Shown here: piece after piece, positions 1-64,000 of the stretch
How positions within the stretch are numbered: the stretch's first letter is position 1
How the letters are laid out: every line of letters begins with the position of its first letter
NCBI RefSeq assembly: GCF_004217615.1
Contig: NZ_SHLD01000001.1
Location: 4,154,001-4,218,000, forward strand
Source of the DNA: Micromonospora kangleipakensis
GTDB taxonomy: Bacteria > Actinomycetota > Actinomycetes > Mycobacteriales > Micromonosporaceae
Length of the DNA stretch: 64,000 bases
Direction of reading: 5' to 3'
Made by a program: the position numbers and the translations under genes
The notes under the pieces: model-generated
The model's input: only the letters and a program-made list of their open reading frames with translations
Database searches by the model: none
Told to the model about the DNA's origin: nothing

Positions 1-369
1 CCGGACAATCATCCCGACCACGGCCATGATGACCAGACCGTTGACCGCGTGCAGACCGAAGACGAGCTGGCCAACCGTCGCGCTGTCCCCGTCGCCGAAC
101 GCCTTGGCGAGTTGCGCGATGACAACCTGGACCACGGTCAGTCCAGCGACCAGACCGGCCATCCCGACCAGTCGCCCTGGCATCCGGGCGAGCGCGGCGA
201 CGATTGCCATCAGGACGGGCAAGAGGAAGATCACGTACCCCAGCGCGCGATGCGGCCGGAAGGACTCGTCGTTGGGCGCGGTGCTGAACGCGCCGCTCCC
301 GGCAAAGTAGAACTGTGCTACGACGACCAGCACCAGCAGGGTCGCAAGGCCGACGAATACTTTTCGCAA
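1..369 (-). CDS. DUF6220-like small membrane protein (3' end cut by window edge)
   Basis: This is a reverse-strand reading frame of 123 codons that runs off the left edge of the window. It starts at a TTG at 367-369 with AGGAG at 376-380 as ribosome binding site; the first residues are MRKVFVGLATLLVLVVVAQF. Four hydrophobic stretches are visible, at about residues 4-22, 42-60, 66-82 and 104-122, so it is a four-helix membrane protein. The FRPHRALGY stretch after helix 1 and the GLHAVNG motif before helix 4 resemble the DUF6220 family, whose function is unknown. It lies downstream of the MMPL exporter on the same strand, with a 143-base gap, and could be co-transcribed with it. The fold is clear; the family name is by resemblance only. 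Confidence 0.7.
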   Translation of the reverse strand, partial: MRKVFVGLATLLVLVVVAQFYFAGSGAFSTAPNDESFRPHRALGYVIFLLPVLMAIVAALARMPGRLVGMAGLVAGLTVVQVVIAQLAKAFGDGDSATVGQLVFGLHAVNGLVIMAVVGMIVR

Positions 370-512
370 AGTAGGCTCCTTCAGGTTGGTTGAGTCACGA
401 GATGTGATTCGCGCGTCGTCGCCCCGTGGACGACGGCTCGTGGCCGACTGTGACAGCTGGCCGTCGTACGGGCGGGCCGCTGCCCGGGGATTGCCGGTAG
501 CCGCCGTCTGCC

Positions 513-2795
513 TCACCGGGACGGGACCGGTTCCGCGTCAGCGATGGGGCGCAGGAACGTCTCGGGTGCTCCTTCGACGTGCAGCTGGGGCAAGTGCCGC
601 TCCATGACGCGCGGAAGCCACCAGTTGCTGCGGCCGAGCAGGTGCATGACCGCCGGCACGAGCAGCATCCGGATAATGGTCGCGTCCACCAGGATGGCCG
701 CGACCATGCCCAGCCCGAAGACCTTGATGAAGACCTGGTCACTCGGGACGATCGCCGCGAAGACAACGATCATGATGGCCGCGGCGGCGGTGATCACCCG
801 TCCGGTGCTGGCCAGTCCGGTGACGATGGCCCGGCTGTTGTCCTGGGTACGCACCCACGACTCTCGCACCCGGCTGATCAGGAAGACCTCGTAGTCCATG
901 GAGAGGCCGAACAACAGCGCGAACATGATGACCGGGACGAACGCGGCCATCGGGGTGGCCGTGTCGATGCCGACCAGCCTGCCGGCCCAGCCGCCGTCGA
1001 GGAAGAAGGCCACCACCCCGTACGCCGCCGCCACCGACAGCAGATTCATCACGGCAGCCGTGACCGCGATGACGACGCTGCGGAACGCCACCAGCAAGAG
1101 GAGCATCGACACGACGACGACGCCACCGATGAGCAGCGCGAGCCGGTTGGCGATCAATGCGTTGAGGTCGATCGCCACCGCGGTTGCGCCGCCGACGTGT
1201 ACTTCTGTGCTGGTGCCCTTGGTCGCGGCCGGGATCACGTCGTCGCGCAGGGTCTGGACGAGGTCTTCGGTGGCGGCCTCCTGCGGTCCGGTGGTGGGCA
1301 CGACGGTGATCAGCGCCGTATCACCGGCAGGATTGAACCGTGGCGGCGATACCGCTGCGACTCCCGCCGTGCGGCCGAGCTCGGCCTGTAGCCGCTGGAG
1401 GGCCGCGTCGCCGTCGGCTGGCGACACCTCCGCCTCGACAAGCAACGGCCCGTTCTCGCCGGGGCCGAATCCCTCGGCCAGCATGTCGTATGCCTGCCGA
1501 TTCGACGTGTCCTCGGGGTCGTTGCCCGCGTCGGGGAGACCGAAGCGGACGCCGAGGAACGGCGCGGCCAGCACCAGCAGCAGAGCGACACTCGTCACGA
1601 TGGCGAGCACGTTGTGTCGCTGCACCAGCCTGCTCCAGCGCGCCCAGCCGGCCGCTGGCACCAGGTGGCCGTCGGCGGAGATCCGGGCGGCACGACGCCG
1701 TCCCAGCGGCACCCGGAGCCGGTCGATGCGCCGCCCCAGGTAGCCCAGCAACGCGGGAAACAGTGTGATGGCGGCGACCATCACGACCAGGGTCGCCACC
1801 ATGGTGACGACGGCGGTGCCGTTCATGATGGACAGGCCCACCACGAACAGCCCTGACATGCTTACCATGACCGTGCCACCGGCCACGAGGACCGCCCGGC
1901 CGGCGGTGTCGAGCGTCGCTACGGTCGCCGCTTCGGGGTCGAGTCCCACCGCCCGCCATTCGCGGAACCGGGTCACCAGCAGCAGCGCGTAGTCGATGCC
2001 CAGGGCGATGCCCAGCGTCATGCCGATGATGGGCGCGAAGTCGGGCACGTCCACCACGGCCGCCACGATGCCGACCAGGCTGGCGCTCACCGCCAGCGCA
2101 CCGATCGCCATGGCCAGTGGCAGCCCGGCCGCCACCACCGACCCGAACATGATCAGCAGGATCGCCGCGGCCGCGAGCAGCCCGATCAGCTCGGATCCCG
2201 ACTGGGTCGCCTCGGCGAGTTGCACGGCCCGTCCACCGAGCGCGATCTCCAGCCCGTCGCGCTCGGCCGCCTCGGCGGCGGCCAGCAGCCGTTCGGTGTC
2301 TCCGACCGGCATGTCGTTGGGGTTGGTGACATCGAGATAGACGCGCGCGGCGAGCGTGCGGCCGTTCGGCGCGACGGAGCCTTTGGCGGAGTACGGATCC
2401 TCGACCGACGCTACGTGCGGTATGCGTCCCAGCTCACCGAGCAGCGCGCTGACGCCACGTTGCACCTCGGCGCTGGTGACGTCGTCCGCGCGCACCACCA
2501 CCCTCACCGTGTCGCCGGACTGGGCCGGGAACCGCTCTCCCAGCAGGCGCTGTGCCTGCTCGGAATCCGAGCCCGGCGCGGAGGAGCCGTTTGCGAACTC
2601 GCCCCCGAAAGCCGCCGACAGCCCGAAAGCGATGACGAGGCCCACGGCCCAGGCGATCAGCACTCTTCCCCGCCGGCGAAAGGCCAGGCCCCCGAGTCTG
2701 CCCAGCGGTCCCGGCCGCGGTGCGTCGGGTGAGCGTTGGCGATTGTCGCGCGCGGACGCCGCATCAGTCATTGGGACTGTCATTGGTTGAGTCAC
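513..2795 (-). CDS. MMPL family (RND-type) transporter
   Basis: This 760-residue membrane protein belongs to the MMPL branch of the RND superfamily, proton-driven exporters of lipids or drugs across the actinobacterial inner membrane. It has the usual two-fold repeat. The first half has a single N-terminal helix (LIAWAVGLVIAFGLSAAFGG), a large extracytoplasmic domain and a helix bundle with GIALGIDYALLLVTRF. The second half repeats this with LLFGLSMDYEVFLISRVRE. The Asp-Tyr pairs in those helices are the proton-relay positions of the family. Length is normal for short MMPL proteins. It is divergent from a two-component system, and two palindromes lie in the shared intergenic region, so the regulator next door probably controls it. 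The substrate cannot be read from sequence. Confidence 0.93.
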   Translation of the reverse strand: MTQPMTVPMTDAASARDNRQRSPDAPRPGPLGRLGGLAFRRRGRVLIAWAVGLVIAFGLSAAFGGEFANGSSAPGSDSEQAQRLLGERFPAQSGDTVRVVVRADDVTSAEVQRGVSALLGELGRIPHVASVEDPYSAKGSVAPNGRTLAARVYLDVTNPNDMPVGDTERLLAAAEAAERDGLEIALGGRAVQLAEATQSGSELIGLLAAAAILLIMFGSVVAAGLPLAMAIGALAVSASLVGIVAAVVDVPDFAPIIGMTLGIALGIDYALLLVTRFREWRAVGLDPEAATVATLDTAGRAVLVAGGTVMVSMSGLFVVGLSIMNGTAVVTMVATLVVMVAAITLFPALLGYLGRRIDRLRVPLGRRRAARISADGHLVPAAGWARWSRLVQRHNVLAIVTSVALLLVLAAPFLGVRFGLPDAGNDPEDTSNRQAYDMLAEGFGPGENGPLLVEAEVSPADGDAALQRLQAELGRTAGVAAVSPPRFNPAGDTALITVVPTTGPQEAATEDLVQTLRDDVIPAATKGTSTEVHVGGATAVAIDLNALIANRLALLIGGVVVVSMLLLLVAFRSVVIAVTAAVMNLLSVAAAYGVVAFFLDGGWAGRLVGIDTATPMAAFVPVIMFALLFGLSMDYEVFLISRVRESWVRTQDNSRAIVTGLASTGRVITAAAAIMIVVFAAIVPSDQVFIKVFGLGMVAAILVDATIIRMLLVPAVMHLLGRSNWWLPRVMERHLPQLHVEGAPETFLRPIADAEPVPSR

Positions 2796-2853
2796 GGAAG
2801 CGATCGTCGCGTCGCCGACCCGGGCGCGTCCTCGGGCAGCGGATGGCAGCTCT

Positions 2854-2903
2854 TACGCAGTTGCGCGTAGGGCGCCCGTAGCTGTCTTACGCAGTTCTGC
2901 GTA
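2854..2903. promoter_or_regulatory. Paired palindromic operator between MMPL gene and two-component system
   Basis: Two near-identical 16-base palindromes lie between the divergent MMPL and histidine kinase genes. The right copy at 2888-2903 reads TACGCAGTTCTGCGTA, with perfect 7-base arms. The left copy at 2854-2869 reads TACGCAGTTGCGCGTA, with two changes in its right arm. Their centres are 34 bases apart, about three helical turns, as expected for two dimers bound on the same DNA face. The adjacent NarL/LuxR-type response regulator is the obvious candidate to bind here; this is inferred from position and symmetry. Confidence 0.7.
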
Positions 2904-2993
2904 GGCAGCCCGTGCCTGGTCGCGCTCGTCGTCGTAGCCGGTCGCTCTCCTGGCCGGAGCCGGTCGCCCGCGCGCGGCCACTATCATCGCGGC

Positions 2994-4244
2994 ATGAAAC
3001 GCCGAGCGGCGCCGTTCCGCCTGCCTGTCCTGGCGCAGGACGTCCTGCTCGCACTCTTCGTCGCCGTGATGCAGGTTCAGGGCACCGTCGCGAAACCTTC
3101 AGAGGTGGGGTCCCGGCCGCTGTCCGACCTCGGGCACCTGGGGTACGTCCTGCTGATCGTGAGTGGCCTGGTGCTGGCCGTGCGTCGCCGCTGGCCGGTG
3201 CCGGTGTTCGTCACGGCCGCGCTCGCCAGCCTGTTGTACTACAGCTTCGACTTTTCGGACGGGCCCGGCTGGCTCGGGCTCTTCGTCGCTCTGTACACGC
3301 TGACCGCCTACGGCGATGGGCGCCGGTCGCTGCTGACAGCCGGCGTGGGTATCACCGTGCTGACCATCGGCTGGCTGGTCGCGGCGGCCGACATCGAACC
3401 GCGGGAGGCCATCGGATGGGTGTTCTTCCGGATCGGGGCGTCGGTGATGAGCGCCGCCCTTGGCGAGTCCGTCCGATCCCGGCGGTTCATCGCAGCCGAA
3501 GCGCAGGAGCGTGCTGAACGGGCTGAACGGACCCGGGAGGAGGAAGCGCGTTCGCGGGTCGACGCCGAGCGGCTCCGGATCGCGCGTGAGGTCCACGACA
3601 CCGTCGCTCACGCCATCGCGATCATCAACGTCCAGGCCGGTGTCACCGCGCACGTGCTCGACAAGCGGCCGGAACGGGTGCGCGAGACACTGGTAGCCAT
3701 CGAGCAGACGAGCTCCCAAGCGTTGCGGGAAATGCGGGCCATCCTCGGGGTGCTTCGTGATTCCCACGACGGGCGAGTGCCGCACCCGGGCCTGGGACAG
3801 ATCGACGAACTCACCGTGAAGGCACGCGATGCCGGACTCGACATCAAACTCGAGGCAACGTCGCCAACGGCGCCGCCGCCGAGCGCGGTGGACAGCACAG
3901 CCTACCGAATCTTGCAGGAGTCGATCACCAACGTGATCCGCCACGTCGGCCCGACCCGGGTGACGGTAGCGCTGAACTATGGAATCGATGTCTTGGAGAT
4001 CCGTGTGATCGATGAGGGTCGCCGGCACGCACCAGGTGATGACGCCCCGGGCCCGCACGTATCAGCCAAGCATCCGACCAGCAACGGCACCGGCAGCTCA
4101 TTCGAGCTGGGCCGCGGGATCCTCGGAATGCGCGAGCGCTGTCAGCTACTGGGCGGAGAGTTGGTGGCCGGGGCCCTGCCGGGCGGCGGGTTTGAAGTCA
4201 GGGCACGACTGCCCCTGGCGCCGACCGGAACGGCGCACCTATGA
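2994..4244 (+). CDS. Two-component sensor histidine kinase (HisKA_3 / NarL-type)
   Basis: This 416-residue membrane sensor kinase phosphorylates the response regulator encoded immediately downstream. The N-terminal 150 residues carry several hydrophobic helices (for example VLLIVSGLVLAV and LLTAGVGITVLTIGWLVAAA) and no large outside domain, the arrangement of intramembrane-sensing kinases. A short coiled region rich in Glu and Arg leads to the dimerisation box EVHDTVAHAIAI with phospho-acceptor His201. The ATPase domain follows, with the N box ESITNVIRH, a D-E-G loop (VIDEG) and the GRGILGMRER lid region. The ATG at 2994 follows a weak ribosome site. Its stop overlaps the regulator start by four bases (ATGA), so the two are translationally coupled. 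The signal sensed is unknown; control of the neighbouring exporter is likely. Confidence 0.95.
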   Translation: MKRRAAPFRLPVLAQDVLLALFVAVMQVQGTVAKPSEVGSRPLSDLGHLGYVLLIVSGLVLAVRRRWPVPVFVTAALASLLYYSFDFSDGPGWLGLFVALYTLTAYGDGRRSLLTAGVGITVLTIGWLVAAADIEPREAIGWVFFRIGASVMSAALGESVRSRRFIAAEAQERAERAERTREEEARSRVDAERLRIAREVHDTVAHAIAIINVQAGVTAHVLDKRPERVRETLVAIEQTSSQALREMRAILGVLRDSHDGRVPHPGLGQIDELTVKARDAGLDIKLEATSPTAPPPSAVDSTAYRILQESITNVIRHVGPTRVTVALNYGIDVLEIRVIDEGRRHAPGDDAPGPHVSAKHPTSNGTGSSFELGRGILGMRERCQLLGGELVAGALPGGGFEVRARLPLAPTGTAHL

Positions 4245-4933
4245 CCGCAGCAGCCGCGTCGTCGCCTGGCAGCGCTCCGATCAAGGTTCTGCTCGCCGAC
4301 GACGAGCGTCTTGTGCGATCCGGCTTCAAGGTTCTGCTCGACCTCGAAGACGACATCACGGTGGTGGGGGAAGCTACCAACGGTGCCGAGGCCGTGGAAC
4401 GAGCCCGTGCCACCCGGCCCGACGTCGTGCTCATGGACATCCGCATGCCGAAGGTGGACGGGATCCAGGCCACCAGCCAGATCGCCAAGACGCCCGGACT
4501 TCAACAGGTCCGAGTCCTGATCCTCACCACCTACGACACCGATGCGTACGTCTTCGCTGGACTGCAGGCCGGCGCCAGCGGCTTCCTGCTCAAAGACGCC
4601 GGACCGGCCGAGCTCCTTCACGCCATCCGAGTCGTCGCCGCCGGAGACGCGTTGCTCGCGCCGAGGATCACCCGGCGCCTCATCGCTCAGTTCACCGCCG
4701 AACGGATCGCCACCCAGGCAGGGCAGAACCGACTGGCTGTGCTGACGCAGCGCGAGCGGGAAGTGCTAGCTCTGGTGGGACAGGGCCTGAGCAACGACGA
4801 GATCGGCGCCGAGCTGTTCCTCAGCCCGGCGACCGCCCGCACCCACGTCAGCCACGCAATGGGGAAACTGGGTGCGCGCGACCGCGCGCAACTGGTCGTC
4901 ATCGCCTATCAGACAGGGCTGGTCAGCCCGTAG
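4241..4933 (+). CDS. NarL/LuxR-family response regulator
   Basis: This 230-residue regulator has a receiver domain (about residues 14-130) and a C-terminal LuxR-type helix-turn-helix (about 165-225). The acidic pocket LLADDE and phospho-acceptor Asp66 in VVLMDIRMPKVDG are present, as are the conserved Thr of LILTTYDTDAY and Lys of FLLKDAGP. The DNA-binding domain shows the signature LTQREREVLALVGQGLSN followed by the recognition helix near PATARTHVSHAM. It is the partner of the overlapping kinase. The palindromes at 2854-2903 are its likely targets, linking it to autoregulation and to the divergent MMPL exporter. The first 13 residues are a short Ala/Ser-rich extension. Confidence 0.95.
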   Translation: MTAAAASSPGSAPIKVLLADDERLVRSGFKVLLDLEDDITVVGEATNGAEAVERARATRPDVVLMDIRMPKVDGIQATSQIAKTPGLQQVRVLILTTYDTDAYVFAGLQAGASGFLLKDAGPAELLHAIRVVAAGDALLAPRITRRLIAQFTAERIATQAGQNRLAVLTQREREVLALVGQGLSNDEIGAELFLSPATARTHVSHAMGKLGARDRAQLVVIAYQTGLVSP

Positions 4934-5145
4934 AATCCGCGCTGTCTCTTAATCCGCTGATCTGACGCGCTGCCTGAGTTGCCAGGCGAGTAGCCAAGAT
5001 GGCGGACTAGACCGGATGACGGCGAACAGTATCGGCAGGAGGGACCAGGCGCAGGGCAGCCAAGCTCTCGGTCCTCGGCTTGGACGGCTCCCAGATTCCC
5101 GCACTGACTGCCCCGAAGTTACGCGCAGTAGTTTCGGACACGCGC

Positions 5146-5337
5146 TTAGTCCATGCGAGGCAGCTTCACCTTGCTTAGGTCGTAGGATGGGCGTCGCGCC
5201 GCACGCTCCGCCTCCGCTCGCGCCTCCCGCCGATCTTTGAACACCCGGTACAGGTCATAGACGCTGGCGAAGGGTCCGAGCACGCCCACGGCAACGAACC
5301 AGATTGCTGCTTTGTATTCCCCTTCGATGGGGTTCAC
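5146..5337 (-). CDS. Small membrane protein, unknown (start uncertain)
   Basis: This is a 63-residue reading frame beginning at a GTG at 5337. It has one hydrophobic helix (AAIWFVAVGVLGPFASVYDL) followed by a strongly charged cytoplasmic tail (FKDRREARAEAERAARR), the positive-inside pattern of a small anchored protein. The same frame stays open upstream for about 33 more codons, includes a second hydrophobic patch (AASAAGVGALLLWV), but contains no ATG, GTG or TTG. Either the GTG start is right or the 5' part of the gene is damaged. No family is recognised. Confidence 0.45.
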   Translation of the reverse strand: MNPIEGEYKAAIWFVAVGVLGPFASVYDLYRVFKDRREARAEAERAARRPSYDLSKVKLPRMD

Positions 5338-5436
5338 CCAGAGCAGTAGGGCGCCTACGCCAGCGGCGGACGCTGCGGTCCGGGTCCGACCCGTGGGCGG
5401 TGCCAGGACAGTAGGCGGTGATTGCTTACAACCGGC

Positions 5437-5565
5437 TTAAGGCTGGATGGTCGCCGGGCCAATTTCGGGCACCCCGGCGGAGGAGTGCATGGCCCGCCGG
5501 ACCGTCGTCCGACTCAGGCCGTACTCCTGAGCCAGCCGCAGCTCGCTCGGCGACGACTGACCTAC
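5437..5565 (-). pseudogene. Remnant of a helix-turn-helix regulator
   Basis: Reading the reverse strand to a TAA at 5437-5439 gives a roughly 40-residue tail containing SELRLAQEYGLSRTTVRRAM, which looks like the recognition half of a GntR-type helix-turn-helix. There is no start codon or complete domain, so this is a fragment. It accounts for most of the 332-base stretch between the small membrane protein and the DUF998 gene; nothing else is seen there. Confidence 0.35.
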
Positions 5566-5669
5566 GCTGACCGTCGGCGCGGCACGTCACCCGGTCGGGT
5601 GGGTGTGCGGAGTCGTTGAGCGGGAATGTCGCTCGCCCCGCGAGGCCCGCGGGGTGAGGAGCCGCAACC

Positions 5670-6470
5670 GTGACCACCGTCCGCCCCGCAGTCGGGCGTC
5701 CGATCGAGGCCGGAGCCGTCGTCGACGCCGGAGGCGCCGCGACCGTCGGCGCCGATCCAGACCTTCCGGCCCGTGCCACCCGCGCGGCCGGCCTCTGCGC
5801 GACCGCGTTGAGCATGCTGCTGTTCGGCGTCCTGCATGTGACCGCCCACCGCGTCCACCCGGTACGGGACACCCTGAGCGACTACGCGCTGACCCGCGAC
5901 GGGCGGCTCTTCGGCGCGGCCGTGCTCGCTTTGGCCGCCGGGTCCGCACTGCTTCTAGCCCCGTTCGCCGGACCGGCGGCGCGGCGCATCGGGCGGCTGC
6001 GGGCCCTCGCCGCCCGGGTCGCTTTCGGCGCGTGGTGCCTGGGCCTGACCGTGCTGGTCGCGTTCCCCCGCGACCCGGTCGGCGCGCCGGCCACTGTCGC
6101 CGGCGACATCCACCGGTTGGCCGCGGTCGCCGCCTTGTGCGGGCTGCCGGTCGGCGCGCTGCTGACCGCCGTCCGGCACCCGGGGCGCTGCGCCGGCGCG
6201 GTGCTCGTGGCCTCGGCGGGCTGCCTGCTGGCCCTGGTCCCCTTCGTGGCCGCGTACCTGGTCGCCTCGCCGCTGCGCCCGGCGGTGGGGCTGATCGAAC
6301 GCGCGGTCAGCCTCGGCGAGGTGGTCGTGCTGCTGCTCACCGCGCGCCTCTGCCGGGCCGGCGGCGAGCCGTTCCGGGTGCCTCGCCGGACGCCGACGGC
6401 GGACCCTAGAGCGGCTCGACACCCTCGGAAGCCGAGTCAGGACCACTTCACAGAGACTCACCGCTCTTGA
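5670..6470 (+). CDS. DUF998 family membrane protein
   Basis: This 266-residue integral membrane protein starts at a GTG at 5670. After about 45 polar residues it has six or seven hydrophobic segments. The motif HRVHPVRDTLSDYALTRDG after the first helix, and the FPRDP and GDIHRLAA loops, match the DUF998 pattern of small multi-helix proteins of unknown function. The C-terminal 40 residues are basic and hydrophilic. Several open frames on both strands overlap it, but only this frame shows the hydrophobic periodicity and conserved loops. No operon partner is evident. Confidence 0.85.
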   Translation: MTTVRPAVGRPIEAGAVVDAGGAATVGADPDLPARATRAAGLCATALSMLLFGVLHVTAHRVHPVRDTLSDYALTRDGRLFGAAVLALAAGSALLLAPFAGPAARRIGRLRALAARVAFGAWCLGLTVLVAFPRDPVGAPATVAGDIHRLAAVAALCGLPVGALLTAVRHPGRCAGAVLVASAGCLLALVPFVAAYLVASPLRPAVGLIERAVSLGEVVVLLLTARLCRAGGEPFRVPRRTPTADPRAARHPRKPSQDHFTETHRS

Positions 6471-6584
6471 TCTCGCCACGGGACGTGACCGGGTCATCGG
6501 CTAGGGCCGACGCCAAGCGCGTCAGACGACGCCTGCACCCCGGAGGATCGACGGCAAGACCGGCTCGGCGGCCGATCTGAGGGG

Positions 6585-7739
6585 TCACGGTGAGATGCGG
6601 ACCTCGACCGAGCTGATGAACCACCGGAAGTCGGACGTGCTGTGGATGGACACGTCGTTCGTGCCGCTCAAGTCGAACGAGCGCGTCCCGACGCACACGA
6701 TCACGGACTGACCTGCAGGCACCGGGCCTGCGCTGAACAACTGGGCGAAGTAGTGGGCGCCGCGGGTCAACTTCTCCTGCAGGAAGCTCTCGTCGTCGTC
6801 GGTCTTCTCGTCGAAGGCCGACATCTCGGCATACGAGGGCTCGGACACGTTGGGATGCAGGACGTCGAGCATCAGGAAGTTTCGCTGGCCTGTGCTGGAG
6901 TTCGACCATCCCCATTCGTCGGTCGTGTCCAAGCGGTGTGTTGCCTGGACGCATTGCGCGTCGATGAGGACCTCGACGAGGCCGGTCGTCGGCGGCACGA
7001 AGGCGAACGCCACCGCGCTGAAGCCGTCGCCGGAGGCATAGTCGAAGTCGCCGGCGTCGCCGTCGTCCATGGTGATGGAGATGCCCACGTCTCCGACGGA
7101 CGGGTTCAGCGTATGAAGGCGATCAACGACGAAGTTGTCGTTGTGCACCGGGACGAACCCGAAGTTGAACCCGAAGAACGGCGGCCGGAAGACCTCCCAC
7201 CGGTGCGGGTCCTGGCTGTCGTCCGGTTCGAAGACTCCCCAGGGAAGGGCACGATCGTGGAAAGGAGACAGGCTCAGCCATTTGTCGAGGTTGTTCGAGA
7301 GGTGGAACCCGGGGCTGATGTTGTCGTCGGTCGTGAAGACGTTGGCAATGGCCTGGTGGTAGTCCGTCGCTATCGCGACGATCGCCTCACGCTGGACGTC
7401 TCGACTTCGCAGGAAGGCATCGGCTTTCTGCTTCCGGGCTTTGTTCAGCTTGTCGTAGCTTGCGGTCAACCCGTTGGGCGGCTGAAGCAGGTCACGGACG
7501 GTCGTCCGCTCCTGCTGCATCAGTTCCCTCAGGTCAGCCCAGTTGTCGTCGCCTAGCAGGCGTCGCAATCGGCGGCTCGCATCGGCCGACAGCTTTGCGG
7601 CTTTGCTGCTGCGCTTTCTGGTGATCGTCCGGAGTCGCTGCTCTCGCTCCTCCGCTGCCGCATCCGCCGATCGCTGGGCTGCCAGGGGGAACTGGCGAAA
7701 ATTCCGAACCGCCTTACAGGTGCTGACCACGGGAACCAC
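6585..7739 (-). CDS. Hypothetical protein with helical N-terminus and beta-rich C-terminus
   Basis: This 384-residue protein is not recognised. The first 60 residues are highly basic and helical (SADAAAEEREQRLRTITRKR). Residues about 60-130 remain helical, with QEAIVAIATDYHQAI-like segments. From about residue 150 the sequence becomes aromatic and beta-rich, with WGVFEPDD, PPFFGFNFGFVP and many Asp/Ser turns, ending in FRWFISSVEVRISP. There is no signal peptide or membrane segment. Its codon third positions are less GC-biased than in neighbours, suggesting transfer. The GTG at 7739 is the most upstream start; an internal start near residue 24 cannot be excluded. Confidence 0.6.
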   Translation of the reverse strand: MVPVVSTCKAVRNFRQFPLAAQRSADAAAEEREQRLRTITRKRSSKAAKLSADASRRLRRLLGDDNWADLRELMQQERTTVRDLLQPPNGLTASYDKLNKARKQKADAFLRSRDVQREAIVAIATDYHQAIANVFTTDDNISPGFHLSNNLDKWLSLSPFHDRALPWGVFEPDDSQDPHRWEVFRPPFFGFNFGFVPVHNDNFVVDRLHTLNPSVGDVGISITMDDGDAGDFDYASGDGFSAVAFAFVPPTTGLVEVLIDAQCVQATHRLDTTDEWGWSNSSTGQRNFLMLDVLHPNVSEPSYAEMSAFDEKTDDDESFLQEKLTRGAHYFAQLFSAGPVPAGQSVIVCVGTRSFDLSGTNDVSIHSTSDFRWFISSVEVRISP

Positions 7740-7914
7740 CCCATTAGAGCCTCCCTACATGCTGCTGCACGTCGCTCTGGGTAGCCATACGGGTTGTGCC
7801 ATGTTTGCAACGCCACATCTACTACCAAATGGCGCCAACCAGCCTCTCCCGGTCGTCGCGCAGCGCCGATACGCCGCTACGAGCATGCCGCGCCCGGCGA
7901 CCTGGTCCACGTCG

Positions 7915-8787
7915 TCAGGTCCGATCAGCAACCATCACCCGGCTATGGCCCAGCGACCTGGAGTGGCGGATCGGTGTGGCCAGCGCCCGCGCCGTGTCGA
8001 GCAGGTTTTCGTCCCGGCTTACGGCGTAGCCGTGCCGGGCGAGCAAGGCGGTCATGGCGGCGGGCGTCCAGGTCGAGCGCCACGGCTCGTTCGCCCAGAC
8101 GCTCGACCGGCCGGTGGACGCCATCAGCAGCCGTGCCAGAACGCGGCCCAGCTTCGTGGATGTTGCGGGCATCTGGAAGTTGACGATGAGGCGGCTGTTC
8201 GGCGCGGAGCAGGCGGCGAGCGCGGTGACCGTGGCGGCCACCTCTGCTCTGGTCAGGTACGGCACGACGCCCTCCCAGATCCAGGTCGTGGCAAGGTCGG
8301 CGCGGTGCCCGAAGGCCGTCAGCGCCTCGGCCAGCCGGTCGCGGCCGAAGTCCACCGGAACGAACCTCGGCGGGGTGCCGGACAGACCCGCGGCGCGCTC
8401 GCGCTTGTCCTGCTGGGTGGCCGGCTGGTCGACCTCAAAGACCGTCACACCGGCGAGTTCTGGCATCCGCCAGGCGCGGCCGTCCAGCCCGGCGCCGAGA
8501 ATCACCAGCTGGGGGCTGGGGTGGGCGCGTACGGCGTCGTCGATGGCGACGGTACGGGGCACGATCAGCTCGGCGCTCGCGCGTACCGTCTCGTAGTCGA
8601 TGCGCTGCTGCCACTGTCGGGGTGCAACACCGTCGCGTACCCACTGGACGGCCTCCCGCTCGTCTGGACGCAGCAGGGGCATGGCTGTCGGATCCGCGAA
8701 TCGGCGGGGAGCGATCAGCCCGTCCGCGGCGGCGCGACCCTGGCACACGAGTACCGCGGTGCGGCTCGCCTGCCGGGTTCTCGACAT
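7915..8787 (-). CDS. SAM-dependent methyltransferase, LCMT/TIGR00027 family
   Basis: This 290-residue protein belongs to the leucine-carboxyl-methyltransferase-like family common in actinobacteria. The SAM-binding glycine loop is VILGAGLDGRAWRMP, followed by the acidic ribose-binding strand VFEVDQPATQQDKRE. The family motif WIWEGVVPYLT lies in the middle of the domain. The N-terminus carries the usual FADPTAMPLL segment. These enzymes methylate carboxylate or hydroxyl groups, often in secondary metabolism; the substrate here is unknown. The gene stands alone. Confidence 0.9.
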   Translation of the reverse strand: MSRTRQASRTAVLVCQGRAAADGLIAPRRFADPTAMPLLRPDEREAVQWVRDGVAPRQWQQRIDYETVRASAELIVPRTVAIDDAVRAHPSPQLVILGAGLDGRAWRMPELAGVTVFEVDQPATQQDKRERAAGLSGTPPRFVPVDFGRDRLAEALTAFGHRADLATTWIWEGVVPYLTRAEVAATVTALAACSAPNSRLIVNFQMPATSTKLGRVLARLLMASTGRSSVWANEPWRSTWTPAAMTALLARHGYAVSRDENLLDTARALATPIRHSRSLGHSRVMVADRT

Positions 8788-8933
8788 CGCTTCCCTCTCT
8801 CCGCTGGGACGTCGGCTCTGCGGTTGACGTTAGCCTCGGCGGTGGTCGGGCACGGCTGACATTTGTCACGGCAGGATGGCCTGCCGATATCCCGAAAGGC
8901 TGGTGGGCTGAACGCCCTCTCATCGGTGGATGA

Positions 8934-9128
8934 GCGACTCGCGAGGCGCTGCTGTCGGTGCTGCCCGAGGCGGTGGGCCGCACCCCGATCATCCTGCGCG
9001 GCGAGGCACCCGACCCCAGCCGGGTGCCCGTCGGTTGCCGGTTCCATCCGCACTGCCCGGCCCTGGCCGACGGCACGGCGGCGCGCGCCGGGGTGGCCGA
9101 CCGGTGCGGTGCACGAGGGGGGTCCTAG
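8934..9128 (+). pseudogene. C-terminal remnant of an oligopeptide/dipeptide ABC transporter ATPase
   Basis: A 64-codon open stretch without a start encodes REALLSVLPEAVGRTPIILR and, a few residues on, VPVGCRFHPHCPALADG. The GCRFHPHCP motif is the hallmark of the C-terminal extension of OppD/DppF-type ATPases. An in-frame TGA at 8931-8933 and the lack of any ATPase core upstream show that only the tail survives. It sits immediately left of the IS607-type element, so deletion or insertion events here may have removed the rest. Confidence 0.7.
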
Positions 9129-9180
9129 CTGCTGGCGTCTCGAGGCGCTGTAGCGTCCATTTAGGAGCTACGGTGGTTGT

Positions 9181-9771
9181 GTGAGCCTGAAGGAGTGGGC
9201 GGCGTCCCAGGGCATCGCGTATGTGACCGCGCGGCGGCAGTACGTGGCCGGGGCGCTGCCTGTTCCCACCTACCGGCTCGGGCGGCTCATCATGGTCGGC
9301 GAGCCGCTGGCTGCCGCGATGCCGGACGCCGGTCAGGTTGTGGTGTACGCCCGGGTGTCGTCGGCCGACCAGCGCGTCGACTTGGACCGGCAGGTCGCCC
9401 GGGTCACCGCCTGGGCCACCGGCCGGCACCTCGCCGTCGCGGGTGGTGACCGAGGTTGGCTCCGCGCTCAACGGCCACCGCAAGAAGTCCTCGCGCTGCT
9501 GCGCGACCCGGCCGTGACCCCGGCCGTGACCACGATCGTGGTGGAGCACCGCGACCGGTTCGCCCGCTTCGGCGCCGAGTACGTCGAAGCCGCGCTGGCT
9601 GCGCAGGGCCGCCGCCTGCTCGTGGTGGACCGGGCCGAGGTCGACGACGGCCTGGTGGGTGACGTCACCGAGATCCTGACCTCGCTGTGCTCCCGCCTCT
9701 ACGGCCGCCGCGCGGCGGCCAACCGCGCACGCCGTGGCGTCGAAGCCGCCACCTGGGACGGCCCGGCGTGA
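9181..9771 (+). CDS. tnpA: IS607-family serine recombinase TnpA (internally frame-scrambled)
   Basis: This 196-residue transposase has an N-terminal MerR-like DNA-binding helix-turn-helix (about residues 1-40) followed by a serine-recombinase catalytic domain. The catalytic motif VYARVSSADQ contains nucleophile Ser60, and the later motif VVEHRDRFARFG is intact. Residues about 87-102 (9440-9490) are wrong for the family. The other reading frame there encodes VVTEVGSALNGHRKK, the expected conserved segment. A likely 2-base loss near 9440 and a 1-base loss near 9488 cancel, so the frame stays open but the motif is replaced. A 12-base tandem repeat (CCGGCCGTGACC) follows at about 9509-9532. The enzyme is probably inactive, unless these are sequencing errors. 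Confidence 0.85.
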   Translation: MSLKEWAASQGIAYVTARRQYVAGALPVPTYRLGRLIMVGEPLAAAMPDAGQVVVYARVSSADQRVDLDRQVARVTAWATGRHLAVAGGDRGWLRAQRPPQEVLALLRDPAVTPAVTTIVVEHRDRFARFGAEYVEAALAAQGRRLLVVDRAEVDDGLVGDVTEILTSLCSRLYGRRAAANRARRGVEAATWDGPA

Positions 9772-11147
9772 AGACGATCCAGGCATACCGGTTCGCCCTC
9801 GACCTGACCCCCGCACAGGAACGGGCCGTGCTTGCACATGCGGGCGCGGCCCGGGTGGCGCACAACTGGGCGCTGGCCCGCGTCAAGGCCGTCATGGACC
9901 AGCGTGCCGCCGAACGCACCTACGGCGTGCCCGACGATCAGCTCACCCCGTCGCTCGGCTGGACACTGCCCGCGCTGCGCAAGGCGTGGAACAGCGTAAA
10001 GCGCGAGGTCGCGCCGTGGTGGCCCGAATGCTCCAAGGAAGCGTTCAACACCGGCCTGGACGCAATCGCCCTGGCGCTGAAGAACTGGTCTGACTCCCGT
10101 GCGGGGAAACGGGCCGGCCGGCCAGTCGGGTTCCCCCGGTTCAAGTCCCGCCGCCGCACGACACCGTCCGTGCGGTTCACCACTGGCACCATCCGCGTCG
10201 AGCCCGACCGCATACACGTCACGCTGCCGAGGCTGGGCCGGCTGAAGTTACACGAGTCCGCCCGTAAACTCGCCCGCCGACTCGACGCCGGCACCGCCCG
10301 CATCCTGTCCGCGACGGTGCGCCGCAACGGCGGCCGCTGGCATGTCGCGTTCTGCACCGAGGTCGAGCGCGCCGAGTGCCACCCGGCCCGCCCGCACGCG
10401 ACCGTGGGCGTGGACGTTGGCATCAAGCACCTGGCCGTGCTGTCCACCGGCGAACTCGTACCCAACCCGCGCCACCTGGACACCGCCTCCCGGCGGATGC
10501 GCCGGCTCGCCCGGCGGCTGTCCCGCCGGGTCGGTCCCGACCGGCGCACCGGGCAGCAGCCGTCGAACCGGTGGCGGCACGCCCAGACCCAGCTCGCCCG
10601 GGCGCACGCCAGGGTCGCGAACCTGCGCCGAGACGGTCTGCACCAACTCACCACCCGCCTCACGGCCGCCTACGGCACGGTCGTGGTCGAAGACCTCAAC
10701 GTGGCCGGGATGCTGCGCAACCGGCGCCTGGCCCGCCACATCGCCGACGCCGGGCTCGCCGAACTACACCGCCAGCTCGGCTACAAAACCGGCTGGAACG
10801 GCGGGCGGCTGCTCACAGCCGACCGCTGGTACCCGTCCTCGAAGACCTGCTCAGGCTGCGGCACGGTGAAAGCCAAGCTGGCCCTGTCCGAGCGTGAATA
10901 CCAGTGCGAAGCCTGCGGCTTGGCCCTGGACCGCGACCTCAACGCCGCACGCAATCTCGCCGCACTCGCGGCGCAGATCGACACCGCCGGGAGTGGCCCG
11001 GCGCCAGGACGTGGAGCCGACCGTGAGACCCGCCTCGGCGGGCAGGTGGCTGTGAAGCGTCAACCCGGCACAGCCACCGCTGGTCAGACCGGGACCGTCC
11101 CACCGCAAGGCGGGACTACCGATCACACGCTCGCTAGAGCGCACTGA
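9768..11147 (+). CDS. tnpB: TnpB, RNA-guided nuclease of IS607/IS605-type element
   Basis: This 459-residue protein starts at the GTG overlapping the tnpA stop. It has an N-terminal helix-turn-helix (KTIQAYRFALDLTPAQE) and a RuvC nuclease with all three acidic residues: Asp216 in VGVDVGIKHLAVL, Glu308 in VVVEDLNVAGM and Asp390 in LALDRDLNAARNLA. A zinc ribbon made of CSGCG and CEACG pairs lies between the last two. TnpB proteins cut DNA at sites chosen by the omega RNA transcribed from the element's right end, helping the element persist. The C-terminal 60 residues are low-complexity because the DNA there doubles as RNA-coding sequence. Confidence 0.95.
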   Translation: MKTIQAYRFALDLTPAQERAVLAHAGAARVAHNWALARVKAVMDQRAAERTYGVPDDQLTPSLGWTLPALRKAWNSVKREVAPWWPECSKEAFNTGLDAIALALKNWSDSRAGKRAGRPVGFPRFKSRRRTTPSVRFTTGTIRVEPDRIHVTLPRLGRLKLHESARKLARRLDAGTARILSATVRRNGGRWHVAFCTEVERAECHPARPHATVGVDVGIKHLAVLSTGELVPNPRHLDTASRRMRRLARRLSRRVGPDRRTGQQPSNRWRHAQTQLARAHARVANLRRDGLHQLTTRLTAAYGTVVVEDLNVAGMLRNRRLARHIADAGLAELHRQLGYKTGWNGGRLLTADRWYPSSKTCSGCGTVKAKLALSEREYQCEACGLALDRDLNAARNLAALAAQIDTAGSGPAPGRGADRETRLGGQVAVKRQPGTATAGQTGTVPPQGGTTDHTLARAH

Positions 11148-11160
11148 AAGGTAACGGCTA
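10985..11160 (+). ncRNA. Putative omega RNA at the tnpB 3' end
   Basis: Downstream of the RuvC core the DNA has the hairpin-rich character of TnpB guide RNAs. One perfect stem, CCCGCC-TC-GGCGGG, lies at 11029-11042, and another stem-like segment lies at about 11091-11120. The coding potential here (GADRETRLGGQVAVKR) is typical of IS607 TnpB tails that overlap the RNA. The exact ends are not determined. Confidence 0.5.
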
Positions 11161-11221
11161 CCACCTGCCCACCCTGGGCGCGCTGACCGTGGCCACGTTG
11201 CGCGGCCTGATTGACAGGTGA
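11141..11221 (+). pseudogene. Short 3' gene remnant right of the IS element
   Basis: A frame ending at TGA 11219-11221 encodes GNGYHLPTLGALTVATLRG then LIDR. It has coding-like composition but no start, and it lies directly beyond tnpB. It may be the 3' end of a gene interrupted by the element. It does not continue the ABC-ATPase remnant on the left in any obvious way. The family is unknown. Confidence 0.3.
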
Positions 11222-11235
11222 CGCGCGCCTGCCGT

Positions 11236-11253
11236 TGACTGAGTGATCAGTCA
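11236..11253. promoter_or_regulatory. Putative TetR operator upstream of the acyl-CoA dehydrogenase operon
   Basis: The 18-base sequence TGACTGAGTGATCAGTCA has perfect 7-base inverted arms and lies 28 bases before the first gene of the operon. The same pattern (TGACTG-N6-CAGTCA) occurs at 17924-17941 before the tetR gene at the far end of the operon. That match makes it the likely binding site of that repressor. Confidence 0.75.
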
Positions 11254-11280
11254 GCACGAGATGACTCCGGAGGTCTTTCC

Positions 11281-12441
11281 ATGGTGCGGCTGCCCACCGA
11301 ACTCGTGCCGCTCACCGAGGAGCAGCAGGCCATCCTGGAGCTGTGCCGGCAGTTCGGCCGGGACATGATCCGCCCGGCCGCGCGCGCCGTGGACGAGGCC
11401 GACATCGAGACGCCGTGGCAGGTGTGGCGGGCGGCCGCGCAGGTGGGCATCACCGGGTTCATGCTCCCGGCCGAGTACGGTGGCGGCGGCTTCACCGACG
11501 TGTTCACCCAGTGCCTGGTGCAGGAGGAGCTCTCCGCCGCCGACGCGGCGATCGGTAACCTGCTCACCTCCGGCGGGTTCTTCGCCGACCCGGTGCTCGA
11601 GCTGGGCACCCCCGACCAGTGCGAACGCTGGCTGCGTCCGCTGTGCACGGACGATCCACCGATGACCGCGCTCGCCGTCACCGAGCCCGGCGCCGGGTCG
11701 GACTCGGCCGCCATCATCACCCGGGCGACCACGGTCGACGGCGGCTACCGGCTCACCGGTCAGAAGGCCTGGATCTCCAACGGTGGCGTCGCCGAGTCGT
11801 ACGTCGTCTTCGCCACGCTCGACCCGGCGCTGCGCTCCCGCGGCGTCACTGCGTTCCTGCTGTCGCGCGGGACGCCCGGCCTGTCGTTCGGCGCGCCGAT
11901 GCGGAAGATGGGTCAGCGGGCCATCGTCAACACCGAGCTCTTCCTCGACGACGTGTTCGTGCCCGAGGCCGACCGGCTCGGCGCGGAGGGGCAGGGCTTC
12001 TACGGGTTGATGCGCACCTTCGACATCTCCCGCACCGTGCTCGCCGCTTCCGCCACCGGCCTGGCCCGCGCCTGCCTGGAGCTGGCCGTCGACTACGCGC
12101 GGGAGCGCACCCAGTTCGGCAAGCCGATCATCGAGCACCAGGCGGTCGGCTTCCGGCTCGCCGACATGGCCGCCCGGGTCGACGCCGCCCGACTGCTGGT
12201 CTGGCGCGCGGCCCGCCGCCTGGACGCGGGCCTTCCGTGTACGGCCGAATCCGCGATGGCCAAGCTCACCGCCGCGGAGACGGCGATGTTCTGCAGTTGG
12301 GCGGCGGTGCAGACGCTCGGCGGCTGGGGCTACTCGCGGGAGTTCCTCGCCGAGAAGTGGATGCGCGACGCCAAGTTGGAGGAGATCGAAGAGGGCACCT
12401 CGGACATCCAGCGGATGATCATCGCCCGGTCGCTGAGATGA
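11281..12441 (+). CDS. Acyl-CoA dehydrogenase
   Basis: This 386-residue flavoprotein oxidises an acyl-CoA to its 2-enoyl-CoA, passing electrons to electron-transfer flavoprotein. It shows the FAD/substrate motifs ALAVTEPGAGSDS and AWISNGG, the C-terminal helix motif ERTQFGKPI, and the catalytic-base segment KLEEIEEGTSDIQR with the Glu of short/branched-chain enzymes. GGAGG lies 8 bases before the ATG. It is the first gene of an operon with four-base or one-base overlaps between all members and a palindromic operator upstream. The operon context points to degradation of an amino-acid-derived acyl chain. Confidence 0.95.
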   Translation: MVRLPTELVPLTEEQQAILELCRQFGRDMIRPAARAVDEADIETPWQVWRAAAQVGITGFMLPAEYGGGGFTDVFTQCLVQEELSAADAAIGNLLTSGGFFADPVLELGTPDQCERWLRPLCTDDPPMTALAVTEPGAGSDSAAIITRATTVDGGYRLTGQKAWISNGGVAESYVVFATLDPALRSRGVTAFLLSRGTPGLSFGAPMRKMGQRAIVNTELFLDDVFVPEADRLGAEGQGFYGLMRTFDISRTVLAASATGLARACLELAVDYARERTQFGKPIIEHQAVGFRLADMAARVDAARLLVWRAARRLDAGLPCTAESAMAKLTAAETAMFCSWAAVQTLGGWGYSREFLAEKWMRDAKLEEIEEGTSDIQRMIIARSLR

Positions 12442-14480
12442 ACCGGCCGCTCGAGTCGCTCTTCGCCCCGGCCTCGGTGGCGGTCGTCGGCGCGTCGGAG
12501 CAGCCGACCAAGTGGGGCTACTGGCTGTCGGTCGGAGCGCTGACCGGCCGCGAGCGGCGCAGCGTGCACCTCGTCAACCGGCGCGGTGGCGCGCTGGACG
12601 GAGTGTCGTTCGCGCCATCACTCGCCGCGCTCGGCGAGCCGGTGGAGCTCGTCGTGGTCGCCACTCCGGCGGCACAGTTCTCGTCGACGGTGGACGAGGC
12701 GCTCGCCGCGGGCGCCAAGGCCGTCGTCGGGATCACCGCGGGGCTGTCGCGCGCCGCGCAGGCCGAGGTCGCCGCCCGGGTACGCGCCGCCGGCGCGGTC
12801 CTGCTCGGTCCCAACTGCATGGGGGTGGCCGACGCGGCCGCCGGGCTGCGGCTGCTCTGGGGAGAGCTACCCGCCGGCGACATCGCGCTGGTGTCGCAGA
12901 GCGGCAACCTGGCCCTCGAGCTCGGCGCGATCGCCCGTCGGGGCGGGCTGGGCTTCTCGCGCTTCGCCTCGCTCGGCAACGCGGCCGACGTGACCGCCGT
13001 GGAGCTGCTGCGGGTGTGCGCGGCCCACCCGGCCACCCGCGCGGTGGCGGTCTATCTGGAGGACGTCGGCGACGGGCGGGCGTTCGTCGCCGCCGCGGCC
13101 GCCGCGGTGGACGCGGGCACCCCGGTCGTGCTGCTGACGGCCGGGCGCTCGGCCGAGGGCGCGCGGGCCGCCCGGTCGCACACCGGCGCGCTCGCCGGCG
13201 ACGCCGCCGTGCTGACCGCCGCGTGCCGCGCCGCCGGCGTACGGCTCGTGGCCACCCCCACCGAGCTGATCGAGGCCACCCGCGTCGCGGCGATCCCGGC
13301 GAGCGTGCGCGCCGCCGTCTTCCCAGCAGCACCCCGTCGCCTGGGCGTGGTCGCTGACGGCGGCGGGCACGGCGTGATCGCCGCCGACCTCGCCGTCGCC
13401 GCCCGGCTCGCGGTGCCAGGCTTCAGCGACGACCTCGCCGCCCGACTCGCGGCGCTGCTGCCGCCCGCCGCGACGACGGGGAATCCCGTGGACCTGGCGG
13501 GCGGCGGCGAGCGGGACATCACCTCGTACGCGGCGGTGGTGGCCGCCGTCCTCGAGTCCAGTGAGGTGGACGCGGTGCTGCTGTCGGGGTACTTCGGCTC
13601 CTACTGCGAGCAGGGGGCGGGGGAGCTGGCCGCGGCCGAGGGCGAGGTCGCGGACGCCATCGCCGCTGTGGTGCACCGGACGGGCCGCCCGGTGTACGTG
13701 CACAGCATGGCGGCCCGGTCGTCGACCGCTGCCCGGCTCGCCGCGGGCGGCGTGCCGGTGTGGTCGGCGATCGAGCAGGCGGTCGCCGCCGCCGTGCCAG
13801 CCCTTCGCCGTCCCGGCCCGCCCGAGCTGCCCCGCCCGGCGGGGGCGGTCGCCGGGGACGCCTACTGGGCCGGGCGGGAGCTGCTCGCCGCGGCGGGGGT
13901 GGCGTTCCCGCCGGCCCGGGCCGTGCGAAGCCGGGACGACGCGCTGGTCGCCGCGGGTGAGCTGGGCTACCCGGTCGTGCTCAAGGCGCTGGGCCTGGCG
14001 CACAAGTCCGACGTCCGGGGCGTCGCGCTCGGGCTGGATGACGCGGCAGCGGTCGCGGCCGCGTTCGACGACATGGCCGGCCGCCTCGCGCCGGCAGGCT
14101 ACGCCATCGAGACGATGGTCGAGTTACGCGAGGGCGTCGAGCTCATCGTCGGTGCCAGGCGGGATCCGCGATTCGGCCCCGTGCTGCTGGTCGGGTTCGG
14201 CGGCGTGTACGCCGAACTCATCGCCGACACCGCCGTGGACCTGGCGCCGGTCGACCGGGACGGCGCTCGCGACCTGCTCGCGCGGCTGCGCGGCGCCGCG
14301 CTGCTCGCCGGCTTCCGCGGCCGGCCGGCGGTCGACCTGGACGCCCTCGCGGACGTGATCGTCGCCGTGTCCCGGGTCGCCGCCGCCCATCCCGAGATCG
14401 CCGAACTCGACCTGAACCCGGTGCTCGCGACGCCACACGGCGCCGTCGCGCTCGACTGCCACTGGGAGTTGGCGCGATGA
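12438..14480 (+). CDS. Acetate--CoA ligase (ADP-forming) family protein
   Basis: This 680-residue fusion has the order CoA-binding Rossmann domain (APASVAVVGASEQPTKWG, residues 10-130), succinyl-CoA-synthetase-like flavodoxin domain with LVSQSGNLALELG and the phospho-His-bearing RSHTGALAGD loop, and a C-terminal ATP-grasp domain (PVVLKALGLAHKSDVRGVAL, about 510-680). Such enzymes interconvert acyl-CoA, ADP and phosphate with the free acid and ATP. The ATG at 12438 overlaps the dehydrogenase stop (ATGA). The frame stays open far upstream, but only this start gives the family N-terminus. Its likely role is activation of, or energy recovery from, the acid made in the same pathway. Confidence 0.92.
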   Translation: MNRPLESLFAPASVAVVGASEQPTKWGYWLSVGALTGRERRSVHLVNRRGGALDGVSFAPSLAALGEPVELVVVATPAAQFSSTVDEALAAGAKAVVGITAGLSRAAQAEVAARVRAAGAVLLGPNCMGVADAAAGLRLLWGELPAGDIALVSQSGNLALELGAIARRGGLGFSRFASLGNAADVTAVELLRVCAAHPATRAVAVYLEDVGDGRAFVAAAAAAVDAGTPVVLLTAGRSAEGARAARSHTGALAGDAAVLTAACRAAGVRLVATPTELIEATRVAAIPASVRAAVFPAAPRRLGVVADGGGHGVIAADLAVAARLAVPGFSDDLAARLAALLPPAATTGNPVDLAGGGERDITSYAAVVAAVLESSEVDAVLLSGYFGSYCEQGAGELAAAEGEVADAIAAVVHRTGRPVYVHSMAARSSTAARLAAGGVPVWSAIEQAVAAAVPALRRPGPPELPRPAGAVAGDAYWAGRELLAAAGVAFPPARAVRSRDDALVAAGELGYPVVLKALGLAHKSDVRGVALGLDDAAAVAAAFDDMAGRLAPAGYAIETMVELREGVELIVGARRDPRFGPVLLVGFGGVYAELIADTAVDLAPVDRDGARDLLARLRGAALLAGFRGRPAVDLDALADVIVAVSRVAAAHPEIAELDLNPVLATPHGAVALDCHWELAR

Positions 14481-16060
14481 ACAGCACAGCGGGGGAGGTG
14501 CTGGTCGCGAGCCTCGCCGCGCACGGCGTGGACGTGGCCTTCGGCATCCCGGGCACCCACAACCTGGAGATCTACCGGCATCTCACCGGGTACGGGATCC
14601 GGCACGTCACCCCGCGGCACGAGCAGGGCGCCGGCTATGCCGCCGACGGGTACGCGCGCACCACGGGCCGACCCGGCGTCGCGATCGTCACGACCGGCCC
14701 GGCGTTGCTCAACATCGCCACCGCCGTCGGCCAGTCGTACTCCGACTCCGTGCCGGTGCTGGTGGTCTCACCCGGGATGCCGCTGCACCACCCGCAGCGG
14801 GGCACCGGGCTGCTGCACGAGATGCGCGACCAGCGAGCGGCGATGTCGACGGTGACCCGGATCGCCCACCGGGTGACCAGCCACGCCGAGCTCACCGAGG
14901 CGGTGGCCCAGGCGTTCGCCGAGTTCGCCGCGGAGCGGCCCCGCCCGGTGCACCTCGAGGTCCCGCTGGACCTGCTCGCCGAGCGCGCCGAGGTCGAGAT
15001 CGCGGCGCCGCTGCGGGTCGCCCGTCGATCGCCCGACCCGTCGCTGGTCGCCGGGGCGGCCGACGCGCTGGCCCGGGCGGAGCGCCCGGGCATCCTCGCC
15101 GGCGGCGGCGCCCGGGGCGCCGCGGGGGAGCTGCGCGTGCTCGCCGAGCGGCTCGGCGCGCCCGTGCTGACCACCACCAACGGCAAGGGCGTGCTGCCCG
15201 AGGACGACCCGCTCGCGCTGGGCTCGGCGCTGCACCTGCCGGCGGCCGCGGAGTTCGTCGGCGACTGCGACGTGCTGCTGGCCGTCGGCACCGAACTGGC
15301 CCCCACCGACTGGTGGTACGGCCCGCCCGCGCGTCCGGCCAGCCTGATCCGCGTCGACATCGACCCGGCGCAGCTGCTCGTCAACGCCCGCCCCGACCTC
15401 GCGATCGCGGCGGACGCCGCACCCGCCGTGGCCGGGCTGGGCGCGGCACTGCGGGGCGTACCGGCCAGGGAGGGTGACCGGGCGCGGGCCTGGCGGGCGC
15501 GGCTGCGGGCGCAGGCGCGCGCGGAGGGCGCGCGCTGGCTGCCGTGGCTGGACGCCGTCGCCGCAGTGCTCGCCCGCGACGCGATCGTGACCGCCGACAA
15601 CGCGATGGGCTGCTACTACGGCGCGCTGGGCAACCTGCCGGTGCGCGTGCCGGCCGGCTTCTGCTTCCCGACCGGCTTCGGCACGCTCGGCTACGCGGTA
15701 CCCGCGGCCATCGGAGCGGCCATCGGGCAGCCGGCCCGCCAGGTGCTCGCCCTGGCCGGCGACGGCGGGCTGATGTTCTCCGTGCAGGAGTTGGCCACCG
15801 CGGCCGCGGAGGGCATCCCGCTGCCTGTCGTCGTCTTCGTCAACGGCGGGTACGGCGAGATCCGGGCGGAGATGCGCGAGGCCGGCATCGCCCCGCTCGG
15901 GGTCGACCTGGCCGTGCCCGATTTCGCCGCGCTCGCCCGCGCCCTCGGCGGGTACGGCGTCACCGTCCGCGATCCGGATCACCTCACCGCCGAGCTGGCC
16001 GACGCCTTCGGCCGCCCCGGCCCCTCCCTGCTCCTCGTCCCGGAAGGCGATGCGCCCTGA
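14477..16060 (+). CDS. Thiamine-pyrophosphate-dependent 2-oxoacid decarboxylase-like protein
   Basis: This 527-residue protein has the three domains of the acetolactate synthase/pyruvate decarboxylase superfamily. Glu49 in PRHEQGAGYAADGYAR is the residue that activates the cofactor. The C-terminal TPP/metal motif is LALAGDGGLMFSVQEL followed by VFVNGGYGEIRAEM. No FAD-binding features of true acetolactate synthases stand out. The segment GTGLLHEMRDQRAAMS resembles proteins annotated as 5-guanidino-2-oxopentanoate (2-ketoarginine) decarboxylase, which would fit an amino-acid dehydrogenase next door, but that assignment is tentative. The start overlaps the preceding stop by four bases. Confidence 0.88.
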   Translation: MNSTAGEVLVASLAAHGVDVAFGIPGTHNLEIYRHLTGYGIRHVTPRHEQGAGYAADGYARTTGRPGVAIVTTGPALLNIATAVGQSYSDSVPVLVVSPGMPLHHPQRGTGLLHEMRDQRAAMSTVTRIAHRVTSHAELTEAVAQAFAEFAAERPRPVHLEVPLDLLAERAEVEIAAPLRVARRSPDPSLVAGAADALARAERPGILAGGGARGAAGELRVLAERLGAPVLTTTNGKGVLPEDDPLALGSALHLPAAAEFVGDCDVLLAVGTELAPTDWWYGPPARPASLIRVDIDPAQLLVNARPDLAIAADAAPAVAGLGAALRGVPAREGDRARAWRARLRAQARAEGARWLPWLDAVAAVLARDAIVTADNAMGCYYGALGNLPVRVPAGFCFPTGFGTLGYAVPAAIGAAIGQPARQVLALAGDGGLMFSVQELATAAAEGIPLPVVVFVNGGYGEIRAEMREAGIAPLGVDLAVPDFAALARALGGYGVTVRDPDHLTAELADAFGRPGPSLLLVPEGDAP

Positions 16061-17223
16061 TGTCGTTCCTGGAGATCGTGTGGACCGACGAGGTGACCGG
16101 GAAGCGCGGCTACCTGATCCTCGACCGGTTGGTACGCGGCGCCGCCAGCGGTGGGCTGCGCATGCGCGAGGGCTGCACCCTCGACGAGGTGCGCGACCTG
16201 GCCCGGGGCATGACGCTCAAGGAGGCGGTCGTCTACTCGCCGGGCGACACGTACGTGCCCTTCGGCGGGGGCAAGGGCGGCATCGACTGCTCGCCGTACG
16301 ACCCGGAGGCTCGCGGCGTGATGCGGCGGTACCTCGCCGCGATGAAGCCGCTGCTGGAGACGTACTGGTCCACCGGCGAGGACTTCGGGGTGCGGCAGGA
16401 CGTGCTGGACGAGGTGGCCGCCGAGGTGGGCCTGCGCTCCACGATCGAGGCGGCGCTGCGCCTGCTGCCCGACCCGGAGGCCGCGCTGGCGCTGGTGAAG
16501 GCCGGCTTCGCGGTCGAGGTGGACGGAGTGGGGCTGGCCGACCAGGTCGGCGGGTACGGCGTGGCCGAGGCGGCGCTCGCCGCGGCCGAGCGCCTCGGGC
16601 TGCTCGGCGCCGGCGCGCGGGCGATGGTGCAGGGCTTCGGCTCGATGGGCGGCGCGACGGCGCGCTACCTGGCCCGGGCCGGCGTGCCGGTGGTCGGCGT
16701 GTGCGACGCCCAGGGCGTCGTGCACAACCCCGACGGGCTGGACGTCGAGCGGCTGCTGCTCTCGCGGGACGCGTACGGCTGTGCGGACCGCGCGGCGCTG
16801 CGCCCAACCGATGTGCGACTGCCCCGCGAGGAGTGGCTCACCGTCGAGGCGGAGATTCTGGTGCCGGCCGCGATGTCGTACGTCATCACCGAGTCCAACG
16901 TGGTCGGGGTGCGGGCGCGCCTGGTGGTCGAGGCCGCGAACGTGCCCACGACGCCGGCGGCGGAGGCGGCGCTCGCCGCCCGGGGCGTGACGGTGGTGCC
17001 GGACTTCGTGGCGAACGTCGCCACCAACGCCTGGTGGTGGTGGACGCTGTTCGGCGACATCGAGCCGACCGCGCAGGCGTCCTTCGCCAAGATCTCCACA
17101 GTCCTGCGCGGGCTCGTCGCCGAGATGCTCGATCGGGCCGGGTCGGCGGGCGTCACGCCGCGCACCGCCGCGCTGGCGATGTCCGCCGAACGGGCCGAGG
17201 CGGTCGCCGCCCGGTTCGGCTGA
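16060..17223 (+). CDS. Glu/Leu/Phe/Val dehydrogenase family protein
   Basis: This 387-residue NAD(P)-dependent enzyme deaminates an L-amino acid to its 2-oxo acid. The substrate and catalytic lysines are in LARGMTLKEAV and PFGGGKGGIDCSP (Lys72). The nucleotide fold begins at ARAMVQGFGSMGGATARYL, and the later VEAANVPTT and VPDFVANVATNAWWWW motifs match the family. The ATG at 16060 shares one base with the previous stop. Within the operon it would supply the 2-oxo acid for the TPP decarboxylase; the CoA ligase and acyl-CoA dehydrogenase would process the downstream acid. The amino-acid substrate is not determined. Confidence 0.93.
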   Translation: MSFLEIVWTDEVTGKRGYLILDRLVRGAASGGLRMREGCTLDEVRDLARGMTLKEAVVYSPGDTYVPFGGGKGGIDCSPYDPEARGVMRRYLAAMKPLLETYWSTGEDFGVRQDVLDEVAAEVGLRSTIEAALRLLPDPEAALALVKAGFAVEVDGVGLADQVGGYGVAEAALAAAERLGLLGAGARAMVQGFGSMGGATARYLARAGVPVVGVCDAQGVVHNPDGLDVERLLLSRDAYGCADRAALRPTDVRLPREEWLTVEAEILVPAAMSYVITESNVVGVRARLVVEAANVPTTPAAEAALAARGVTVVPDFVANVATNAWWWWTLFGDIEPTAQASFAKISTVLRGLVAEMLDRAGSAGVTPRTAALAMSAERAEAVAARFG

Positions 17224-17277
17224 CGCCGCCGGACCGCGGGACCGGTAGGAGGCGCGGGCGAAGGAGGCCGCCGACGG

Positions 17278-17880
17278 TCAGGTGAGCTGGTCGGGCTGCA
17301 GACCCAGCTCCCGGGCGGCGCTGAGGCGCACCCAGTCGGCCATCTGACGGCGGGAGATGACCCGCTCGTGCACGGCGATCTGCACGGCCAGCCCGTCGAT
17401 GAGACCGCAGATCCGCCACGCGGCGCCCCTCGCGTCTTCGCAGGTCAAGGAGCCGTCGGCGACGCCCGCCGCGATGACCTCGGTCAGCGCCTCCTTCCAC
17501 CGCAGGTCGAGCCGCCGGGACACCTTCTCCAGCTCACGCACCCGCAGCGACTCCGACCACCCGTCGATCCACATCGCCCAGGCCTTCGAGCGGCCGGTCG
17601 GCGCGTACAGCTTGAGGATCTTCCTCAGCTTCTCCAGCGGCGTCGCGGCGGAGCCGACGACCGCGTCGAGCCGGGCGAGATCCTGCTCGGCGGCGTAGGC
17701 GAAGGCCTGTGCGAGCAGCCGCTCCTTCGTCGCGAAGTGGTAGAAGACCAGCGACTGGCTGACACCCGCGGCCCGTGCCACGTCCGCGGTGCGCGTGTTG
17801 GCCAGGCCACGCTCAACAATCACGTCGCACGCGGTACGCAGCAGCGAGTCCAGGCGTACCTCGGCCGAACCTCTCGTCAC
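17278..17880 (-). CDS. TetR family transcriptional regulator
   Basis: This 200-residue repressor has an N-terminal helix-turn-helix (TADVARAAGVSQSLVFYHFATKERLL) and a C-terminal ligand/dimer domain of the BetI-like type (AWRICGLIDGLAVQIAVH). It is convergent with the catabolic operon, 54 bases from its end. The palindrome TGACTG-N6-CAGTCA lies 44 bases upstream of its own start and also upstream of the operon's first gene. It therefore probably represses both itself and the operon, with a pathway intermediate, perhaps an acyl-CoA, as inducer. Confidence 0.93.
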   Translation of the reverse strand: MTRGSAEVRLDSLLRTACDVIVERGLANTRTADVARAAGVSQSLVFYHFATKERLLAQAFAYAAEQDLARLDAVVGSAATPLEKLRKILKLYAPTGRSKAWAMWIDGWSESLRVRELEKVSRRLDLRWKEALTEVIAAGVADGSLTCEDARGAAWRICGLIDGLAVQIAVHERVISRRQMADWVRLSAARELGLQPDQLT

Positions 17881-17923
17881 GCTCGATACGGTATCCCATC
17901 ACCGGGAGCGAATACCTCCGCCT

Positions 17924-17941
17924 TGACTGACGGAACAGTCA
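17924..17941. promoter_or_regulatory. Putative TetR autoregulatory operator
   Basis: TGACTGACGGAACAGTCA forms inverted 6-base arms (TGACTG/CAGTCA) and matches the operator at 11236-11253 in arm sequence and total length of 18 bases. It lies just upstream of the tetR start. Confidence 0.72.
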
Positions 17942-17995
17942 GCGGCAGAGGCGGCGGCGGCAGCTCCCGGTGCCGGCGGCGGCGTGGCCCCGGCC

Positions 17996-20608
17996 TCAGG
18001 CGGGCGAGGGCTGTGCCTCCGCCAGGGAAAGCAGGAAGAAGCCATGACCGGCCACGCCGAGGTCGTATTCGCCTGACTCCTGCACCTTGGGGAACTCGGC
18101 GCCGCCCATCAGCTCCCGTGGCCCACGGCCGGCGTGGGAGGACAGGGCCAGCGTCGTCGTCTGTGGGTACCGGGAGAAGTTGAACAAGCACAGCACCTCG
18201 TCGTCGCGGTCGCCGCGGAGGAATGCGAGAACGGCCGGGTTGGTCGACCGGACGATGCGGCAGCCAGGGCGGGAGAACGCCGTCCAGGCGTGGCGGGTCT
18301 CGATCAGCTTCTCCACCACGTGCAGCAGGGAGGACCGTGCGCGGAGTTGGTTCTCCACGTTGACCGCCATGTAGCCGTAGATCGACTCGTGGATCAGCGG
18401 TGCCGGCAGGTTCTCCGGCTGTGCCACGGAGAAGCCACCGTTGCGGTCCGGTGCCCACTGCATCGGCGTGTGGACCGCCAGGTGACCCGGCAGCGACAGG
18501 TTCTCGCCCATGCCGATCTCGTCGCCGTAGTAGACGACCGGAACGCCGGGCATTGACAGCAGCAACGCGAAGGCGAGTTCGAGCTGCCCCCGGTCGTCGT
18601 TGAGCAGGCTGGCCGTCCGCCTGCGGATGCCGGCCGCGCCCCGCATGCGGGCCAACGGCGCGTAGGTGTGCAGCAGTTCGTCGCGTTCCCGATCATGCAG
18701 CAGGCCCAGCGACATCTCGTCCCCGTTGCGGAGAAACACCGCCCAGTGGCGGTCACCCGGCTGGTCACGCATCTGCGACAGCACCCGTGACACCGGCCGG
18801 TGCGTCTCACGCCGCATGGCGAGCAGCAGACTCGGCATGAGCGAGGCGTACATCACCAGGTGGCACTCGGGGTGCTCCTCGGTGCCGAAGTAGGAGCTGG
18901 CGCCCTCCGGCCAGTCCTCGCTCCACGCGATGATGATCCGGTTCGGGTATGTCGAGTCCATCCAGGACCGCAGCTCGCGCAGGTAGCTGTGCGTCTCGTC
19001 GAGTCCCTTGCTCGACGTGCCGGTGCGCTCGAACAGGTAGGGAACCGTGAGCAGGCGCAGGCCGTCGACCCCCTGCCGGAGCCAGAAGTCCATCACGTCA
19101 CGCATCGCGGCCAGCACCTCGGGCGCGTCATAGTTCAGGTCCGGCTCGTGCTTGCTGTAGCGGTGCCAGTAGTACTGTCGCCGGCTACCGTCGTACGTCC
19201 AACCCGCGCCACGGCTGCTGAGCGGCTCGTCCGCCTCGGCGTAGTCGTCGCCCGTGTCACTCCACACGTAGAAGTTCCCGTACGGGCCGTCCGGGTCGCT
19301 TCGGGAGGCCTCGAACCACGGATGCTGGTCGCTGGTGTGGTTGAGCACCAGGTCCAGCACCATCCGCAGGCCCTGCCGACGGGCGAGGGTGAGCAGCTCC
19401 AGCAGGTGCGACGGCTGTCCGAGGCCCTCGTCGATGGCCTCGAAGTCGGACGCCGCCCGACCATCACTCAGTGACGGTGACGCCATTATCGGGTTCAGCA
19501 GCAGGCAGTCCATCCCCAGCCGGCGCAGGTAGTCCAGCTTCTCGGTGATGCCGCGCAGGTCGCCGTGGCCGTCGCCGTCTGAGTCGTAGAAGAACCGTAC
19601 GTTCACCTCGTAGAACGTGCTGCCAGCCGCCCAGTTCGGGTCGCTTGGCGGCTCCGGGCCGGGATCGTCCTCGACCTCGGCGCGGGCGACGCGGAGGCGA
19701 CCCGACAGGGCCTGCCGCGCTCGCGCGGCCACGCGCTCCGCCGGGTCCCGCTCCAGGGTCTCGAGTGTCTCGAACGCGGCCACCAGCTGCTCGCGGGCCC
19801 GGTGGTTGCCGTGCGCCCAGTTGCTCAGCTCGTCCACGGCCAGCACCCGTGCCGACGCGAGCCCGCTCCGGGTGAGCGCGAGGAGGTCGCCCGGAATCAG
19901 CTCGGGCCGCCGGGGCGCGTTGCTGAGGATCAGGTCCCCGACGCCGGCGGCCCGCATCTGGGGGGTCTGCCGGCGTTCCCGGTCGACCATCCGTACAGCC
20001 GCGTACTCGAAGGCCTCCCGAACGCTGATGATCCCGTTGCCGTCGCGGTCGGCGGCGCCGGTCCGCAGCCCCTCGAGAAAGGGGCCGGAGAACGCGGACG
20101 GCAGCGCGTGCTGCTTGTAACCGTCACCCTCGTGGGCCAACTCGGTGGCCCCGGCGGACACCACGACGATGCGGCTGCGGTCCCCGCGTTGCTTGAGGTC
20201 GCCGAAGGCGCCTGCGTGGCAGCAGTCCAGGATCAGTACCAGCTCGCTGGCCCGGCACTCGTCGATCCAGTGCCGCAGCTCGTCTGTCGGGACCGCGGTC
20301 GGCGGAATGCGGTCCGGGTCCGTGTCGGAGGCAGTGAGGTAGAGGCGATGGCCGTCGTGCAGTCGCCCGTGGCCGGAGTAGTACACGAGCAGGAAGTCGT
20401 GGGGATCGGCGCTCTTCAGGAAGTCGTAGAGCGTCACCTGCGCGGTGTGTGAGTCCTCGTCGAGGCGGTCCCGGACGTCGTCGAAGGCGCCGAGCCCGGG
20501 ATCCCGGAGCAGCCGGGCCCAGTCCTTGAGGTCAATGGCGGGCGAGTCCAGGTCGGGCAGCGCTTCGCTGGCGTACGTGCCCACACCGATCAGGAGCGCG
20601 CGCTTCAC
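17996..20608 (-). CDS. Caspase-like protease fused to an inactive trehalose-synthase-like GH13 domain
   Basis: This 870-residue fusion starts at a GTG at 20608. Residues 1-230 are a caspase/peptidase C14 domain with catalytic His80 in VYYSGHGR and Cys130 in LILDCCHAGAF, plus an EF-hand-like DRDGNGIISVREAF. A helical linker (about 240-325) leads to a GH13 domain closest to trehalose synthase: FYEVNVRFFYDSDGDGHGDL, region I DLVLNHTSDQHPWF, and MPGVPVVYYGDEIGMG. The catalytic positions are lost: the nucleophile Asp of RLDAVPYL is Leu520 (RLLTVPYL), the acid Glu of LLAEANQWP is Trp562 (IIAWSEDWP), and NHDE is NGDE. The GH13 part is thus probably a sugar-binding pseudoenzyme. It lies 33 bases downstream of an EACC1 gene, the setting of actinobacterial protease effectors in conflict systems. 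Confidence 0.9.
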   Translation of the reverse strand: MKRALLIGVGTYASEALPDLDSPAIDLKDWARLLRDPGLGAFDDVRDRLDEDSHTAQVTLYDFLKSADPHDFLLVYYSGHGRLHDGHRLYLTASDTDPDRIPPTAVPTDELRHWIDECRASELVLILDCCHAGAFGDLKQRGDRSRIVVVSAGATELAHEGDGYKQHALPSAFSGPFLEGLRTGAADRDGNGIISVREAFEYAAVRMVDRERRQTPQMRAAGVGDLILSNAPRRPELIPGDLLALTRSGLASARVLAVDELSNWAHGNHRAREQLVAAFETLETLERDPAERVAARARQALSGRLRVARAEVEDDPGPEPPSDPNWAAGSTFYEVNVRFFYDSDGDGHGDLRGITEKLDYLRRLGMDCLLLNPIMASPSLSDGRAASDFEAIDEGLGQPSHLLELLTLARRQGLRMVLDLVLNHTSDQHPWFEASRSDPDGPYGNFYVWSDTGDDYAEADEPLSSRGAGWTYDGSRRQYYWHRYSKHEPDLNYDAPEVLAAMRDVMDFWLRQGVDGLRLLTVPYLFERTGTSSKGLDETHSYLRELRSWMDSTYPNRIIIAWSEDWPEGASSYFGTEEHPECHLVMYASLMPSLLLAMRRETHRPVSRVLSQMRDQPGDRHWAVFLRNGDEMSLGLLHDRERDELLHTYAPLARMRGAAGIRRRTASLLNDDRGQLELAFALLLSMPGVPVVYYGDEIGMGENLSLPGHLAVHTPMQWAPDRNGGFSVAQPENLPAPLIHESIYGYMAVNVENQLRARSSLLHVVEKLIETRHAWTAFSRPGCRIVRSTNPAVLAFLRGDRDDEVLCLFNFSRYPQTTTLALSSHAGRGPRELMGGAEFPKVQESGEYDLGVAGHGFFLLSLAEAQPSPA

Positions 20609-20641
20609 CGTGGGTGCCCACCGGGTCCGGACGCCGCTGCG

Positions 20642-21067
20642 TCACTCACCATCGACCTTCTGGGGCACGGCGGGCATGCCCTGCCGGGGCACCGACACCG
20701 ACTTGATGACCTCGGTCAGGGTCTTCTCCGACACGTCCCGCACGTCGATCTCGGTGCCGTCCGGGAGGCTCAGCCGCAGCCGCTTGCCCTTGTTGCGTTC
20801 CTGGTAGCGCTTGATGACCTCGGTCAGGTGCTTGATGTCCGCCGCCGCCCGCTTCGCGGTCGGATAGCTGAAGACGGCGAGGGTGAGTGCGCCGAAGATG
20901 GTGCTGACCGGATCTCGCGTCCCCGGCTCGGCCTCCTCGACGAGTTCCATCGCCTCGACACCCGGAACCTGGTTCAGGTGGTCCTTCAGATGGCGCGCCT
21001 GCTCGGCGAGTTCCTCATCGGTGACCGGCCCGTCGGGCACGACCCGCAAGATCAATCCATCGACCAT
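20642..21067 (-). CDS. Effector-associated constant component EACC1-like protein
   Basis: This 141-residue protein has an N-terminal alpha/beta part (MVDGLILRVVPDGPVTDEEL), a central hydrophobic helix (STIFGALTLAVFSYPTAKRA), and a C-terminal segment where a basic strand (RLRLSLPDGTEIDVRDVSEK) is followed by a helix. This is the pattern of the EACC1 family described in predicted NTP-dependent conflict systems of multicellular bacteria, where it accompanies varied effectors, often caspases or trypsins. It precedes the caspase fusion on the same strand with a 33-base gap, so the two probably form one unit. EACC1 is thought to link the effector to its activator; the mechanism is not established. 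Confidence 0.75.
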   Translation of the reverse strand: MVDGLILRVVPDGPVTDEELAEQARHLKDHLNQVPGVEAMELVEEAEPGTRDPVSTIFGALTLAVFSYPTAKRAAADIKHLTEVIKRYQERNKGKRLRLSLPDGTEIDVRDVSEKTLTEVIKSVSVPRQGMPAVPQKVDGE

Positions 21068-21281
21068 GATCTCATCGTTGCCGCTCCCGGTACGCCGTGC
21101 AAGGGTGCCAGCGGTGGGATCCCGCGCGGGCGCGGCAGCTTGGCCGGCGGTACGTCCGTCACCACCCGATCCGCCCCGAACGCGAGCGCTCGACGGCCGC
21201 GCGCGTGACGTACATCCGACAGGCCCGCGACGATGTCTACGTGGCCACGCCCGGCAGGATCCGTACGGGTGAGCGTGGTGT

Positions 21282-21782
21282 TCACGCGGGATGCCCCTGA
21301 TGATCGTTCCGCTGGCGGGCCACGTCGAGAAGCTGGTTGAGGGCTTCCCGCGACCTGCCCGTCGCCGTGGCGAGCACCCCGAGCGGGTCGGCGTGCCCGC
21401 GACCGGCCAGGTCGTCGAAGACGGCGAGCAGGTCGGACTCGAAGCCCTCGGCTGTCACACCACGTGCCTGCGCGAGCTCGGCGAGCCGGCCTTCGATGTA
21501 GCGGCGCACCATCACCTGGTACCCCCCGACGCTCGGCAGCTCGTGAAACTCGGCCACCATGTCGTCGACCTGCCGCGCGATCCGGTGGAGGACGGCCGAC
21601 GTGACACCACGCCCCCGACCGTCGGGCGCCGCGTCGTCGGCGACCCGGATGACGACCTCGTCCGGCCCGCTGATCTCGGCCGATCCGCCGTCGGCGTGCC
21701 ACCGTGCCGTGACGAAGCAGCCGTTGTCCTCGCGGGACAGCTCAACCGACCGCGATGCGTGACCGTGATTCTCCTGGGACAT
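21282..21782 (-). CDS. Hypothetical protein upstream of the EACC1-caspase pair
   Basis: This 166-residue protein is not recognised. The ATG at 21782 (MSQENHGHASRSVELSRED) has GAGAGG about 5 bases upstream; the open frame extends 9 codons further but with no better site. The N-terminal half has beta-strand character (CFVTARWHADGGSAEISGP, EVVIRVAD). The middle is helical (AVLHRIARQVDDMVAEFHEL). The C-terminal end holds two helical stretches with Leu/Ala periodicity (EALNQLLDVARQRN). It lies 214 bases upstream of EACC1 on the same strand and could belong to the same operon. Confidence 0.65.
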   Translation of the reverse strand: MSQENHGHASRSVELSREDNGCFVTARWHADGGSAEISGPDEVVIRVADDAAPDGRGRGVTSAVLHRIARQVDDMVAEFHELPSVGGYQVMVRRYIEGRLAELAQARGVTAEGFESDLLAVFDDLAGRGHADPLGVLATATGRSREALNQLLDVARQRNDHQGHPA

Positions 21783-21865
21783 CCCGCACCTCTCGTTCCA
21801 GCGCCTCATGGGCGCCTCTTGGCCGGCCGCGGTGGCGGCCGGTGTAATCCGTTGCGCCGCCCGGC

Positions 21866-22071
21866 TCAGGGCGTCGGGGTGGCCGCGCCCACGACGCTGC
21901 CGAAGAAGACCATGACCGTGAAGGCGATCATCGGGGCGACGAAGACGTAGCCCAGGACCAGACCGGCGACCGCCATGCCGTGCCCCGACCTCGCGCCGTC
22001 CCGGGTTTCCCGCAGGGCGATGTGGCCGAGAATGACGGCCAGGGGTCGGGGCCGGGCTGCGGGTAGGTCAT
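21866..22071 (-). pseudogene. Frameshifted DUF4190-like membrane protein
   Basis: An ATG at 22069-22071 overlaps the preceding stop (ATGA) and begins MTYPQPGPDPW, a typical opening of DUF4190 proteins. The rest of the family, LAVILGHIALRETRDG then HGMAVAGLVLGYVFVAPMI to a TGA at 21866-21868, is in another frame. The span is 206 bases, not a multiple of three. It looks as though an internal deletion removed the first membrane helix and joined the two parts out of frame. It is last in the run with the AAA ATPase and its small partner. Confidence 0.55.
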
Positions 22072-22496
22072 CGTTCGGGTTCCGTTCTTCGGTCGAGTTG
22101 GGTGAGCAGGAAGCTCACCTCGGTGTGCAGGCGACGCAGCTCAGCGGCCGTCGGCGCCAGCTCGTAGCAGTGGTGGTGGGCGGCGGTCGACAGGGTCGCC
22201 CAGGTGAACGCGATCCGGCGGGCGACACCGACGCCGGGCCCGAGCCGGCCGCGCAGCATCAGCTGCTTCGCCCGGCCCTGCCGGCACGAGGCAACCGTCG
22301 GCTTGACCCGCCGCCAGTAGGCGTCGATGCCGCCCTCGAGCGCGAGCCGGATCAGGCAGGCGCACGCCCGCGGCCACCAGCCGGCGGTCACCGCGGCCGC
22401 GCCGAGGGCGCCGGCGCCGCGCAGCAGCTGGTCGGCCGCCGCCAGGCAGCGCTGCGGCGTCGGCGCGGCCACCCGGGCACCTCCACCGGCGCTCAC
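22068..22496 (-). CDS. Small helical partner protein of the AAA ATPase
   Basis: This 142-residue protein starts at a GTG (22494-22496) that overlaps the stop of the AAA ATPase gene, so the pair is translationally coupled. It is almost entirely helical. The conspicuous segment is WATLSTAAHHHCYELAPTAAELRRL, with three consecutive His, preceded by a basic helix (YWRRVKPTVASCRQGRAKQ). The all-helical make-up recalls HEPN-like proteins, but the RxxxxH motif of HEPN nucleases is not evident. It probably works with the ATPase; function unknown. Confidence 0.7.
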   Translation of the reverse strand: MSAGGGARVAAPTPQRCLAAADQLLRGAGALGAAAVTAGWWPRACACLIRLALEGGIDAYWRRVKPTVASCRQGRAKQLMLRGRLGPGVGVARRIAFTWATLSTAAHHHCYELAPTAAELRRLHTEVSFLLTQLDRRTEPER

Positions 22497-24928
22497 GACA
22501 GGGCCGCCGCGAGGTGGCGGGCGTCCGCGACCAGGCCGGGCAGGTCCGCCAGGTACGCCCCGTGCACGCCCTCCTTGCACGCCTTGTACGCGCCCACCGC
22601 CCGCGACCCGTGCCGGCGACTCAGATACCCGAGCACGTCACCGCCCCGGTCCGCGTTGTCGAAGACCGCCAACGCGACGGTGGTGGTCAGCCGCCGGGAC
22701 GCGTCCACGATGGCCGCCTCGATCCGGTGGTGCGGCACCCCGCGGGCCACCCGCTGCCGCCACACGATCCGGTGGCAGCTCGCTTCGATCGCCGAGCGGC
22801 ACAGCTCCGCGACCACCGGACCGCGCACCTCGGCGGCGATCTCCTCGTTGCGCGACAGCGCGTACGCGTCGTCCAGGTAGCGGGTCACCGGGTCGGAGCC
22901 CGGCCGCAGCGTCACCACCGACCGCTCGGCGCGGCTCACCTCGACGATCCGGGCCTGGCCCAGGTTCAGCCGTTCCACCGCCTCGGGCAGCCGGGTGTCG
23001 TGGGTGAAGACCACCACCTGCCGCTGCTCGGCCAGCTCGGCGAAGACCCGCGCCAGCCCGTCGACCTTCGACGGGTCCATGCTCTGCACCGGGTCGTCGA
23101 CCACGATGAACCGGAACGGGCTCTCCGGCGCGCAGCCGCGCGGCAGGAACGTCGCCAGCCCGAGCGCCTGCATCTCGCCCTGGCTCATCACGCCCAGCGC
23201 GGTGCCGTTGTCGGTGCCGTCGACGCTGACCGGGAAGACCACCCGTCGCCGGGTGTTCGCCCCCTCCAGGGTCATCGCCCCGAGCTCGACGTTGCTCTCC
23301 TGGCGCAGCTGCGCCCAGATCCGCTGCGACTGCTCGGCGAACGGCGCCACCCGCTGGTTGCGCAGCTCGGTCGCCGTGGCCTTCAACCAGTTCCGGGCGG
23401 CCTTCAGCCGGGCGAAGGTCCGCTCCCGCTCCGGCAGCCGCCCGGCGGCGACCAGCCAAGCCCGCAGGCCGGCCGCCGCGGCCTGCCAGCCGGTGTCACG
23501 CAGGCAGAGCAGGCCTTTCGCGTACGAGCGGAGGTCCGCCGCCGCCGCGACGACCGCCGGATACCGGGCGCTCAGGTGCTCGGCGAGCTCCTCCGGCCCG
23601 CCGGGGGCCAGTCGCAGCGCCGCCACGGCGTCGTGCAGCCTGGCCAGTGGCACGTCCGGCGCGTCCGCGTCGGGCACGTCCAGGTCGTCGATCAGGTGGT
23701 GGGCCCGCTGCACCAGCGTGTTGAGCCGGGCGGCGGTGGCCTGCGCGGCCAGCGTCCGATCCCGCAGCTCGTCCAGCGTCGCGGCGGCCCGCGTCCGCCA
23801 GTCCCCGTCGAGCCGGCCCGTGGCGCAGACCGGGCACGAGCCGTCTCCCCGGTCGTCGTGGTGCTCGATGGCCAGCCGCAGCAGCTCCGCGCTGCGCAGC
23901 GACGCCCGCGAGCGTCCTCCGTCGTGGCGACGGGCGTTCACGGCGGCGTCCCGCAGCTGCCCGGCGAGCCCGGTCACCTGGTCGGCGTCGGGCAGCGACA
24001 GGGCGGCCAGCCGCCGGCACAGCAGCACGGTCGCGTCGGCGGTCGGATCGTCCGGCTCGTCGAGGATCGCGGCAAGCGCCGCCAGGTCCGGCCGGTTGGC
24101 GGCGAGCAGCCCGGCCGCCCGCCGGGCCCGGTCGTCGTCCACCTCCCCGAGCAGCCCGATGAGGGCGGCGCGCTGGGCGCGTACCTCCCTGATGGCCGCG
24201 TCGACGGGCCGGGCGGCGGCCATCAGCCGCCGGTCGGCGTCGGTGATCGCCTCCAGGCCGAGGATGGCGAAGAGCGCGTCGAAGAGCTGGCTCTGCGTGC
24301 CGGCGGCGAGCCGCCCCAGCTCGGCCGCGGTGAGGAACGGCCGGTAGAGCCCCAGCGGCCGGGCCAGACCCAGCTCGTCGAGGTCCGCGTGGCGGCCGTG
24401 CGCGCTGGTCACCGTGGTCGTCGCGTCGCCCAGCTCGCCGCCGGCCGACCAGGACCGCACGACCCGGGTCGGCGTGGCGGCGCCGTCGACGCGCAGCTCG
24501 ACGGCGATCCGGCACACCTCCGGGTGGTGCAGGTTGCGCCACCCGGTACGCCAGACGCTGTTGCGGTCCGCCCACCGGGCGCTGTCTCCGGTCAGCGCCA
24601 GCTCCACCGCCTCGGCGAAGCTCGACTTGCCGGAGCCGTTGCGGCCGACCACCACGGTCAGCCCCGGGCCCGGCTCGATGGCGAGGGTGCGCTCCGGGCC
24701 GACGCCGCGGAAGCCGGCGACGGTGACCGACGAGAGCCAGATCCGCTCCTGCGGCTGGTCCGCCGCCGGACGCTGCGGCTCCAACGCGGTCGGCTCGCCG
24801 GCGAGCGCCGCGTCCAGGTCGGCCTCGCCGCTGAGCGCGGCGAGGACCACGTCGGCGGTGTCATCGGGTACGCGGTCGGCGGCGAGCCGGTCGAAGATCA
24901 GCTCGACCAGGGGTTCGGTGCGGTTCAT
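22493..24928 (-). CDS. Rad50/SMC-like AAA family ATPase with zinc-hook motif
   Basis: This 811-residue protein starts at the ATG at 24928, which has GGAGGT 6 bases upstream; the frame is open further up but lacks family sequence. The N-terminal ATPase lobe has WLSSVTVAGFRG and Walker A GRNGSGKSSF (about 95-104). The middle is long helical/coiled sequence interrupted at about residue 363 by CPVC, the Rad50 zinc-hook consensus. The C-terminal lobe has the signature SQGEMQALGLATFLP, Walker B FIVVDDPVQSMD and an H-loop VVVFTHD. The last 150 residues form an extra helical domain. Such ATPases occur in phage-defence systems (RloC-like) as well as repair. The overlap with a small partner favours a two-gene defence unit. 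Confidence 0.88.
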   Translation of the reverse strand: MNRTEPLVELIFDRLAADRVPDDTADVVLAALSGEADLDAALAGEPTALEPQRPAADQPQERIWLSSVTVAGFRGVGPERTLAIEPGPGLTVVVGRNGSGKSSFAEAVELALTGDSARWADRNSVWRTGWRNLHHPEVCRIAVELRVDGAATPTRVVRSWSAGGELGDATTTVTSAHGRHADLDELGLARPLGLYRPFLTAAELGRLAAGTQSQLFDALFAILGLEAITDADRRLMAAARPVDAAIREVRAQRAALIGLLGEVDDDRARRAAGLLAANRPDLAALAAILDEPDDPTADATVLLCRRLAALSLPDADQVTGLAGQLRDAAVNARRHDGGRSRASLRSAELLRLAIEHHDDRGDGSCPVCATGRLDGDWRTRAAATLDELRDRTLAAQATAARLNTLVQRAHHLIDDLDVPDADAPDVPLARLHDAVAALRLAPGGPEELAEHLSARYPAVVAAAADLRSYAKGLLCLRDTGWQAAAAGLRAWLVAAGRLPERERTFARLKAARNWLKATATELRNQRVAPFAEQSQRIWAQLRQESNVELGAMTLEGANTRRRVVFPVSVDGTDNGTALGVMSQGEMQALGLATFLPRGCAPESPFRFIVVDDPVQSMDPSKVDGLARVFAELAEQRQVVVFTHDTRLPEAVERLNLGQARIVEVSRAERSVVTLRPGSDPVTRYLDDAYALSRNEEIAAEVRGPVVAELCRSAIEASCHRIVWRQRVARGVPHHRIEAAIVDASRRLTTTVALAVFDNADRGGDVLGYLSRRHGSRAVGAYKACKEGVHGAYLADLPGLVADARHLAAALS

Positions 24929-25060
24929 CAGGCGACCTCCGACGGCTGCTGATGCGGGTTCGGGGAGGGCGTGCGGGCCGGCGGTTCCGGCTCGTGCCGG
25001 TCCGCCGATGGTGGTGGTGCGCCGAGGCTGCAAAATTGCTTGTCGTCTATAGATCGGCGG

Positions 25061-25180
25061 TCAGGCCGCCAGCGCAACATGCCCGTCGCGCAGGAACGCC
25101 TCGACCAGGTCGTGCGCCCGGGGGCGTACGTCGAACGGCTCCTCGACCCGGCGGCGCGCCATGTGCGCCACGCTGTCGGC
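25061..25180 (-). pseudogene. 3' remnant of a second RNase H-like gene
   Basis: Reading the reverse strand to a TGA at 25061-25063 gives HMARRRVEEPFDVRPRAHDL then VEAFLRDGHVALAA, closely matching the C-terminus of the intact RNase H-like protein at 25540-26358 (HMARRRLDETFDVRPRAHAL). Only the last 38 or so codons survive. This is a decayed tandem copy. Confidence 0.8.
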
Positions 25181-25539
25181 CGGGCTCCGAGGCCGAGGGG
25201 CTGGTCATGGGGTTGGCGTGCTGCCCACGGCCCTGCCGTCGTCCGCGCAGCCGGTCACGGCGGCGGTCGCCAGCGCGGCGGCGAGCTAAAGGCCGACCGG
25301 TGGGCGCGGGGACAGTCCAGGCCCTGCCCAGGGCGTGCCCGGCGTGCGGTTGCGGAGGGCCGGATCGTGGCGGGAGATGGTCATGGTCGCCTCCAGGCGC
25401 GTGGTGTCCGCGGGTCGACGCGTCGTCGACCCGCCCGGTCGCGGGGCTGAGGAAGGAAGTGCTGCTGGGGTGCTGTGGAGCTGATGTCGTCAATGAATCG
25501 GCCGGCAGCGACGGCCGACCGGTCCCGGACGGTCGGAGG
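25181..25539. other. Mosaic intergenic segment: decayed gene fragments and a duplicated promoter region
   Basis: There is no intact gene here. Around 25477-25503 the sequence matches the region upstream of the intact RNase H-like gene (about 26411-26437; both contain CTGATGTCGT and GAATC near GGCCGGC), as if the promoter of the lost copy remains. Around 25215-25289 the reverse strand reads LAAALATAAVTGC and then a stop 13 residues later, a lipoprotein-signal-like scrap with no start codon. Confidence 0.5.
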
Positions 25540-26358
25540 TCAGCGGGTCAGGCTGGCGTGCCAGTCCCGCAGGAACGCGTCGACCAGGGCGTGCGCCCGC
25601 GGGCGCACGTCGAACGTCTCGTCGAGCCGGCGGCGGGCCATGTGGCACAGGCCGTCGGCGGCCTCGTTGAGGGCGTGGCCCGCGTGCCCCTTGACGTGCT
25701 GGAAGCACAGGTCCGGCCGCTGGCCCACCGCCTCGGCGAGCCGGACCAGGGTGGGCTGGGCGGACCACCGGCGTGCACGCAGGTTGTACCCGGCCGGCAT
25801 CGCCCCGGTGTCGCCGGCCTGCCAGCGGTGCAGGTACCGCAGGGCGACGAGGCTGTCCAGCAGCACCGTCATCCCCGCGGGCACCTCGTCGTACGCCGAC
25901 AGCAGGAACTCCACCGCCCGCAACTCGTTGATCAGCACCCGGGAGACACCGGTCGGGTCGAGGCGGCCGGTGCCCCGGCTGCGCAGGCCGTAGTGGCCGT
26001 CGCTGCCGACGTACCCGATGCCGCCGGCGCGGCCCTTCCAGCTGGCGTCGGTCGCGGCGACGAGCGGCGCGGACGTCCCCGCCCAGCGGCCGACCCGGCC
26101 GCGACCGCGCTGCTGGTCCGGCTGGTGCCGGCAGGCCGTGCCGTGCCGCGTGGTCAGCCGCTCGGCCGCGTCCAGCAGGTGCTGCGTCGAGCTCAGCTCG
26201 TCGTAGTGGGCGGCGGTGAGGGCGAGGTTCAGGGCGTCGCCGATCTGCTGGCAGTCGTCGCAGCGGGTGGGGCGGACGTAGGCGCGCAGGGCGACCGCGC
26301 GGTCGTGCAGGGGAATGGGGAGCAGGTGCAGGGCGCGGAGGAACTCATCGGGACGCAC
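25540..26358 (-). CDS. RNase H-fold protein
   Basis: This 272-residue protein has an N-terminal helical region of about 95 residues (with a CDDC pair) and an RNase HI-type domain. The four acidic catalytic positions are visible as Asp104 (VAATDASWKG), Glu145 (LINELRAVEFLL), Asp168 (TVLLDSLVAL) and Asp235 (LNEAAD), with the conserved His225 in HVKGHAGHALNEAAD. It could cut the RNA strand of RNA-DNA hybrids. The start ATG is the first in frame. A gutted copy of the same gene lies directly downstream, so the locus has undergone tandem duplication and loss. It sits in a defence island; a defence role is only inferred. Confidence 0.85.
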   Translation of the reverse strand: MRPDEFLRALHLLPIPLHDRAVALRAYVRPTRCDDCQQIGDALNLALTAAHYDELSSTQHLLDAAERLTTRHGTACRHQPDQQRGRGRVGRWAGTSAPLVAATDASWKGRAGGIGYVGSDGHYGLRSRGTGRLDPTGVSRVLINELRAVEFLLSAYDEVPAGMTVLLDSLVALRYLHRWQAGDTGAMPAGYNLRARRWSAQPTLVRLAEAVGQRPDLCFQHVKGHAGHALNEAADGLCHMARRRLDETFDVRPRAHALVDAFLRDWHASLTR

Positions 26359-26476
26359 GACGCCTCCTGACGTGTCGGTGGGGAGAGGAAGACTGTTTGG
26401 CGCGCTACGAACCTGATGTCGTGAACGAATCAGGCCGGCGTGATGGTCGGGAGAGGAGCCGCGATCGCGCTTGCCG

Positions 26477-27163
26477 CTAAAGTTCGGCCACGTCGGTCAC
26501 GACAGCGGTCAGCTTGTCGCCGGAGCGCTTGGTGCCACCGTCCTCCTCCTGCTGTACCGAGGCGGTGTCACCGGTGACCTCGAAGGTGTTCACCATCGGG
26601 TCCTCGCCGCCGCGTACCTCGTAGGTGACCTCGTACGTCTTCGACGGGTCCAGCCCGCTGCCGGTGTAGGTGACGTCGATCCGGTAGGTGAGGTTGCAGC
26701 CGGCGCTGCCGAAGCACTTCTTTCGCAGGATCTTGACCGCGAGCTTGAAGTCCTTTTTCGTCGGCGTGTCATAGGCGGCGACGGTGGGAGCGGCCGCCGT
26801 CGTCGGGGCCGCGGTGGTGGGGGCGGCGGTCGTGGGAGCGGCGCTGCTGGGAGTGGCCGACGCCGAGGCGCTCGCCTGGGCGGGCGCCTCGGCGTCGCCG
26901 CCGGTCAAGGCGGCGATCCCGATTCCGCCGCAGCACAGGGCGATGACGAGGGCCACGCCGCCGACCGCGTAAGCGCGGGTCTTGGAGCGCCTGGTCGGCA
27001 GGGTGATGCCGCCGGGCGTGGCACCCGAGGGATACGGCGCGTCGGTGGACGGCACCGCCGCGCCGGGCGTCGGCGGAAACTGCGGCGCCGGGTACGACGG
27101 CACGGCGGACTGCGGCGAGTCGGCGGGCTGGTCGGACGGCGCGGGGCTGATCGGATCGGTCAT
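26477..27163 (-). CDS. Membrane-anchored extracellular protein with Pro/Thr/Ala linker
   Basis: This 228-residue protein starts at the ATG at 27163 (AAGGAG 9 bases upstream). It has a cytoplasmic Pro-rich N-terminus (SYPAPQFPPTPGAAVPS), one transmembrane helix (AYAVGGVALVIALCCGGIGI), a repeat linker built of PTTAA units, and an outside domain of about 95 residues with two Cys (KKCFGSAGCNLTYRIDV) that may form a disulphide. The beta-rich sequence ends in KLTAVVTDVAEL. No catalytic motif is seen. It is followed on the same strand by RNase H and preceded by a DUF4352 lipoprotein of similar design. Confidence 0.8.
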   Translation of the reverse strand: MTDPISPAPSDQPADSPQSAVPSYPAPQFPPTPGAAVPSTDAPYPSGATPGGITLPTRRSKTRAYAVGGVALVIALCCGGIGIAALTGGDAEAPAQASASASATPSSAAPTTAAPTTAAPTTAAAPTVAAYDTPTKKDFKLAVKILRKKCFGSAGCNLTYRIDVTYTGSGLDPSKTYEVTYEVRGGEDPMVNTFEVTGDTASVQQEEDGGTKRSGDKLTAVVTDVAEL

Positions 27164-27248
27164 GGCGGGGCTCCTTGTGTGAACAGGTGAGGGTCGTGAA
27201 GAGCCGGGGCGGGCGCGCAATGCCCGCCCCGGATCGGCGGGGGAGAGG

Positions 27249-27782
27249 TCAGCTGAGGGCGACGGTCACGCCGCCGGAGAACGGCGAGTCGTGCAGCTCG
27301 AGCTTGGCCAGCTTGACGTTCTTCGGGATGTCGAAGACCACGACGCCGCTGACCTGGTTGCCGGGGTTGATGTCGTTGAGGAACGTCTCGGCGTTCTTGT
27401 TGGCGTAGATCGCGGCTCCGCCGTCGGCGGAGTACTCGGTGCCGTTGGCGGCGTAGGCCTTCTGGCTGCTGCCGTCGAACATCTGGGACTCCTTGCCGAT
27501 GTTCTTCACGTTGACGGTGACCAGGCAGAACTGGCCCTGCGCCTTGGCGCCGAGCATGTCGGTGCCGATCTTGGCAACGCCGCACTTCGACGACTTCACC
27601 GTGAACTCGAACTTCCCGTCCCGGGCGGCCTGGCCGATCTTCGCGGTCTTCGCCGGCTTGTCCTCGCCCTTGGCGCCGCCGGCGTCGGCCTTGCTGCTGG
27701 TGGCGTCGTCGGTGGCGCCGGAGCCGCAGCCCAGGGCGACGAGGCCGGTGGCGATCAGGGCGAGGGTGGTGGTCTTGCGCAT
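27249..27782 (-). CDS. DUF4352-type lipoprotein
   Basis: This 177-residue secreted lipoprotein starts at the ATG at 27782, with GGAGGA 6 bases upstream. The signal peptide TLALIATGLVALGCGSG ends in a lipobox with Cys19 as the lipid-bearing residue. After an Asp/Lys/Ala linker comes an immunoglobulin-like DUF4352 domain (QFCLVTVNVKNIGKESQ, NDINPGNQVSGVVVFDIP), a fold found in telomere-repeat-like and lipoprotein modules of Gram-positive bacteria. It is divergent from the methylase at 27881. Function unknown. Confidence 0.85.
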   Translation of the reverse strand: MRKTTTLALIATGLVALGCGSGATDDATSSKADAGGAKGEDKPAKTAKIGQAARDGKFEFTVKSSKCGVAKIGTDMLGAKAQGQFCLVTVNVKNIGKESQMFDGSSQKAYAANGTEYSADGGAAIYANKNAETFLNDINPGNQVSGVVVFDIPKNVKLAKLELHDSPFSGGVTVALS

Positions 27783-27819
27783 CGTTTCCTCCTGCTGTGA
27801 ACGTGACGGCGTCAATGAG

Positions 27820-27856
27820 AGCATCATCTGTGAACCGTGTCAACACGCATGATGCT
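27820..27856. promoter_or_regulatory. Inverted repeat in the divergent lipoprotein/methylase promoter region
   Basis: AGCATCAT at 27820-27827 is repeated inverted as ATGATGCT at 27849-27856, separated by 21 bases and centred between the two divergent starts. A TGTGACACA palindrome follows at about 27864-27872, close to the methylase start. The methylase carries its own helix-turn-helix, so self-regulation is possible; no binding has been shown. Confidence 0.4.
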
Positions 27857-27880
27857 TGACAGGTGTGACACACTTCGGAG

Positions 27881-29827
27881 GTGCATGAGACACCGACCAT
27901 CACGGCAGCGGAGATCGCCCGGCTCGCCGGGGTCGGTCGCGCTGCAGTCAGCAACTGGCGCAAACGGCACGCCGACTTCCCCGCCCCGGTCGGCGGGACC
28001 CCGGCCAGCCCCGAGTTCGACCTGATCCAGGTCGAGCAGTGGCTACGCGGCCAGGGCAAGCTCCCCGAGCTCTCACCCGTCGACCGGCTCTGGCGGCACC
28101 TCGCCCCGACCACCGACACCGCCGCCGACGCGCTCGCCGCCGTCGGCGCCCTGCTGCTCGCCCGGCAACGCGGCGAACGCCCGTCACGGCGGCAGGTCGA
28201 CCGACGGCTGGCCGACCTGCTTCCCGAGATCAACGCCCTCGCCGACGACCTCGGCCCGCAGGCCGCGTTCGACCAGCTGTGGCAGCGCTTCTCCGCCCCC
28301 GGCCCCGGCCGGCCCTGGGCCACCCCCGACGACCTGGCCGACCTGATGGTCGGGCTCGCCGACGTCGGCGGCGGCGCCGTCCTCGACCCGGCCGCCGGCT
28401 CCGGTGCCACCCTCCGGGCCGCCGTCCGCGCCGGCTGCACCTCCGCGTACGGGCAGGAACTCGACGAGTCGCTCGCCCGGCTCGCCGGACTCTGGCTCGC
28501 CCTGCGGGACGTGCCCGGCGAGGTCCGCCCCGGCGACTCACTGCGCGCCGACGCGTTCCCCGGCCGCACCGTCGACGCCGTGCTCTGCCACCCGCCGTTC
28601 GGCATCACCACCTGGGGTCACGAGGAACTCGGCTACGACCCGCGCTGGGAATACGGCCTGCCTCCGCGTACCGAACCGGAGCTGGCCTGGGTGCAGCACG
28701 CCCTCGCCCACCTGCGACCCGGCGGGCACGCCGTCCTGCTCATGCCCCCCACCGCCGCCGGCCGCCGTGCCGGTCGGCGGATCCGCGCAGAACTGCTGCG
28801 CCGCGGCGCGCTGCGCGCCGTCGTCGCGCTACCGCCCGGGGTGGCCGCGCCGCACGGCGTACCGCTGCACCTGTGGGTGCTGCGGCGGCCCGCGGCCGAC
28901 GCGCCGCCACCGGCGCGGGCGCTGCTGATCGACGCCGCCGATGGCGACCTTGCCGAGCTGTACGCACGGGTACTGACCACCTGGCGGGCCTTCACCGCCG
29001 CGCCCGACGCCGAGATCGAGGAGGTCGGCTTCGCCCGCGCGGTGCCGGTCATCGAGCTGCTCGACGAGGAGGTCGACCTCACCCCCGCCCGCCGGCAACC
29101 CGCCGTCGGGGGCGAGCAGACCGGCGAGCATCTGGTACGCACCAGAGAGCGGCTCGCCGCCATGGTCGGCGACCTGCCGGCGCTGATACCGCAGGTGACG
29201 CCTGAGCCCGACGGGGCCACCGCGCCGCTTACCCTGTCGATCGCCGAGCTGGCCCGCAGCGGCGCCCTGCAACTGATCGGCCCGGTCCGCGTTGCGGGCG
29301 GCGCCGGCGAGAAGCCGTCAGCGGGACAGGCCGGCGGGCCGCCGGTGCTCACCGTGTCGGACGTGCTCAACGGTACCGAGGCATCGGAGCAGGTCGCCGA
29401 GCGGCTCGGCCAGGAGATCCGGCTCGCCGTCGGGGACGTGGTGGTGCCGATGATCGCGCGGCAGCTTACCGCCCGGGTTGTGACGACCGAGGGCGCGCTG
29501 CTCGGCCGCAACATCTACCTCTTGCGACCCAACCCGGCGGCGCTGGACCCTTGGTTCCTTGCGGGTCAGTTGCGTACGTCGGCCAACGAGCGGCAGGCGA
29601 GCAGCCTGTCGGGCACGCTGCGTTTCGACATCAAACGGGCGCAGGTGCCTCGCGTGCCGCTGGACGAACAGCGGCGACGCGGTGAGGCGTTCCGGCGGCT
29701 CGATGCGTTCGACTGCGCGCTGCGGCAGGCGTCGGCGCTGGGCGCCGACCTGGTGCGGATGACAGCCGACGGCCTGGCCCGTGGCGTTCTCCGACCGGCC
29801 AACGACTCCCCGCAAAAATCACAGTGA
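27881..29827 (+). CDS. HTH-fused N6-adenine DNA methylase with degenerate motif IV
   Basis: This 648-residue protein starts at a GTG. Residues 5-60 form a helix-turn-helix (IARLAGVGRAAVSNWRKRH). A helical segment and an HsdM-like methylase core follow, with motif I AVLDPAAGSGATLRAA (about 166-180). Motif IV, normally N/D-PP-Y/F, reads CHPPFG with His237 in place of the catalytic Asn/Asp. The C-terminal 200 residues resemble a type I specificity module (PWFLAGQLRTSANERQ, IKRAQVPRVPLDEQRR). It is a clear paralogue of the methylase at 49836-51803, which keeps NPPF. It may bind DNA and SAM without efficient methylation. Confidence 0.88.
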   Translation: MHETPTITAAEIARLAGVGRAAVSNWRKRHADFPAPVGGTPASPEFDLIQVEQWLRGQGKLPELSPVDRLWRHLAPTTDTAADALAAVGALLLARQRGERPSRRQVDRRLADLLPEINALADDLGPQAAFDQLWQRFSAPGPGRPWATPDDLADLMVGLADVGGGAVLDPAAGSGATLRAAVRAGCTSAYGQELDESLARLAGLWLALRDVPGEVRPGDSLRADAFPGRTVDAVLCHPPFGITTWGHEELGYDPRWEYGLPPRTEPELAWVQHALAHLRPGGHAVLLMPPTAAGRRAGRRIRAELLRRGALRAVVALPPGVAAPHGVPLHLWVLRRPAADAPPPARALLIDAADGDLAELYARVLTTWRAFTAAPDAEIEEVGFARAVPVIELLDEEVDLTPARRQPAVGGEQTGEHLVRTRERLAAMVGDLPALIPQVTPEPDGATAPLTLSIAELARSGALQLIGPVRVAGGAGEKPSAGQAGGPPVLTVSDVLNGTEASEQVAERLGQEIRLAVGDVVVPMIARQLTARVVTTEGALLGRNIYLLRPNPAALDPWFLAGQLRTSANERQASSLSGTLRFDIKRAQVPRVPLDEQRRRGEAFRRLDAFDCALRQASALGADLVRMTADGLARGVLRPANDSPQKSQ

Positions 29828-29845
29828 GCATGCAATGAGGGGTAG

Positions 29846-30154
29846 CTACATCTCGGCCCGGCCGTCCAACTCGGCGCGCGGACGGCGTCGACCGGCCGGC
29901 CGATCAACTCGGCGAACCGCGCGATGGCGGCATCGGGTACCTCCGGGCTGACCCGACCCTTGGGAGCACGTCGCGCGGCCCCTTCCGGGTCGTGCGGATA
30001 TTCGCGACGGCCCGCGGCAGCCACAGAAGCCCGCATGTTGTCGGAGGCCCGGCGCCAGCGCAGCGCCTCGGTCAGGTACGCCGACACCTGGCCGACCGGG
30101 GTCCAGTTGCCCGGTCACGTCATCGGGCACGGGGATCGTTACATGCCGACTCAT
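29846..30154 (-). pseudogene. Antitoxin-like gene with two compensating frameshifts
   Basis: The reverse-strand frame starts MSRHVTIPVPDDVTGQL at 30154, a ribbon-helix-helix-like opening, and ends AELDGRAEM at 29846. Between these, the sensible protein is in the next frame: VSAYLTEALRWRRASDNMRA, later RFAELIGRPVDAV. One shift lies in a run of four G at about 30098-30101, and the second near the GCGCGCG run at 29873-29880. The indels cancel, keeping the outer frame open while scrambling about 75 internal residues. It resembles small antitoxins; no toxin gene is adjacent. Assignment is tentative. Confidence 0.45.
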
Positions 30155-30584
30155 ACAAATCAGGCTAAGGGAGTACGAATCTCAGGCCACTGCCCTGCCA
30201 ATTTGGCATGACGCATGCTGGGCGACGTACAGCCTTAGCCAACATCGACTGCTCCACGCTATATCGACGGGTCGATGGACCACATACGGCGATGTGGCGA
30301 CGGGCCTCGGGAGCTACGCCGTTCCTGCCGGAAGCACGCTCGTCCAAGAGGTCGGATTCTGCGTCCCAGTGTCATTATCACGTCACTACACCTGAACTGG
30401 CCGGCATCGGAACTATTCTCATCTTCAACTATTCGCATAGGTAAAACTGAGCTGCGGCGGTGGTGCATCATCTCGGCGCGAGTCAGGGCGATGTCACCAC
30501 GAGTCGGGAGAAAGACGTGCGGACATTGGCCGTCGGCGGTCGACAACGACTTGCGGCGGGGCTCAACAAGATGGAGATCGGGAG
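30155..30584. other. Intergenic region upstream of the trypsin operon
   Basis: This 430-base stretch is less GC-rich than its surroundings and shows no convincing gene. Short open frames on both strands lack family-like sequence or ribosome sites. It probably carries the promoter of the downstream Trypco1-trypsin-TPR operon; an AT-rich segment at about 30420-30450 is the likeliest spot. Confidence 0.4.
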
Positions 30585-30908
30585 ATGCCGGGGGAACGCA
30601 CGATAACAGTGGACCTTGATGGTGCCACCCTGGTGGTGCTGGCCGAGCAAGTGGGCCCGGCGCTGGTTGCCGACGACGAGGTCATTGCCAAGTTGGGGAA
30701 GGTCACCGAGTCCATCGAGCGGGTGAGCCGCCAAGTCCTCGACTCGGTCAAGAGGGCCGCACCCACCACGGCCAGCGTTGAGCTGGGGTTCAGTCTCGCC
30801 GTCGAGGCCGGACAGCTCGTGGCGCTCTTCGGCAAGGGCAAGGGGGAGGCGAGCATCGTTGTGAAGCTGGAGTGGTCGAAGGCAGCAGAAGCAGCGCAGG
30901 CTGGGTGA
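30585..30908 (+). CDS. Trypco1 (CU044_2847 family) protein
   Basis: This 107-residue protein matches the trypsin-co-occurring domain 1 pattern: a short beta strand with acidic residues (TITVDLDGATLVVLAEQ), a helix where the protein counts as SIERVSRQVLDSVKRA, and a paired strand ending (SVELGFSLAVEAGQLVAL, EASIVVKLEWSKAAE). The family is found almost only beside trypsin- or CHAT-type proteases in actinobacterial conflict operons. GGGAG directly precedes the ATG. It lies 4 bases from the trypsin gene, so they are co-translated. Its role is presumed to be regulatory for the protease. Confidence 0.85.
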   Translation: MPGERTITVDLDGATLVVLAEQVGPALVADDEVIAKLGKVTESIERVSRQVLDSVKRAAPTTASVELGFSLAVEAGQLVALFGKGKGEASIVVKLEWSKAAEAAQAG

Positions 30909-30912
30909 TCCT

Positions 30913-32796
30913 ATGGCACTTCCGGCCAATACCGTCTCCAAGCTGACAGGGGTGCTCAAGTCCTGCACCGCTCTGGTGCTGATCGACGGCAACCCTAGAG
31001 GTACTGCGTTCTTCATCAGTGAGAACCAGATTCTGACGTGCCAGCACGTTGTGAAGAACCGTGACGAGGTCGACGTTCGCCCATATCGGCGCAAGGTCCG
31101 CAAGGCGCGGGTCGTGGCACGCGAACCGGAGACTGGGCTCGACCTTGCCCTTCTCGAGGTCTCGCCGGATCCGGATGAGGACTCGCAGCCGTGTGTGCTG
31201 CTCGACGAACGGCTAGACGAGGCCGACTACTACCTCGCTGGCTACCCGAAGGAAATCGGCCTGGAACCTGGGTTGGAGGTTTTCAAGGTCGCGGGCCATC
31301 CTCGCGAGACGAGTGCGGGAGCCTTGCAGCAACTCCAGCTCGAGGCCGGAAAGCAGGTGACGTGGGGTCTGAGCGGCGGCCCGGTTCTCAACACCGCGAC
31401 CGGGGCGGTCACAGCCGTGGTGCGATCGGCGAAAGACCCTCTGGGCGCCCTCGGCGGAGGGGCGATCCCGATCAGCAGGGCTACAGAAGCGTTTGAGCAG
31501 GTGCGGCAAGTGGTCAAGGAGCCGCCGCTGGCCGTGCGAAAGTGGCGCGACGCTTTAGGTAGGAATCTTTGGCAACAGCTCGGACGCGGCTGGGACATGC
31601 ACGCCCGCGTCGACCTGATGGTGAGTGGCGCTCGCAACAAGTGGTGCATCACCACCGACCCGACCGGATCCCCCGGCCAGTACATCACCGGTCGTGATCT
31701 GGGTGACGACGTGACAGAAGCGATGTTCCGGTGGGCGCAGCGACGGCGGATCAGCGCTAGGGAGGAGGTGGACCTATTGGGCCGGCTGCTGGCTGGCGCC
31801 CTCTTTCCCTCCACAGTGGCATCCCACTTGAAGATACTCGGCAATGCCGACGAGGTGCTGGTGCGGCTGCATCTAGACCAGGACACCAACCTGGCCGACA
31901 TTCCTTGGGAACTTGCCGCCGTTCCCGGCCAGGAGAAAAAGTTCCTTGCTGCGAACCCTAGGTATAGATTCGTCCGCGTCGTCGATGAAGCGGAACCCCC
32001 CGCGGCGCCGGTGGCAGACGCAGCACAGATCCGGGTACTCGGAGTCGTCGCACTTCCGCCGCGGTGGAAATTCCCAACCATCTATGAAGAGAGGCCCTAC
32101 GAATGGCCAGACGTCACTGATGTCTGGGGCAGGCTGCGCGAGAGCATCGGCGGCGCGGGTTTTGAGCTAGTACAGCTCACGGACGCCGAGCCGTTCGAGC
32201 TGCGCAATGACCTCGAGACCGGATCCTTTGACGTATTGCACTATGTCGGGGTCGGGCGTATCGGTAAGAACGGCCAGGCGCAGCTCAGCATGGTCGACGC
32301 TGTCGAGGGCGACGGGACGTGGCAGAACGTCGACGAGGTGCTTGCCTGGGCTGCGGTCGGCGGCGTGCGGATGGTGCTTCTCGAATTCACCCTGCCACCG
32401 GCTGACCAGGTGGCTGAGGCAGTTTCTCCGAGCGCCCTCGGCGAAATGATCCAAGGCAGCATCAGCGCCGTCGTCTTCACCCGTTTTCCCGTTCACCCCC
32501 GCCAGTTTCAAAGCTTCAACCGAGGGTTCTACCGTCATCTCGGCCGAGGCGAGTCGGTGGAGACGGCCGTTCAACTCGGCCGTGGCATGCTCGAGCAGAA
32601 CAAGTTCGTCGAGGACGCAGCCTGCTTTGGATGGTTCACGCTGGTAACGGGCCCCCAGTCGGACATCCGGTTAGTGCAGCCGCAGCCTGCACGACATCAG
32701 GACCGCAGCACGAAGCGTCCGCTCGAGGGGCAACCAGACGGTCAGAAGCAGGGGACCTGGGAATCTGCGGTGGTGAGAGATGAATTCAGTCGCTGA
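30913..32796 (+). CDS. Trypsin-like serine protease fused to a degenerate CHAT domain
   Basis: This 627-residue protein has two parts. Residues 15-205 are a trypsin-fold protease with the full triad: His45 (ILTCQHVV), Asp77 (TGLDLALLEV) and Ser154 (TWGLSGGPVLN). Residues about 320-590 resemble a CHAT (caspase HetF-associated) protease, starting near DIPWELAAVPG and with FDVLHYVGVGRIG, but the catalytic His of the HG motif is Val447. The strand that should end in the Cys reads MVLLEFTLP (about 487-495). The second domain is thus probably a non-catalytic scaffold or sensor. There is no signal peptide, so it acts in the cytoplasm. It overlaps the next gene by 17 bases. It is the likely effector of the operon. 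Confidence 0.9.
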   Translation: MALPANTVSKLTGVLKSCTALVLIDGNPRGTAFFISENQILTCQHVVKNRDEVDVRPYRRKVRKARVVAREPETGLDLALLEVSPDPDEDSQPCVLLDERLDEADYYLAGYPKEIGLEPGLEVFKVAGHPRETSAGALQQLQLEAGKQVTWGLSGGPVLNTATGAVTAVVRSAKDPLGALGGGAIPISRATEAFEQVRQVVKEPPLAVRKWRDALGRNLWQQLGRGWDMHARVDLMVSGARNKWCITTDPTGSPGQYITGRDLGDDVTEAMFRWAQRRRISAREEVDLLGRLLAGALFPSTVASHLKILGNADEVLVRLHLDQDTNLADIPWELAAVPGQEKKFLAANPRYRFVRVVDEAEPPAAPVADAAQIRVLGVVALPPRWKFPTIYEERPYEWPDVTDVWGRLRESIGGAGFELVQLTDAEPFELRNDLETGSFDVLHYVGVGRIGKNGQAQLSMVDAVEGDGTWQNVDEVLAWAAVGGVRMVLLEFTLPPADQVAEAVSPSALGEMIQGSISAVVFTRFPVHPRQFQSFNRGFYRHLGRGESVETAVQLGRGMLEQNKFVEDAACFGWFTLVTGPQSDIRLVQPQPARHQDRSTKRPLEGQPDGQKQGTWESAVVRDEFSR

Positions 32797-35700
32797 TCTC
32801 ATCCGACAAACGGCGGAGCGCCTACGGAGAGAGAGCGAGATCGACGCTGCGCTCGACAACGTGATTCAGGCTGCGCAGGCCCAGGTGGACCTGACCGAGG
32901 CGGCGACGACAGCTAGGCGCCTGCTGCGGGATCGTCTCCAGGCTCTCGAGGATGCCCGAGCCGAACTCTGGGAGCTGACGAAGAAACTCGGCCACCTGCG
33001 GGCGATCCTGCCGCACCGGGAGGAGGGCTGGCCAGAGGAGCGCGCGAAGCTGCGGTCGCTGTTGGAAACAGACCCGGCTGCAGGAGTCGCCGCATGGCTG
33101 CAGTACTGGTACGGGGCAGTGGGCGCATACCGATTGGACGCGCTTCGATGGCTCGTGCGGGATGTTCCGCTCCCCGCAGGGGCCGAGCTGCTGACCGAGC
33201 GCCTTGAAGTCGCTTCGAGCGCTCTTGAGCGGCGCGACTGGCAGCTCGCCGCCCCGATACTTGCCGTGGGCGCCGCCGGTCTGCGAGTCAAGCACCGCGA
33301 CGTACTCGCATCGCGCACCCAGACGCACCTGCAACTGCTGTTGGCCAGAATCGCCCTCTCGACCGGCAGGCTGGACGAGGCAGCGGAACTCCTGCCGAAG
33401 GCTGAGGACGGGGATGCGGTAGCTGGATTCCTCGCGCTTCGAGCGCGATTGCACCGCCTTGTTGGCGACAAGGAAGAGGCGGGTTCGCTCCTCACGAGGG
33501 CGCAGGACTTCGACCAGGGCGACCTCGACGTCGTTGTCGAGCTGGTCCAACAGGCCCGTGAGGGCAGCCAGTTCGATGCGGCCTTAGAGGTTGCCAAAGT
33601 CGGTGTAGCGGCCCTTCCATCGCTGCTGGACATCGACAGCGACCTCGGACGCCTGCTCGCGCCGCCCGCCGAGCTGTGGATCGCGGTAGCCGACCGAGGG
33701 CTGCGAGAGGCCATGCCCGACCTCGCAGTGCGGGCCCTTGAGGAGGCGGAGAGGCTAGCCACCTGGGAAGAGCATGAGCTACGGGCCGCCATCGCCGAGC
33801 GTCAGGCGGAGGTGGCTATCTCACGTATCGACGGATTGAGCCGGCTGCTCCGTGCCGGTGACCACCGCCTGGCCGCGGGTGACGTCGAGCGGGCCCGAAA
33901 CAACTTCGAGAAGGCGGTTGGCATCGATCTCGAGGGGGCGTCGGGTGAGGAAGGCAGCGATGAGGAGCGGAGACTGGAGAGTTCCGCGGCGATGCGCCTC
34001 GCCGACGCCGTGTCCGTGTCTTCCGCACTCAAGCCGTTGCGGCTGGTTCGCTCGGAGGTTGACGACGCCCTGCAGCGAATGACCGAGGCAAGAGCTTTCG
34101 ACGACCTAGCGATCTCCGAGGCGTGGAGTTACCTGACCGAGGCTGATCTGCGCCTCAACCTGGCCCGGTCGGCGGAGGCGGAGGGAATAGACCAGATCTG
34201 GCGAGCGCTTCTCGCCGCGACTCGCGCCGTCGCGCTCGCGCCAGCCCAACCGCAGCGATGGGGCACGCTGGCCGAAGCCGCTAGGGCGTTGCGTTGCGAC
34301 CACATGGCAGAGGTCTTCGCCCGGCACATGCGAGAACTCGACCCTGAGGCAGGCGCGCCGTATCACATTCCAGCCCTCGCCAACACCGGTCGCATCGAGG
34401 AGGCGATGCAGCTTTTGGGCGGGGCGACGGACCCATGGAGTGAGTGCGTCCGCGGCTACCTCCTGCTGCGGCAGGGCAATCCGGGAGAGACGGTTCACCT
34501 TCTCCGTGCTGTCACCATCGACCCCGCCTGGGGCTGGGCGCTGCACGCCCTCTTGACCGCATTGCTGCTGGAAAATCGGTACGAGGAGGCCGTCGCCGAA
34601 GGCGAGGTCGCTATGGCTGGCATCGTCGATCGGATCGATGAACACAACTTTTTGGACACGCTGGCTCAATTGGAGCAGTTCAGGGGTCGATTTGAGCGTG
34701 CTGCCGAGCTCGGCGAGCGATTGCTTGAGCTGGGACCGGATCTCGGGGGAGGCGACGAAGCCTCGAGCCTCGGCCAGACGCTTCTGCTGCGTGGCGAGCG
34801 TGACGCTGGCCTGAAGTTGCTGGGACAGGGGTTGTCGTCATATCGCGCCGGTCCCCTGGCGGACTGGGTGCGGGTGGAACGTCCGCGACTCGAGGCGCTG
34901 GCGCGCTGTCACCGAGTCGACCTCGGCGACCTGAAGTCACTCGAACCGATCGTTACCAAGAGACGCATGGAGTTGCAAAAACTTACCGATCCATTCGTGG
35001 AGTTGGCATCTGCCCCGGCGGCCCTCGCTGATCCGTCGGTCGTCGCTCACGCCCGAAAGCTGGCTAGTGCTCTGCTCTGCCTGGCGCAAGGTGACGAATC
35101 ACGTACGGTCGAGGTGCTGGCGGAGGTCGATTCGGACTTCGCCTACGAGGTGGACAGCATTCGCAGTCACCTGCGTAATCTTGCCGCGCAGCGGCGACTG
35201 GAGGCGATGGCGGCGGAGGTGATTACTCTGTCGTGGGCGGGGATGCATGCAGACGCGGCTCCTCTTCTTGCCCGGCTGATCGACGAGGTGCCTTACCAGG
35301 TGGACACCCTTCTGAAAGAGCAGGCGAAGGCCACCTCCTCTCAGCTTCGGCCGGTTGCCGACGTCCTGGTCAAGCTGGCCGAGGATCCCCGGTATACCAC
35401 GTCGGCAAGGAACGTACTTCTATGGCTCGATATGGGAGAGTTTGCCGTCGAGTCTCCCAACGCGGCGCCCGAGATTGTGCTCGAACTCCCCAGTTCGTGG
35501 TTCAAGGACTCCCAAGATCCTGTCAACGACCACGTGCTCTTTGTGCGGCACCTGCCAGAGTTGCGCCTGCGGCTCTCCTGGGAAGTACCGCGGGTGCGGG
35601 TTGTCGCCGACGGCGGGCTCGAGCCGGACGGCTACCGGATTTCGTTCGACGGTGAGCTCGTTGAGGACGCTCGGGTTGACCCCTCGGTCCGCTATTGCAG

Positions 35701-35908
35701 CACGGGTGCGCTCACGTTCATGCCATCCGACCTCCGCTCGCTCGCAAAGCAGGACGCTGCTCTCGACAGGTATGAGCTTCCGGCTCGGTCCGTCCTCGAA
35801 GAGGGCGGGCTTGCTGAGCTGCTAACAATGTCGGCCGTCGAGGTGGTTGTCCGACGTGTGGGCGAGGTCGCCAAGCAGGTGGCGGAGCGCGAAGGGGCGA
35901 ACGGCTGA
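32780..35908 (+). CDS. Large helical-repeat (TPR-like) protein of the trypsin operon
   Basis: This 1042-residue protein is almost wholly helical. The first 90 residues look like coiled coil (RQTAERLRRESEIDAALDN). From about residue 130 to 860, degenerate tetratricopeptide-like pairs recur, for example RIALSTGRLDEAAELLPKA, RGYLLLRQGNPGETVHLLRA and NRYEEAVAEGEVAMAG. The last 150 residues are different and beta-rich (LPELRLRLSWEVPRVRVVAD). It overlaps the trypsin/pseudoCHAT gene, so it is part of the same unit, probably the scaffold or sensor that receives an invasion signal. It has no predicted NTPase motif. Stop codon and drmD start are 207 bases apart. Confidence 0.82.
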   Translation: MNSVADLIRQTAERLRRESEIDAALDNVIQAAQAQVDLTEAATTARRLLRDRLQALEDARAELWELTKKLGHLRAILPHREEGWPEERAKLRSLLETDPAAGVAAWLQYWYGAVGAYRLDALRWLVRDVPLPAGAELLTERLEVASSALERRDWQLAAPILAVGAAGLRVKHRDVLASRTQTHLQLLLARIALSTGRLDEAAELLPKAEDGDAVAGFLALRARLHRLVGDKEEAGSLLTRAQDFDQGDLDVVVELVQQAREGSQFDAALEVAKVGVAALPSLLDIDSDLGRLLAPPAELWIAVADRGLREAMPDLAVRALEEAERLATWEEHELRAAIAERQAEVAISRIDGLSRLLRAGDHRLAAGDVERARNNFEKAVGIDLEGASGEEGSDEERRLESSAAMRLADAVSVSSALKPLRLVRSEVDDALQRMTEARAFDDLAISEAWSYLTEADLRLNLARSAEAEGIDQIWRALLAATRAVALAPAQPQRWGTLAEAARALRCDHMAEVFARHMRELDPEAGAPYHIPALANTGRIEEAMQLLGGATDPWSECVRGYLLLRQGNPGETVHLLRAVTIDPAWGWALHALLTALLLENRYEEAVAEGEVAMAGIVDRIDEHNFLDTLAQLEQFRGRFERAAELGERLLELGPDLGGGDEASSLGQTLLLRGERDAGLKLLGQGLSSYRAGPLADWVRVERPRLEALARCHRVDLGDLKSLEPIVTKRRMELQKLTDPFVELASAPAALADPSVVAHARKLASALLCLAQGDESRTVEVLAEVDSDFAYEVDSIRSHLRNLAAQRRLEAMAAEVITLSWAGMHADAAPLLARLIDEVPYQVDTLLKEQAKATSSQLRPVADVLVKLAEDPRYTTSARNVLLWLDMGEFAVESPNAAPEIVLELPSSWFKDSQDPVNDHVLFVRHLPELRLRLSWEVPRVRVVADGGLEPDGYRISFDGELVEDARVDPSVRYCSTGALTFMPSDLRSLAKQDAALDRYELPARSVLEEGGLAELLTMSAVEVVVRRVGEVAKQVAEREGANG

Positions 35909-36115
35909 CCGCCTGCCGACACGCGCCGGCGGGATGACGAGGTATCGAAGGCCAGCACTCGCCACAAAGTGGCGCCTTCCCCCTTCGGTTTCGACAAGAG
36001 GGTGGCTGTGAATCGAGAACACAGGCCTTTCGGAGGAGTGCGGTTCCGTCAGTGCCGTACATAGGGTGCTCGGGCGGCCTTCGGTCGACGCAGCCGGATC
36101 AATGGGGGAGGTACG

Positions 36116-39100
36116 GTGCCGAGCGCTACCACGGAGAAGCCGAGGATCGGTGACCTGGTCGCGGTGCGTGGCCAGCGGTGGGTGGTCAGCGACGTCCAGG
36201 ACGGCGAGCACAGCAGCCTGGCCAGCCTGCAGAGCGTCGAGGACGGCCGCTACGGCCACACCCTCGACGTGATCTGGGAGGTCGAGCCCGGGCGGCAGGT
36301 GTTGCCCAGCGGCTCGCTACCCGAGGTCATCGAAGGCAAGTTCGACTCGCCGCAGCGGCTCGCCGCGTTCCTCGATGCCGTCCGCTGGTCGGCGGTCACC
36401 TCCGCCGACGTGAAGACGTTGCAGTCGCCGTTCCGCTCCGGTGTTGCGATCGAGGACTACCAGCTCGAGCCGGTCGCCCGTGCCGTCGACGCGCCCCGGG
36501 TCAACCTGCTGCTCGCCGACGACGTTGGCCTCGGTAAGACCATCGAGGCCGGCCTGGTCGCCCAGGAACTGCTGCTGCGCCACCGCGCCCGGCGCATCAT
36601 GATCGTCTGCCCGGCCGGTCTGACCATCAAGTGGCGGGACGAGATGGCGGAGAAGTTCGGCCTCGACTTCACCGTCATCGACGCCGCGCTCTGCGCCAGC
36701 GTCCGCCGGACCCACGGCTCCGCGGCGAACCCGTTCGAGGTCTACCCGCTGAGCATCGTCAGCCTGCCGTGGCTGCGCGGGCAGAAGGCCCAGCGCCTCC
36801 TCGACGAGGTGCTGCCCGCGGACGAACCGACCTACCCGCGCACCTTCGACCTGCTCATTCTCGACGAGGCGCACCACGTCGCTCCCGCCGCGCCGAAGCA
36901 GATCTACGCGGTCGACTCGCAGCAGACCAAGCTGATCCGCCGACTCGCGCCGCACTTCACCCACCGGCTCTTCCTGTCGGCCACCCCACACAACGGTTAC
37001 CAGGCGTCCTTCACCGCCCTGCTGGAAATCCTCGACAACCAGCGGTTCGCCCGTGGCGTGGAGCCCGACCAGTCGGCGGTGAAGGACACCGTCGTCCGCC
37101 GGCTCAAGCGCGACGTGGTCAACGCCGACGGCACGCCCCGCTTCGTGGAGCGGGTCGCCTCTGCGATCCCGGTCGCCTACCCCGAGAGCGAGCGGCAGAT
37201 CCACGCTCTGCTGACCGAGTTCGCCGAGCTGCGGCGTAAGCGGCTGCACTCCCAGCGGGGCCGCAAGGCCACAGACCTGGTGACCCTGCTGCTCAAGAAG
37301 CGACTCTTCTCCAGCCCGGCCGCCTTCGCCCACACGGTGAGCGTCTACCTGGAGACGCTGAAGAGCCGCAAGGCTCCCGCCTCTCTGCCCGGCGGTGACG
37401 ACGTGCCGGAGTGGATGGAGGACTTCTTCGACGACGTCGCCACCTACGACGACGAGCAACTCGCCGACGCCGAGGACGACGCGATCGGCCGGACCCGGCC
37501 GATGCAGCCGGACGCCACAACCGACGAGATGGCTCTGCTGGAGAAGATGCTCCAGTGGGCCGAGGCACACGAGGCGCAGCCCGACGCCAAGGCCCGCGAA
37601 TTGATCACCTACCTGACCGCGGTCTGCAAGCCGGACGGCCGGCACTGGACCAACGAGCGCGTCGTGGTCTTCACCGAGTACCGCGACACGCAGATGTGGC
37701 TGGCCGAGCTCCTTCGCCAGGAGGGCCTGGCCGGGACGGCGCTCGCGCTGCTGCACGGCGGAACGCCGACCGACGACCGGGAGCAGCTCCGGCTGGCCTT
37801 CCAGACCGACCCCACCGAGCAGCCGGTACGCATCCTGCTCGCCACCGATGCCGCCAGCGAGGGCATCGACCTGCAGAAGCACTGCCACCGCCTGGTGAAC
37901 TACGACATCCCGTTCAACCCGAACAAGCTGGAGCAGCGCATCGGCCGGGTCGACCGGTACGGCCAGACCACCGCCCCCGACATCCGGCACTTCGTCGGCA
38001 CCGGCTTCGGCAGGGCCGTCGACTCGTACGAGGCGGACCTGGAGTTCCTGTCCCGGGTCGCCACCAAGGTCGCCCGGATGGAGGCTGACCTCGGCTCGGT
38101 CAACGCTGTCCTGGCCGAGGCCGTGCAGCGCCGCATGCTCGGCGAGCAGGTCAACGTGGACGTCGACAAGGCAGGCAAGAGTAAGAACAGCCGCAGCCTC
38201 CCCACGGAGGCCAACCTGCGCGAGCAGGTCGTCCGGCTCCGCGCTGACCTGGACAAGACCGTCGAGGAACTGGGCATCACGCCGGTCGCCGTCAAACGGG
38301 TCGTCGACACCGCGCTGGAACTGGCCCGCCAGCAGCCGCTGACCCGGCACCTCGACGACAAGCACCTGGTCGACGGCCTCTACACCGTCCCGCCGCTCAC
38401 CGGCTCCTGGCAGCGGGCCACCGCAGGGCTGACCGCCAAGCTGCAGCGCGACGACGAGCCGCCCCGACAACTGCCGGTCACCTTCGACTCGATGGTCGCC
38501 AAGGGCGAGGACGACATCGTGCTGGCCCACCTCAACCACCCGCTGGTCGCCATGTCGACCCGGCTGCTGCGTGCCGCCGTCTCCAACCCCGACATCGGCC
38601 TGCACCGGGTCGCCGCCGTGGTCAGCGACGACCCGGCGCTGGAGGACGTCCTGGTCGGGGCGTACTCGCGGTTCGTGCTCGTCGGCGCCGACGGCATCCG
38701 GTTGCACGAAGAGGTCCTCTACGCCGGCGGCTGGGCACCCGAGCAGGGCCGGTTCCGCCGGCTGGAGAACCTGGGCACCCTCGGCGGCATCCTCGACCGG
38801 GCCCTCACCAGCAGCACCTCAGCATCCCCACTGGTCCAGGCCCGTCTCGCCGAGCGGTGGCCGCGGATCGCCGACGGCCTTGTTGCCGCCATCGACTGGC
38901 GCTCCAACACCCGGCAGGAGGCGTTGGCGCGAAAGCTCGACCAGCGGCAGAAGGCCGAAGAAGAGCGCATCAAGCACAACCTCGACCAGTTCGCCGCAAC
39001 TCTGGAGAGCGCGCTCAAGGCACCCGAGGCCCCAGAAGAAGGCGATGAGGGTCAAGAGTCTTTCTTCACCCGAGTTCAGCTCGACGCGATGAGCAAGAGC

Positions 39101-39280
39101 AAGGAAGAACTGGCCCAGTACCGCAAGGACCGTCAATCCTGGGAGGAACGCTTGCCGGCCCTGGAAGCCGAGCGCGACCGCGAACTCGACGCCGTCGCCG
39201 CCCGCTACCGCGATCCGAAGCCGCACCGGTTCCCGGTGGCCGTGGTCTTCGTCGTACCGAAGCGGGAGGCGACCCGATGA
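36116..39280 (+). CDS. drmD: DISARM helicase DrmD (SNF2-type, class 1)
   Basis: This 1054-residue SNF2-family ATPase starts at GTG 36116 behind GGGGGAGG. Walker A is ADDVGLGKTIEAG (about 135-147), Walker B LILDEAHHV (about 248), motif III SATPHNG, and the C-terminal RecA lobe has VFTEYRDTQMW and QRIGRVDRYGQ. The C-terminal third is helical with long charged runs. DrmD is the signature component of class 1 DISARM, a phage-defence system. The gene heads a five-gene run with drmMI, drmA, drmB and drmC, all overlapping by 1-4 bases. A promoter is expected in the 207 bases upstream. Confidence 0.93.
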   Translation: MPSATTEKPRIGDLVAVRGQRWVVSDVQDGEHSSLASLQSVEDGRYGHTLDVIWEVEPGRQVLPSGSLPEVIEGKFDSPQRLAAFLDAVRWSAVTSADVKTLQSPFRSGVAIEDYQLEPVARAVDAPRVNLLLADDVGLGKTIEAGLVAQELLLRHRARRIMIVCPAGLTIKWRDEMAEKFGLDFTVIDAALCASVRRTHGSAANPFEVYPLSIVSLPWLRGQKAQRLLDEVLPADEPTYPRTFDLLILDEAHHVAPAAPKQIYAVDSQQTKLIRRLAPHFTHRLFLSATPHNGYQASFTALLEILDNQRFARGVEPDQSAVKDTVVRRLKRDVVNADGTPRFVERVASAIPVAYPESERQIHALLTEFAELRRKRLHSQRGRKATDLVTLLLKKRLFSSPAAFAHTVSVYLETLKSRKAPASLPGGDDVPEWMEDFFDDVATYDDEQLADAEDDAIGRTRPMQPDATTDEMALLEKMLQWAEAHEAQPDAKARELITYLTAVCKPDGRHWTNERVVVFTEYRDTQMWLAELLRQEGLAGTALALLHGGTPTDDREQLRLAFQTDPTEQPVRILLATDAASEGIDLQKHCHRLVNYDIPFNPNKLEQRIGRVDRYGQTTAPDIRHFVGTGFGRAVDSYEADLEFLSRVATKVARMEADLGSVNAVLAEAVQRRMLGEQVNVDVDKAGKSKNSRSLPTEANLREQVVRLRADLDKTVEELGITPVAVKRVVDTALELARQQPLTRHLDDKHLVDGLYTVPPLTGSWQRATAGLTAKLQRDDEPPRQLPVTFDSMVAKGEDDIVLAHLNHPLVAMSTRLLRAAVSNPDIGLHRVAAVVSDDPALEDVLVGAYSRFVLVGADGIRLHEEVLYAGGWAPEQGRFRRLENLGTLGGILDRALTSSTSASPLVQARLAERWPRIADGLVAAIDWRSNTRQEALARKLDQRQKAEEERIKHNLDQFAATLESALKAPEAPEEGDEGQESFFTRVQLDAMSKSKEELAQYRKDRQSWEERLPALEAERDRELDAVAARYRDPKPHRFPVAVVFVVPKREATR

Positions 39281-42200
39281 GCCGCAACTTCCGACGCCCG
39301 CCCGCCCCCGACGGCGCCGAGCAGCACCGCAACTGGCTGAGCCTGGTCGAGGTCAGCGGCCCGTTCCTCAGCCTGCCGGTGCTCCGCGCCACCTGGCCGA
39401 CCCTCGACACCCTCGACAAGAAGCAGCGCGAGCGGCTGCGGCAGGAGCACGCCACCTGGCAGGCCGACACCGCTATGGGCCAGCAGACCTGGATCGGGTA
39501 CGTGCTGCGCGACCTGCTCGGCTGGGGCGACACCCTGCACGAGGACGCCCTCGACGCCCTCGCGCACACCGTCGCCGAGCACGACACCGAGCTGCGCCCG
39601 TCGTTCGCGCTGGTCGAGCCGGGCGAGGAGGTCAAGTCCGACACCGTACGGCTGCTCGGTGTGGTCTGCCCGGCCGGCAGCCAGCCGACCGCCCGGATCC
39701 GCGACTCGGCGTGGGCCGCGACGCCGGTCGACCGGCTCGCCCACCTGTGCCGGCATCACAACATCGAGTTGGGCCTCGCCACCGACGGTCGCTGGTGGAC
39801 ATTCGTCTGGGCGCCGCGCGGCGGCGTCACCACCACTGCGGTCTTCGACGTGGTTGGTTGGCCGGAGGCGGCCGAGCGTGACGTGGTCCGCGCCTTCGTA
39901 TCGTTGCTGTCCCGGCAGCGCTTCTTCGGCGTCCCCGACGACGAGCGGCTGGTCCCGCTGCTGCGGGCGAGTCTTGGCAGCCAGGAGGAGATCACCGAGG
40001 CGCTCGGTGTCCAGGTCCGCCGGGCCGTCGAGCTGCTGGTGGCGGCGATGGGCCGCATCGACGTCCGGGACCGGGAACTCGGCGGGCGCGGCCTCCAGGA
40101 CGTCGACGCGCACGACGTCTACCGCGGTGCGGTCGCGGTGATGATGCGGATCGTCTTCCTGCTCTTCGCCGAGGAGCGCAAGCTCCTGCCCGCCGACAAC
40201 GAGCTGTACGCCACGGCGTACTCGGCCGGGCGGCTCTGCGCCGAGCTGGAGCAGCGGGTGATCGAGGGCAGCGAGGAGGACCTGGAGCACAGCGCCGCCG
40301 CCTGGCACCGGCTCCTCGCCCTGTTCAACGCGGTCTACCGGGGCGTTGACCACCCCCGGCTCACCATGCACGGCCACGACGGGTCGCTCTTCGACCCGGG
40401 CGCCACGCCTTGGCTGCCACTGACCATTGATGACCGCACCGTGCTGCACATGCTCCGAGCCGTGCAGTACGTCGAGATCGGCACCGGTAAGTCGCGGGAG
40501 CGCCGTACGCTCAGCTTCCGCGCCCTCGACGTGGAGCAGATCGGGTACGTCTACGAGGGCCTGCTCTCCTTCGAGGGCTTCCGCGCCGAGGACGTGACGG
40601 TCGGGCTGATCGGCAAGGAAGGGCTGGAGGAGGAGGTCCGGCTCGCCGACCTGGAGGCTATCGCCTGGCAGGTTGACGACGTGCCAGCGCTGGCCAAGGC
40701 GCTGGCTGAGAAGTACAAGGACTCGAAGATCGGCTCCGTCGCGGCGTTGACCAAGCGGCTGGCATCGCTCGACGGGCCGGAGCGTGAGGAGGCACGCAAG
40801 AAGCTACTCGCCGTCACCGGCGGCGACTACCCGCTCTCCGAACGACTGCTGCCGTTCGTCGGGATCATCCGTGAGGACCTGCGGGGCCTGCCTGTGGCGA
40901 TCCTGCCCGGGGCGCTCTTCGTCACGGAGTCCGCCCTGCGAAAAAACACCGGCACCCACTATACCCCTCGGAAGCTTGCGCAGGATGTTGTGGAAGGTGC
41001 ACTGGAGCCGCTGGTCTACGAGCCGGGCCCGTTGCAGACCGCCGACAAGTCGCAGTGGAAGGCGAAGTCCAGCAAGGAGATCCTCGCGCTCAACGTCGCC
41101 GACATCGCCATGGGGTCCGCGGCCTTCCTGGTTGCTGCGGCCCGTTACCTGGCCGTGCACCTGATCGAGGCGTGGTCGCGGGAGGGGGATGACCGGGCGC
41201 TCCCCCACCAGCAGCGTGGGATCGACCGGCCGGTGGATGCCGACGAGGACCCGCTGGTCATCGAGGCGCGCCGGCAGATCATCGAGCACTGCTTGTACGG
41301 GGTGGACATCAACCCCATGGCCGTCGAGATGGCGAAGCTGTCGCTCTGGCTGGTCTCCATGGACCCACAACGCCCCTTCACTTTCCTCGACGACCGCCTG
41401 GTCGCCGGCGACTCGCTCCTTGGCATCACCTCGCTTGAGCAGCTCGAATACATGCACCTGGACCCCAAGAAGGGGCGGGCGCTGCACGAGGACACTCTTC
41501 ACGGTTTCACCTCTGGAGTTCGGTCCCTCGTGGCCGAGGTCGCCGACGACCGCCGCGCCATCGGGAGGATCACCCTCGGCGATGATCCGATGGCAGCGCT
41601 CAGCAAGAAGCGCGAGCTGCTTGAGATCGCAAAGGCAAAGGCGGAGCCCTTCAGTCTCTTCGCGGACCTGACGGTCGGTGCTGTGCTGGCCTACGCCAGC
41701 AGGGGCGAGCGAGGCCTCGGCGCGGGAGCTGTCGAGGCCGCCAAGCTCGCCAACGACGTCGCCTCCGGCTCTGGCAAGCAACCAGTCGAGGAGCAGCGGA
41801 CGAGATGGCTCGCCACCGATCACGTTCCGGGCTCCTTCGACCGCAGGCCCCTGCACTGGCCGCTCGTCTTTCCTGAGGTCTTCGAGCGCGGCGGCTTCGA
41901 TGCGATCATCGGCAACCCGCCGTTCCTCGGCGGACAGAAGTTGACCGGCGCATTGGGTACGGCCTACCGCGAGCTCTTGGTCAACGGGCTCGGCCGCGGC
42001 GCCCGGGGTAGCGCCGACCTGGTCGCCTACTTCGTCCTCCGGGCCCACGACCTCCTCAACCCCTCGGGCCAGACTGGCCTTATCGCCACCAACACGCTTG
42101 CACAAGGCGACACGCGCGAGGTGGGCCTCGACCAGGTCGTTGCTGACGGAACTTCCATTCGGCAGGCGATCAAGAGCAAGCCCTGGCCGTCCAAATCGGC

Positions 42201-43326
42201 AGTGCTGGAGTACTGCGCCATATGGACAAGTCGCCGCCGGCTCGACGAAAGGGCCGAGCATCGTTCCAACGGGATCGTCGTTGCGGGAATTACTCCTTCG
42301 CTTGACCCCGCCTCCCGTGTGGCGGGTAACCCGAACCGGCTTGCCGCCAACTCGGCGATGGCATTCGTAGGCTCGTACATCCTTGGCATGGGTTTCACTA
42401 TGGAGCCGCCTGCTGCTGCTGCTCTGATTGGAAGAGACAAGCGCAATGAGGACGTTCTCTTCCCCTATCTGAATGGGCAGGATCTAAACTCCCGCCCCGA
42501 CTGCTCGGCAAGTCGCTGGGTAATCAACTTTCATGACTGGAGCGAAGACAGGGCGAAGTCGTATGTCGATTGCTACGACCAGGTGGTACGGCTCGTTAAG
42601 CCTGAGCGCGAACGGAACAATGACAGGCGGCGTCGCGAGATTTGGTGGCGCTTCACGCGCCCCGCGCCTGAACTGTATTCCTCGATCGCGGGTCTTGGGC
42701 GAGTTGTTGCCATCGCTCGGGTGAGCAAGACCGTCATGCCCGTGCTTGTGGGAACCGGTCAAGTTTTCTCCATCGACTTGAACGTCTTCGCGACGGATGA
42801 CGCGGCGATGTTGGCATTGCTGTCGAGTGCGCCCCACTATTGGTGGGCAGTCAGCCGGGCGTCGTCGATGAAGGCGGATCTCCGCTACACACCATCGGAC
42901 GTGTTCGAGACGTTCGCGTTGCCAGAGTTGACGGCAGAGATGCGCGAACTCGGGGATCGGCTGGACACGTACCGCCGGGACGTGATGTTGAGCCGGCACG
43001 CCGGCCTGACGGCGACCTACAATCTGGCTTTCGATCCGGGATGCCGGGACGAGGACATCGTGGAGCTGCGGCGCGCGCACCGTGAGATCGACGAGGCGGT
43101 CTGCTGCGCCTATGGGTGGGATGACCTGGTTGCGCTAGGGCTCGACCACGGATTCCACAAGGCCGGCGCCTACACCCGCTACACCGTTGGCCCTGCCGTT
43201 CAGCGCGAGATTCTCGACCGGCTGCTGGAGCTGAACCATCAACGCTACGCAGAGGAAGTCGAAAAGGGCCTGCACGACAGGAAGACCGGCCGCAAGGCGA
43301 AGGCCGCGGAAGGGACGTTGTTCTGA
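39277..43326 (+). CDS. drmMI: DISARM adenine methyltransferase DrmMI (PglX/Eco57I-like)
   Basis: This 1349-residue N6-adenine methyltransferase marks host DNA in class 1 DISARM. The N-terminal 500 residues are helical and carry the FLLFAEERKLLPADN segment of this family. The methylase core begins at RKNTGTHYTPRKLAQDVVEG. SAM motif I reads DIAMGSAAFLVAAARYL, the acidic adenine-side motif is LYGVDINPMAVEMAKLSLWL, and motif IV is IIGNPPFLGG (Asn880). A target-recognition-like region follows, ending near residue 1300. It overlaps drmD by four bases (ATGA) and drmA by one. Base composition drops slightly in 42.2-43.1 kb (the recognition domain), as expected for a fast-changing region. Confidence 0.94.
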   Translation: MSRNFRRPPAPDGAEQHRNWLSLVEVSGPFLSLPVLRATWPTLDTLDKKQRERLRQEHATWQADTAMGQQTWIGYVLRDLLGWGDTLHEDALDALAHTVAEHDTELRPSFALVEPGEEVKSDTVRLLGVVCPAGSQPTARIRDSAWAATPVDRLAHLCRHHNIELGLATDGRWWTFVWAPRGGVTTTAVFDVVGWPEAAERDVVRAFVSLLSRQRFFGVPDDERLVPLLRASLGSQEEITEALGVQVRRAVELLVAAMGRIDVRDRELGGRGLQDVDAHDVYRGAVAVMMRIVFLLFAEERKLLPADNELYATAYSAGRLCAELEQRVIEGSEEDLEHSAAAWHRLLALFNAVYRGVDHPRLTMHGHDGSLFDPGATPWLPLTIDDRTVLHMLRAVQYVEIGTGKSRERRTLSFRALDVEQIGYVYEGLLSFEGFRAEDVTVGLIGKEGLEEEVRLADLEAIAWQVDDVPALAKALAEKYKDSKIGSVAALTKRLASLDGPEREEARKKLLAVTGGDYPLSERLLPFVGIIREDLRGLPVAILPGALFVTESALRKNTGTHYTPRKLAQDVVEGALEPLVYEPGPLQTADKSQWKAKSSKEILALNVADIAMGSAAFLVAAARYLAVHLIEAWSREGDDRALPHQQRGIDRPVDADEDPLVIEARRQIIEHCLYGVDINPMAVEMAKLSLWLVSMDPQRPFTFLDDRLVAGDSLLGITSLEQLEYMHLDPKKGRALHEDTLHGFTSGVRSLVAEVADDRRAIGRITLGDDPMAALSKKRELLEIAKAKAEPFSLFADLTVGAVLAYASRGERGLGAGAVEAAKLANDVASGSGKQPVEEQRTRWLATDHVPGSFDRRPLHWPLVFPEVFERGGFDAIIGNPPFLGGQKLTGALGTAYRELLVNGLGRGARGSADLVAYFVLRAHDLLNPSGQTGLIATNTLAQGDTREVGLDQVVADGTSIRQAIKSKPWPSKSAVLEYCAIWTSRRRLDERAEHRSNGIVVAGITPSLDPASRVAGNPNRLAANSAMAFVGSYILGMGFTMEPPAAAALIGRDKRNEDVLFPYLNGQDLNSRPDCSASRWVINFHDWSEDRAKSYVDCYDQVVRLVKPERERNNDRRRREIWWRFTRPAPELYSSIAGLGRVVAIARVSKTVMPVLVGTGQVFSIDLNVFATDDAAMLALLSSAPHYWWAVSRASSMKADLRYTPSDVFETFALPELTAEMRELGDRLDTYRRDVMLSRHAGLTATYNLAFDPGCRDEDIVELRRAHREIDEAVCCAYGWDDLVALGLDHGFHKAGAYTRYTVGPAVQREILDRLLELNHQRYAEEVEKGLHDRKTGRKAKAAEGTLF

Positions 43327-46300
43327 TGGTCGACGTACAGGGAGGTCTCTTCCCGCATCCGCGCGGCGAGCAGCAGGCGCTCACGATGCCCGGCAGGGAC
43401 GACGCCGACCAGCAGGCACTGATCCAGCCGCTCGACGTGCCGCAGACGTTCCCCGAAGCCACCTCGTACCAGGTGCGGGATGAGCTGGAGGAGTTGATCG
43501 GGCGGGACTTGCTCGGGCCGTGGGACGGCGAGCACGAGGAGTTCCGCCCCGGCGCGATGGGCCCGCGCGAGCGCTACCTCGTCGGCATGCTGGGCCCGAA
43601 GCAGCGCCCGCGCTCCGACCGCCGCGAGGCGGCCGAGGTCGCGGACGTGGACGCCGCCGTCCAGGGCGACGGCAGCGAGGCCGAGCTGCCTGAGGTCGTC
43701 ACCCCGCAGAACCTCGGCAAGATGTGGGCCTCCTCCATGGGCCTGTCGTTCGCCGTTCCCGGCGACGTCGACGTCCTGTCGGTGACCGCCGACTGGGGCC
43801 GCTACGACCTGCGCGAGTCCGAGGACGAGAAGGGCAAGAAGCGCCGGGTCTGGTTCCGCGAGCCGGTGTCGTACCGGAAGGAAGTCCGCCTCGACGGCGA
43901 GACGTCCTACCGGATGCCGCTGACGGTCCCCGACGAGGACGACCCGGGCGTGCACCTGGCCGTCGAGGTCCGGCCGCGCAACGGCGGCCGGGTGGTGCAG
44001 CTCGCCCTGATCAATACGCAGATGGAGGCGACCAGCAACGGCGACACCGCCTGGCTCTTCCAGACCGCCCTCACCGTGACCGCGCTGGACGGCGACGCCG
44101 CCGTCTTCCTGCCGATTGATGACCCGCTCGACGGCGTGCGGGGCGTTGACGACGACCAGGAGGAGACGCACCTGCGGCTGCTCTACCGGTCGCAGCGCCG
44201 CTACGCCGCAGGCCGCAACGTGGCCGTGCACCCATCGGTGCGTGACGGCGAGCGGTGGGCGCACCAGCTCGTCACCACCTGGCTGCCCACCTACAACGTG
44301 CCGGCGACCGTCGCCCAGGTCGGCAAGGGCTCCGGCCTGGCCGGCGTGGAGCTGTCCATGGACGCCCTCGCCGCCGCCGACATCGACCGGCTGCGCACCG
44401 GGCTCGCGCCGCTGGCCGATGGGTACGAGGCATGGCTGGACGACGAGGAAGCGAAGATCCCCGGCCTGCCGGAGCCGCTCCGCAACGCTGCCGAGGCTGC
44501 GGTGTTCACCGCGCGTCGGGCCGCCGAGCGGATCCGCGCCGGCATCGCGCTGCTCACCAACCCGGAGGCCGACAAGCACGCCGACGCCCTCGCCGCGTTC
44601 CGGTTCGCCAACGAGGCGATGGCGCTGCAACGCCGGCACAGCGAGGTCGGCCGCCTCCGCGAGGACAAGGGCCTGTCGTACGCCGAGGCCAAGGCCGCCA
44701 TCGACGGACGCGGCACGGCCGCCGCTTCCTGGCGTCCCTTCCAGCTCGCGTTCGTGCTGCTCAACCTGCCGTCCATCACCGATCCGGCGCACCCCGAGCG
44801 GGCTGCTAACCGGGACGCCACCGTCGACCTGCTGTTCTTCCCCACCGGTGGTGGCAAGACCGAGGCGTACCTCGGGCTGACCGCGTTCGCCTTCGCCATC
44901 CGCCGACGCCAGGGCGTGATCGGCGCTGGCGCGGACGCCCGCAGCGGTGAGGCCGGCGTCGCCGTGCTCATGCGCTACACGCTGCGGCTGCTCACCGCTC
45001 AGCAGTTCCAGCGGGCCGCCGCCCTGGTCTGCGCCGCCGAGGTGCTGCGCCGCAAGAACGAACGCAGCTGGGGGACCGAGCCGTTCCGGATCGGCCTCTG
45101 GGTCGGCGGCGGGGTGTCGCCGAACTGGTACAACGACGCCGCCGAGCAGATCGCCGAGGCACGCGAGGCGGGCAACGGCAAGTTCACCAACGTCCTCCAG
45201 ACCCTGAGCTGCCCCTGGTGCGGCTCCAAGCTGCGCGCCGAGCGGGACCTGGTCAGCAAGGACGACCTGCGCCGCGTCTTCCTCTACTGCCCCGAGGCCG
45301 AGGGCACCGACGCGTGCCCGTTCTCCCGGACCCGCTCGCCCGAGGGCCTGCCGATCCTCACCGTCGACGAGGAGATCTACCGGTACGCCCCCAGCCTGGT
45401 CATCGCCACCGTCGACAAGCTCGCCCAGCTGCCGTGGCGCGGCTTCGCCGGCCTGCTCTTCGGCCGGGTCCGCGAACGCTGCCCCCGGCACGGCTACCGG
45501 CACGACGACCTCGACGCCCGGACCGGCTGCGGCGCCCGGCACAACAAGAAGGGCAAGCTGGAGGCCGCCACCAGCCGGCCGGTGATCCGGCTGCGGCCGC
45601 CGGATCTGATCATCCAGGACGAACTGCACCTCATCTCCGGGGCGCTCGGCACCACGGTCGGCCTCTTCGAGGCGGCCGTCGACCAACTCTGCACCTGGCC
45701 ACTGCCCGGAGGCGGCGAGGCCGGGCCGAAGATCGTCGCCTCTACGGCGACCACCAAGCGGGCTCGCGAGCAGGTGCTCGGGGTCTTCGGCCGTGACCTG
45801 GCCGTCTTTCCGCCGCCGGTCATCGACATCACCGACACGTTCTTCAGCCGGCAGGTGCCGGTCACCGTCGACAACCCGGGCCGCCGTTACCTGGGCGTCT
45901 GCGCCCATGGCATCCGAATGAAGTCCGCCGAGATCCGGATCGCGGAGATCCTGCTGCTCGCCGGGCAGACCCTCATCGACCGGTACGGCCAGCCGGCCGA
46001 CCCGTACCTGACCACGGTCGGCTACTTCAACGCCACCCGCGAGCTCGCCGGGATGCGGCGCATCCTCGACGACCAGGTCGCCACCCGGGTCCGCTCCCAC
46101 GGCCGGCGAAAGGGCCTCTCCGACCGGCTCGTCGGCACCCAGATGCTCAACGTCCAGGAGCTGACCTCCCGGATCTCCTCCGGCGACATCAGCGACGTGC
46201 TCAAGCGGCTGGAGATCGGCTTCGACCCGGAGCTCGACACCTCCGCCCGCCGGCGGGCGATCCTCGACGACGCGCGGGAGGCGTACAAGTCGAAGACGGC

Positions 46301-47162
46301 GTCCAACCCACGGCCGGCGCTGCACCCGGTCAGCGACCGGTTCTACAAGCGGCAGAACGAGGGACAGGTTCCCGTCGACGCGGTGCTGGCCACCTCGATG
46401 CTCCAGGTCGGCGTGGACGTGTCCCGCTTCGGCCTGATGGTGGTGACCGGGCAGCCGAAGAACACCGCCGAGTACATCCAGGCGTCCTCCCGGGTCGGCC
46501 GGGATGCCAAACGACCCGGTCTGGTGATCACCCTCTACAACTGGACCCGGCCCCGGGACCTCGCCCACTACGAGGACTTCGAGTACTACCACGCCACTTT
46601 CTACCGCCAGGTGGAGGCGCTGTCGGTCACCCCGTACACCCGGCGGTCGCTGGACCGCAGCACGACCGCGACCCTGGTCGCGGCCATGCGCAACGCGGAG
46701 GAAGCATTCTCCCGCAACACCGACGCCCAGGACGTGCCGCTCGACGGGCCGGAGGTGCAGCAGGTCTTCGACCGGTTCCTGAAGCGGGCCGAGGCGATCG
46801 CCGGTGAGCGGGGCCGCGACTACCTCCAGGAGCGGATCAACCGGCTCAAGGATCTGTGGAACGAGCGGAAGACTGGCGCGGTCCGGCTCGGCTACGACAA
46901 GGGCACGTTCAAGCAACAACAGCTCAATGGCCTGCTGGTCAAGGCGAGCGGCGAGCGGTGGACCGACCTGACGGTCGGGCAGTCCATGCGGGAGACCGAG
47001 AACGAGATCAACCTGGTGCTGCCGGCTGGCGGGGAACTCTTCACCGCGCAGTACGGCGCGCCGGACTGGTCGTTCGGGGCGCCGACCGACGACACCAGGG
47101 ACGAGGACCTCCCCGACGGGGACGAGATGGGCGAGTCGACCCTCGCGGGGAAGGGGAACTGA
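43326..47162 (+). CDS. drmA: DISARM helicase DrmA
   Basis: This 1278-residue superfamily 2 helicase is one of the three core DISARM proteins. The N-terminal 500 residues contain an acidic linker and beta-rich domain. Walker A is FFPTGGGKTEAYL (about 504-516), with a Cys-rich insert (CPWCG, CPEAEGTDAC) around residue 640-660, the DEAH-variant box IIQDELHLISG (about 764) and motif VI SSRVGRDAKRPG (about 1054). DrmA together with DrmB binds and threads incoming DNA with 5' overhangs. Adjacent overlaps on both sides show polycistronic translation. It is of normal length, with no interruption. Confidence 0.95.
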   Translation: MVDVQGGLFPHPRGEQQALTMPGRDDADQQALIQPLDVPQTFPEATSYQVRDELEELIGRDLLGPWDGEHEEFRPGAMGPRERYLVGMLGPKQRPRSDRREAAEVADVDAAVQGDGSEAELPEVVTPQNLGKMWASSMGLSFAVPGDVDVLSVTADWGRYDLRESEDEKGKKRRVWFREPVSYRKEVRLDGETSYRMPLTVPDEDDPGVHLAVEVRPRNGGRVVQLALINTQMEATSNGDTAWLFQTALTVTALDGDAAVFLPIDDPLDGVRGVDDDQEETHLRLLYRSQRRYAAGRNVAVHPSVRDGERWAHQLVTTWLPTYNVPATVAQVGKGSGLAGVELSMDALAAADIDRLRTGLAPLADGYEAWLDDEEAKIPGLPEPLRNAAEAAVFTARRAAERIRAGIALLTNPEADKHADALAAFRFANEAMALQRRHSEVGRLREDKGLSYAEAKAAIDGRGTAAASWRPFQLAFVLLNLPSITDPAHPERAANRDATVDLLFFPTGGGKTEAYLGLTAFAFAIRRRQGVIGAGADARSGEAGVAVLMRYTLRLLTAQQFQRAAALVCAAEVLRRKNERSWGTEPFRIGLWVGGGVSPNWYNDAAEQIAEAREAGNGKFTNVLQTLSCPWCGSKLRAERDLVSKDDLRRVFLYCPEAEGTDACPFSRTRSPEGLPILTVDEEIYRYAPSLVIATVDKLAQLPWRGFAGLLFGRVRERCPRHGYRHDDLDARTGCGARHNKKGKLEAATSRPVIRLRPPDLIIQDELHLISGALGTTVGLFEAAVDQLCTWPLPGGGEAGPKIVASTATTKRAREQVLGVFGRDLAVFPPPVIDITDTFFSRQVPVTVDNPGRRYLGVCAHGIRMKSAEIRIAEILLLAGQTLIDRYGQPADPYLTTVGYFNATRELAGMRRILDDQVATRVRSHGRRKGLSDRLVGTQMLNVQELTSRISSGDISDVLKRLEIGFDPELDTSARRRAILDDAREAYKSKTASNPRPALHPVSDRFYKRQNEGQVPVDAVLATSMLQVGVDVSRFGLMVVTGQPKNTAEYIQASSRVGRDAKRPGLVITLYNWTRPRDLAHYEDFEYYHATFYRQVEALSVTPYTRRSLDRSTTATLVAAMRNAEEAFSRNTDAQDVPLDGPEVQQVFDRFLKRAEAIAGERGRDYLQERINRLKDLWNERKTGAVRLGYDKGTFKQQQLNGLLVKASGERWTDLTVGQSMRETENEINLVLPAGGELFTAQYGAPDWSFGAPTDDTRDEDLPDGDEMGESTLAGKGN

Positions 47163-49054
47163 TGGCGGGCAGACACTTCCGGCGGGTCGGCTCGGTGCGA
47201 CCCAGCCACCTGATGTTCACCACCGGCGTCGGCGCGATCGTCGACCTGCCGAACTTCTCGGTCCTCGTACGCGGGCTCGACGACTGGAACCACTCGGCCG
47301 TCCCCGACTGGGTGCCGATTGTCGAACCCCGGCTGCTGGCGGCCGTCAAGAACCTGCTGGGCAAGCCGTCCATCAAGGAACTGCGCCCCGCGCCCTGGAT
47401 CGACGGCGTCGACCAGGACCCGAACGGACCGGCCGCCAAGGTCGGTGTGCCGATCGTGCCGTTCCCCGGCTGGCTGCGCTGCACCATCTGCGACGAGCTG
47501 GCGCCGATCGAGTCGACGATCTTCGGCTTCGAGAACGCCAAGCCCCGCAAGCCGCACGAGGCCAAGTTCTTCCACACCTCGTGCACCCGGAAGAAGTCGG
47601 GCAAGCCGATGGCCGTGGCCGCCCGGTTCGTGCTCGCCTGCACCGCCGGGCACCTCGACGACTTCCCGTACGCCCACTTCGTCCACCAGGGCGGCACCTG
47701 CCCCAACGCGAGCCACCCGAAGCTGAAGATGGACGACCGTGGCGGCAACCTCGGCGCCAACGTCGAGATCAAGTGCGTGCCCTGCGGCGCCCGCCGCAAC
47801 ATGAAGGAGGTGCTCGGCCCGCGCGGTCCGGAGAAGCTGCCGCGCTGCCGGGGCCGCCACGCGCACCTGGGCAGCTTCGAGGCGGGCTGCACCGCGGAGC
47901 TGAAGCTGCTGATCGTCGGCGCGTCCAACCAGTGGTTCGCGCAGACGCTCTCCGCGCTGGCCGTGCCGCGCACCGGCGCGAGCGAGTTGCAGGCAAAGGT
48001 GGAGCAGCACTGGAAGCCTTCCCTGGAAGGCGTTCCCGGCGTCGAGATGCTGCCCTACCTGCGGACCGTCGTCCCAGCGCTGCGGGAGTTCGATCGGTGG
48101 ACCGACCAGGAGATCTGGGCCGCCATCGAGCGGCACCGCGAAGGTCCCAAGGGCGACGAGGAGCAGAAGGGCTACCCTGACCTGCACACCCCGGAGTGGG
48201 AGATCTTCTCCGCCGCGCAACTGCCACCGGCCACCGACGACTTCACGCTGCGCCGCGACCCGAACGGGGTGCCCGGGGAGCTGAAGGAGCTCTACGCCGA
48301 CGTGATCCAGGCCGAGCGGCTGCGCCAGGTCCGGGCGCTGGTCGGCTTTACCCGGCTCGACGCCCCCGACCCGATGGACCCCGACCTCGTGACCCGGGCG
48401 CCGCTGGGCAAGGCCACCCCGACCTGGGTGCCGGCCAGCGAGGTACGCGGCGAGGGCATCTTCCTCCGCCTGCCCGAGAACCTGCTGTCCGAGTGGGAGG
48501 AGCGGGTCACCGACACCGAGTGCATGCAGGAGCACCGCGACGCGTACGCCCGGTTCCGGCAGAACCGCTACTCCGGGCGGATCTCAGGGGCGTTCGAGCC
48601 GATGAAGCACTGGCCGGGCGAGCGGTACATCGCGCTGCACACCCTGTCGCACCTGCTGATCCGAACCATCGCCCTGGAATGCGGCTACAGCTCGGCCAGC
48701 CTGTCGGAGCGTATCTACGCCGGCACGCCGGACGACCCCCGCACTGGCATCCTCGTCTACACGGCGGTGCCGGACGCCGAGGGGACGCTCGGTGGGTTGG
48801 TGTCGCTCGCCGAGCACGACTCGCTGGTCCGGCTCACCCGACGGGCGCTCGCCGACGCCAGGCACTGCTCGTCGGATCCGCTCTGCGCCGAACGGCTGCC
48901 CCAGGACCCGGCGGACTTCCTCCACGGTGCCGCCTGCCACGTCTGCCTCTTCGTCTCCGAGACGACCTGCGAACGCGGCAACCGGTTCCTGGACCGGCGG
49001 TTCGTCGTACCGATCGACAAGCCGGACCTGGCGCTCTTCCCCGAGCTGCCATGA
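47162..49054 (+). CDS. drmB: DISARM protein DrmB (DUF1998 domain)
   Basis: This 630-residue protein starts at the ATG sharing one base with the drmA stop. The N-terminus RRVGSVRPSHLMFTTGVGAI is the DrmB signature. Multiple Cys/His groups (LRCTICDE, TSCTRKKS, CTAGHLDDFPY, GGTCPN, CVPCG) suggest structural zinc sites in the first half. The C-terminal DUF1998 domain spans LHTLSHLLIRTIALECGYSS and ACHVCLFVSETTCERGNR. DrmB forms the complex with DrmA that recognises invading DNA. A longer open frame upstream is only a continuation inside drmA. Confidence 0.95.
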   Translation: MAGRHFRRVGSVRPSHLMFTTGVGAIVDLPNFSVLVRGLDDWNHSAVPDWVPIVEPRLLAAVKNLLGKPSIKELRPAPWIDGVDQDPNGPAAKVGVPIVPFPGWLRCTICDELAPIESTIFGFENAKPRKPHEAKFFHTSCTRKKSGKPMAVAARFVLACTAGHLDDFPYAHFVHQGGTCPNASHPKLKMDDRGGNLGANVEIKCVPCGARRNMKEVLGPRGPEKLPRCRGRHAHLGSFEAGCTAELKLLIVGASNQWFAQTLSALAVPRTGASELQAKVEQHWKPSLEGVPGVEMLPYLRTVVPALREFDRWTDQEIWAAIERHREGPKGDEEQKGYPDLHTPEWEIFSAAQLPPATDDFTLRRDPNGVPGELKELYADVIQAERLRQVRALVGFTRLDAPDPMDPDLVTRAPLGKATPTWVPASEVRGEGIFLRLPENLLSEWEERVTDTECMQEHRDAYARFRQNRYSGRISGAFEPMKHWPGERYIALHTLSHLLIRTIALECGYSSASLSERIYAGTPDDPRTGILVYTAVPDAEGTLGGLVSLAEHDSLVRLTRRALADARHCSSDPLCAERLPQDPADFLHGAACHVCLFVSETTCERGNRFLDRRFVVPIDKPDLALFPELP

Positions 49055-49833
49055 CCTGGCACCCGGCCTTCGAGGCGGCGGCCGAGGCCGCGGTGAACCG
49101 GCTGGGTCCGGGACACCTGCGGGTGCTGGCCGACCGCCTCGGCGACGGCTCGCCAGAACAGGCCGTCCGGCACGCCGTCCCGGTGCCCGGCTTCGCCGAG
49201 GCGGCCGGGGCGGTGCTGGCCGCCCAGCGCGCCTCGGGGCTGCCAGGCGTGGAGGCGGCGGCCTACCTGCGAGGGCTGGCCGCCGGGCACGCGCAGCGGT
49301 CGGCGGCGGTACGGATCGAGTCGGTGTGGAGCGGGCCGAGCACCCATCCGGTGCCGGTCCGCGCCACCGCCCAGGTGCTGGTCGACCTGGTCGCGGAGGC
49401 CCACGCCGAGCTGCTGCTGATGACGTACTCCGCCAAGCCCTACCCACCGTTGCTGGCGGCGCTGACGACGGCGGTCGCCCGCGGAGTGGCCGTGACCGTC
49501 GTCGTCGAGACACTGGCCGGAGCCGGCGGAGCGCTGAACGGCGCGGAACCCGCCGCTGCCTTCGCGAACCTGCCCGGCGTCCAGTTATGGCACTGGCCGG
49601 TCGAGCGGCGGACCGAGGATCACGCCAAGATGCACGCGAAAATCGCCGTCGCCGATCGCCGGGTGCTGCTGGTGTCCAGCGCCAACCTCACCCAGTCCGG
49701 TGTCAACCGCAACATCGAGGCGGGGCTGCTGGTACGCGGCGGCACGGCACCCCAGCGAGCGGCTGAGCACATCGCGGAGCTGCAGACCCGCGGGGTGCTG
49801 GCCCGGCTCCGGACGTCCGCGCAGGGGTGGTGA
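49051..49833 (+). CDS. drmC: DISARM phospholipase D-like protein DrmC
   Basis: This 260-residue protein has one PLD-type HKD motif: His195, Lys197 and Asp202 in MHAKIAVADRRVLLVSSANL, which with dimerisation gives a nuclease-like active site. Before this comes VLVDLVAEAHAELLLMTYS, the first strand of the PLD fold. The N-terminal 120 residues are helical. It overlaps drmB by four bases. DrmC is the third core DISARM gene, though defence can persist without it in studied systems. Its end overlaps the following methylase gene region. Confidence 0.93.
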   Translation: MTWHPAFEAAAEAAVNRLGPGHLRVLADRLGDGSPEQAVRHAVPVPGFAEAAGAVLAAQRASGLPGVEAAAYLRGLAAGHAQRSAAVRIESVWSGPSTHPVPVRATAQVLVDLVAEAHAELLLMTYSAKPYPPLLAALTTAVARGVAVTVVVETLAGAGGALNGAEPAAAFANLPGVQLWHWPVERRTEDHAKMHAKIAVADRRVLLVSSANLTQSGVNRNIEAGLLVRGGTAPQRAAEHIAELQTRGVLARLRTSAQGW

Positions 49834-49835
49834 AC

Positions 49836-51803
49836 ATGCTGGGTTCGGACGGGGCCACCGTCGCCACCGGCGACATCGCCCGGCTGGCGGGCGTCGGGCG
49901 GGCAGCGGTCAGCAACTGGCGGCGGCGCTTTCCCGACTTCCCGCAGCCCGTCGGCGGCAGCTCCGCGAGCCCTCTGTTCGCGGTGGGGGAGGTCGAGGCC
50001 TGGCTGAGCCGACACGACAAACCGTTCCGGCTCACCCCCGTTGACCGGGTATGGCAATCGCTGAGAGGGTCCGCTAGTGACCTGGAACTGGGCGATCGAA
50101 TCGGCAACCTCGGTGGCTTTCTGGTCTTCCTCGAGCGGGATCCGGCGGGATGGAAGACCCTCGCCGAACAGCCCGACGCTGTGGTGGAGGATCGGCTGGC
50201 CGAGGCCATTCGGACGGTCGTCCCGGAGTTCGGGCACCTCATCACCGACGTGCCGGCCCCGGACACGGTGGCCATTGTCCGACTGGCCGCCGAGGCGGCC
50301 GACCGGGAGGGACCCCGGGCCGTCTTCGACTTCCTCTGCGAGCGGTATTTGGAAGTCCACTCCCGCCGTCACACCGTCACACCCGCAGCGTTCGCTTCCG
50401 TCATGGTCGCTCTGGCCGCGTCGGAGGCGGAAACCATTCTCGATCCGGCATGCGGGATCGGCACCCTGCTGCTCGCCGCCGCCGGGCGCTCCGTCCAGGA
50501 GTTGCGCGGCCAGGAGGTGAATCGGACGCCAGCCCGCATCGCCTCCGCCCGGCTCCTGCTGCACGCCAGGGATGCCCGAGTCACCGTGTCGGATTCGCTG
50601 CGATCCGACGTGTACCCGGGGGCCCTGTTCGACGCGGTGGTGTGCAACCCGCCCTTTGCGGACCGGTCCTGGGGGCATGACGAGCTGGCCGGCGACGCGC
50701 GCTGGGAGTACGGCCTGCCGCCCCGGGGGGAACCGGAACTGGCCTGGGTGCAGCACTGTCTCCGGCACGTCAAGCCCGGAGGGCGGGTCGCGGTTCTCAT
50801 GCCGGCCGCTGCCGCCAGCAGGCGTTCGGGCCGACGAATCCGGAGCAACCTGCTCCGAGCCGGGGTGCTGCGCGCGGTGATCTGTCTGCCGCCGACCGGA
50901 CCGACCGGGGCGGTGGCGCCGGATCTGTGGCTGATGCGGCGCCCCGACGGGACGCGGCGTCCCGATGAGGTGTTCATGGTCGATGCCAGCTCCGAACCCG
51001 CCCATGCCATACAGGCCTGGGCCGCCTTCTCCGCTGGGTCCGAACTGCCGGCCGGGAGCCGGGCGGTCCCGATCATCGACCTGTTGGATGACGACGTGGA
51101 CCTCGCCCCGGCCCGCCACCTGGCCGCCGCCGGCAGGCCCTCTTCAGCTTTCCCACCCGCTCTGGCGTCGCTGTGCGCCGCGGTCGATGCCCTCGTGCCG
51201 ACCCTGCCGGACTTGACCGACATCCCGTCGCCCGATGCCCCGGTGATGACCACCATCGGCGAGCTCGTCAGGACGGGCGCGGTCACCATCCGACAGGCTC
51301 CGATGAAGATGGGTACGGACGAGGACGGACCCACGCCGGTGCTCACCGCTCGGGACGTACGCCTCGGGCGCCCCGCATCCGGGACAGCCGTGGATTTGCC
51401 CGGTGCGGTCACTCTCAGGGCAGGCGACGTGGTGACACCGCTCGCGCCGCGTGCGCCCGCCGTGCACGTCGTCACCGACGGCGGCCCGCTGCTCGGCCCG
51501 CGGCTCTACCTGCTCCGGGTCGACCCGGAGCAGCTGGACCCGTACTTCCTGGCCGGCTTCCTGCGGACCGCGCAGCGCGGCGGCTCCAGCGGCTCATCCC
51601 TCGCCGGCCGACTCGACATCCGGCGGACCCGCATACCCCGGCTGCCCCTCTCCGAGCAGCGCAGCATCGGGGAGGCATTCAGGCGGCTGATGGCTTTCGA
51701 GGCGCGCTTGCGGAAGGCGACGGCGCTGGGGGAGGAGCTCGTCGAGCGCGGGTTCGTCGGTCTCGGAGACGGGAGCCTGCGGCCGGCGACGGTGGCGGAC
51801 TAG
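49836..51803 (+). CDS. Second HTH-fused N6-adenine DNA methylase with specificity module
   Basis: This 655-residue paralogue of the 27881 methylase has the same layout: helix-turn-helix (IARLAGVGRAAVSNWRRRF), helical spacer, methylase core with motif I ILDPACGIGTLLLAA and intact motif IV VCNPPFADRS (Asn271), then a specificity-like region (LDPYFLAGFLRTAQRG, RIPRLPLSEQRSIGEAF). The ATG at 49836 has AGGGG 8 bases upstream; GTG starts at 49827 or 49830 would overlap drmC. It should be an active DNA or possibly autonomous modification enzyme. It follows DISARM without a gap, and a kinase gene follows, so it may be an accessory part of the locus. Confidence 0.9.
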   Translation: MLGSDGATVATGDIARLAGVGRAAVSNWRRRFPDFPQPVGGSSASPLFAVGEVEAWLSRHDKPFRLTPVDRVWQSLRGSASDLELGDRIGNLGGFLVFLERDPAGWKTLAEQPDAVVEDRLAEAIRTVVPEFGHLITDVPAPDTVAIVRLAAEAADREGPRAVFDFLCERYLEVHSRRHTVTPAAFASVMVALAASEAETILDPACGIGTLLLAAAGRSVQELRGQEVNRTPARIASARLLLHARDARVTVSDSLRSDVYPGALFDAVVCNPPFADRSWGHDELAGDARWEYGLPPRGEPELAWVQHCLRHVKPGGRVAVLMPAAAASRRSGRRIRSNLLRAGVLRAVICLPPTGPTGAVAPDLWLMRRPDGTRRPDEVFMVDASSEPAHAIQAWAAFSAGSELPAGSRAVPIIDLLDDDVDLAPARHLAAAGRPSSAFPPALASLCAAVDALVPTLPDLTDIPSPDAPVMTTIGELVRTGAVTIRQAPMKMGTDEDGPTPVLTARDVRLGRPASGTAVDLPGAVTLRAGDVVTPLAPRAPAVHVVTDGGPLLGPRLYLLRVDPEQLDPYFLAGFLRTAQRGGSSGSSLAGRLDIRRTRIPRLPLSEQRSIGEAFRRLMAFEARLRKATALGEELVERGFVGLGDGSLRPATVAD

Positions 51804-51845
51804 CCTGCCCATGCTGGGGGATCAAGGACGGAGGGGGCTGCCGCG

Positions 51846-53438
51846 GTGGGGATGCTGATCAACAGCCGGTACGAGCTGGACGACCTGCCTATCGGCCATG
51901 GCGGCATGGGCGAGGTGTGGCTGGGGCACGACACCAAACTGGACCGGCACGTGGCGGTCAAGTTCATCCGCTTCCCGAACGGTGAGCAGGACAAGGACTA
52001 CATCCGCCGGTTCGTCCGCGAGTCGCGGATCACCGCCCGGCTGGAGCACCCGGGTGTCCCGGCCGTCTACGACGTCGGGTCGCACGAAGGCCGCCCCTAC
52101 CTCGTCATGCAGCGTATCCACGGGATCAGCGTCGCCGACCTGGTGGCCGAGCAGGGTGCGCTGCCCATCGGCTGGGCGGCCGGGATCGCCGCCCAGGTCT
52201 GCGCGGTCCTCACCGCCGCCCACCAGGCCTCGCTCGTGCACCGTGACCTCAAGCCGAGCAACCTCATGCTCCAGCCCGACGGGGCGGTCAAGGTGCTCGA
52301 CTTCGGACTCGCCGCAGCACCCACCCTCTCCGACTTCTCGAAGATCACGGCGACCGGGCTGCCGCCCGGCACGCCCGCCTACATGGCGCCTGAGCAGATC
52401 GAGACCAACATCAGCGGCCCCGCCACCGACCTGTACGCGCTGGGCTGCACCCTGCACGAGATGCTGACCGGGGAGCGACTCTTCACCGGGTCCACCTCCT
52501 ACGACGTGTGGAGCAAGCAGGTCACCCACCAGCCGCTGCCGGTGCGTGGCGTACGGGACGACGTGCCCGCCGGCCTGGAGGACCTGCTGCTGCACCTGCT
52601 GCAGAAGAAGCCCGAGGATCGGCCGGAGAGCGCCCAGGTCGTCTACGACCGTCTGCTGCCCTTCGCCACGGACCTCGGCCCGATCCCGGGGATCCTCCAT
52701 GCGCCGTCGACGGTGAGCCCTGCCCGGATGTACGGCTCGATGCTGGGGCGGGTATTCACATCGGCCCCTCCGGCGTCGCCCGCCGGGCCGATCGTGCCGC
52801 CGGCGTCCGCCGGTGAGCCCGCGCAGCCGCCGGCACCGCCCCAGCGGCGGCCCGATGAGAAGCCGGGGGTGGGGCGGACGGATCTACGGCGGGCACGAGC
52901 GGAAGCCAGCCGGCTGGTTGGGTCGTCCCGCTACGGCCAGGCGGCGGAAGTGCTTGCCGCCGCGGTCGCGCCGGCGATCACCGCCCTCGGCAGGACGGAC
53001 GAGGACGTGGTGCGCGTCCGGCTCGAACTGGCCGACGCACTCTTCGAAGAGGGCGACTACCGGCGGGCCGCACCGGCGTACGAGGAACTCGCCGAGGACG
53101 TCGCGCGGAAGCAGGGGCCGCACGCCGATCTCGCGCTGCACTGCCGGCTCAGGGGTGCCACCTGCCGCGCCCTCTTCGGCGAGACGAGCGAGGCATTGCG
53201 GCAGCTCGAAGCGCTTGTACGGGACGAGACCGAGGCGTTCGGCGCGGACGACCCGCGCACGCTGGAACTGCGCCGCCAGATCGGCCTCCTTCAGCTCGGC
53301 GCCGGTCTACGGCACGCCGCCGAGCAGACGCTGACACGTCTCCTCGCGGACCTGACCCGGCTCAACAGCGCCACGCATCCCAGCACCATGGAGATCGCCG
53401 ACCTGCTGTCGGGCCTGCGTCGGCCCCGCTCCCGATGA
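51846..53438 (+). CDS. Soluble serine/threonine protein kinase with C-terminal TPR-like domain
   Basis: This 530-residue protein starts at a GTG 43 bases after the methylase. Residues 5-275 are a Hanks-type kinase: glycine loop IGHGGMGEVW, VAVKFI lysine, catalytic loop VHRDLKPSNLM, DFG and the APE-like YMAPEQIE. A Pro-rich linker (about 300-340) follows. The C-terminal 180 residues are helical repeats (AAEVLAAAVAPAITALGRTD, EEGDYRRAAPAYEELAEDV). No transmembrane helix exists, unlike most PknB-type receptors, so it acts in the cytoplasm. Its place directly behind the methylase suggests a signalling role in the defence island. Confidence 0.93.
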   Translation: MGMLINSRYELDDLPIGHGGMGEVWLGHDTKLDRHVAVKFIRFPNGEQDKDYIRRFVRESRITARLEHPGVPAVYDVGSHEGRPYLVMQRIHGISVADLVAEQGALPIGWAAGIAAQVCAVLTAAHQASLVHRDLKPSNLMLQPDGAVKVLDFGLAAAPTLSDFSKITATGLPPGTPAYMAPEQIETNISGPATDLYALGCTLHEMLTGERLFTGSTSYDVWSKQVTHQPLPVRGVRDDVPAGLEDLLLHLLQKKPEDRPESAQVVYDRLLPFATDLGPIPGILHAPSTVSPARMYGSMLGRVFTSAPPASPAGPIVPPASAGEPAQPPAPPQRRPDEKPGVGRTDLRRARAEASRLVGSSRYGQAAEVLAAAVAPAITALGRTDEDVVRVRLELADALFEEGDYRRAAPAYEELAEDVARKQGPHADLALHCRLRGATCRALFGETSEALRQLEALVRDETEAFGADDPRTLELRRQIGLLQLGAGLRHAAEQTLTRLLADLTRLNSATHPSTMEIADLLSGLRRPRSR

Positions 53439-53524
53439 TCCAACCCGCTGCACGGCAGAAGGCACCGCAGCACCGATCGACCACGTGATCGCCGCCGGGG
53501 GCGGCGCTGACTGAGGAGAGCGTC

Positions 53525-53659
53525 ATGGGTGACACGGCTTCGCCGATCGAGCACATTTCCATCCGCGTGCCGTGGCACGACACCGGCTGGAAGGGAACGG
53601 TGTGCGCCGACCCTCACGGCAACGGCACCTGCGTGCCTGCTGCCAGACCCCTGCGGTGA
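53525..53659 (+). pseudogene. 44-residue stub of a larger gene
   Basis: The frame MGDTASPIEHISIRVPWHDT, then GWKGTVCADPHGNGTCVPAA, has a good ribosome site (GAGGAGAG) and then stops. The IRVPWHDTGWKGTVC pattern is familiar as the extreme N-terminus of much larger proteins with ATPase/helicase domains, so this looks like a start that lost its body. The stop lies inside a perfect hairpin (53651-53689), marking the break point. It may still be translated as a short peptide. Confidence 0.55.
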
Positions 53660-53689
53660 CCGGCCTGGAAGTCAAGCCGGTCACCGCAG
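53651..53689. terminator. 14-base-pair perfect hairpin between converging genes
   Basis: CTGCGGTGACCGGC at 53651-53664 is repeated inverted as GCCGGTCACCGCAG at 53676-53689, leaving an 11-base loop. It lies between the stub and the convergent GntR gene and could end transcription from both sides, though no U-run follows. TCACCGCAGCCTGC of its right arm recurs at about 54004-54017 beyond the GntR gene. Confidence 0.55.
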
Positions 53690-53754
53690 CCTGCGAGGTC
53701 AGAGACCGAAGACCTTCTGGGCGAGGTTCCCCCAGGCCGGGAAGTCCGCGCCGC

Positions 53755-53991
53755 CTACGAATCCTGTTCTGAGGGGTCAGCGACGAAAACGCCCAAACCT
53801 TGCCTGCCGACAAGCTCTCCAGCTTCGATCATCGAGTCGACGGCTCTCCGGACGGTCGCGGAGCTTGTTGAGTACTGCTTCATCAAGTTCTGTGTCGTCG
53901 GAATCTTCTCGCCCGGCTTCAGCAAGCCCGCCTTAACTCTGGCTCGGAGATCATCGCGGATGGATCTCCACAGCGGTGCGGCGTACGGCAT
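53755..53991 (-). CDS. Small GntR-type winged-helix regulator
   Basis: This 78-residue protein is only a GntR DNA-binding domain: PLWRSIRDDLRARVKAGLLK, then LMKQYSTSSATVRRAVDSMI as recognition helix, and a wing (ELVGRQGLGVFVADP). There is no effector-binding domain. Such minimal GntR proteins often regulate mobile or defence genes. Three CTAGG motifs, each 9 bases apart, lie in the intergenic region next to its start and are its likely target. Confidence 0.9.
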   Translation of the reverse strand: MPYAAPLWRSIRDDLRARVKAGLLKPGEKIPTTQNLMKQYSTSSATVRRAVDSMIEAGELVGRQGLGVFVADPSEQDS

Positions 53992-54034
53992 GTCCTGATG
54001 GGATCACCGCAGCCTGCCGGGTAGACGAGTAACC

Positions 54035-54061
54035 CTAGGTTTGCTAGGAAAGCTAGGAAAC
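54035..54061. promoter_or_regulatory. Three tandem CTAGG repeats at 9-base spacing
   Basis: The sequence CTAGGTTTG-CTAGGAAAG-CTAGGAAAC has three CTAGG cores at 54035, 54044 and 54053, exactly 9 bases apart. It lies between the divergent GntR gene and the small gene at 54099. Tandem short direct repeats in such a place suggest cooperative binding by the small GntR protein, controlling both directions. Confidence 0.6.
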
Positions 54062-54098
54062 AATGTAGGCTCGTCATCGGAAGGGCAGGGGAGGGGAC

Positions 54099-54395
54099 GT
54101 GGGTAGGCGGTGGAAGTGGTTCTTGCGGCCGGGGAGGGTGGCGGTCGATTTGACCGGCCAAGTAGTGCCAGGCGAGATGGCGGGGCGGTTCCGGCGCTCG
54201 ACGGTCGAGGACGTCGTACCCGATGGTCTGGTGACCTCGCGGTGCGGCGGCGCGCTCGTCTACGAGTGGCCCGAGCAGCGGCGGGCTACCGGCGCGGCGG
54301 ACCAGCGCGTAGAGCGCTATGGCCCGTCACCCCGGCGAGCGAAACCGGAGGCGGCGCTGACTTCCGGCAGGCGTAGGAGACGAGCGGATGGCTGA
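54099..54395 (+). CDS. Small hypothetical protein upstream of the XRE regulator
   Basis: This 98-residue frame starts at GTG behind GGGGAGGGG and ends inside the next gene's start. It is basic, with no recognised domain: the opening MGRRWKWFLRPGRVAVDLTG is followed by a central stretch (RRSTVEDVVPDGLVTSRCGG) and an Arg-rich tail. A good ribosome site, position behind a regulated promoter and overlap with the XRE gene support translation. The function is unknown. Confidence 0.55.
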   Translation: MGRRWKWFLRPGRVAVDLTGQVVPGEMAGRFRRSTVEDVVPDGLVTSRCGGALVYEWPEQRRATGAADQRVERYGPSPRRAKPEAALTSGRRRRRADG

Positions 54396-55269
54396 CGACA
54401 TCGGGTCGACGGTGCCCCGGCGGCAGCTCGGTCGGGCGTTACGGGAGCTGCGGACCGAGGCGCGGATGACGCTGGACGGGGCGGCGAAGGCGCTGGAGTG
54501 CAGCCGGCAGAAGGTGTGGCGGATCGAGGCGGGCCTGAACGCGGTGCGCGGGCTCGACGTGCGGGCGATGTGCGAGCTGTACGGGGCGACGCGCGAGCTG
54601 ACCGGCGCGCTGACCGGCCTGGCCGGCGAGACGCGGGCGAGGGGCTGGTGGCACGCCTACGGCGACACCGTCCCCGACTGGTTCGAGCTGTACGTCGGCC
54701 TGGAGTCCGCCGCCGGCCGGCTGCGGGAACACGACGACACGCTGGTGCCTGGCCTGTTCCAGACCCGGGGCTACGCGTCCGCAGTTTGTCAGCACCGGTC
54801 GGGCATGACCGACGACGAGCGGGAGCGCCTGGTCGAGGTGCGGCTGCAACGGCAGGCCCTGCTGCGACGACGGCTGCCCCCGCCGCCCCGGCTCGACGTC
54901 ATGCTCTCCGAGGCGGTGCTGCTGCGGGTCGTCGGCGGCCCGGCGACGATGGCGGAGCAGCTCCGGCACCTGGTGGAGCTGGGCCGGCTGCCGCACGTCT
55001 CGATCCGGGTCGTGCCGCTGGCTGCCGGCCTGCACTTCGGGGCCGTCGCGGGAGCCTTCGTGCTGCTCGACTTTCCGCCCGGCAACCGCGTGGAGCCCGA
55101 GCCGTCGGTCGTCTACAGCGAGTCGCTGACCGGCGCGCTCTACCTCGACCGCAAGGAGGAGTTGGCCGCCTACGAGCGGGTCTGGGCGAGCCTCGACTCA
55201 CTGGCCTTGGACGAGGGGCAGTCCCGACACCTGATCACGAAGATCTCCCAGGAGATTCACCATGGCTGA
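54388..55269 (+). CDS. XRE family regulator with DUF5753 domain
   Basis: This 293-residue protein has an N-terminal Cro/CI helix-turn-helix (LGRALRELRTEARMTLDGAA, ECSRQKVWRIEAG) and a C-terminal DUF5753 domain with WFELYVGLESAAGRLRE, LVPGLFQT, RLPPPPRLDVMLSEAVL and SVVYSESLTGALYLD. Such regulators are numerous in Micromonosporaceae and Streptomyces and are paired with small DUF397 proteins, here overlapping by 8 bases, like antitoxin/regulator modules. A close paralogue lies inverted at 62098-62988. Confidence 0.95.
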   Translation: MADDIGSTVPRRQLGRALRELRTEARMTLDGAAKALECSRQKVWRIEAGLNAVRGLDVRAMCELYGATRELTGALTGLAGETRARGWWHAYGDTVPDWFELYVGLESAAGRLREHDDTLVPGLFQTRGYASAVCQHRSGMTDDERERLVEVRLQRQALLRRRLPPPPRLDVMLSEAVLLRVVGGPATMAEQLRHLVELGRLPHVSIRVVPLAAGLHFGAVAGAFVLLDFPPGNRVEPEPSVVYSESLTGALYLDRKEELAAYERVWASLDSLALDEGQSRHLITKISQEIHHG

Positions 55270-55456
55270 GCTGACCGGCGCCCAGTGGCGTACCAGTACC
55301 CGCAGCGGCGACAACGGCGGCAACTGCGTCGAGGTCGCCGACAACCTGCCGGGCGTCGTCGCCGTACGCGACAGCAAGGACCGCGGCGGCCCAACGCTCA
55401 CCTTCACGTCCGACTCCTGGGCGGCCTTCGTCCGGGCGGCCGCCTCGGAGCATTGA
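55262..55456 (+). CDS. DUF397 domain protein
   Basis: This 64-residue protein is a typical DUF397 unit: AQWRTSTRSGDNGGNCVEVA, then LPGVVAVRDSKDRGGPTLTF and WAAFVRAAA. It overlaps the XRE/DUF5753 gene. In Streptomyces, related pairs (BldB/WhiJ type) control development; DUF397 proteins are thought to antagonise the partner regulator. A nearly identical protein is encoded at 61887-62105. Confidence 0.95.
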   Translation: MAELTGAQWRTSTRSGDNGGNCVEVADNLPGVVAVRDSKDRGGPTLTFTSDSWAAFVRAAASEH

Positions 55457-55480
55457 GGGGCGGGAACGGCCCTCGGCGCC

Positions 55481-56899
55481 TCAGCGGCGCCGGTCGGTGA
55501 CGCGGATGGTGAGGACCGTGCCGTCCCGGCCGAGCGACACCACCCCGTCGCGCGGCCGGGACCTCGACCATCGGCGGCTGATCAGCGGCGCAGCCCGGAG
55601 GTAGGCCGCGACCTGACCCTCCGCGAGCTGGCGGTACAGGCTGCTCTCCACGCCGCGGAACACCTCCAGGGCTTTGCCGTCCGGCAGCGGCGCGCGGTAG
55701 AGGGTGCCCTGGGCGTCCAGGCCGTCCGCCACCGGCTGGGACGTGGCGGTGCTCGTCGCCCACGACGGGTCCAGCTCGAACAGCCTCAGTTGGCCGGAGT
55801 GGGGCTCCTCGTCTCCGCGTTGCCGTGGCGTCGCGTAATGACGGGCGGTGTCGCTGTCGCCGGCGAAAAGGAGTGCGGTGGCCGCCACCGCGCGGGTCAG
55901 GATCTGGGTGAACCAGCCACGTCGTTCCTCGGGCACGTCGAACACCTCGGGTGCTCCCGGCGGCAACTCGTCGGCCGAGGCCGGACCGGCGGTGCCGGCC
56001 GGCGCGGCGTCCGCGGCTGCCGCCGGCCACGTCCGCGCCTCGTCGGCCGCGGCCGGCCGGGTCCGCCAGTGATGGTCCTCCGGGCGGGAGTGCAGCAACT
56101 CGTCAAAGTCGTCGGGGTTGCCGTCCCACAACTCGTCGTCTCCCGGCGGGTCGAGGACGTACGAGGTGATCTGACGCCCGGCCAGGCACGAGGCGACCAT
56201 CAGTGACGGCGGGCGGCGTCCACCGACGCTCAGCGTCCTCACCTGCACGGCGGCCCGGGCGAGTTGACCGTAGGCGAAGCTCGGCGGCTGATGGGTGCCC
56301 TTGCATTCCAGCACCACGATCTTCATCCGGCTGCGGCGACCCGAGCTGTGGTGTCCCACCAGGAAGTAGTCCGGACGCTTCTGGCTCTTCGAGGTGCGTT
56401 CCACCGCGCCCACCCCGTCGATGAACCCTGCCTTCAGGGCCACCTCCGCGTCGACCGCGAAAAAGGTCCACTGGCGATATTGCCGTTGCAGCACCTTCTT
56501 GGCCACCACCAGGGCCAGGCCGATGCCCAGCTGCTCGGACTGGGTCACCTTGTGGTGGTACACAAGGCTATGGGCTGACGGAGTCAGCCCGAGCATGCCG
56601 CGTTGCCGGGTCAGCGTCGCGCAGTAGCGGACGTGCGCCCAGTGCCTGGCCACCTGGGCCAACGGCGACGCGGTCAACAGCGTGGTCGCCACCCCGAGCT
56701 CGTGCAGCACCTGCGCCGGGCTGGTCCCCACCGTCGGGCCGATTGTCACGGGGAAGGGAGCCTTCCCGTACCGGTACGCGTCGTTCTTGGCGGCGGCGTC
56801 CTTGGCGTACTTCTCGACAGCGTCGACAACCTGGGCGGAGGATTCGACGACCAGTCTCGACGGTTGGCTGAGAGATCGTACGAGCAACTCGATGTCCAC
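55481..56899 (-). CDS. PD-(D/E)XK nuclease-like protein
   Basis: This 472-residue protein is not placed in a named family. The likely start is GTG 56899 (VDIELLVRSLSQPSRLVVES) behind a G-rich ribosome site. The open frame continues 78 codons upstream but without protein-like composition. In the middle a PD-(D/E)XK pattern is visible: Asp177 in KRPDYFLVG and Glu198-Cys-Lys200 in MKIVVLECKGTHQPP, the usual spacing of restriction-like nucleases. Residues about 270-330 are an Ala/Pro linker, and the C-terminal 100 residues are mixed alpha/beta. It is divergent from the GmrSD-type gene. A nuclease role in defence is inferred from the motif and place. Confidence 0.7.
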   Translation of the reverse strand: MDIELLVRSLSQPSRLVVESSAQVVDAVEKYAKDAAAKNDAYRYGKAPFPVTIGPTVGTSPAQVLHELGVATTLLTASPLAQVARHWAHVRYCATLTRQRGMLGLTPSAHSLVYHHKVTQSEQLGIGLALVVAKKVLQRQYRQWTFFAVDAEVALKAGFIDGVGAVERTSKSQKRPDYFLVGHHSSGRRSRMKIVVLECKGTHQPPSFAYGQLARAAVQVRTLSVGGRRPPSLMVASCLAGRQITSYVLDPPGDDELWDGNPDDFDELLHSRPEDHHWRTRPAAADEARTWPAAAADAAPAGTAGPASADELPPGAPEVFDVPEERRGWFTQILTRAVAATALLFAGDSDTARHYATPRQRGDEEPHSGQLRLFELDPSWATSTATSQPVADGLDAQGTLYRAPLPDGKALEVFRGVESSLYRQLAEGQVAAYLRAAPLISRRWSRSRPRDGVVSLGRDGTVLTIRVTDRRR

Positions 56900-57120
56900 G
56901 CCCACCCCCGGTGCTGACGTACGGCATGAGCCCGAGCACCCAGAGTGATCGAGAAGCTTCGAAGTGTCAATGGAGCATCTGAGCCGGAGGTCCCTCGGCC
57001 CGCACCCAAAACGCGGCGGCGGAGGAAGGCTGAGGAGTCGCGTTTCTGACTGAATCGCTGATTCGTCCCGAGCGTCTGGTTGGCTGGCCGGATTACACGT
57101 GGGGACAACGGGGAGTACAC

Positions 57121-59640
57121 ATGGTTGCGGCACACGAGACGACGCTGCGGGAGTTGCTCGAGGGCGCGAAGCAGTATCGGGTGCCGCTGTACCAGCGGAC
57201 GTACTCGTGGACGGACTCCCAGCTCAAACGCCTGTGGGAGGACATCCGCAAGCTGGCCGAGGAGCGGATCGAGAACCGGAACCTCACGCACTTCATCGGC
57301 TCGCTGGTGCTAGCGCCCAGCCCCACGCACGGGCCCTCGGTCTCCGAGTTCCTGGTGGTGGACGGTCAGCAGCGGCTCACCACGCTGTCCATTCTGCTCT
57401 GCGCCATCCGCGATCACCGGGCGCGGTACGAGAACCCGGACCACCGGGACCGCATCGATCAGGAATACCTGATCAACAAGTACAAGCCGGCTCATCGGTT
57501 GAAGCTCGTTCCCACCCAAGCCGACCGCGCCGCTTACGAGGCATGCTTGGAGGCAACGCCACAGGCCGGCGGGAGCGACCAGGTCGGTGCGGCGTACCGG
57601 TTCTTCATGGCCGAGCTCGCCACTGTCGACGACCCGGACGACCCGCTGGACATCGAACGCATCGAGGACGCGGTCATCTCGGGGATGGCGCTGGTGTCGG
57701 TCGTCGCGCAGGTCGGCGACAACGTCTACCGGATCTTCGAGTCGCTGAACAACACCGGCCTGAAGCTCACCCAGGCTGACCTGCTGCGCAACTACCTCTT
57801 CATGCGGCTGCCCAACCGTGGCGAGGCCGTGTACGACTCACTGTGGTTCCCGCTGCAGAAGCAGTTGGACTCCGGGGAGCTTGAGCAGTTGTTCTGGCTC
57901 GACCTGGTACACCGGAGCCCGGAGGTCAAGCAGACCGACACCTACACCGGCCAGCAGGCGCGGCTCAACGGCCTGCACACCGAGGCGGAGATTGAGGCCG
58001 AGGTACGTCGATTCTGCCGACTCGGCGCTTTCCTGCGGATCATCCTGCACCCTGAGGAGGAGCACGACCCGGAGGTACGGCGGCGTCTGGCCCGGCTCAA
58101 CGCCTGGGACACGACCACCGTGTTGCCGCTACTGCTGCACCTGCTGGACCGCCGCAAGCAGGGGACAGCAACCTCGGAGCAGATCGCCTCGGCGATGCTG
58201 CACGTCGAGAGCTACTTCATCCGGCGCCTGCTGATCGGCCGAGCCACTGCGAGCATCAACCGGATCCTGCTGCGCATCGTGACCGACATGCGTAAGGACC
58301 TGCCAGTCGACGAGGCGGTGCGGTCATACCTGTCGGTCGGCCGGAAGCACTACGCCACCGACGCCAGCGTTCGGGAGGCGGTGCGGTCAATCCCGTTCTA
58401 CCTCAACGGGCGCGCGACCCAGCGCAAGCTGGTGCTTCAGTGGTTGGAGGAGTCGTACGGCAGCAAGGAACCGGTCTCGCCTGGGTCGCTGACCATTGAA
58501 CACGTCATGCCGCAGAGCCCGACCGCGGAATGGCGGCAGATGCTGAGCGAGGACCTCCAAGGGGAGGAAAGCTTCGCCGAGGCGCACGAGGCCTTGGTCC
58601 ACACGTTGGGGAACCTCACCCTGACCGGCTACAACGCGGAACTGAGCAACAGCTCCTTCCTTGTCAAGCGGGCACAACTGGGCAAGAGCGGGATTGCCCT
58701 CAACCGGGAGATCGCCGGCCAGAAGCGCTGGGGACGTCCTGAGATCCACGCCCGTGCGGATGCGCTCGCGGAACGGATCATCGCCACCTGGCCCGGGCCC
58801 ACCGAGGAGGCGGGCAACCGGTCCGAGGTCCCCTGGGACGTCATGAACAAGGCCCTCGCCGCGCTGCCCGCCGGCTCCTGGACCGCGTACGGTGATCTGG
58901 CCGCGCTGATCGGCAGTCACCCTGTCTCCGTCGGTGCCCGGCTGGCCAACCATCCCGCACCGAACGCGCACCGGGTGCTCCAGGCCGAGGGCGTGGTCGC
59001 ACCGAACTTCCGCTGGCTCGACCCGTCCCGCACCGACGACCCGCACGACCTGCTGCGCGAAGAAGGTGTCGAGTTCGACAAGTACGGCCGGGCCAGCCAG
59101 GCTCAGCGCATCGGTGTCGAGGAACTGGCCCAACTTGCCGGCATGCCGCAGCAGGACGAGTCCGGCCAGCTTCTTCGACCACGATCCCGTCGTAACAATT
59201 CGCTGGATGACCGGTTCCTCGAGCAGTTGACGGACCTTCAGGATGCGCAGGTCGCGCATGGCACGGTCGCGGTACTCGAAGCCTGGGCCGGCATGGGCGG
59301 CATGCCGCTCTACGGCTCCGGCGGTGAGACCTCGTGCTTCCTGATGGCGCGCGGAAAGGACCACGAGCTCGGCAACATCTGGCCCGCGACGATCTACCCG
59401 AGCGGGAAGTTTGAGATCGTGTTCCAGCACCTGAGCACCCGGCCGCCGTTCGACGACATCGCGCTCCGAGAGCAGTTCCGCCAGCGGTTGAACGAGCTGC
59501 CGGGCGTGAAGATCGCGGCAGCCAAGCTCGCGCTCCGCCCCGGCTTCCCCCTGGACGTCCTCGTCAACGTCAAGGCTCGCGAGGCGCTCACCGAGCATCT
59601 CCGCTGGTTCTACGGGCAGGCCGTGCATCCCGAGGTCTGA
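57121..59640 (+). CDS. GmrSD-type DUF262/DUF1524 protein fused to an alkyltransferase-like domain
   Basis: This 839-residue protein begins with a DUF262 (GmrS-like) domain: VPLYQRTYSW and the nucleotidase motif VVDGQQRLTTL (Asp81). After helical repeats, a DUF1524 HNH nuclease follows, with TIEHVMPQSPTAEW (His461) and HTLGNLTLTGYNAELSN. This pair is the GmrSD type IV restriction enzyme that cuts modified phage DNA. Residues about 570-660 look like the DNA-binding half of O6-alkylguanine transferases (SWTAYGDLAALIGSHPVSVG, NAHRVLQAEG) without the alkyl-acceptor Cys of PCHRV. The last 150 residues are of unknown type. It is followed by a UvrD-like helicase 60 bases on. Confidence 0.9.
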   Translation: MVAAHETTLRELLEGAKQYRVPLYQRTYSWTDSQLKRLWEDIRKLAEERIENRNLTHFIGSLVLAPSPTHGPSVSEFLVVDGQQRLTTLSILLCAIRDHRARYENPDHRDRIDQEYLINKYKPAHRLKLVPTQADRAAYEACLEATPQAGGSDQVGAAYRFFMAELATVDDPDDPLDIERIEDAVISGMALVSVVAQVGDNVYRIFESLNNTGLKLTQADLLRNYLFMRLPNRGEAVYDSLWFPLQKQLDSGELEQLFWLDLVHRSPEVKQTDTYTGQQARLNGLHTEAEIEAEVRRFCRLGAFLRIILHPEEEHDPEVRRRLARLNAWDTTTVLPLLLHLLDRRKQGTATSEQIASAMLHVESYFIRRLLIGRATASINRILLRIVTDMRKDLPVDEAVRSYLSVGRKHYATDASVREAVRSIPFYLNGRATQRKLVLQWLEESYGSKEPVSPGSLTIEHVMPQSPTAEWRQMLSEDLQGEESFAEAHEALVHTLGNLTLTGYNAELSNSSFLVKRAQLGKSGIALNREIAGQKRWGRPEIHARADALAERIIATWPGPTEEAGNRSEVPWDVMNKALAALPAGSWTAYGDLAALIGSHPVSVGARLANHPAPNAHRVLQAEGVVAPNFRWLDPSRTDDPHDLLREEGVEFDKYGRASQAQRIGVEELAQLAGMPQQDESGQLLRPRSRRNNSLDDRFLEQLTDLQDAQVAHGTVAVLEAWAGMGGMPLYGSGGETSCFLMARGKDHELGNIWPATIYPSGKFEIVFQHLSTRPPFDDIALREQFRQRLNELPGVKIAAAKLALRPGFPLDVLVNVKAREALTEHLRWFYGQAVHPEV

Positions 59641-59700
59641 CTCTCGCCCTATCCTTCGGCCTCGCCCTTTCCACCGCGCGCCACCCGTTGGAGACCCCTC

Positions 59701-61851
59701 GTGCCCCAGCTCGCCTTCGCCAACAGCTTCTGGCAGAGCTTCGACGTCCTAGAGAAGCCGGTCAAGGCCGGCGTACGCAAGGCGATGGAGAAGTTCCAGC
59801 AGCTCACCATCGCCGAGCTGCACGCCGACAAGGGCCTGCACCTGGAGTCGGTGAACAACGCCCGGGACCCGAGGATGCGGACCATCCGCATCAACGACTT
59901 CTGGCGCGGGGTCGTGCTGGCGCCGGACGACAGCAGCGACACCTTCCTGCTGCTGAGCGTGGTGTCGCACGACGGCGCGTACACGTGGGCGGCGAAACGC
60001 CTCTACACGGTCAACACGGCGACGCGGGCCCTGGAGGTCCGCAACGTCGCCGCCATCGAACAGCTCACGCCGGCGCTGGAGAAGGCGGCGGCGCAGGCAC
60101 CGACGCTGCTCTTTGCCCGTCATTCGGACAGGGTGCTGCGTGACCTCGGTATCGACGACCAGGTGCTGCGGGCGGTCCGCACGATCATTGACAAGCCGCA
60201 GCTCGAGGCGTTCGGTACGCTGTTGCCCGAGGACCAGTTCGAAGTCCTGCAGTACCTCGCCGAGGGCTTCTCGCCCGACGAGGTCTACCGCGACCTCGTC
60301 GTTGAGCGCCGGCCGGCTGCCGCGACACCGGAGCCGAGCGAGAGCCTAGCGGCGGCGATCGCCAACACCACCAGCCGCATCATGCTGGTGACCCGGCCCG
60401 ACGAGCTGGCCGAGATCCTCGACAAGCCGTTCGCCGCGTGGCGGGTGTTCCTTCATCCGTCGCAGCGGCGCCTCGCTTACCGGGTGTCGCACAAGGGGCC
60501 GGCGCAGGTGACGGGCGGACCGGGAACGGGGAAGACGGTGGTTGCCCTGCACCGGGTCAAGCATCTGCTGTCCCGCTCGGCCGACAGCCGGGTGCTGCTC
60601 ACCACGTACACCAATGCCCTGGCCGCCGCCCTGCGGGAGAACCTGGCGCTGCTCCTCGGCGACGAGAAGCAGTTGGCGCGGGTGGAGGTGACCACGGTCA
60701 ACGCCTTCGCCAACCGCGCCGTGCGCACCCTCGCCGGGCGAGTGCCCACCCCGATTGGGGACGTGGACGAGCGGCAGGTCTGGCGACGGGTGTGCCGCCG
60801 GCTGACCCTGCCCTGGACCGAGCAGTTCCTCGCCCAAGAGTACCGGCACGTCATCCTCGCTCAAGACGTGCACGACCGCGAGGAGTACCGCGACGTCAGC
60901 CGGCGGGGGAGAGGGTCAGCGCTGGGCCCGCGACAACGTGACCGGGTGTGGGAGGCGGTGGACATGTTCTCGGCCGAGCTGGCGGCGGCCGGCACGATCA
61001 CCCACCTCCAGGTGTGCGCGCGAGCTGCGCAGCTGCTCGAGGAAGCCGACCTCGGCGTCCACGGCTTCGACCACGTGGTGGTGGACGAGGCACAGGACCT
61101 GCACCCGGCCCAGTGGCGGGTGCTGCGCGCCGCGGTGAAGCCCGGCGCAGACGACCTGTTCATCACCGGCGACCCGCACCAACGGATCTACGACTCCCGG
61201 GTGTCGCTCAGCTCCCTCGGCATCTCCGTCGCGGGGCGTAGCAGCCGGCTGCGTATCAACTACCGCAGCACGGAAGAGATCCTGTCCTGGTCCACGGGGG
61301 TGCTGGTCGGGTCGCGGGTCGACGACCTCGCCGGCGAGGGCGAGGACAGCCTCACCGGACACCGTTCGCTGCTGCACGGAAAGCGGCCGCAGGCGAAGGG
61401 CTACCCGACGAGCCAGGCCGAGGTCGCGGCGCTCGTGGCCCGAGTGTGGGAGTGGATGGGGCAGGACGTCCGGCCGAGCGAGATCGCCGTCTGCGCACGC
61501 TTCAACACGACATTGAGCACCGTGCGCGACGAGCTGATCGCCGCCGGCATCCCATCGGTCTGGGTGCGGGACCATCCCGGCGCGGATATCGACGGGGTGC
61601 GGCTGGCCACCATGCACGCGATGAAGGGCCTGGAGTTCCGCTGCGTGGCGGTGGTCGGGGCCACGGCACGGGCGGTCCCGTTCGCGAAGGAGGTCACGCC
61701 GCCCGAGGTGGACCAGTTGCAGCACGAGAGCGACATGCTCAGGGAGCGCTGCCTGCTATTCGTCGCCAGCACCCGAGCCCGAGAGGCCCTGCACGTGTCA
61801 TGGAGCGGAACGCCCAGCCCGTTCCTGACGTTCACCTCTGACGGGCGCTGA
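59701..61851 (+). CDS. UvrD-family helicase with RelE/ParE-like N-terminal domain
   Basis: This 716-residue protein starts at GTG 59701. Residues 1-120 resemble a RelE/ParE fold (RMRTIRINDFWRGVVLAP, LLSVVSHDGAYTWA), as seen fused to some UvrD-like helicases. The helicase follows: Walker A TGGPGTGKTVVALHR (about 271), Walker B HVVVDEAQDLHPAQ (about 457), ARM motif SRLRINYRSTEEIL, and late motif MHAMKGLEFRCVAVVGA. Such helicases translocate on single-stranded DNA. The close downstream place behind the GmrSD-type gene makes a two-gene anti-invader system likely, where helicase and nuclease act on the same DNA. Confidence 0.92.
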   Translation: MPQLAFANSFWQSFDVLEKPVKAGVRKAMEKFQQLTIAELHADKGLHLESVNNARDPRMRTIRINDFWRGVVLAPDDSSDTFLLLSVVSHDGAYTWAAKRLYTVNTATRALEVRNVAAIEQLTPALEKAAAQAPTLLFARHSDRVLRDLGIDDQVLRAVRTIIDKPQLEAFGTLLPEDQFEVLQYLAEGFSPDEVYRDLVVERRPAAATPEPSESLAAAIANTTSRIMLVTRPDELAEILDKPFAAWRVFLHPSQRRLAYRVSHKGPAQVTGGPGTGKTVVALHRVKHLLSRSADSRVLLTTYTNALAAALRENLALLLGDEKQLARVEVTTVNAFANRAVRTLAGRVPTPIGDVDERQVWRRVCRRLTLPWTEQFLAQEYRHVILAQDVHDREEYRDVSRRGRGSALGPRQRDRVWEAVDMFSAELAAAGTITHLQVCARAAQLLEEADLGVHGFDHVVVDEAQDLHPAQWRVLRAAVKPGADDLFITGDPHQRIYDSRVSLSSLGISVAGRSSRLRINYRSTEEILSWSTGVLVGSRVDDLAGEGEDSLTGHRSLLHGKRPQAKGYPTSQAEVAALVARVWEWMGQDVRPSEIAVCARFNTTLSTVRDELIAAGIPSVWVRDHPGADIDGVRLATMHAMKGLEFRCVAVVGATARAVPFAKEVTPPEVDQLQHESDMLRERCLLFVASTRAREALHVSWSGTPSPFLTFTSDGR

Positions 61852-61886
61852 GCGGCGTCACCGCGCTGAGGCGACGGCGGGTGCCG

Positions 61887-62105
61887 CTACGAGCGCGCCT
61901 CGTCCGGGTGGAAGCGTTCCGCCTTGATCGCGCTGACGAAGCTTCCCCAGACCTCCGCAGGGAAGGCCAACGCCGGTCCGGCGCTGTGCTTGGAGTCGCG
62001 TACGGCGACGATGCCGGGGAGGTTATCGGCGACCTCGACGCAGTTGCCGCCATTGCCGCCGCTGCGGCTGGTCTTGCGCCAGACGGCGCCGGTCAGGTCA
62101 GTCAT
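61887..62105 (-). CDS. DUF397 domain protein (second copy)
   Basis: This 72-residue protein has AVWRKTSRSGGNGGNCVEVA and LPGIVAVRDSKHSAGPALAF, matching the copy at 55262-55456 over nearly the whole domain. It overlaps the XRE/DUF5753 gene by 8 bases, the same spacing as the first pair, but on the opposite strand. Confidence 0.95.
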   Translation of the reverse strand: MTDLTGAVWRKTSRSGGNGGNCVEVADNLPGIVAVRDSKHSAGPALAFPAEVWGSFVSAIKAERFHPDEARS

Positions 62106-62988
62106 GCCGCAGCTCCCCGATGATCCGCTTGATCATGTCCGTCGATTGTGCCTCATCGAGGGCCAGCGTCTCCAGGCTCTTCCACGCCGACCGGTAGGCC
62201 GCTAGCTCATCGGGCTTGTCGAGGTACAGCGCGCCGGTCAGCGACTCGCTGTAGGCGACGGACGGCTCCGGCCCGGCCCGTCCGCCCTTCGTGACGGGGA
62301 AGTCCAGGATCACAAAGGAGCCCGCAACTGCACCCGAGTGCGGCCCGGCGGCAAAGGGCAGCACGCGCACCGACACGTTCGGCAGCCCGGCGGCCTCGAT
62401 AAGCCGGCTGAGCTGGCCGACCATGACCCCGCGGTTGCCAACCGCGCGACGAAGCACGGCTTCCGACAGCACCGCGTCCAGCCGGGGTGGCTTGGGCAGT
62501 CGGCGGGTGAGCAGGCTCTGCCTCTGCAACCGCACCTCCACCGCCCGCTCCCGATCCTCCTCGCTTGCGGTTGGCCGGTCGAGCCGAGCGAGCCCGAGGG
62601 CGTACTCGCGGGTCTGGAGCAGGCCGGGGATCAAGGTCTCCTCGTACTGGCGGAGATGGGCGGCGGCGGATTCCAGGCCGACGTACAGCTCGAACCAGCT
62701 CGGTACCGCGTCCCCGTACGCGTGCCACCAGCCCTTCGATTTCGTCTCCGCGGCGAGCCCGCGCATCGCCTCGGTCATCTCAGCCGACACGTTGTACAGC
62801 TCGCACATCGCCTTGACGTCGAGCACCCGGACCGCGCCCAAGCCGCACTCGATGCGCCAGATCTTTTGCCGGCTGTATTCGAGCGCCTCGGCGGCGGCGT
62901 CGAGGGTCACGCCGGCCTCGGTGCGGAACTGGCGCAGCAGCCGGCCGAGCTGCCGGCGCGGCACGGTCGATCCGATGTCCTCTGCCAT
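62098..62988 (-). CDS. XRE family regulator with DUF5753 domain (second copy)
   Basis: This 296-residue paralogue of the 54388 regulator starts at ATG 62988 (AGGGAG upstream). The N-terminal MAEDIGSTVPRRQLGRLLRQ and EYSRQKIWRIECG match the first copy's helix-turn-helix, and the DUF5753 part has WFELYVGLESAAAHLRQ, LIPGLLQT and SVAYSESLTGALYLD. Both regulators begin with the same IGSTVPRRQLGR, so they descend from one duplication. They could read the same DNA site or compete. Confidence 0.95.
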   Translation of the reverse strand: MAEDIGSTVPRRQLGRLLRQFRTEAGVTLDAAAEALEYSRQKIWRIECGLGAVRVLDVKAMCELYNVSAEMTEAMRGLAAETKSKGWWHAYGDAVPSWFELYVGLESAAAHLRQYEETLIPGLLQTREYALGLARLDRPTASEEDRERAVEVRLQRQSLLTRRLPKPPRLDAVLSEAVLRRAVGNRGVMVGQLSRLIEAAGLPNVSVRVLPFAAGPHSGAVAGSFVILDFPVTKGGRAGPEPSVAYSESLTGALYLDKPDELAAYRSAWKSLETLALDEAQSTDMIKRIIGELRHD

Positions 62989-63312
62989 CCGAGCACTCCC
63001 TGATTCCGTCCTGCAACACTGCGTGACGCCGCTCTGCAACACGTACAGGTTTCAGTAAAAGAAGTCAATACTTCTGGCAAGAATTCTGCCGTGGAACGTT
63101 GCGCTTCCACTTCGCACTGTCACATGCTGACTACAAGGACGCGGCTCGGTGCGGCGCCGACGGTAGCTACCAGGACCGACAAGCACAGTCCATGAGCAGC
63201 CCTGGTGCCGTACCGCTGATCGAAGCTGCGGTGGCAGGGCGGGGTGGGTCCGCCCGTGCGGGGAGGGCGGGTGGCCCACCCCTTCCAATCACGACGAGAG
63301 GCAGGCCAGCGA
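62989..63312. promoter_or_regulatory. Divergent promoter region with AGAAGT-N4-ACTTCT palindrome
   Basis: This 324-base region holds no gene. At 63060-63075 the sequence AGAAGTCAATACTTCT has perfect 6-base arms, and a few bases on GGCAAGAATTCTGCC (63077-63091) is another near-palindrome. They lie about 70-100 bases upstream of the XRE gene start, a position suited to autoregulation by the XRE protein. The rest toward the DivIVA-like gene shows only G-rich runs. Confidence 0.5.
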
Positions 63313-63612
63313 ATGAGCGTCCGCAACCCGCGACCGACGCGGGGGAACGCAGCGACCTACCGCTCCGGCGCGTACCCCAGTCTGCTGCCGTGGCAGGTGC
63401 GCGAGCGCCGCTTCAAGCTGGCCGGGCTCGGACGCCGCGGCTTGGAGCCCGACGACGTGTACGCCTTCCTCGACCGGGTCGCCGGCGACCTGGCCGCCGT
63501 CTACGCGGCCCTGGCCGCCAGCCGCCGGGAGACCGCGGTCATCAAGGACGCGCTGCGCCGCTGGCAGTCCGACCAGGCCCGCGCCCGCGACGCCCGGGGA
63601 AACGAGCGGTGA
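63313..63612 (+). CDS. DivIVA-like domain protein
   Basis: This 99-residue protein starts at ATG 63313 (GAGAGGCAGG upstream). The sequence LEPDDVYAFLDRVAGDLAAV, followed by a coiled stretch (ALAASRRETAVIKDALRRWQ), matches the N-terminal membrane-associating DivIVA pattern common in small actinobacterial proteins. It could take part in cell-pole or membrane organisation. It is translationally coupled (GTGA overlap) to the next gene. Confidence 0.75.
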   Translation: MSVRNPRPTRGNAATYRSGAYPSLLPWQVRERRFKLAGLGRRGLEPDDVYAFLDRVAGDLAAVYAALAASRRETAVIKDALRRWQSDQARARDARGNER

Positions 63613-63860
63613 CCCAGCGGTACGTCATCCACCTGCCGGTCGTCGCGAACGACCTGCCCGCCGCGCAGCGCCTGGCCCGGGTGGTCGGCTGCTGGCTGCT
63701 CGTCCTGCCGCAGGCCGACCCGGGGGAGACCACCGTCTCGGCCGAGGACGACCAGAACGTGCGCCATCGGGTCTACTGCGACCTGCTGATGCCCGGCGGC
63801 CGGCGCTGCCTGCTCCGCGCCGACCACGACGGCCCCTGCGCCCGCCGCCTGCGCCGCTGA
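63609..63860 (+). CDS. Small hypothetical protein coupled to the DivIVA-like gene
   Basis: This 83-residue protein starts at a GTG overlapping the previous stop by four bases. The N-terminus YVIHLPVVANDLPAAQRLAR suggests a short alpha/beta fold. The C-terminal part has paired Cys/His (YCDLLMPGGRRCLLRADHDG, PCARR) that could bind metal. No family is recognised. Such pairs downstream of XRE/DUF397 modules are common in Micromonosporaceae. Confidence 0.65.
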   Translation: MTQRYVIHLPVVANDLPAAQRLARVVGCWLLVLPQADPGETTVSAEDDQNVRHRVYCDLLMPGGRRCLLRADHDGPCARRLRR

Positions 63861-63971
63861 CAACTCCGCGGGCGTGTCGGTTGTCCGTCACGTCGCTGGC
63901 CGCGTCGGGTTGGTCTGGTTCCGTAGCGCGGTGGATCGCATCGACCAGCCGAGGAACGTGGGGAAGCGCTG

Positions 63972-64000
63972 GTGACCGCGATGCCCGGCGTGGACGAAGA
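63972..64000 (+). CDS. Possible start of a gene cut by the window edge
   Basis: A GTG at 63972 behind GGGGAAG opens a frame reading MTAMPGVDE to the window end. The ribosome site is fair, but nine residues are too few to identify anything. Confidence 0.25.

Follow-up and report, generated by a model that had tools for sequence, protein, structure and literature searches.

What does a trehalose synthase (TreS) domain do behind a protease once the residues that carried its chemistry are gone? The question is raised by a gene of Micromonospora kangleipakensis (NCBI RefSeq assembly GCF_004217615.1) that lies within a stretch of 64,000 nucleotides (contig NZ_SHLD01000001.1, positions 4,154,001 to 4,218,000 of the forward strand), analysed here at its full length and referred to below as the window. 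The gene encodes a caspase-like domain, a linker and a TreS-like GH13 domain, and a smaller gene stands beside it (Table 1).

Table 1. Coordinates of the gene pair and of the parts of the fusion protein (positions are those of the window)
Feature	Positions	Strand	Evidence
Fusion protein of 870 aa (caspase, helical linker, dead TreS)	17996..20608	minus	ORF, domain searches, orthologues
EACC1-associated type caspase domain, residues 1-222	19943..20608	minus	NF047832, PF00656, His80/Cys130
Helical linker, residues 223-322	19643..19942	minus	structure model and BLASTP to L174
TreS-like GH13 domain, catalytically dead, residues 323-862	18023..19642	minus	Asp to Leu520, Glu to Trp562, His to Gly629, Asp630 kept
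EACC1-like partner gene, 141 aa, one hydrophobic segment (residues 53-71)	20642..21067	minus	adjacency, PF19953, hydropathy

The caspase domain of the window's fusion scored 143.8 bits against NF047832 (cut-off 140) and was also matched by PF00656, and its dyad (His80 and Cys130) was invariant in eight aligned rows; the protease recognised in an earlier, sequence-only reading of this DNA has its catalytic pair intact. In the structure model the linker contains helices at residues 240-246, 251-266, 272-286, 291-302 and 305-313; the pTM of the model was 0.65, and the arrangement of the caspase relative to the TreS-like domain is unreliable in it. The TreS-like domain is full length with a predicted intact TreS fold, which matched the TreS structures PDB 5h2t, 3zo9 (M. 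smegmatis), 4lxf and 8uqv (M. tuberculosis), and its identity to seven TreS rows of the sister group was 44-49% across the whole domain, in agreement with the earlier claim that the GH13 part aligns with TreS along its length. The score of the fusion against the TreS equivalog TIGR02456 was 611.2 bits, under the cut-off of 678.35; this shortfall is weak evidence when taken alone, since the ordinary TreS of the same genome (L002), which is separately encoded and has the Asp, the Glu and NHDE intact, also remained under the cut-off (580 bits).

With the enzyme described by TIGR02456 the fused domain has its fold and its homology over the whole domain in common, but the nucleophile, the acid/base residue and the His of NHDE are lost. 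In the window's fusion the nucleophilic Asp is replaced by Leu520 and the acid/base Glu by Trp562, while NHDE reads NGDE (Gly629); these assignments, already made in the sequence-only reading, were confirmed against 59 ordinary TreS. All three residues were present in 59 of 59 ordinary TreS, whereas none of them was found in the 17 fusions that cover the positions (16 full-length copies and the truncated copy G137, from four genera and two families); a fragment, G049, stops short of the catalytic positions and is outside these counts. The ordinary TreS were taken from 97 loci (80 from the contig search, L023-L038 and L002), of which 59 passed a pattern filter that itself demanded the Asp of NHDE and 38 were left uncounted. 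Of the 17 fusions, 15 have Leu and two have Val at the nucleophile site, and all 17 have Trp at the acid site and Gly at the His site. A sequencing error or local mutation was considered as the cause of the catalytic loss and was rejected, the loss being common to all 17 copies.

Roles have been given for D238, E280 and D350 of M. tuberculosis TreS (PMC11019547), and by motifs and spacing these residues appear to correspond to positions 520, 562 and 630 of the fusion; the stabilising Asp, matched in this manner to D350, would be Asp630, which is kept. Asp630, His424, His482, Arg518 and Tyr333 are retained in 17 of 17 fusions. Regarding the other motif positions, the Tyr of GYD and the aromatic residue at 485 are absent from all 17 and the Asp of GYD (residue 385) from 14; the latter is Ala in all 14 copies of the window's genus, and Asp385 is kept only by the three copies from other genera. 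Ordinary TreS has an Arg at residue 713; all 14 fusions from the window's genus carry His or Asn there, and Arg713 is gone in 15 of the 17 fusions (the two that keep it are both other-genus copies). At residue 564 (18917-18919, minus strand), two positions after the lost acid, the fusions carry Glu (14) or Asp (3), where ordinary TreS has an Asn that is at least 95% conserved (35 rows used).

The same fusion was searched for in other genomes, as the sequence-only reading had suggested, and 16 full-length copies were found in total, with identities down to 49% and the frame open throughout the protein; none of the 17 copies covering the sites keeps the catalytic Asp or Glu. Within the window's genus a whole-genome search showed a patchy distribution: 13 of 160 genomes (the window's own included) carry the fusion at full length, and two contain remnants. 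In G137 (L055, 4719-6789) the N-terminal caspase half is gone, and in G049 (L057, 6894-7499) only residues 640-870 are left. Two further genera of the family carry the fusion at 72% and 52% identity; at the family level 16 of 354 genomes passed E 1e-175, the truncated G137 among them. One genome of another family holds it at 49% identity (11 of 397 genomes passed, ten of them already seen), and in the sample of the class 1 of 394 passed, which was the window's own copy; the limit of E 1e-175 could miss more distant fusions, and the samples of order and class were drawn from larger groups. A DNA scan for FLRNGDE across the order (288 genomes) yielded eight matches, all within the fusion gene (G137 included); the scan was strict, and two sampled fusion genomes, both with FLRNGDD (G026 and G110), were missed by it. 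Of 792 matching plasmid records, none matched 80% of the query at one place; the record ranked first showed 48% identity to the TreS part. The search of viruses yielded no fusion and three weak caspase-like matches (26-29% identity). No fusion was present among the at least 80 loci listed from the contig search, and the NHDE pattern was found in 61 of 80 (one of the 61 with a spurious nucleophile match).

In a tree of 15 of the 17 fused TreS domains (L011 and L012 absent), the fused domains formed one group with a support of 100/100 beside 12 actinobacterial TreS rows; the midpoint root served for drawing only, and the tree carried a long-branch warning, L058 being among the sequences concerned. 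The simplest reading of these data would be that the catalytic loss was one event, which preceded the divergence to 49-52% identity and has been kept since.

Compared with 13 relatives, the window's copy had a median dN/dS of 0.128 in the caspase, 0.164 in the TreS-like part and 0.187 in the linker. For a test by columns, 138 positions were considered, each with an identity of 95% or more among 35 of the 59 ordinary TreS (a distant clade of 24 rows being excluded), and 95 of these were unchanged across all 17 fusions. Fourteen columns were kept by no fusion (370, 384, 466, 469, 488, 520, 521, 562, 564, 588, 629, 633, 702 and 709), six of which (384, 520, 521, 562, 564 and 629) are catalytic-motif positions. 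Trp562, Gly629 and Glu702 are identical across all 17 fusions. From these patterns the active site looks remodelled and then held under constraint. A non-catalytic role for the dead domain, which had been put forward from the single sequence, is likely, because the catalytic loss is real, common to all copies and under purifying selection.

The EACC1-like gene lies 33 bp upstream of the fusion gene in the window and was located directly upstream of all 16 full-length fusions (the window, 14 neighbourhoods by tblastn, and G378 by eye only); tblastn of the neighbourhoods did not find it beside the remnants G137 and G049. PF19953 (EACC1) was matched in five of eight homologues at E values up to 10 (best 7.3e-6), and the window's own small protein reached an E value of 0.021 (15.3 bits, Pfam cut-off 23.6). 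The best hydrophobic 19-mer begins at residue 53-61 in eight of eight copies, with a mean Kyte-Doolittle value of 1.2-1.9, and the protein is probably membrane-associated via this segment; the model of the window's copy is weak (pLDDT 63.6), the hydrophobic segment included.

The gene pair is the EACC1-caspase two-gene conflict system that was described as "System 4" by Kaur et al. 2020 (PMC7159879), in which, as here, a 5' EACC1-type gene is followed by a 3' gene with an N-terminal caspase and a variable C-terminal domain. The earlier statement that no such system had been described therefore does not stand; the EACC1-like gene had been overlooked. System 4 is prevalent in actinobacteria, and as many as 50 different domains can occupy its C-terminal slot; its role in conflict or cell death was predicted from sequence, and no trigger is known (PMC7159879). 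The fusion differs from the main text of that paper in its C-terminal module, a catalytically dead TreS: the main text names no amylase, glycosyl hydrolase, GH13, trehalose, maltose, sugar or TIM barrel module, and the figures or the supplement may list one. The EACC2-caspase / TRADD-N systems (Kaur et al. 2021, PMC8195603) likewise consist of a constant component, a caspase and a variable C-terminus, but their constant component differs from the EACC1 of the present pair; their variable domains were proposed to take part in sensing, and amylase, trehalose, glycosyl hydrolase, GH13, glycosidase and glycogen do not occur in the text of the paper (glycoside only in a reference title). No printed precedent for a caspase-TreS fusion was found in the literature searched, supplements aside. 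Regarding other caspases matching NF047832, eight were scanned of 20 fetched; six carried other domains (FtsK/AAA, iHD-CE with wHTH-HSP90_Na-assoc, TPR or VWA) and two were without a further Pfam match. The window's genome encodes two more caspases of the EACC1-associated type, L173 with FtsK/AAA ATPase modules and L174 with another tail; the latter has the caspase and the greater part of the linker in common with the fusion (BLASTP, 33% over residues 4-288).

Ten of the 16 fusion loci share flanks among themselves. For the window, L041, L044, L053, L054 and L139 no shared flank longer than 300 bp was found (7 kb upstream, 4.5 kb downstream), which suggests that the gene pair has changed place. 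A downstream flank of about 2.3 kb is common to L045-L052, and in L048 (11703-14037, minus strand) genes of 168 and 612 aa stand directly downstream of the fusion and lack a PADLOC match. The other neighbours in the window, used as queries, gave only a 31% TetR-like match near a fusion elsewhere (L041). Further along the window, three consecutive large genes (36116-47162, plus strand) are DISARM-like DrmD, DrmMI and DrmA (1422, 1746 and 958 bits) and are flanked by two type-I-like N6 DNA methylase genes (PF02384; 27881-29827 and 49827-51803, plus strand); a GmrSD-type restriction endonuclease (57121-59640, plus strand) is followed by a UvrD/GajB-like helicase (59701-61851, plus strand). An SMC/RecF-like ATPase (22493-25033, minus strand) weakly matched the defence ATPases mads_3 and PDC-S06; in the remaining neighbourhoods no counterpart was seen next to the fusion. 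The window is a defence island, which fits a defence role for the fusion pair; such context is by itself weak evidence, because ten genes close to the fusion, taken from four other genomes (L041, L048, L053 and L054), gave no match to PADLOC families at 1e-8, so that signs of a defence setting are confined to the window.

Our first choice for the function of the dead domain, made tentatively, is that of a pseudoenzyme input module (pseudo-TreS), which would gate the caspase upon binding a protein or a novel ligand. The first gene would supply a small protein whose single hydrophobic segment is probably associated with the membrane, and the second the caspase, the helical linker and the pseudo-TreS as putative binding module. 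The pseudo-TreS would recognise a protein partner, for example a protein of an invader or a host partner of TreS, or alternatively a new small ligand in its remodelled pocket; its conformation or assembly would then release or activate the caspase, and cleavage might kill the infected or stressed cell or render it dormant. All steps from binding to cell death are inferred. A more specific version, by which the pocket (Trp562, Gly629 and the acidic residue 564) recognises a particular ligand, or serves as decoy for a protein with which an invader attacks trehalose or alpha-glucan metabolism, so that carbohydrate metabolism would be coupled to programmed death, is rather doubtful. A GH13 fold without catalysis has a parallel in rBAT (SLC3-type), whose fold matched the TreS-like domain with 26-27% identity over the aligned fold. 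rBAT is a non-enzymatic GH13 fold that serves protein contacts instead of catalysis; it differs in being an animal transporter subunit and in having no protease.

Second in rank, and possible though not the expected answer, is a role on the output side, in which the dead TreS is an assembly platform, or an effector or decoy that the caspase releases, and EACC1 is the membrane sensor. Kaur et al. 2020 describe EACC1 as membrane-associated and as the sensor, and propose that the C-terminal domains are effectors released by the caspase (PMC7159879). A catalytic effector is hardly possible in the case of a dead enzyme, so that the pseudo-TreS would have to act by binding, as a scaffold or as a decoy; moreover, several of the unkept columns lie in catalytic motifs and two of these positions have been fixed to a new residue, a hint, read from sequence positions, that the pocket has a role.

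Third comes a metabolic death switch, in which the old active site would still bind a sugar (maltose, trehalose or the ends of alpha-glucans) without converting it, and the bound sugar would gate the caspase; we regard it as unlikely. The five residues retained in all 17 fusions are in its favour, as is the nucleophile mutant D238A of M. tuberculosis TreS, which still bound a trehalose analogue (an inhibitor) with D350, here Asp630, coordinating the ligand (PMC11019547). Against it stand the loss of the catalytic Asp, Glu and His, of the GYD Tyr and the aromatic residue 485 in all 17 fusions, of the GYD Asp in 14 and of Arg713 in 15, and the bulky Trp in the former acid/base position; the changed sugar-contact positions in the window's genus (GYD Asp to Ala, Arg713 to His or Asn) in particular argue against ordinary maltose or trehalose binding.

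A changed chemistry, with the new acidic residue 564 working together with Asp630, appears very improbable: the change from Asn to Glu or Asp is common to all 17 fusions, but the nucleophile site is Leu or Val with no replacement, the NHDE His is lost throughout, and the GYD Asp and Arg713 are lost in most. That the fusion is a decaying neutral relic, its dead domain without a role, could be argued from the two shortened copies, but is largely refuted by a median dN/dS of about 0.16 over the domain, on which plain decay was rejected, by the open frame in 16 copies and by the same Trp562 and Gly629 in 17 of 17.

The dead TreS tail thus appears to have lost its catalytic residues in a common ancestor of the fusions, which suggests a use in binding or control, not in chemistry. 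What is new here is a pseudo-TreS module in the slot of the known EACC1-caspase system, for which the main text of PMC7159879 names none. The module is a concrete candidate for the input of one of these systems; it derives from a well studied enzyme whose partners and ligands are known, and structures of relatives have been solved. If the pseudo-TreS does gate the caspase, a metabolic enzyme would have become a component of a death switch.
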